This document shows positions 1-13,430 of a stretch of 13,430 bases of DNA, piece by piece. The position numbers and the translations under genes were made by a program. Below the pieces are notes generated by a model, which saw only the letters and a program-made list of their open reading frames with translations, made no database searches and was not told the origin of the DNA. Source of the stretch: Paracoccaceae bacterium (GTDB lineage Bacteria > Pseudomonadota > Alphaproteobacteria > Rhodobacterales > Rhodobacteraceae); the NCBI GenBank assembly GCA_018222665.1, contig JAAEZW010000026.1:1-13430 (forward strand). The letters run 5' to 3'. How positions within the stretch are numbered: the first letter of the stretch is position 1; each line of letters begins with the position of its first letter.

Positions 1-158
1 ATGGAATGTCGATTTTGATCGTCGACAAAAACCTGAAAGACCTTTTGCAAATTGCGGATCAACACAACATCATTCACAAAGGGGTTGTCGTTTGGAGTGG
101 GAGTTCTGCCGAATTGGACGAGGCAAGCGATATTCGCTCACAATACCTTGGCGTCTGA
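1..158 (+). CDS. livF: Branched-chain amino acid-type ABC transporter ATPase, C-terminal fragment (LivF-like)
   Basis: This is the last 51 codons of a gene that begins before the window; the reading frame starts at base 3 and ends at the TGA at 156-158. The peptide runs from GMSILIVDKNL through HKGVVVWSGSSAEL to YLGV. This matches the C-terminus of LivF-type ATPases: the strand after the H-loop region, the 'G-x-V-V-x-x-G' turn, the 'SAEL' segment and the terminal 'R-x-x-YLGV'. LivF is one of two cytoplasmic ATPases that power LivHM permeases for branched-chain amino acids, amides or similar substrates. The Walker and signature motifs lie upstream and cannot be checked. 'VDKN' stands where 'VEQN' is usual. 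The substrate cannot be told from this fragment. It ends convergently to the minus-strand GlcG-like gene, with a 57-nt gap that shows no clear terminator hairpin. Confidence 0.85.
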   Translation, partial: GMSILIVDKNLKDLLQIADQHNIIHKGVVVWSGSSAELDEASDIRSQYLGV

Positions 159-215
159 AGGGCTAAAATAGGGACGCCGAGGCCAAATGTCAAAACGGAT
201 CAACGTTGTGCGCAG

Positions 216-644
216 TTAACCCGGATCAGCGACAAAACCTGATGCTTCGATCGCAGCAATGGCGCAGGCTTCATCCGCGTCCGATGTGTCGCCAGTAATA
301 CCAACCGCCCCCAAAAGTTGGCCATCTGATTTGATCAATACACCACCAGGTACGGGGACAAGAGAGCCATTCGCCAAGCTGTTCATGGATTGGATGAAGT
401 ATGGTTGTTCCTGCGCGCGGTTGAACAATGCACGCGATCCAATTCCCATACTGATCGCACCACGTGCTTTCCCCTGAGCGATTTCTGGACGCAGATTGCT
501 TGCGCCATCTTCGCGTGCAAGGGCGATAAGCACGCCCGCGCTATCAAGAACGGCAACAGTAAGCGGATTCAACCCGTTTTCCTTGCGCCAGTTTAGCGCA
601 AATTCGATGATTGAATGCGCCTTGTCTAAATTTAATGTGCTCAT
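216..644 (-). CDS. GlcG/HbpS-family (DUF336) small protein
   Basis: A 142-aa protein of the GlcG/HbpS (DUF336) family. Members are compact alpha/beta proteins, some binding haem or cobalamin-like ligands and others encoded beside glycolate, aromatic or diol catabolic genes; many have no proven function. Family marks are 'TVAVLDSAGVLIALAREDGA' near the N-terminus, 'A-x-G-K-A-R-G-A' in the first helix, and the C-terminal hallmark 'PVPGGVLIKSDGQLLGAVGI-TGD', followed by 'DEACAIAAIEA'. The start at 644 is preferred over the in-frame ATG at 659 because the latter overlaps the ribosome-binding site: GGGAGGTGAG lies just upstream of the ATG at 644. No signal peptide is seen, so it is probably cytoplasmic. 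It is the last gene of the minus-strand VOC-monooxygenase-GlcG group, 119 nt after the monooxygenase. Family assignment is firm; the biochemical role is open. Confidence 0.88.
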   Translation of the reverse strand: MSTLNLDKAHSIIEFALNWRKENGLNPLTVAVLDSAGVLIALAREDGASNLRPEIAQGKARGAISMGIGSRALFNRAQEQPYFIQSMNSLANGSLVPVPGGVLIKSDGQLLGAVGITGDTSDADEACAIAAIEASGFVADPG

Positions 645-721
645 CTTCTCACCTCCCATAACCCTATATTATTGTGGTGTCTGAACCCACTAGGTAGTCG
701 CACGTTACCAAAAAGAAATAC

Positions 722-744
722 CGTGTCAGATAATTGAAGACACG
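722..744 (-). repeat. Inverted repeat between the monooxygenase and GlcG-like genes
   Basis: CGTGTC (722-727) and GACACG (739-744) form perfect 6-bp arms around an 11-nt loop. Read on the minus strand, the stem is followed by a T-rich stretch (GTATTTCTTTTT). It could be a weak terminator after the monooxygenase, or an operator for the GlcG-like gene about 80 nt downstream. The stem is short, the loop long and the T-run interrupted, so the terminator reading is weak. Confidence 0.3.
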
Positions 745-763
745 AGTGACATAACCGTTTCAC

Positions 764-2050
764 CTATTGCGATCTGATTTTCGCACCCGCGGCGATCAAA
801 CGCGGCGCATTGTTCAACGCATCCCTCGCAAACCCTGCAGCACTTTTGTATTTCGCCATGAAATCGTTCCGCTCTTCTTCCGACACGACATCGTCGATAT
901 TATCGAAATCGCCACCGGACCGATCATTCACCATGTTAAGTAAGCCAAATGGCCCTGCATCGCGATTGCGCAAAACAAGGGCAGAGATCGGATCACGCAA
1001 TTCGGCATTATATGCTGCCAGAGCATCTGCGTTCACGCCAAATTCCAGGAATTTCGCACCCAATGTTCGGGAATCAATGATTGCTTGGCTCGCGCCATTT
1101 GAACCCGTTGGATACATGGCATGGGCGGCATCTCCTAGTAGCGCAACTGGCCCATCCACCCAGTTGGGTATTGGATCACGATCAATCATAGGGTTTTCAT
1201 ATGCAACATCTGATCCCCGAATTAATGCGGGGACATCCAGCCAATCATATTTCCAGTCTTCAAAATGGTGAATGAAGTCATCCACAGATGTTTGGCGATA
1301 CCATCCCATATTTTGATAGGCATCAGGATCATCATGCGTCACTTCTGCGATCCAGTTGATCAATGATAATCCAGTTTCTGGATCAGGATGCGAAATTGGA
1401 TAAATCACCATACGATGCGCATGTGTCCCAAGCCCCATGAAAGAAGATCCCGTGCGCACTGGTTTCGCCCAGGATGTTCCGCGCCACATCAACACCCCAC
1501 CCCAATGGATCGGCGGTTGATCTGGATACATCTGCGCGCGTATGGCGGAATGAATGCCATCTGCCGCGATCACCAAATCCGCTGTTTCTGTGACAGTGCA
1601 AGTTGAGTTTTCAAATGTAACGCTTGCCCTGCCGTCTTCTTCAATACGGTAACTTTTGGCACGATGCCCTGAATGAAATGCCTCAGCACCTAAAACATCC
1701 AAAAACCGATGATAAAGGGCCATATGAAATTGACCGCGATGAACGGCGTATTGTGGCCAGTTATAGCCAGCAAAGCTGCCCCTTGGCTCAGAATAGATAT
1801 CCTGACCCTGCATGCCAACCAATGCCCATTCTTTAACGGGCAAACCAACCGTATCAAGGATTTCAGGGCCAATGCCCAATTCGTACAGTTCGCGAACGGC
1901 ATTGGGTTGCAAATTAATACCAACGCCCAGCGGTTTGAGGTTTCTGACAGACTCGTAAACCGAACAACACACCCCGATTTGATGTAATGTTAGCCCCAGC
2001 GCCAGGCCACCAATGCCCCCTCCAATTATTATTACACGCCGTTCACTCAT
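764..2050 (-). CDS. FAD-dependent monooxygenase (class A flavoprotein, PhzS/salicylate hydroxylase-like)
   Basis: A 428-aa single-component flavoprotein monooxygenase, the usual length for the family. Visible motifs: the N-terminal dinucleotide-binding G10-G-G-I-G-G15 with the ribose-binding E33 at the end of the second strand; R105 in 'VHRGQ', the conserved FAD-contacting arginine region; the DG motif at 158-171 with D164-G165; and the GD motif at 303-311 with G306-D307-AAH followed by 'PTGSNGASQAI'. Such enzymes use NAD(P)H and O2 to hydroxylate an aromatic or heteroaromatic ring, usually with decarboxylation in the PhzS and salicylate hydroxylase branches. There is no signal peptide, so it should be cytoplasmic. 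It lies between a VOC protein and a GlcG-like protein on the same strand. A palindrome overlapping a TATAAT lies about 70 nt upstream. The substrate cannot be deduced; phenazines are only the best-known substrate of a related enzyme. Confidence 0.9.
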   Translation of the reverse strand: MSERRVIIIGGGIGGLALGLTLHQIGVCCSVYESVRNLKPLGVGINLQPNAVRELYELGIGPEILDTVGLPVKEWALVGMQGQDIYSEPRGSFAGYNWPQYAVHRGQFHMALYHRFLDVLGAEAFHSGHRAKSYRIEEDGRASVTFENSTCTVTETADLVIAADGIHSAIRAQMYPDQPPIHWGGVLMWRGTSWAKPVRTGSSFMGLGTHAHRMVIYPISHPDPETGLSLINWIAEVTHDDPDAYQNMGWYRQTSVDDFIHHFEDWKYDWLDVPALIRGSDVAYENPMIDRDPIPNWVDGPVALLGDAAHAMYPTGSNGASQAIIDSRTLGAKFLEFGVNADALAAYNAELRDPISALVLRNRDAGPFGLLNMVNDRSGGDFDNIDDVVSEEERNDFMAKYKSAAGFARDALNNAPRLIAAGAKIRSQ

Positions 2051-2116
2051 CTGTTTTCCGTCTTTTCAATTCATTCGGCAGGCAGTGGACCACACTTGGC
2101 CACCACATTGTCAACC

Positions 2117-2131
2117 GTTATACATTATAAC
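2117..2131 (-). promoter_or_regulatory. Palindromic operator candidate overlapping a -10 box, upstream of the monooxygenase
   Basis: GTTATA (2117-2122) and TATAAC (2126-2131) are perfect 6-bp arms around the triplet CAT. On the minus strand the palindrome contains an exact TATAAT (2129-2124), placing a transcription start about 65 nt before the monooxygenase ATG. No good -35 box stands 16-18 nt upstream, which is what one expects of a regulated promoter. A TTGACA also lies just downstream on the minus strand (2113-2108). Size and placement suit a dimeric repressor or activator, for example of the GntR or MarR type, but no such regulator is in the window. Confidence 0.4.
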
Positions 2132-2211
2132 AAATTGTAACTCGCTCAATAAAAAAAGACACCATAAAATCTTGGACCTAGAAATTGAACTGCTGGAACA
2201 GGGAAGTTACG

Positions 2212-2610
2212 TCAAAACGTATAAGTGCTCAGTTCAATCAAATTCTGATCAGGGTCACGGATGTATACAGAGTTTATTGCACCCAAAGCGCCAGTACGCA
2301 CTATCGGACCCTGCAAAATCTCAATATTATTGTCATTTAAATGTTTAATGAATTCTTCTAACGCATCATCAATTACAAAACAGAGATCGGCTGAGCCAGG
2401 CAAGGGTGAAGCAGCCTTGGGCTCAAATTCCTCGCCAAACTTATGCAGATTGATTTTTTGCTGTCCGTAGGCAAGCGCTTTACGGTTATCGCCGAATGTG
2501 ACCTCTTGCATCCCTAAAATTTCAACATAAAACTTTATAGCCCGCGGTATATCTTGGACCGTAAGCACCAAATGATCTAATGACACCACGCGTACCATTT
2601 GCATCTCCAT
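2212..2610 (-). CDS. VOC-family (glyoxalase/bleomycin-resistance fold) protein, STM3117-like
   Basis: A 132-aa single-domain vicinal-oxygen-chelate protein. It resembles the STM3117-like subgroup: 'LDHLVLTVQDI' at the start, 'FYVEILGM' in the first helix, 'GQQKINLHKFG' in the middle, 'PGSADLCFV' opening the second half, and 'SVYIRDPDQNLIELS' at the end. Likely metal ligands are H13, H56 and E126. VOC proteins bind a divalent metal and act as dimers in lyase, isomerase, dioxygenase or thiol-transfer reactions; the function of this subgroup is mostly unknown. Two starts are possible. ATG 2610 has GAGAAG 8 nt upstream; ATG 2598 (Met5) has GGAG 6 nt upstream and would fit family length equally well. 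It is divergent from dctB and may be the first gene of the minus-strand group ahead of the monooxygenase. Confidence 0.88.
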   Translation of the reverse strand: MEMQMVRVVSLDHLVLTVQDIPRAIKFYVEILGMQEVTFGDNRKALAYGQQKINLHKFGEEFEPKAASPLPGSADLCFVIDDALEEFIKHLNDNNIEILQGPIVRTGALGAINSVYIRDPDQNLIELSTYTF

Positions 2611-2704
2611 ATCTAAATCTTCTCACTCTCTACCATCTTGGAAAAACCCTTGATAGACATAACGCACGCACATCATGATGAGCGCGAGCGACAAGGGTGT
2701 CCTG

Positions 2705-4387
2705 ATGATTATCAGAAATAGCAGATATCTACTTTTGTTCGGTGTGTTGGCCAGCGCACTCTTCGCAAGTCTTGTCGTCTGGGAAGTCAGTTATCGACAA
2801 GGTATAAAGCTAGCTGCCTCGACTGGCACGGGAGATTTGAATTTAGCGACAGACCGACTTCAATCTCATTTACGGCGATATCGCGAACTCGCGGTTTTGA
2901 TCACAAACCACCCTACATTGGGCAACCTGCTAACGTCGTCACCTGACGCTGCGTCCATCAGCAAAGCGCAAGATATCCTACTGCGTGCCGCAGACAGAAC
3001 GGGTGCCAATAATCTTGCATATTACAGCAGTGCTGGCGAACTGCTGAGTAGTGCACATGATGTCATAACAGCATCACCCATCGTACAAAAACTTTTGGAT
3101 CGCGCCTTAGACGGGGCCTTGGGATCTCAAAGTGGGTATAGTACCATGGGACAACGTGAATACTATTTCGCAGCACCCTATTTCGCCGAAGACCGAACGA
3201 TAAAAGCTGTTCTCGTTGTATCTGTGGATGTCGACAGATTAGAATCTGAATGGCGAGGGACAGTACCAACCGTGTTTTTCCTAGACCATGAGGCGCGCGT
3301 TTTTATATCAAATCGCTCTGAATTAATCGGTTGGGAGCGCAGCAAAAATGAGATTGGGCTCCATCCAGTTCAGGGAGCGGCCTCAAACTTCTCATCAAAA
3401 TTGATCAACGAGAAAGAGATTTGGTATACGAATTGGGGACCATACGTACCAAATACCTCACTTCATCTTACCAAAGAATTACCGATCATCGACATGAGGG
3501 CAGAAGCCTTGATAGATCTGAGTTCGGCCACAAAAATTGCGAACTTACAGGCATCAATGACCGCTGTCTTCGTGCTTTTTTTGGGAGCTTTGCTCTTGGT
3601 AACAATACAGCGGCGAAGGGTATTGGCAGACGCAAACGCGCAACTTGAACAGAAAGTCGCAGAGAGAACTGCAGACCTAAAATCCGCTCAGTCAGAGCTC
3701 GTAAAGGCGGGAAAGTTATCCGCGCTTGGTAGAATGTCAGCTGGAATTAGTCATGAACTGAACCAACCGCTCATGGCAATTCAGCAGTATTCGGAGAATG
3801 CAGTTCGTTTTCTGAAACTGAAAGATACCAAAAGCATTCAGAGTAACCTTGATGAAATTGCAAAGCTGTCACAACGTATGGCCCGGATCATCAAAAATTT
3901 GAGAGCATTTGCCCGCAATGAACATGAACCGATGGGCCGCGTTGACGTTGTGGAAGTGATCAACTCTTCGTTGAAATTGGTAGAAGATCGCATCGAACAA
4001 ACTCAAACCGAATTGAAGTTGGATTTATCTAACACACCTGCATTCGTAAAAGCGGGTGACGTGCGACTGGGACAAGTCTTGCTCAATCTCATTTCAAACG
4101 CATTGGATGCGATGGAGGGAAGTCCTTCTCCTCAATTGACGATACGGGTCACCAACGAGTCCAAAGTCAAAATCTACATCGAAGATATGGGCCCAGGTAT
4201 CGATGATCCTGAACGCATGTTTGATCCGTTTTACACAACGAAGTCTGTTGATAAAGGCGAAGGGCTTGGCCTTGGCCTGTCAATTTCTTACGGACTTGTG
4301 CAAAGTTTTGGCGGAAATATTATTGGCACGAATACTGCGACGGGTGCGCAACTTGTCGTCACATTGGACAAATGGAATGACACCTAA
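2705..4387 (+). CDS. dctB: C4-dicarboxylate sensor histidine kinase DctB
   Basis: A 560-aa membrane histidine kinase. Layout: TM1 about residues 8-28; a periplasmic region of about 250 residues (double PAS/Cache type, with 'YYFAAPYF' and 'VLVVSVDVDRLE') that should bind the dicarboxylate; TM2 about 283-302; a cytoplasmic coiled coil ending in 'KAGKLSALGRM'; the H-box 'GISHELNQPLMAI' with phospho-acceptor His350; the N-box with N465 in 'LISNALDAM'; the G1 box 'DMGPGID' at 494-500; 'FDPFYTTK'; and the G2 box 'GEGLGLGLSISYGL' at 518-531. The short tail linker and 'HELNQPL' H-box are typical of DctB. The start at 2705 has AAGGG 7 nt upstream; an in-frame ATG at 2675 would add ten residues but has no Shine-Dalgarno sequence. 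The gene overlaps dctD by 11 nt, so the two are co-translated. No clear promoter was found in the short divergent spacer. Confidence 0.93.
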   Translation: MIIRNSRYLLLFGVLASALFASLVVWEVSYRQGIKLAASTGTGDLNLATDRLQSHLRRYRELAVLITNHPTLGNLLTSSPDAASISKAQDILLRAADRTGANNLAYYSSAGELLSSAHDVITASPIVQKLLDRALDGALGSQSGYSTMGQREYYFAAPYFAEDRTIKAVLVVSVDVDRLESEWRGTVPTVFFLDHEARVFISNRSELIGWERSKNEIGLHPVQGAASNFSSKLINEKEIWYTNWGPYVPNTSLHLTKELPIIDMRAEALIDLSSATKIANLQASMTAVFVLFLGALLLVTIQRRRVLADANAQLEQKVAERTADLKSAQSELVKAGKLSALGRMSAGISHELNQPLMAIQQYSENAVRFLKLKDTKSIQSNLDEIAKLSQRMARIIKNLRAFARNEHEPMGRVDVVEVINSSLKLVEDRIEQTQTELKLDLSNTPAFVKAGDVRLGQVLLNLISNALDAMEGSPSPQLTIRVTNESKVKIYIEDMGPGIDDPERMFDPFYTTKSVDKGEGLGLGLSISYGLVQSFGGNIIGTNTATGAQLVVTLDKWNDT

Positions 4388-5624
4388 CGTTAACCAAATT
4401 TTGCTCATCGAAGACGATAGAGAAGTGCGCAATGCGATTTCACAAACTTTGCGATTAGAAAGTTTTAGCGTGATCGAATGCAGCGCATTTATTGAAGCAA
4501 AGGACCATATCGCATACGATTTTCCAGGATTGGTTTTAACAGATATCCGAATACCGGGACGCGATGGTTTTTATGTTAACCAGTACTGCAAAAATATTGA
4601 TCCAGATTTACCAGTAATCTTTTTGTCGGGCGAAGGTGATATTCCAATGGCCGTTCGCGCAATGGCAGAAGGCGCTTTTGATTTCTTGGAGAAACCATGC
4701 TCATCAGATCAATTGCTGCCTGTCATTTCTAGGGCATTGAAAACCCGGCATCTTGTCATTGAAAATCGCAATTTGAAAAAGCAAGCATCCTTGGGGGATA
4801 TGTCAGCACGGATGATATTTGGGCGATCGGATAAAGTGCAGAGGCTTAGACAACTCGTCAGAACCGCGGGTAACACCAATTCAGAAGTAATTGTTAGCGG
4901 CGCGCCTGGAACGGGTATTTCAAAAATTGCAGAGGTCATCCATCTGTCAAGCGATCGCGCAAAAGCTCCATTAGAAAAACGGTCATCCGTCAACCTGGAT
5001 CGGTATGAATTCCAGGAAATAATAGATAGATGTGATGGTGGAACACTATTCCTTGATGCAATCGATCAATGCCCCTCGGACACGCAACTTGCTCTGATAG
5101 ACTATTTGGAAAATGATCACAACGTACGCATTATTGCAGGAACGAATGTTGAAATTATGGATCTCGAGCAGTCCGATTTAATGATCTCAGATCTGTTTTA
5201 TAAATTAGCCACACAAACAATTCGGATCCCTTCCATAGACGAGCGCAAAGAAGATATACCCGTTTTATACCAGCAATATGTAAGCCAAGCGGCCGAGCAA
5301 TCTGGCGCACCAGCACCAGAGATAACAGACAACAAACTTACTGAACTTATGTCACGAGATTGGAATGGCAATGCCAGAGCACTCATGCATGATGCGATGC
5401 GATTTGTGCTGGGATTGAGCGATGAGAAATCAGCGATAGCGGTTGAAAAGAACATTGGCCTAAATTCACAATTGGCGGATTTTGAAAAATCTCTACTTGA
5501 GCAAGCATTAAGAAAATACAAAGGTCGATCCTCTCGGGCAGCGGAAGCTTTGGAACTGCCGCGAAAAACATTCTACGACAAGCTAACAAAATACGGATTA
5601 CGAGCAGAGGATTTTCGCGGCTAA
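4377..5624 (+). CDS. dctD: DctD-type response regulator with degenerate AAA+ domain
   Basis: A 415-aa regulator: receiver domain, degenerate AAA+ domain, Fis-type HTH. The receiver is intact: acidic pair D13/D14, phospho-acceptor D56 in 'LTDIRIPGRDG', S84, and K106 in 'FLEKP'. The AAA+ core is eroded. Walker A reads GAPGTGIS (175-182), with Ile181 where lysine is required. The segment between 'EVIH' and 'GGTLFLD' is about 20 residues short and lacks the GAFTGA loop. Walker B ends 'FLDA' (A228 for Glu). 'FREDLYYRL' has become 'MISDLFYKL', losing the arginine-finger region. Sensor II 'GNARAL' and the HTH (about 368-410, 'SSRAAEALELPRKTFYDKL') remain. It should therefore bind DNA under DctB control but not hydrolyse ATP or remodel sigma-54 polymerase. 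The start at 4377 lies inside the end of dctB; the open frame extends further upstream but has no receiver sequence there. Confidence 0.9.
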   Translation: MTPNVNQILLIEDDREVRNAISQTLRLESFSVIECSAFIEAKDHIAYDFPGLVLTDIRIPGRDGFYVNQYCKNIDPDLPVIFLSGEGDIPMAVRAMAEGAFDFLEKPCSSDQLLPVISRALKTRHLVIENRNLKKQASLGDMSARMIFGRSDKVQRLRQLVRTAGNTNSEVIVSGAPGTGISKIAEVIHLSSDRAKAPLEKRSSVNLDRYEFQEIIDRCDGGTLFLDAIDQCPSDTQLALIDYLENDHNVRIIAGTNVEIMDLEQSDLMISDLFYKLATQTIRIPSIDERKEDIPVLYQQYVSQAAEQSGAPAPEITDNKLTELMSRDWNGNARALMHDAMRFVLGLSDEKSAIAVEKNIGLNSQLADFEKSLLEQALRKYKGRSSRAAEALELPRKTFYDKLTKYGLRAEDFRG

Positions 5625-5627
5625 TCC

Positions 5628-5645
5628 TGTGCGACAATCCGCACA
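5628..5645. promoter_or_regulatory. Palindromic operator, distal copy (probable DctD site)
   Basis: TGTGCG-ACAATC-CGCACA: perfect 6-bp inverted arms around a 6-nt centre, starting 4 nt after the dctD stop. It has the general form I recall for rhizobial DctD upstream sites, paired G+C-rich half-sites of the TGTGCG type. No T-run follows, so it is not a terminator. It is paired with a second copy exactly 33 bp downstream, about three helical turns, so both present the same face. Confidence 0.65.
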
Positions 5646-5660
5646 AAGCCGCTATAATAC

Positions 5661-5678
5661 TGTGTGGATTTCCGCACA
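5661..5678. promoter_or_regulatory. Palindromic operator, proximal copy (probable DctD site)
   Basis: TGTGTG-GATTTC-CGCACA: the same half-site pattern as the copy at 5628-5645, with a single T-for-C departure at 5665 in the left arm. Spacing to the first copy is 33 bp centre to centre. The proximal edge is 159 nt before the dctP ATG. Tandem sites on the same helical face suggest cooperative binding of a dimeric Fis-type regulator, most simply the adjacent DctD. Confidence 0.62.
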
Positions 5679-5837
5679 TTTAAGAAATATTCAAACGTAA
5701 TTTTCTCTTTAAAATTATACTAAAATATTGTTTTTATATATTTTTTTAAATCCTAATTTTCCGAATACAAATTTCCTTTCCAATATTGATTCAAGAAATA
5801 ATGTCTGTGCATCACCTATTATTCTGGGAGGACAGAT
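5679..5837 (+). promoter_or_regulatory. AT-rich dctP leader and ribosome-binding site, no sigma-54 element
   Basis: A strongly AT-rich non-coding leader. Between 5668 and 5825 it contains not a single GG dinucleotide, so the GG-N10-GC core of a sigma-54 promoter cannot be present on the plus strand. Several TATA-like hexamers occur (for example TATACT near 5716-5721), but none pairs with a good -35 box, as expected for an activator-dependent sigma-70 promoter. The exact start cannot be fixed. GGGAGG at 5826-5831 is a strong Shine-Dalgarno sequence for the ATG at 5838. Confidence 0.5.
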
Positions 5838-6839
5838 ATGAAATTTTTAACCGCAACGATCACAGCGCTTTCGCTCACAGTGTCAGCCAACGCAGTAAGT
5901 GCCGCGTGTGATGCAGGTGAAACCGTAATCAAATTCGCACACGTCACGAATACCGACCGCCATCCAAAAGGCATTGCAGCTTCATTGCTACAGCAGCGCG
6001 TCAATGATGAGATGAATGGGAAGGCTTGTATGGAAGTCTACCCCAACTCTACATTGTATAACGATGACCAAGTTCTTGAGGCGATGCTACAAGGCGATGT
6101 TCAATTGGCGGCACCGTCATTGTCAAAATTTGAGCAATTCACTAAAGTATTCCGCATTTTTGACCTGCCCTTTATGTTTAAAAATGTGAATGCAGTGGAC
6201 GAATTCCAAAATTCAGAAACTGGTCAGGCCATGAAAGAAAGTATGACACGTCGCGGACTGTTAGGATTGGCCTTCTGGCATAATGGCATGAAACAAATGT
6301 CAGCGAATAAGCCACTTGAAATGCCAACTGATGCGAACGGATTGAAATTCCGCGTGCAAAACTCAGAGGTATTGAAAGCGCAAATGGCGGCTCTTGGTGG
6401 CTCTCCACAACCAATGGCTTTCTCAGAGGTATACGGCGCGTTGCAAACAGGCGTTGTTGATGGCCAAGAAAACACATGGTCCAACATCTACGGTCAGAAA
6501 TTCTTTGAAGTACAAGATGGCATCACAGAAACCAATCACGGCATCATCGACTATCTTCTCGTAACTTCAACAGACTGGTTGGACTCTCTGGATGCTGATG
6601 TACGTGATCAATTCCTGACAATTGTTGCTGAAGTGACAGAAGCGCGTAACTCTGAGTCTACTGCAGTAAATGAATCAGCGAAGCAAGAGATTATCAAAGC
6701 TGGCGGCGTGGTTCGCTCATTAACAGCTGAACAGCGCGCAGCATGGGTCGAAGCTATGAAGCCAGTTTGGGATCAATTCGCAAGCAATGTTGGCGAAGAT
6801 AACATCGCAGCAGCCCAAGCGATCAACGCAAACCATTAA
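5838..6839 (+). CDS. dctP: TRAP transporter substrate-binding protein DctP
   Basis: A 333-aa periplasmic binding protein of the DctP/TAXI-unrelated TRAP family. Residues 1-22 are a Sec signal peptide (MKF, hydrophobic core, cleavage near 'AVSA-AC'). The mature protein shows 'IKFAHVTNTDRHPKG', 'LPFMF', the conserved arginine R172 in 'LKFRVQNSEV', and 'VYGALQTGVVDGQENTW' with N212; this arginine makes the salt bridge to a substrate carboxylate in TRAP binding proteins. C24 and C64 could form a disulfide in the periplasm. Together with adjacent dctBD and dctQM, the likely ligands are malate, succinate, fumarate or a similar organic acid; the exact ligand is inference. The start follows GGGAGG closely. 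It is the first gene of the transport operon and is followed by a strong hairpin. Confidence 0.95.
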   Translation: MKFLTATITALSLTVSANAVSAACDAGETVIKFAHVTNTDRHPKGIAASLLQQRVNDEMNGKACMEVYPNSTLYNDDQVLEAMLQGDVQLAAPSLSKFEQFTKVFRIFDLPFMFKNVNAVDEFQNSETGQAMKESMTRRGLLGLAFWHNGMKQMSANKPLEMPTDANGLKFRVQNSEVLKAQMAALGGSPQPMAFSEVYGALQTGVVDGQENTWSNIYGQKFFEVQDGITETNHGIIDYLLVTSTDWLDSLDADVRDQFLTIVAEVTEARNSESTAVNESAKQEIIKAGGVVRSLTAEQRAAWVEAMKPVWDQFASNVGEDNIAAAQAINANH

Positions 6840-6848
6840 GTCGTAATA

Positions 6849-6887
6849 ATACCCGGCTGCAAATTTTTGCAGCTGGGTATTTTTATT
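6849..6887 (+). terminator. Intrinsic terminator/attenuator between dctP and dctQ
   Basis: ATACCC-G-GCTGCAA (from 6849) pairs with TTGCAGC-T-GGGTAT (to 6880), a 14-bp stem with one G-U pair around a tight A/T loop, and runs straight into TTTTATT. It begins 9 nt after the dctP stop. Partial termination here would give more binding protein than permease, a common arrangement in binding-protein-dependent transport operons; the hairpin would also protect the dctP mRNA 3' end. Confidence 0.88.
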
Positions 6888-6899
6888 CAGAGGCTCAAA

Positions 6900-7592
6900 A
6901 TGTCACATTCTCACAAGCCCAGTACGAAGCTTGGTCAAATCATCAATGAAGTTGAGGAATCAATCATAGCCATACTTCTTGGGTTAATGACATTGATTAC
7001 ATTCGTGAACGTCGTATTGCGATATGGATTTAATACAGGGATAATTTGGGGTTTAGAGTCTGTTTCGTTTTTATTTGCTTGGCTTGTGTTATTTGGAGTC
7101 AGCTATGGTTTCAAAGTCCGAGCGCATTTGGGCGTCGATGCATTAATTAATGTAATTTCTAAGAAAAAACGCAAATCAATGGCAATGATCACGGCGTTCG
7201 TGTGTATCCTTTATGCCTTTTTATTACTGAAAGGGTCTTGGGATTATTGGGCCAACTTTGCAAATCTCCCACAAACAACGGGCCGATGGTTTCCGACAGG
7301 CTTTGAAGAAATGAAGCGCACGTCCTATCGCGCATGGTACGAAGTAATCGACGTTCCATTTCCTGAATTTTTACGGTGGATTGAACCCTTGATGAATGAG
7401 GGCGAGCGTTACGAAAAATTGCCGCGTTTTGTGCCCTACGCCATCTTACCGTTTGGTATGGCCCTACTCTTATACCGAATTGTCCAGAATAGCATCGCTA
7501 TATACAGAAACGAGGCGGATAGCATGATTGTCAGCCACGAAGCAGAAGAAGCAGTTGCAGAAGCACAAAAGCTTAATGAAGGATCAAATTAA
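6900..7592 (+). CDS. dctQ: TRAP transporter small membrane subunit DctQ (long form)
   Basis: A 230-aa inner-membrane protein with four predicted helices (about 21-41, 51-71, 93-113, 176-196), the DctQ plan. Family marks are 'FVNVVLRYGFNTGIIWGLE' and 'FKVRAHLGVDAL'. It is longer than the common 160-180 aa form because of a hydrophilic stretch of about 60 residues (114-175, rich in W, R and E) between TM3 and TM4, plus a charged tail; Rhodobacter-type C4-dicarboxylate DctQ proteins are similarly long. It forms the membrane complex with DctM and helps dock DctP. The start at 6900 has GAGG about 6 nt upstream and lies just after the terminator; the more upstream in-frame start at 6867 lies inside the hairpin and is unlikely. 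The stop overlaps the dctM start by one base (TAATG). Confidence 0.92.
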   Translation: MSHSHKPSTKLGQIINEVEESIIAILLGLMTLITFVNVVLRYGFNTGIIWGLESVSFLFAWLVLFGVSYGFKVRAHLGVDALINVISKKKRKSMAMITAFVCILYAFLLLKGSWDYWANFANLPQTTGRWFPTGFEEMKRTSYRAWYEVIDVPFPEFLRWIEPLMNEGERYEKLPRFVPYAILPFGMALLLYRIVQNSIAIYRNEADSMIVSHEAEEAVAEAQKLNEGSN

Positions 7593-8968
7593 TGGAAGTC
7601 ACAATTTTATTTGGTCTTGTGATTGTCTTGCTCCTGATTGGAGTGCCGATCGCAGTATCATTGGGTTTATCGTCAATACTGTTTTTGCTTGTGTTAAGTG
7701 ACACCTCACTTGCATCGATAGCTCAGTCATTTTTTCAGGCGATGGCGGGTCACTACACACTACTTGCGATCCCGTTTTTTATCCTTGCATCGTCTTTTAT
7801 GTCGACTGGCGGCGTTGCACAAAGGATTATCAGATTCTCAATTGCCATAGTCGGACATTTTCCTGGTGGACTGGCAATTGCCGGGGTATTTGCCTGTATG
7901 CTGTTCGCAGCCCTGTCTGGTTCGTCACCTGCAACAGTTGTCGCCATCGGTACGATCGTCATCGCCGGAATGAGACAAGTTGGATATTCCAAAGAATTCG
8001 CCGCAGGCGTCATCGCAAACGCAGGCACATTGGGCATCTTGATCCCACCCTCAATTGTGATGGTCGTTTACGCATCCGCAACTGATGTAAGCGTCGGGCG
8101 AATGTTTTTGGCGGGCGTGATCCCTGGCCTATTAGCTGGTACGATGCTTATGCTGACAATTTATGTCATCGCAAAAATCAAAGGATTGCCGAAGGGCGAT
8201 TGGCTCGGTTGGGGCGAAGTTTATGCATCCGCGAAAGAAGCCATTTGGGGCCTATTATTAATCGTCATTATCCTAGGCGGCATTTATGGGGGCATCTTTA
8301 CGCCAACGGAAGCAGCAGCAGTTGCATCGATTTACGCGTTTATCATTGCGGTCTTTGTTTATCGCGATATGGGACCGCTTGCAGCCAAAGGTGATAAACC
8401 AAAGGAATCGCTGCTGCAAAACCCGTTGGCGATCATTACCGCATTTTTCCATAAAGATACCCGTGACACGCTCTTTGAAGCTGGCAAACTTACTATCACG
8501 TTGATGTTCATCATCGCAAACGCATTGATACTAAAGCACGTTTTAACTGACGAGCAGATCCCTCAACAAATTGCCAGCGCAATGTTATCAGCTGGGTTTG
8601 GACCCATCATGTTCCTGATTATTGTGAACGTAATTCTGCTGATCGGCGGCCAATTTATGGAACCCTCAGGCCTGATTGTCATCGTTGCGCCACTGGTATT
8701 CCCAATTGCTATCGAACTTGGGATCGACCCCATTCACCTTGGGATTATTATGGTGGTTAACATGGAAATCGGGATGATTACGCCACCTGTTGGATTGAAC
8801 CTGTTCGTAACTTCGGGAGTTGCTGGCATGCCTATGATGTCAGTTGTCCGCGCGGCACTTCCCTTCTTGGCGGTGTTGTTCGTATTCTTGATCCTTGTAA
8901 CTTACGTACCTATTCTCTCAACATTCCTCCCGACGTACTTTATGGGACCTGAGATTATTACGAAATAG
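7592..8968 (+). CDS. dctM: TRAP transporter large permease subunit DctM
   Basis: A 458-aa, very hydrophobic protein with about 12 membrane segments, the Na+-coupled permease of the TRAP transporter. Typical stretches are 'LAIPFFILASSFMSTGG', 'AALSGSSPATVVAIG', 'IANAGTLGILIPPSIVMVVYA', 'IYGGIFTPTEAAAVASIYA', and near the end 'NMEIGMITPPVGLNLFV'. The repeated G-x-x-x-PP-S/V motifs mark the two halves of the scaffold. A loop of about 40 residues around 'KGDKPKESLLQNPL' makes it a little longer than the usual 425-430 aa. The start overlaps the dctQ stop in TAATG, so translation is coupled; AGGA lies 8 nt upstream of the ATG. It is the last gene of the operon and is followed by a hairpin terminator. 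Confidence 0.95.
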   Translation: MEVTILFGLVIVLLLIGVPIAVSLGLSSILFLLVLSDTSLASIAQSFFQAMAGHYTLLAIPFFILASSFMSTGGVAQRIIRFSIAIVGHFPGGLAIAGVFACMLFAALSGSSPATVVAIGTIVIAGMRQVGYSKEFAAGVIANAGTLGILIPPSIVMVVYASATDVSVGRMFLAGVIPGLLAGTMLMLTIYVIAKIKGLPKGDWLGWGEVYASAKEAIWGLLLIVIILGGIYGGIFTPTEAAAVASIYAFIIAVFVYRDMGPLAAKGDKPKESLLQNPLAIITAFFHKDTRDTLFEAGKLTITLMFIIANALILKHVLTDEQIPQQIASAMLSAGFGPIMFLIIVNVILLIGGQFMEPSGLIVIVAPLVFPIAIELGIDPIHLGIIMVVNMEIGMITPPVGLNLFVTSGVAGMPMMSVVRAALPFLAVLFVFLILVTYVPILSTFLPTYFMGPEIITK

Positions 8969-8981
8969 AACATGACTAAAG

Positions 8982-9009
8982 GTTTAGCCTGCAATAGGCT
9001 AAGCTTTTT
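8982..9009 (+). terminator. Intrinsic terminator after dctM
   Basis: TTAGCCT (8984-8990) and AGGCTAA (8996-9002) form a 7-bp stem with a 5-nt loop, extendable by wobble pairs, followed by GC and TTTTT. It lies 14 nt after the dctM stop and closes the dctPQM operon. Confidence 0.8.
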
Positions 9010-9070
9010 GTGCATTTTGCAAATGGCAGAAATTGTGTTACCCTAGCGATGCCAACATTAGGAGAACCAC

Positions 9071-9181
9071 ATGCGTCGCCGTTTTGACGAGAAGCGCATC
9101 ACTGATATCGTGATTTACACGTGCATTTTCGCTGCCGCCTTCTTGATGCTTTATGGTTTTGTAACCGTGTACACAGGGTAA
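9071..9181 (+). CDS. Small single-pass membrane protein, 36 aa, unknown
   Basis: An open frame of 36 codons from ATG to TAA. AGGAG stands at 9060-9064, exactly 6 nt before the ATG, which is among the best ribosome-binding sites in the window. The peptide starts with a basic, charged head (MRRRFDEKR), then one hydrophobic helix (about residues 11-33, 'IVIYTCIFAAAFLMLYGF') and a short tail. By the positive-inside rule the N-terminus would be cytoplasmic. I do not recognise a family. It sits 62 nt after the dctM terminator, so it probably has its own promoter, although none could be defined. It might be a small membrane protein that modulates a transporter or a respiratory complex, but nothing in the sequence shows this. 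Confidence 0.6.
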   Translation: MRRRFDEKRITDIVIYTCIFAAAFLMLYGFVTVYTG

Positions 9182-9258
9182 GCAGATGTACGGGCATCTA
9201 CGGCGCCTGCGACACATCGCACTTTGAGCGCTTAAGCCACATCGCTCACGATTATTAT

Positions 9259-9396
9259 ATGAAGGGTGATGATAAAGACAGTGCAGTTCCTGTAATCTTC
9301 GCAGCAATTATGGCATTTCTGGTGTGTTTTGCATTGGTTTTGTCATATGAAGCCATACACTCAGCCCCAGAGTCGGACATCACCTCCAGCAATTAA
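9259..9396 (+). CDS. Possible small membrane protein, 45 aa
   Basis: A 45-codon frame beginning with a charged head (MKGDDKDSA), then a hydrophobic helix (about residues 10-30, 'PVIFAAIMAFLVCFALVLSY') and a polar acidic tail. Structure and position resemble the 36-aa gene just upstream, but there is no Shine-Dalgarno sequence before the ATG, so translation initiation is doubtful. The frame stays open upstream to 9121, with no credible start there. It could be a real second small membrane protein, or the remnant of a longer gene whose 5' part decayed. No family recognised. Confidence 0.35.
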   Translation: MKGDDKDSAVPVIFAAIMAFLVCFALVLSYEAIHSAPESDITSSN

Positions 9397-9418
9397 TGCT
9401 TTTCGGTTTTGACGCGAC

Positions 9419-9447
9419 TTGACTCAAGCGCCTGTGTTACCAAATAT
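9419..9447 (+). promoter_or_regulatory. Possible sigma-70 promoter of the 83-aa gene
   Basis: TTGACT (9419-9424, five of six consensus bases) is followed after exactly 17 nt by AAATAT (9442-9447, three of six). The strong Shine-Dalgarno GGAGGA at 9467-9472 and the ATG at 9480 follow, leaving a short leader. The -10 box is poor, so this is tentative. Confidence 0.35.
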
Positions 9448-9479
9448 GTCCCACTCAACTCATTACGGAGGATTATATC

Positions 9480-9731
9480 ATGAATATGGACCTTCAAACT
9501 GCGTATGAACGGATCCAAAACAGCAAGTCACCAATCGAAGAGGTTGGTACAATTATTCTCGAGACGGGTGGACAGTGGAACCCAGCTGAGGCCGCTGACC
9601 CATCGAAGCTGTTCACGATACACCTACACCAGATCCAAGGTGTGGGAATAGGTGCTGCGGCGGCACTTGATGATTGGATGCACAAGACGAGAGAATTTCT
9701 TGGCGCAGAGATAGTCTTGGATCGCATTTGA
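9480..9731 (+). CDS. Conserved-looking hypothetical protein, 83 aa
   Basis: An 83-aa soluble protein of unknown function. GGAGGA 7 nt before the ATG makes it very likely translated. It is slightly acidic, has no signal peptide or membrane helix, and shows a helix-rich start (LQTAYERIQNSK), a central 'ILETGGQWNPAEA', then 'FTIHLHQIQGVGIGAAAALDDWM' with a glycine/alanine-rich turn, and a final amphipathic helix. No cysteine or clear catalytic motif is present. It has its own small transcription unit between the end of the TRAP operon and two tRNA genes. I do not recognise the family; the composition is like the surrounding genes. Confidence 0.72.
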   Translation: MNMDLQTAYERIQNSKSPIEEVGTIILETGGQWNPAEAADPSKLFTIHLHQIQGVGIGAAAALDDWMHKTREFLGAEIVLDRI

Positions 9732-9783
9732 GCAAACAATACCGTTGCATCTAATAACAGAACTTGAAAGAACATGCTTAGGC

Positions 9784-9860
9784 GGGCCTGTAGCTCAATT
9801 GGTTAGAGCAGAGCGCTCATAACGCTTTGGTTGGGGGTTCAAGTCCCTCCGGGCCTACCA
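9784..9860 (+). tRNA. tRNA with CAT anticodon, probably tRNA-Ile2 (CAT), else tRNA-Met
   Basis: A full 77-nt cloverleaf with encoded CCA. The acceptor GGGCCTG pairs with CGGGCCT (G1-U72 and U6-G67 wobbles), the D-stem is GCTC/GAGC, the anticodon stem GAGCG/CGCTT carries the loop CTCATAA with anticodon CAT, and the T-arm GGGGG-TTCAAGT-CCCTC is closed. C4-G69 and C5-G68 in the acceptor are the pairs that TilS uses in E. coli to choose tRNA-Ile2 over elongator tRNA-Met, so the isoleucine (AUA, lysidine-modified) reading is preferred. It is not initiator-like, as the anticodon stem lacks the three G-C pairs. Confidence 0.92.
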
Positions 9861-9862
9861 GC

Positions 9863-9939
9863 GGCCTCGTGGCTCAACTGGATAGAGCAGCCCCCTCCTA
9901 AGGGGCAGGTTGCAGGTTCGAACCCTGCCGAGGTCGCCA
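9863..9939 (+). tRNA. tRNA-Arg (CCT)
   Basis: A full 77-nt cloverleaf with encoded CCA. The acceptor GGCCTCG pairs with CGAGGTC (one G-U), discriminator G73, D-stem GCTC/GAGC, anticodon stem GCCCC/GGGGC with loop CTCCTAA giving anticodon CCT (reads AGG), T-arm GCAGG-TTCGAAC-CCTGC. It starts 2 nt after the CAT tRNA, so both are processed from one transcript. Confidence 0.95.
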
Positions 9940-9955
9940 CTTCAAACAAGAAGAT

Positions 9956-9980
9956 GCTGACTTAACTGAGCGTTTTTTTC
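9956..9980 (+). terminator. Weak terminator after the tRNA pair
   Basis: A short imperfect hairpin (GCT at 9956-9958 with AGC at 9969-9971, interrupted by a mismatch) leads into a run of seven T (9973-9979). The stem is poor but the T-run lies 34 nt after the tRNA-Arg end, where a terminator is expected. Confidence 0.35.
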
Positions 9981-10030
9981 TCACACCAAGAATTATTGAA
10001 GTATATTTTTGGTTTTTGAAATCTTCGAAA

Positions 10031-10067
10031 GAACTGCTTTCTTTTAAGAGTTAATAGACACAGTGTC
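10031..10067 (+). repeat. Degenerate 37-bp direct repeat, copy A
   Basis: Begins GAACTG and ends with the odd palindrome GACACAGTGTC. It aligns without gaps to 13195-13231 at 28 of 37 positions. The copy lies between the tRNA pair and the 3' end of the first DMT gene (29 nt beyond its stop codon). Confidence 0.4.
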
Positions 10068-10095
10068 AGTCGCACGATCTCAAATTACTGTAACT

Positions 10096-10965
10096 TCATT
10101 CACCCATCTTTTTCATTTTCCGTTCACGGTAAAGAGAATACAGACCAGTTAAAATAATTAAACTAGCACCCAAAACTGTCCACGTATCTGGGAAAACTCC
10201 CCAAATAATATAGCCATAAACAGATACCCATAAAAGAATGGTGTACTGTAATGGTGACACAACTACCGCATGCGCAATTTGTAATGATCGAATTACCAAA
10301 AATTCGGCCACGCCAGCTGACAAAGCGTAGACTATGAAGATTGTTAGATCCCAGTTCCATGAAACTGATTGCCAAACGAAGGGCTGAAAAAATGAAAAAA
10401 TTCCCACACTGACATACGCAGTATAAAAAGCTGTCGTCATTGGCACATCAGTATCAGCAATTACGCGTGAAATAATTTGCCGAAGGGCAAATAGAAACGC
10501 TGCGCTAATGATAAACAAGTAACCAAAGTTCAGTTCTTGAAAACCAGGCCTGATGATGAGCAACGTTGCCAAAAACCCAATAATCACAGCAAACCAGCGT
10601 CGCATTCCTACGGGCTCATCAAGAAAGAAATGGCTTAAACCGATAACAAAAAGTGGCGCGACGAACGCTATCGATGTTGCATCAGCCAACGGAATGAAAT
10701 TTAAACCCAGCAGAAATATTAATGCTGAACCAGTCGCACACACGCCTCTCAACAGCTGAAGGTTAAGATGGCTTGTTTTCCCAACCCACGACTTGGTGAA
10801 AATCATGAATAAGGTCACTCCTGTGAACAAACCAAGTTGACGAACAAAAACCACTTGTAGAGCAGGGTAATTTTCTAAAAGCACTTTTGCCATGGTGTCA
10901 GCAAAGGCGAAGAGTGCCATCCCAATGGTCATAAGGAGGATCCCCTTGGGATTATTTATCGCCAT
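10096..10965 (-). CDS. DMT-superfamily transporter (EamA domain), first copy
   Basis: A 289-aa inner-membrane protein with about ten hydrophobic helices in two EamA halves. The pattern is that of the drug/metabolite transporter superfamily: 'FVRQLGLFTG' after the second helix, 'LRGVCATGSALIFLLGLNFIPLADA', 'VAPLFVIGLSHFFLDEPVGMRRW', 'LLIIRPG', then the second half with 'ALRQIISRVI' and 'VSPLQYTILLWVSVYGYIIWGVFPD', ending in a basic tail. Such proteins export or import amino acids, nucleosides or other metabolites; the substrate cannot be told. It is closely similar in pattern to the third DMT gene in this window (both carry 'LRG-C', 'PLA', 'RRW', 'LRPG/IRPG'). It starts at an ATG with a weak GAGA about 9 nt upstream and is on the same strand as the second DMT gene, 158 nt downstream of it. 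Confidence 0.9.
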   Translation of the reverse strand: MAINNPKGILLMTIGMALFAFADTMAKVLLENYPALQVVFVRQLGLFTGVTLFMIFTKSWVGKTSHLNLQLLRGVCATGSALIFLLGLNFIPLADATSIAFVAPLFVIGLSHFFLDEPVGMRRWFAVIIGFLATLLIIRPGFQELNFGYLFIISAAFLFALRQIISRVIADTDVPMTTAFYTAYVSVGIFSFFQPFVWQSVSWNWDLTIFIVYALSAGVAEFLVIRSLQIAHAVVVSPLQYTILLWVSVYGYIIWGVFPDTWTVLGASLIILTGLYSLYRERKMKKMGE

Positions 10966-11021
10966 GTCGATGCGTCTCTTAGTTTTTCAGAGCAGCCCCT
11001 GAAGCATTTGAAAATTCAGAA

Positions 11022-11040
11022 ATTGAATGCGCATTTCAAT
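11022..11040. promoter_or_regulatory. Imperfect palindrome upstream of the first DMT gene
   Basis: ATTGAATGC and GCATTTCAAT face each other around a GC/GC centre, a 9-bp dyad with a single extra T on the right. It lies 57-75 nt upstream of the DMT start at 10965, where an operator would be expected. Related GCATT elements recur nearby (11003-11008 and about 11044). The surrounding 158-nt spacer (10966-11123) otherwise shows nothing clear. Confidence 0.25.
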
Positions 11041-11123
11041 CTGTGCATTGATCATTCACTCACAACTAAAACAAAGCAAGTAAAAGCTTTATAACTGGCG
11101 CGCGTTGGAGATTTAGCAGATTG

Positions 11124-12029
11124 TTATCCTGTGCTACGCGCCTTGATATCAAATATGTAAATACCAAAGAAAACAAAGCTGAGTGAGATTAAATGGTAGA
11201 TTTCAAATACTTCTCCGAGTAGTGCGACTGCAAAAAAAGTGCTGATAACGGGAACTAGATTTGCATAAAGGCCAGCCGAATTTGGCCCGATGGTATCGAC
11301 GCCTTTCATGAAAAATACTTGGGACAAAAACGAAGGCACAAAGGCGATGTAGAAAATTATTTTGAGCCCTTCATTGGTTGGATACTGAACTTCAAAAAAG
11401 CTTATCTCAATCAATACCAATGGAATTGTCATAATAAATGCAGCGACAGAAAAATATGCCATCATGACAAGTCCGTCTATTTCTGGTCTACCGCGCAACC
11501 CAACTGCATAACCCGCATAAAAAATACATGCAGTAAACATCAATAGATCACCAGTATTAAAACTGAGTGTTATTAACTCAAAAAAATTCCCTTTGGTTAC
11601 AATTAACACCGCACCCACAAATGCAAACGAAAGGCCAAGCAATTGCAGTCTGGATACTTTCGTAGCCCAAAAGATGAATGAACCTAACAAAATCATCGCA
11701 GGCATCGTACTCTGAATAATTCCAAGATTAAGCGCAGTTGTGTAATGAGCCGACAAATAAAACAAAGCATTAAACATGCTCAATCCAAGACCACCCATTA
11801 ACATCACCCAACCAAGTCTTTCTTTAATGATGGGCCAGCATTGCACCATTTGTCTGAAATATATTAGAGACAGCAAAATCGCGACAATAGCCCAGCGAAT
11901 GAAGATCAGCATCATTGGAGACACTTCTCCTACAGCCAATTTGCTGGCAATAGTGTTGGTACCCCAGCCAAATGCAGCAAGCGCTAACAATATGACTGCC
12001 TTAGAATTTTCTGTAAGTAGGTTTTTCAC
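11124..12029 (-). CDS. DMT-superfamily transporter (EamA domain), second copy
   Basis: A 301-aa inner-membrane protein with about ten helices. Marks are 'ALAAFGWGTNTIASKLAVGEVSPMMLIFIRW' (helix 1 and the EamA 'R-W' after helix 2), 'GLGLSMFNALFYLSAHYTTALNLGIIQSTMPAMI', 'GLSFAFVGAVLIVTKG', and in the second half 'GPNSAGLYANLVPVISTFFAVALLGE'. This is the common RhaT/YdcZ-like EamA layout and a different subgroup from its two DMT neighbours. Substrate unknown. The start codon is GTG at 12029 with no clear Shine-Dalgarno; it is the only workable start that keeps helix 1, as the frame meets a stop five codons further up. It may be transcribed with the first DMT gene and is divergent from the third. 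Confidence 0.88.
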   Translation of the reverse strand: MKNLLTENSKAVILLALAAFGWGTNTIASKLAVGEVSPMMLIFIRWAIVAILLSLIYFRQMVQCWPIIKERLGWVMLMGGLGLSMFNALFYLSAHYTTALNLGIIQSTMPAMILLGSFIFWATKVSRLQLLGLSFAFVGAVLIVTKGNFFELITLSFNTGDLLMFTACIFYAGYAVGLRGRPEIDGLVMMAYFSVAAFIMTIPLVLIEISFFEVQYPTNEGLKIIFYIAFVPSFLSQVFFMKGVDTIGPNSAGLYANLVPVISTFFAVALLGEVFEIYHLISLSFVFFGIYIFDIKARSTG

Positions 12030-12190
12030 CGTAATATTGGGCTCTCATTAAATTCTTAGTAATCGAATAGCACAAAACTGAATGAGCATGCCAACTTAAT
12101 GACAACATACGAGACAACCTTAATATTGGAATACCGCTAGATGTCGCATTCGTGTTAGTTATTTGAAGTGTTTTCTTGCCATATATCAGC

Positions 12191-13159
12191 ATGTTGCAAA
12201 AATTTAGCGAAAATTCATTTCTAATGGGAGCTGCGAGCGCGATCATCGCTGTAATTTGTTTTTCAATAAACGATGTCGCTATCAAATTTTTAAGTGGAAA
12301 TTACGCCCTTCACCAAGTCGTATTATTTAGATCTATAATTGGACTATTTTTTCTTCTGTTTTTCATTCTGCCCTTCTCTGGGGGATGGAAGGCTCTGTCT
12401 ACTCAGAGACTAGGGATTCATTCCTTGCGAGGTTGCTGTGTAGTGTTTGCAAACATGTCATTCTTCCTCGGTCTCGCAGCGCTCCCGTTAGCAGAAGGCG
12501 TTGCAATATTTTTCATTAGTCCAATGGTGATCACCATATTTTCAGTGATCTTTCTAAAAGAAACCGTAGGACCCAGAAGATGGCTGGCAATTATTCTAGG
12601 ATTGATTGGGGTGATAATTATGTTACGACCAGGCACTGAGGCTTTCCAATTTGCTGCAATCCTACCTTTGATGGCTGCTTTTGGTTATGCAACTTTGCAC
12701 ATGTTAACGCGTTACATTGGGCGTACTGAGTCTGCAGCTGCCATGTCATTTTATATCCAAATAACCTTTATTTTTGTATCCATCTTATTTGGGCTCATTT
12801 TAGGCGATGGACGATATTCTGGTGGTTCTGATCCTTCCTTGGAATTCTTATTCCGCGAATGGAGTTGGCCAGTTGTAAATGATTACTACATTCTCGTAGC
12901 CATTGGTGCTGCCAGCGCTTTAGGTGGCTTTTTTATTTCGCAAGCCTACCGGGTAAGTGAAGCCGCGTTTGTTGCCCCTTTTGAGTACATCGCATTACCA
13001 ATGGCAATCGTTTGGGGCATATTGGTATTCGGAGAATGGCCCGATATAGTCTCTTACCTTGGAATGGCTCTTATATTAGGGTCGGGCCTGTATATGATCT
13101 GGAGGGAAACCAAAGCAGTAATGCAACAAGTTCCGGATACACCACGTTATCGTCGTTAA
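12191..13159 (+). CDS. DMT-superfamily transporter (EamA domain), third copy
   Basis: A 322-aa inner-membrane protein with about ten helices in two EamA halves: 'FSINDVAIKFLSGNYALHQVVLFRSIIGLFFLLFF', 'LRGCCVVFANMSFFLGLAALPLAEGVAIFFISPM', 'FLKETVGPRRWLAIILGLIGVIIMLRPG', then 'YATLHMLTRYIG' and 'VAPFEYIALPMAIVWGILVFGEWPD'. It belongs to the same subgroup as the first DMT gene and is longer through an extra hydrophilic loop ('GDGRYSGGSDPSLEFLFREW') in the second half. Substrate unknown. ATG 12191 is chosen; a TTG at 12176 with a GAAG upstream would add five residues, and neither has a strong ribosome-binding site. It is divergent from the second DMT gene across a 161-nt spacer with a GACAAC direct repeat (12101-12106 and 12113-12118). 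Confidence 0.9.
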   Translation: MLQKFSENSFLMGAASAIIAVICFSINDVAIKFLSGNYALHQVVLFRSIIGLFFLLFFILPFSGGWKALSTQRLGIHSLRGCCVVFANMSFFLGLAALPLAEGVAIFFISPMVITIFSVIFLKETVGPRRWLAIILGLIGVIIMLRPGTEAFQFAAILPLMAAFGYATLHMLTRYIGRTESAAAMSFYIQITFIFVSILFGLILGDGRYSGGSDPSLEFLFREWSWPVVNDYYILVAIGAASALGGFFISQAYRVSEAAFVAPFEYIALPMAIVWGILVFGEWPDIVSYLGMALILGSGLYMIWRETKAVMQQVPDTPRYRR

Positions 13160-13194
13160 AATCTATTTCGCTAAAGATAAGTCTCGTTGGTCTA

Positions 13195-13231
13195 GAACTG
13201 TGTTCTTTCACTAGGTTCGAGACACAGTGTC
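13195..13231 (+). repeat. Degenerate 37-bp direct repeat, copy B
   Basis: Matches 10031-10067 without gaps at 28 of 37 positions: identical GAACTG at the left, TTCTTT in the middle and the 11-bp palindrome GACACAGTGTC at the right. Here the palindrome is nested in larger arms GTTCGA (13215-13220) and TCGAAC (13230-13235). It lies 36 nt after the third DMT stop. Confidence 0.4.
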
Positions 13232-13253
13232 GAACTCCCAAATCCCAACGCTC

Positions 13254-13283
13254 AAACACGCAAAAAAGTGTGTGTTTAGTGTG
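13254..13283 (+). terminator. Possible terminator downstream of the third DMT gene
   Basis: AAACACGC (13254-13261) pairs with GTGTGTTT (13270-13277) with one G-T pair around an 8-nt A-rich loop; the following bases are AGTGTG and then TTTTT (13284 on). The stem is AT-rich and the T-run is offset, so this is tentative. The rest of 13160-13336 shows no gene. Confidence 0.3.
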
Positions 13284-13336
13284 TTTTTGAACCTCACACT
13301 CAAGTCTCTAAAGACATATCATCGATGTGCGTCAAC

Positions 13337-13430
13337 TCATGGGCGTTGCGATTTGAATCTGCGAAGGCGTTGCAGTGTGCCGCGGCGCCATTCCGTGATA
13401 ATGCAGTAAACTGTGGCAAAGATCACGAGC
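13337..13430 (-). CDS. Possible C-terminal fragment of a membrane protein (edge)
   Basis: On the minus strand a frame open to the window edge ends at TGA (13339-13337). Its 30 residues read as a hydrophobic helix (LVIFATVYCIIT) followed by an arginine-rich tail (EWRRGTLQRLRRFKSQRP), which is a typical end for an inner-membrane protein. Another minus frame is also open for a similar length, so this is a guess from composition only. Confidence 0.3.
   Translation of the reverse strand, partial: LVIFATVYCIITEWRRGTLQRLRRFKSQRP

Follow-up and report, generated by a model that had tools for sequence, protein, structure and literature searches.

A DctD-type regulator lacking the GAFTGA loop and the Walker A lysine is predicted to activate dctPQM without sigma-54 or ATP hydrolysis

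The window, that is, the whole stretch of 13,430 nucleotides that was analyzed, encodes a DctD-type regulator that lacks the Walker A lysine and has undergone two deletions, which removed the GAFTGA loop and the pre-sensor-I insertion. We consider it likely, though well short of certain, that this protein activates the TRAP transporter genes dctPQM without sigma-54 or ATP hydrolysis, through two candidate operators lying far upstream of a probable sigma-70 promoter. Since key residues and the loop are gone while the paired DNA sites have been kept, activation would probably proceed through the ordinary polymerase.

Results

The regulator gene lies in a five-gene unit on the + strand, downstream of a gene for a DctB-like kinase and upstream of dctP, dctQ and dctM (Table 1). 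The dCache match of the kinase scored under the cut-off, and DctP matched solved structures named C4-dicarboxylate-binding DctP. Among 115 loci, some of them cut by contig ends, dctD was accompanied by a DctB-like gene in 112 and by dctP in 103, and the 103 loci with dctP downstream within reach are the basis of the gap counts given below. The regulator thus has the neighbors of a DctD, namely, a kinase partner and an adjoining dicarboxylate-type transporter.

Table 1. Features of the dctB-dctD-dctPQM region of the window
Feature	Position	Strand	Basis
dctB-like sensor histidine kinase	2675..4387	+	HisKA, HATPase; 11-bp overlap with dctD
Degenerate DctD response regulator, 415 aa	4377..5624	+	ORF, domain matches, alignment
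Receiver domain, residues 8-115 (D56, K106)	4398..4721	+	domain match, alignment
Relict P-loop GAPGTGIS, residues 175-182, with Ile181 in place of Lys	4899..4922	+	translation, alignment
L1/GAFTGA deletion point, between residues 214 and 215	5016..5021	+	19 residues missing in alignment
Relict Walker B GGTLFLDAI, with Asp227 kept and Ala228 in place of Glu	5037..5063	+	translation, alignment
Second deletion point, near residue 246, about 12 residues (pre-sensor-I insertion)	5112..5117	+	alignment
Arginine-finger segment MISDLFYKL, residues 269-277	5181..5207	+	translation, alignment
Fis-type HTH, residues 366-406	5472..5594	+	domain match
Candidate operator 1, TGTGCGACAATCCGCACA, 18-bp palindrome	5628..5645		matrix scan
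Candidate operator 2, TGTGTGGATTTCCGCACA, 18-bp palindrome, 33 bp from operator 1	5661..5678		matrix scan
dctP, TRAP solute-binding protein	5838..6839	+	domain and structure matches
dctQ, TRAP small membrane subunit	6897..7592	+	domain match; listed ORF start is TTG 6867
dctM, TRAP large membrane subunit	7592..8968	+	domain match

The reading frame is free of internal stops and encodes, in this order, a receiver, an AAA+ domain (Sigma54_activat), a lid and a Fis-type HTH, with PF00072, PF00158, PF25601 and PF02954 all above their cut-offs; judged by these matches, the protein is an NtrC/DctD family response regulator by descent. A preliminary description of this DNA had reported the clean 415-codon frame, the receiver with D56 and K106, the HTH, a Walker A motif with Ile181 and the absence of about 20 residues including GAFTGA, all of which we found again, but had missed the second deletion. 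Its statement that every ATPase and sigma-54 contact element had been lost holds for GAFTGA, the Walker A lysine, the Walker B glutamate and the first arginine of the finger, but not for the P-loop glycines, Asp227 and Arg334, which have been kept. The names sensor II (for Arg334), pre-sensor-I insertion and arginine finger are those that we take to apply here. The window protein therefore has neither the GAFTGA loop nor the Walker A lysine for ATP expected of a functional sigma-54 activator (bEBP).

We compared the window protein with the best 120 of 5984 homologues found by a search in which scoring was limited to the 7997 candidates sharing most words; one of these 121 proteins is a 275-aa fragment. 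GAFTGA was absent from all 121 and residue 181 was I, V or L in all 121, while the distance between Walker A and Walker B was 46 in 120. At the level of DNA, 114 loci including the window had I (91), V (19), T (3) or L (1) at residue 181 and never K, and kept G178 (114/114), G180 (113/114), Asp227 (112/114) and Arg334 (114/114). K183, two residues past the position of the Walker A lysine, was present in 91/91 sequences of one alignment and in 113/114 loci. The changes to Ala228 in Walker B and from FREDLYYRL to MISDLFYKL were present in the window as described, but they do not extend to the whole family, since glutamate is found in 85/114 loci and in 62 of the 121 proteins (the window's and the best 120 of 5984), and the second arginine of the finger segment, at position 276, is conserved in 108/114 loci but replaced by Lys in the window. 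It is thus only in parts of the family that the Walker B glutamate or Arg276 has been lost.

In the AlphaFold model of the window protein (mean pLDDT, 89.6), the AAA+ domain superposed on FlrC (4qht_B) over 200 residues at 1.7 A, so that the AAA+ fold is, as modeled, preserved, in line with the earlier proposal that this domain has become a structural element; the pTM of 0.54 makes the packing of the domains in the model uncertain.

Pooling of 12 disjoint close pairs gave dN/dS values of 0.067 for the receiver, 0.109 for the AAA+ domain and 0.094 for the HTH. Values from 1420 pairwise comparisons (medians of 0.21, 0.34 and 0.28, respectively) were set aside because synonymous sites were near saturation at those distances. 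The preliminary description had argued against simple decay and had proposed a loss common to a clade under purifying selection, with a sequencing error or an isolated pseudogene as the outcome that would count against it. Alignment, tree and dN/dS bore this out: the losses recur in relatives, being shared by the window protein and all of the best 120 of 5984 homologues, and the loop length is exact in 120 of these 121. With the open frame and low dN/dS in addition, a pseudogene or frameshift was rejected.

In a tree of 46 sequences, with support values given by split, the clade of the window had a support of 99 and grouped (support, 100) with a second degenerate clade in which a Walker A Lys or Arg is kept and Walker B is lost. 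Three forms with loss of the loop alone, in which Walker A, Walker B and the finger are kept, joined in turn (L119, 79; L118, 98; L120, 100), and the canonical L124 branched next (100). Escherichia coli PgtA and two relatives made up a separate group (100), outside the clade formed by the window and the loop-less forms (100) and placed weakly (60) with the canonical gammaproteobacteria-like L140, L141 and L143. This order suggests that the loop was lost first and ATPase function later, and that the deletions of PgtA apparently arose by convergence.

For the DNA sites, an operator matrix was built from strict sites, and the best partner of each site was sought within 28-36 bp. In the window, the next-best place scored far below the two palindromes listed in Table 1. 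The pattern TGTG-N8..12-CACA occurred in 96/103 dctD-dctP gaps versus 2.1 expected, the two operators were spaced by 32, 33 and 34 bp in 49, 53 and 1 of the 103 loci, and both scored above 4 in 102 of them. Sites scoring at least 18 numbered 176 in 34,946 bp of gaps and 0 in 1,030,885 bp elsewhere in the same loci; because gap sites supplied the matrix, part of the enrichment in gaps is built in, while the zero elsewhere is unaffected. Among the loci read, the operator pair is confined to the dctD-dctP gap. In the loop-less forms the operators were weaker, the second being weak in L118 and L119 and both being poor in L120.

We also scanned Sinorhizobium meliloti pSymB (1.68 Mb) with TGTGCGG-N3-TCCGCACA. 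One place matched with zero mismatches; the others, mostly one repeated sequence, had two mismatches, and the reversed control pattern gave five. The zero-mismatch palindrome lies between a sodium:dicarboxylate symporter family gene, presumably dctA, and a kinase gene, which is followed by a 460-aa DctD with GAFTGA. A weak second copy is found 33 bp from the first, and a zero-mismatch sigma-54 motif lies 92 bp from the operator, towards the symporter. Since the palindrome of the degenerate clade is the same as that at S. meliloti dctA, the degenerate regulator would, by inference from this match, still read the operator of its sigma-54-dependent relatives.

Promoter motifs were sought with the consensus sequences of sigma-54, sigma-70 and IHF sites. 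Downstream of the operators, a sigma-54-like motif with two mismatches occurred in 6/103 loci versus 6.2 expected, and one with fewer than two mismatches in 0/103 versus 0.3 expected. The target thus has no -24/-12 promoter above chance level, and we rejected the idea that dctP is preceded by a sigma-54 promoter in the degenerate clade. CTTG[A/T] was found at +108..122 from operator 2 in 46/103 loci, and the -10 hexamer set 17 bp on ended in T in 39/42 distinct loci, though this base had not been selected for. A matrix made from these sigma-70-like sites had its best match at +112..119 in 80/103 loci, and the score exceeded that of the locus's own shuffles at the 0.05 level in 62/103; in held-out distinct regions, 29/50 had a site at +112..119 versus 2.2 in shuffles. 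In the AT-rich window no recognizable sigma-70-like site was found at +112..119 (best score, -0.5), nor was one found there in the near relatives L008, L010 and L016. With the start of dctP placed 36 bp after CTTG, the operators would lie about 142 and 175 bp upstream (-142 and -175).

Between operators and promoter, an IHF-like motif in one orientation occurred 12 times exactly versus 0.6 expected, and 54 times with at most one mismatch versus 12.9 expected, and A-tracts recurred at steps of about 10-11 bp. Among canonical orthologues, three from RpoN-bearing genomes had such motifs: L159 and L160 carried TGGCACG-N4-TTGAA at +115 and +113 and L124 a one-mismatch sigma-54 motif at +69. The motif of L159 and L160 ends in TTGAA, about 10 bp past its start, and lacks the GC of the -12 element, and a stricter pattern misses it. 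We considered whether a sigma-54 -12 element had been turned in place into a sigma-70 -35 element and did not keep this idea: in L159 and L160 it is the start of the motif that stands at +115 and +113, with TTGAA about 10 bp further along, and the motif is at +69 in L124 and +92 in S. meliloti, not at +115.

As for the carriers, the named homologues among the best 120 of 5984 belong to what we take to be Rhodobacterales, and the loci from named records (best 80 of 560) were nearly all titled Rhodobacteraceae or roseobacter genera, with one Gammaproteobacteria. A match of at least 520 bits placed the degenerate DctD in 124 of 295 Rhodobacteraceae genomes, once per carrier at the search threshold of E 1e-100, the scoring having covered six candidates in each genome. 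Matches below 520 bits were left out of this count, as were G079 and G220, which are cut or low scoring and may belong to the clade. A strong RpoN match was present in 91 of the 295 genomes and in 26/124 carriers. Of the remaining 98 carriers, 6 had a weak or partial RpoN-like match; the genomes counted as being without strong RpoN include one with a weak match (G075) and eight with sub-cut-off matches, 6 of these 9 being carriers. A Fisher test of RpoN against the degenerate DctD gave p = 0.002; the test takes no account of kinship, and we place no weight on its value. The independence from sigma-54 proposed earlier is favored, as far as genomes and motifs can indicate, by the 98/124 carriers and by the chance-level motif before dctP.

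RpoN was not found in the window's own assembly, which is fragmented (482 contigs) and to which the contig may not belong: its GC content is lower than that of five of six other contigs read, and the gene is missing from the other three genomes of the genus, of which two are 82% and 76% complete. Because of this possible misbinning, the absence of RpoN is less certain for this organism than for the clade. The other NtrC-family regulators seen in the same assembly, L001 (NtrC-like) and the fragments L002 and L003 (NtrX-like), all named by resemblance, also lack GAFTGA. We left other DctD paralogues out of account, as dctP did not occur within about 1.5 kb on each side of any of the 28 in L161-L188, nor in the flanks examined of L128-L131.

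Discussion

We propose that the kinase would phosphorylate D56 and that phosphorylation would rearrange the receiver and the relict AAA+ scaffold, allowing cooperative binding to both operators. A bend between operators and promoter, at an IHF-like site or phased A-tracts, could then bring the regulator to sigma-70 RNA polymerase, which it would recruit through contact. The AAA+ domain would serve oligomerization and signal relay as a scaffold, purely structural and no longer a motor, and the sign of control would be activation. The preliminary description spoke of a classical activator or repressor, a label that does not suit operators lying so far from the usual proximal positions. A far-upstream layout is that of sigma-54 enhancers; with the sigma-54 motif at chance, a sigma-70-like promoter at a fixed place in most loci and the operators at about -142 and -175 from the presumed start, enhancer geometry seems, from these sites, to have outlived sigma-54. 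Several observations run against this explanation, among them the lack of the sigma-70-like site in the window and in L008, L010 and L016, the limited share of loci (62/103) in which that site beats shuffles, the strong RpoN of 26/124 carriers, the incomplete sigma-54-like motif of L159 and L160, the weaker operators of the loop-less forms and the possible misbinning of the contig. ATP may also still be bound despite the missing lysine.

The regulator might instead be a phosphorylation-controlled repressor or anti-activator of dctPQM, activation having been lost and the operators being merely occupied. A TATAAT between the operators of the window (5653-5658) and of L008 would fit, since binding there could block a promoter; TATAAT is, however, at chance in the window (7 versus 7.9 expected), the sigma-70-like site of most relatives, about 100 bp downstream of operator 2, is poorly placed for a simple block, and PgtA, stripped in a similar way, has been published as an activator (PMC11077982). 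We regard repression as improbable. Somewhat better, though still unlikely, are the chances that the relict pocket still binds a nucleotide, either ATP without hydrolysis or a second messenger of the c-di-GMP type, which would control assembly and is compatible with activation through sigma-70. Both P-loop glycines and Arg334 have been kept, as has K183 almost throughout, and a natural substitution in the relict P-loop is reported to inactivate PgtA (PMC11077982; position mapped on E. coli PgtA), while in Rhodobacter capsulatus NtrC ATP must reportedly be bound but need not be hydrolyzed (PMC10274813). Against this stand the replacement of the Walker A lysine throughout the homologues compared and the fact that conserved glycines may serve the fold alone.

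That sigma-54 is still served in RpoN-bearing carriers, where the protein would assemble together with a canonical partner of the NtrC family, draws on the strong RpoN of those 26 genomes; we deem it very unlikely, as L026 and L078, both from carriers with RpoN, show this same sigma-70-like site, at +115 and +117, respectively, and their proteins fall in the clade without loop and lysine. A decaying pseudogene or an assembly artifact, for which the fragmented assembly might speak, has next to no probability and is refuted for the family by the evidence given above and by homologues in named cultured strains.

Beyond activation of dctPQM through sigma-70, the data can be read as the wholesale conversion of a sigma-54 enhancer switch to the housekeeping polymerase, in which the loop would have gone first and the ATPase later, the sigma factor often being lost and the operator pair and long-distance geometry being kept, with the same stripping again in PgtA. 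To this broader history we give an even chance; if true, it would mean that a long-range bacterial activator operates without any ATPase. Operator pair and fixed promoter offer a direct test of ATP-free activation from at least 140 bp upstream, and the order of the losses can be tested on the transitional forms. Several clade members are annotated as "sigma-54-dependent transcriptional regulator" though most carriers searched show no strong RpoN. In a literature search with most subscription journals outside its reach, no paper was found on a DctD without the Walker A lysine. Within that literature, the following are new: the widespread clade of such proteins, the keeping of paired operators as far away as an enhancer, the switch from one type of promoter to another and the existence of transitional forms. 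A loss of GAFTGA accompanied by a shift to sigma-70 is already known from R. capsulatus NtrC (PMC10274813).

Among known systems, S. meliloti DctD likewise adjoins a kinase gene and a dicarboxylate transporter gene and shares the 18-bp palindrome with its weak second copy 33 bp away, and its receiver and linker (1qkk) match the window receiver model at an rmsd of 1.2 A over 139 residues with 42% identity. It differs in having GSGKE, GAFTGA, LDEI and FRED, together with its zero-mismatch sigma-54 motif. R. capsulatus NtrC, with its GAFTGA loop deleted, is said to activate via sigma-70 as an enhancer-binding protein; compared by description, it differs in that ATP binding is said to be needed (PMC10274813), whereas neither the Walker A lysine nor the pre-sensor-I insertion is present in the window protein.

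VpsR (7v2b) was compared with the window model by fold, and VspR, HupR, TyrR and DhaR were likened by description. All of these belong to other lineages and respond to other signals. VspR/VpsR, HupR, TyrR and DhaR are NtrC-family regulators said to have lost sigma-54 contact (PMC10274813, PMC3162934), and VspR is described as independent of ATP (PMC10274813; see also PMC3162934).

E. coli PgtA has the same length as the window protein, both deletions in nearly the same register and a lost Walker A lysine (Arg), but shares only 30% identity with it and has also lost the Walker B aspartate. The PgtA family (NF047793) is the best NCBIfam match of the window protein; membership by descent was rejected, the score being 278 bits versus a cut-off of 650 and the tree branch being separate. 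Salmonella PgtA has been reported to activate pgtP, and the authors of that work suppose sigma-54 contact (PMC11077982), which the PgtA sequence makes doubtful. By analogy, PgtA may serve as a supporting case for activation by a stripped regulator.

Features of the degenerate DctD and its relatives

In the degenerate DctD, a lysine is found at residue 183, two residues past the position of the lost Walker A lysine, and it is nearly invariant, being present in all 91 sequences of the alignment A3 and at 113 of the 114 degenerate-DctD loci. Between the two operators in the dctD-dctP gap, the window carries a TATAAT, as does its near relative L008; over the whole window, TATAAT occurs at chance frequency.

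Features located in the window
Feature	Position
Codon of Lys183	4923-4925
TATAAT between the operators	5653-5658
tRNA gene, first of tandem pair	9784-9857
tRNA gene, second of tandem pair	9863-9936

A second degenerate DctD clade (L121-L123 and L125-L127) has the same deletions as the window's clade. Its members have lost Walker B, and at their loci a divergent dctP is preceded by an operator-like site.

Origin of the contig and other NtrC-family proteins

The GC content of the window (1-13430) is 0.448, compared to 0.496-0.516 in five of the six other contigs of the assembly that were read and 0.433 in the sixth, and the degenerate dctD gene was not found in the three other genomes of the same genus that were searched. 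This GC offset, together with the missing gene, indicates that the window contig is possibly misbinned.

GAFTGA is also absent from the assembly's protein L001 (NtrC-like) and from the fragments L002 and L003 (NtrX-like), all labeled by resemblance. Rhodobacteraceae further harbor DctD paralogues (L128-L131 and L161-L188) in which GAFTGA is altered and the ATPase motifs are intact; L161-L188 read GAFPGA (21), GAFAGA (5), GAYPGA (1), or GAFEGA (1) at this position.
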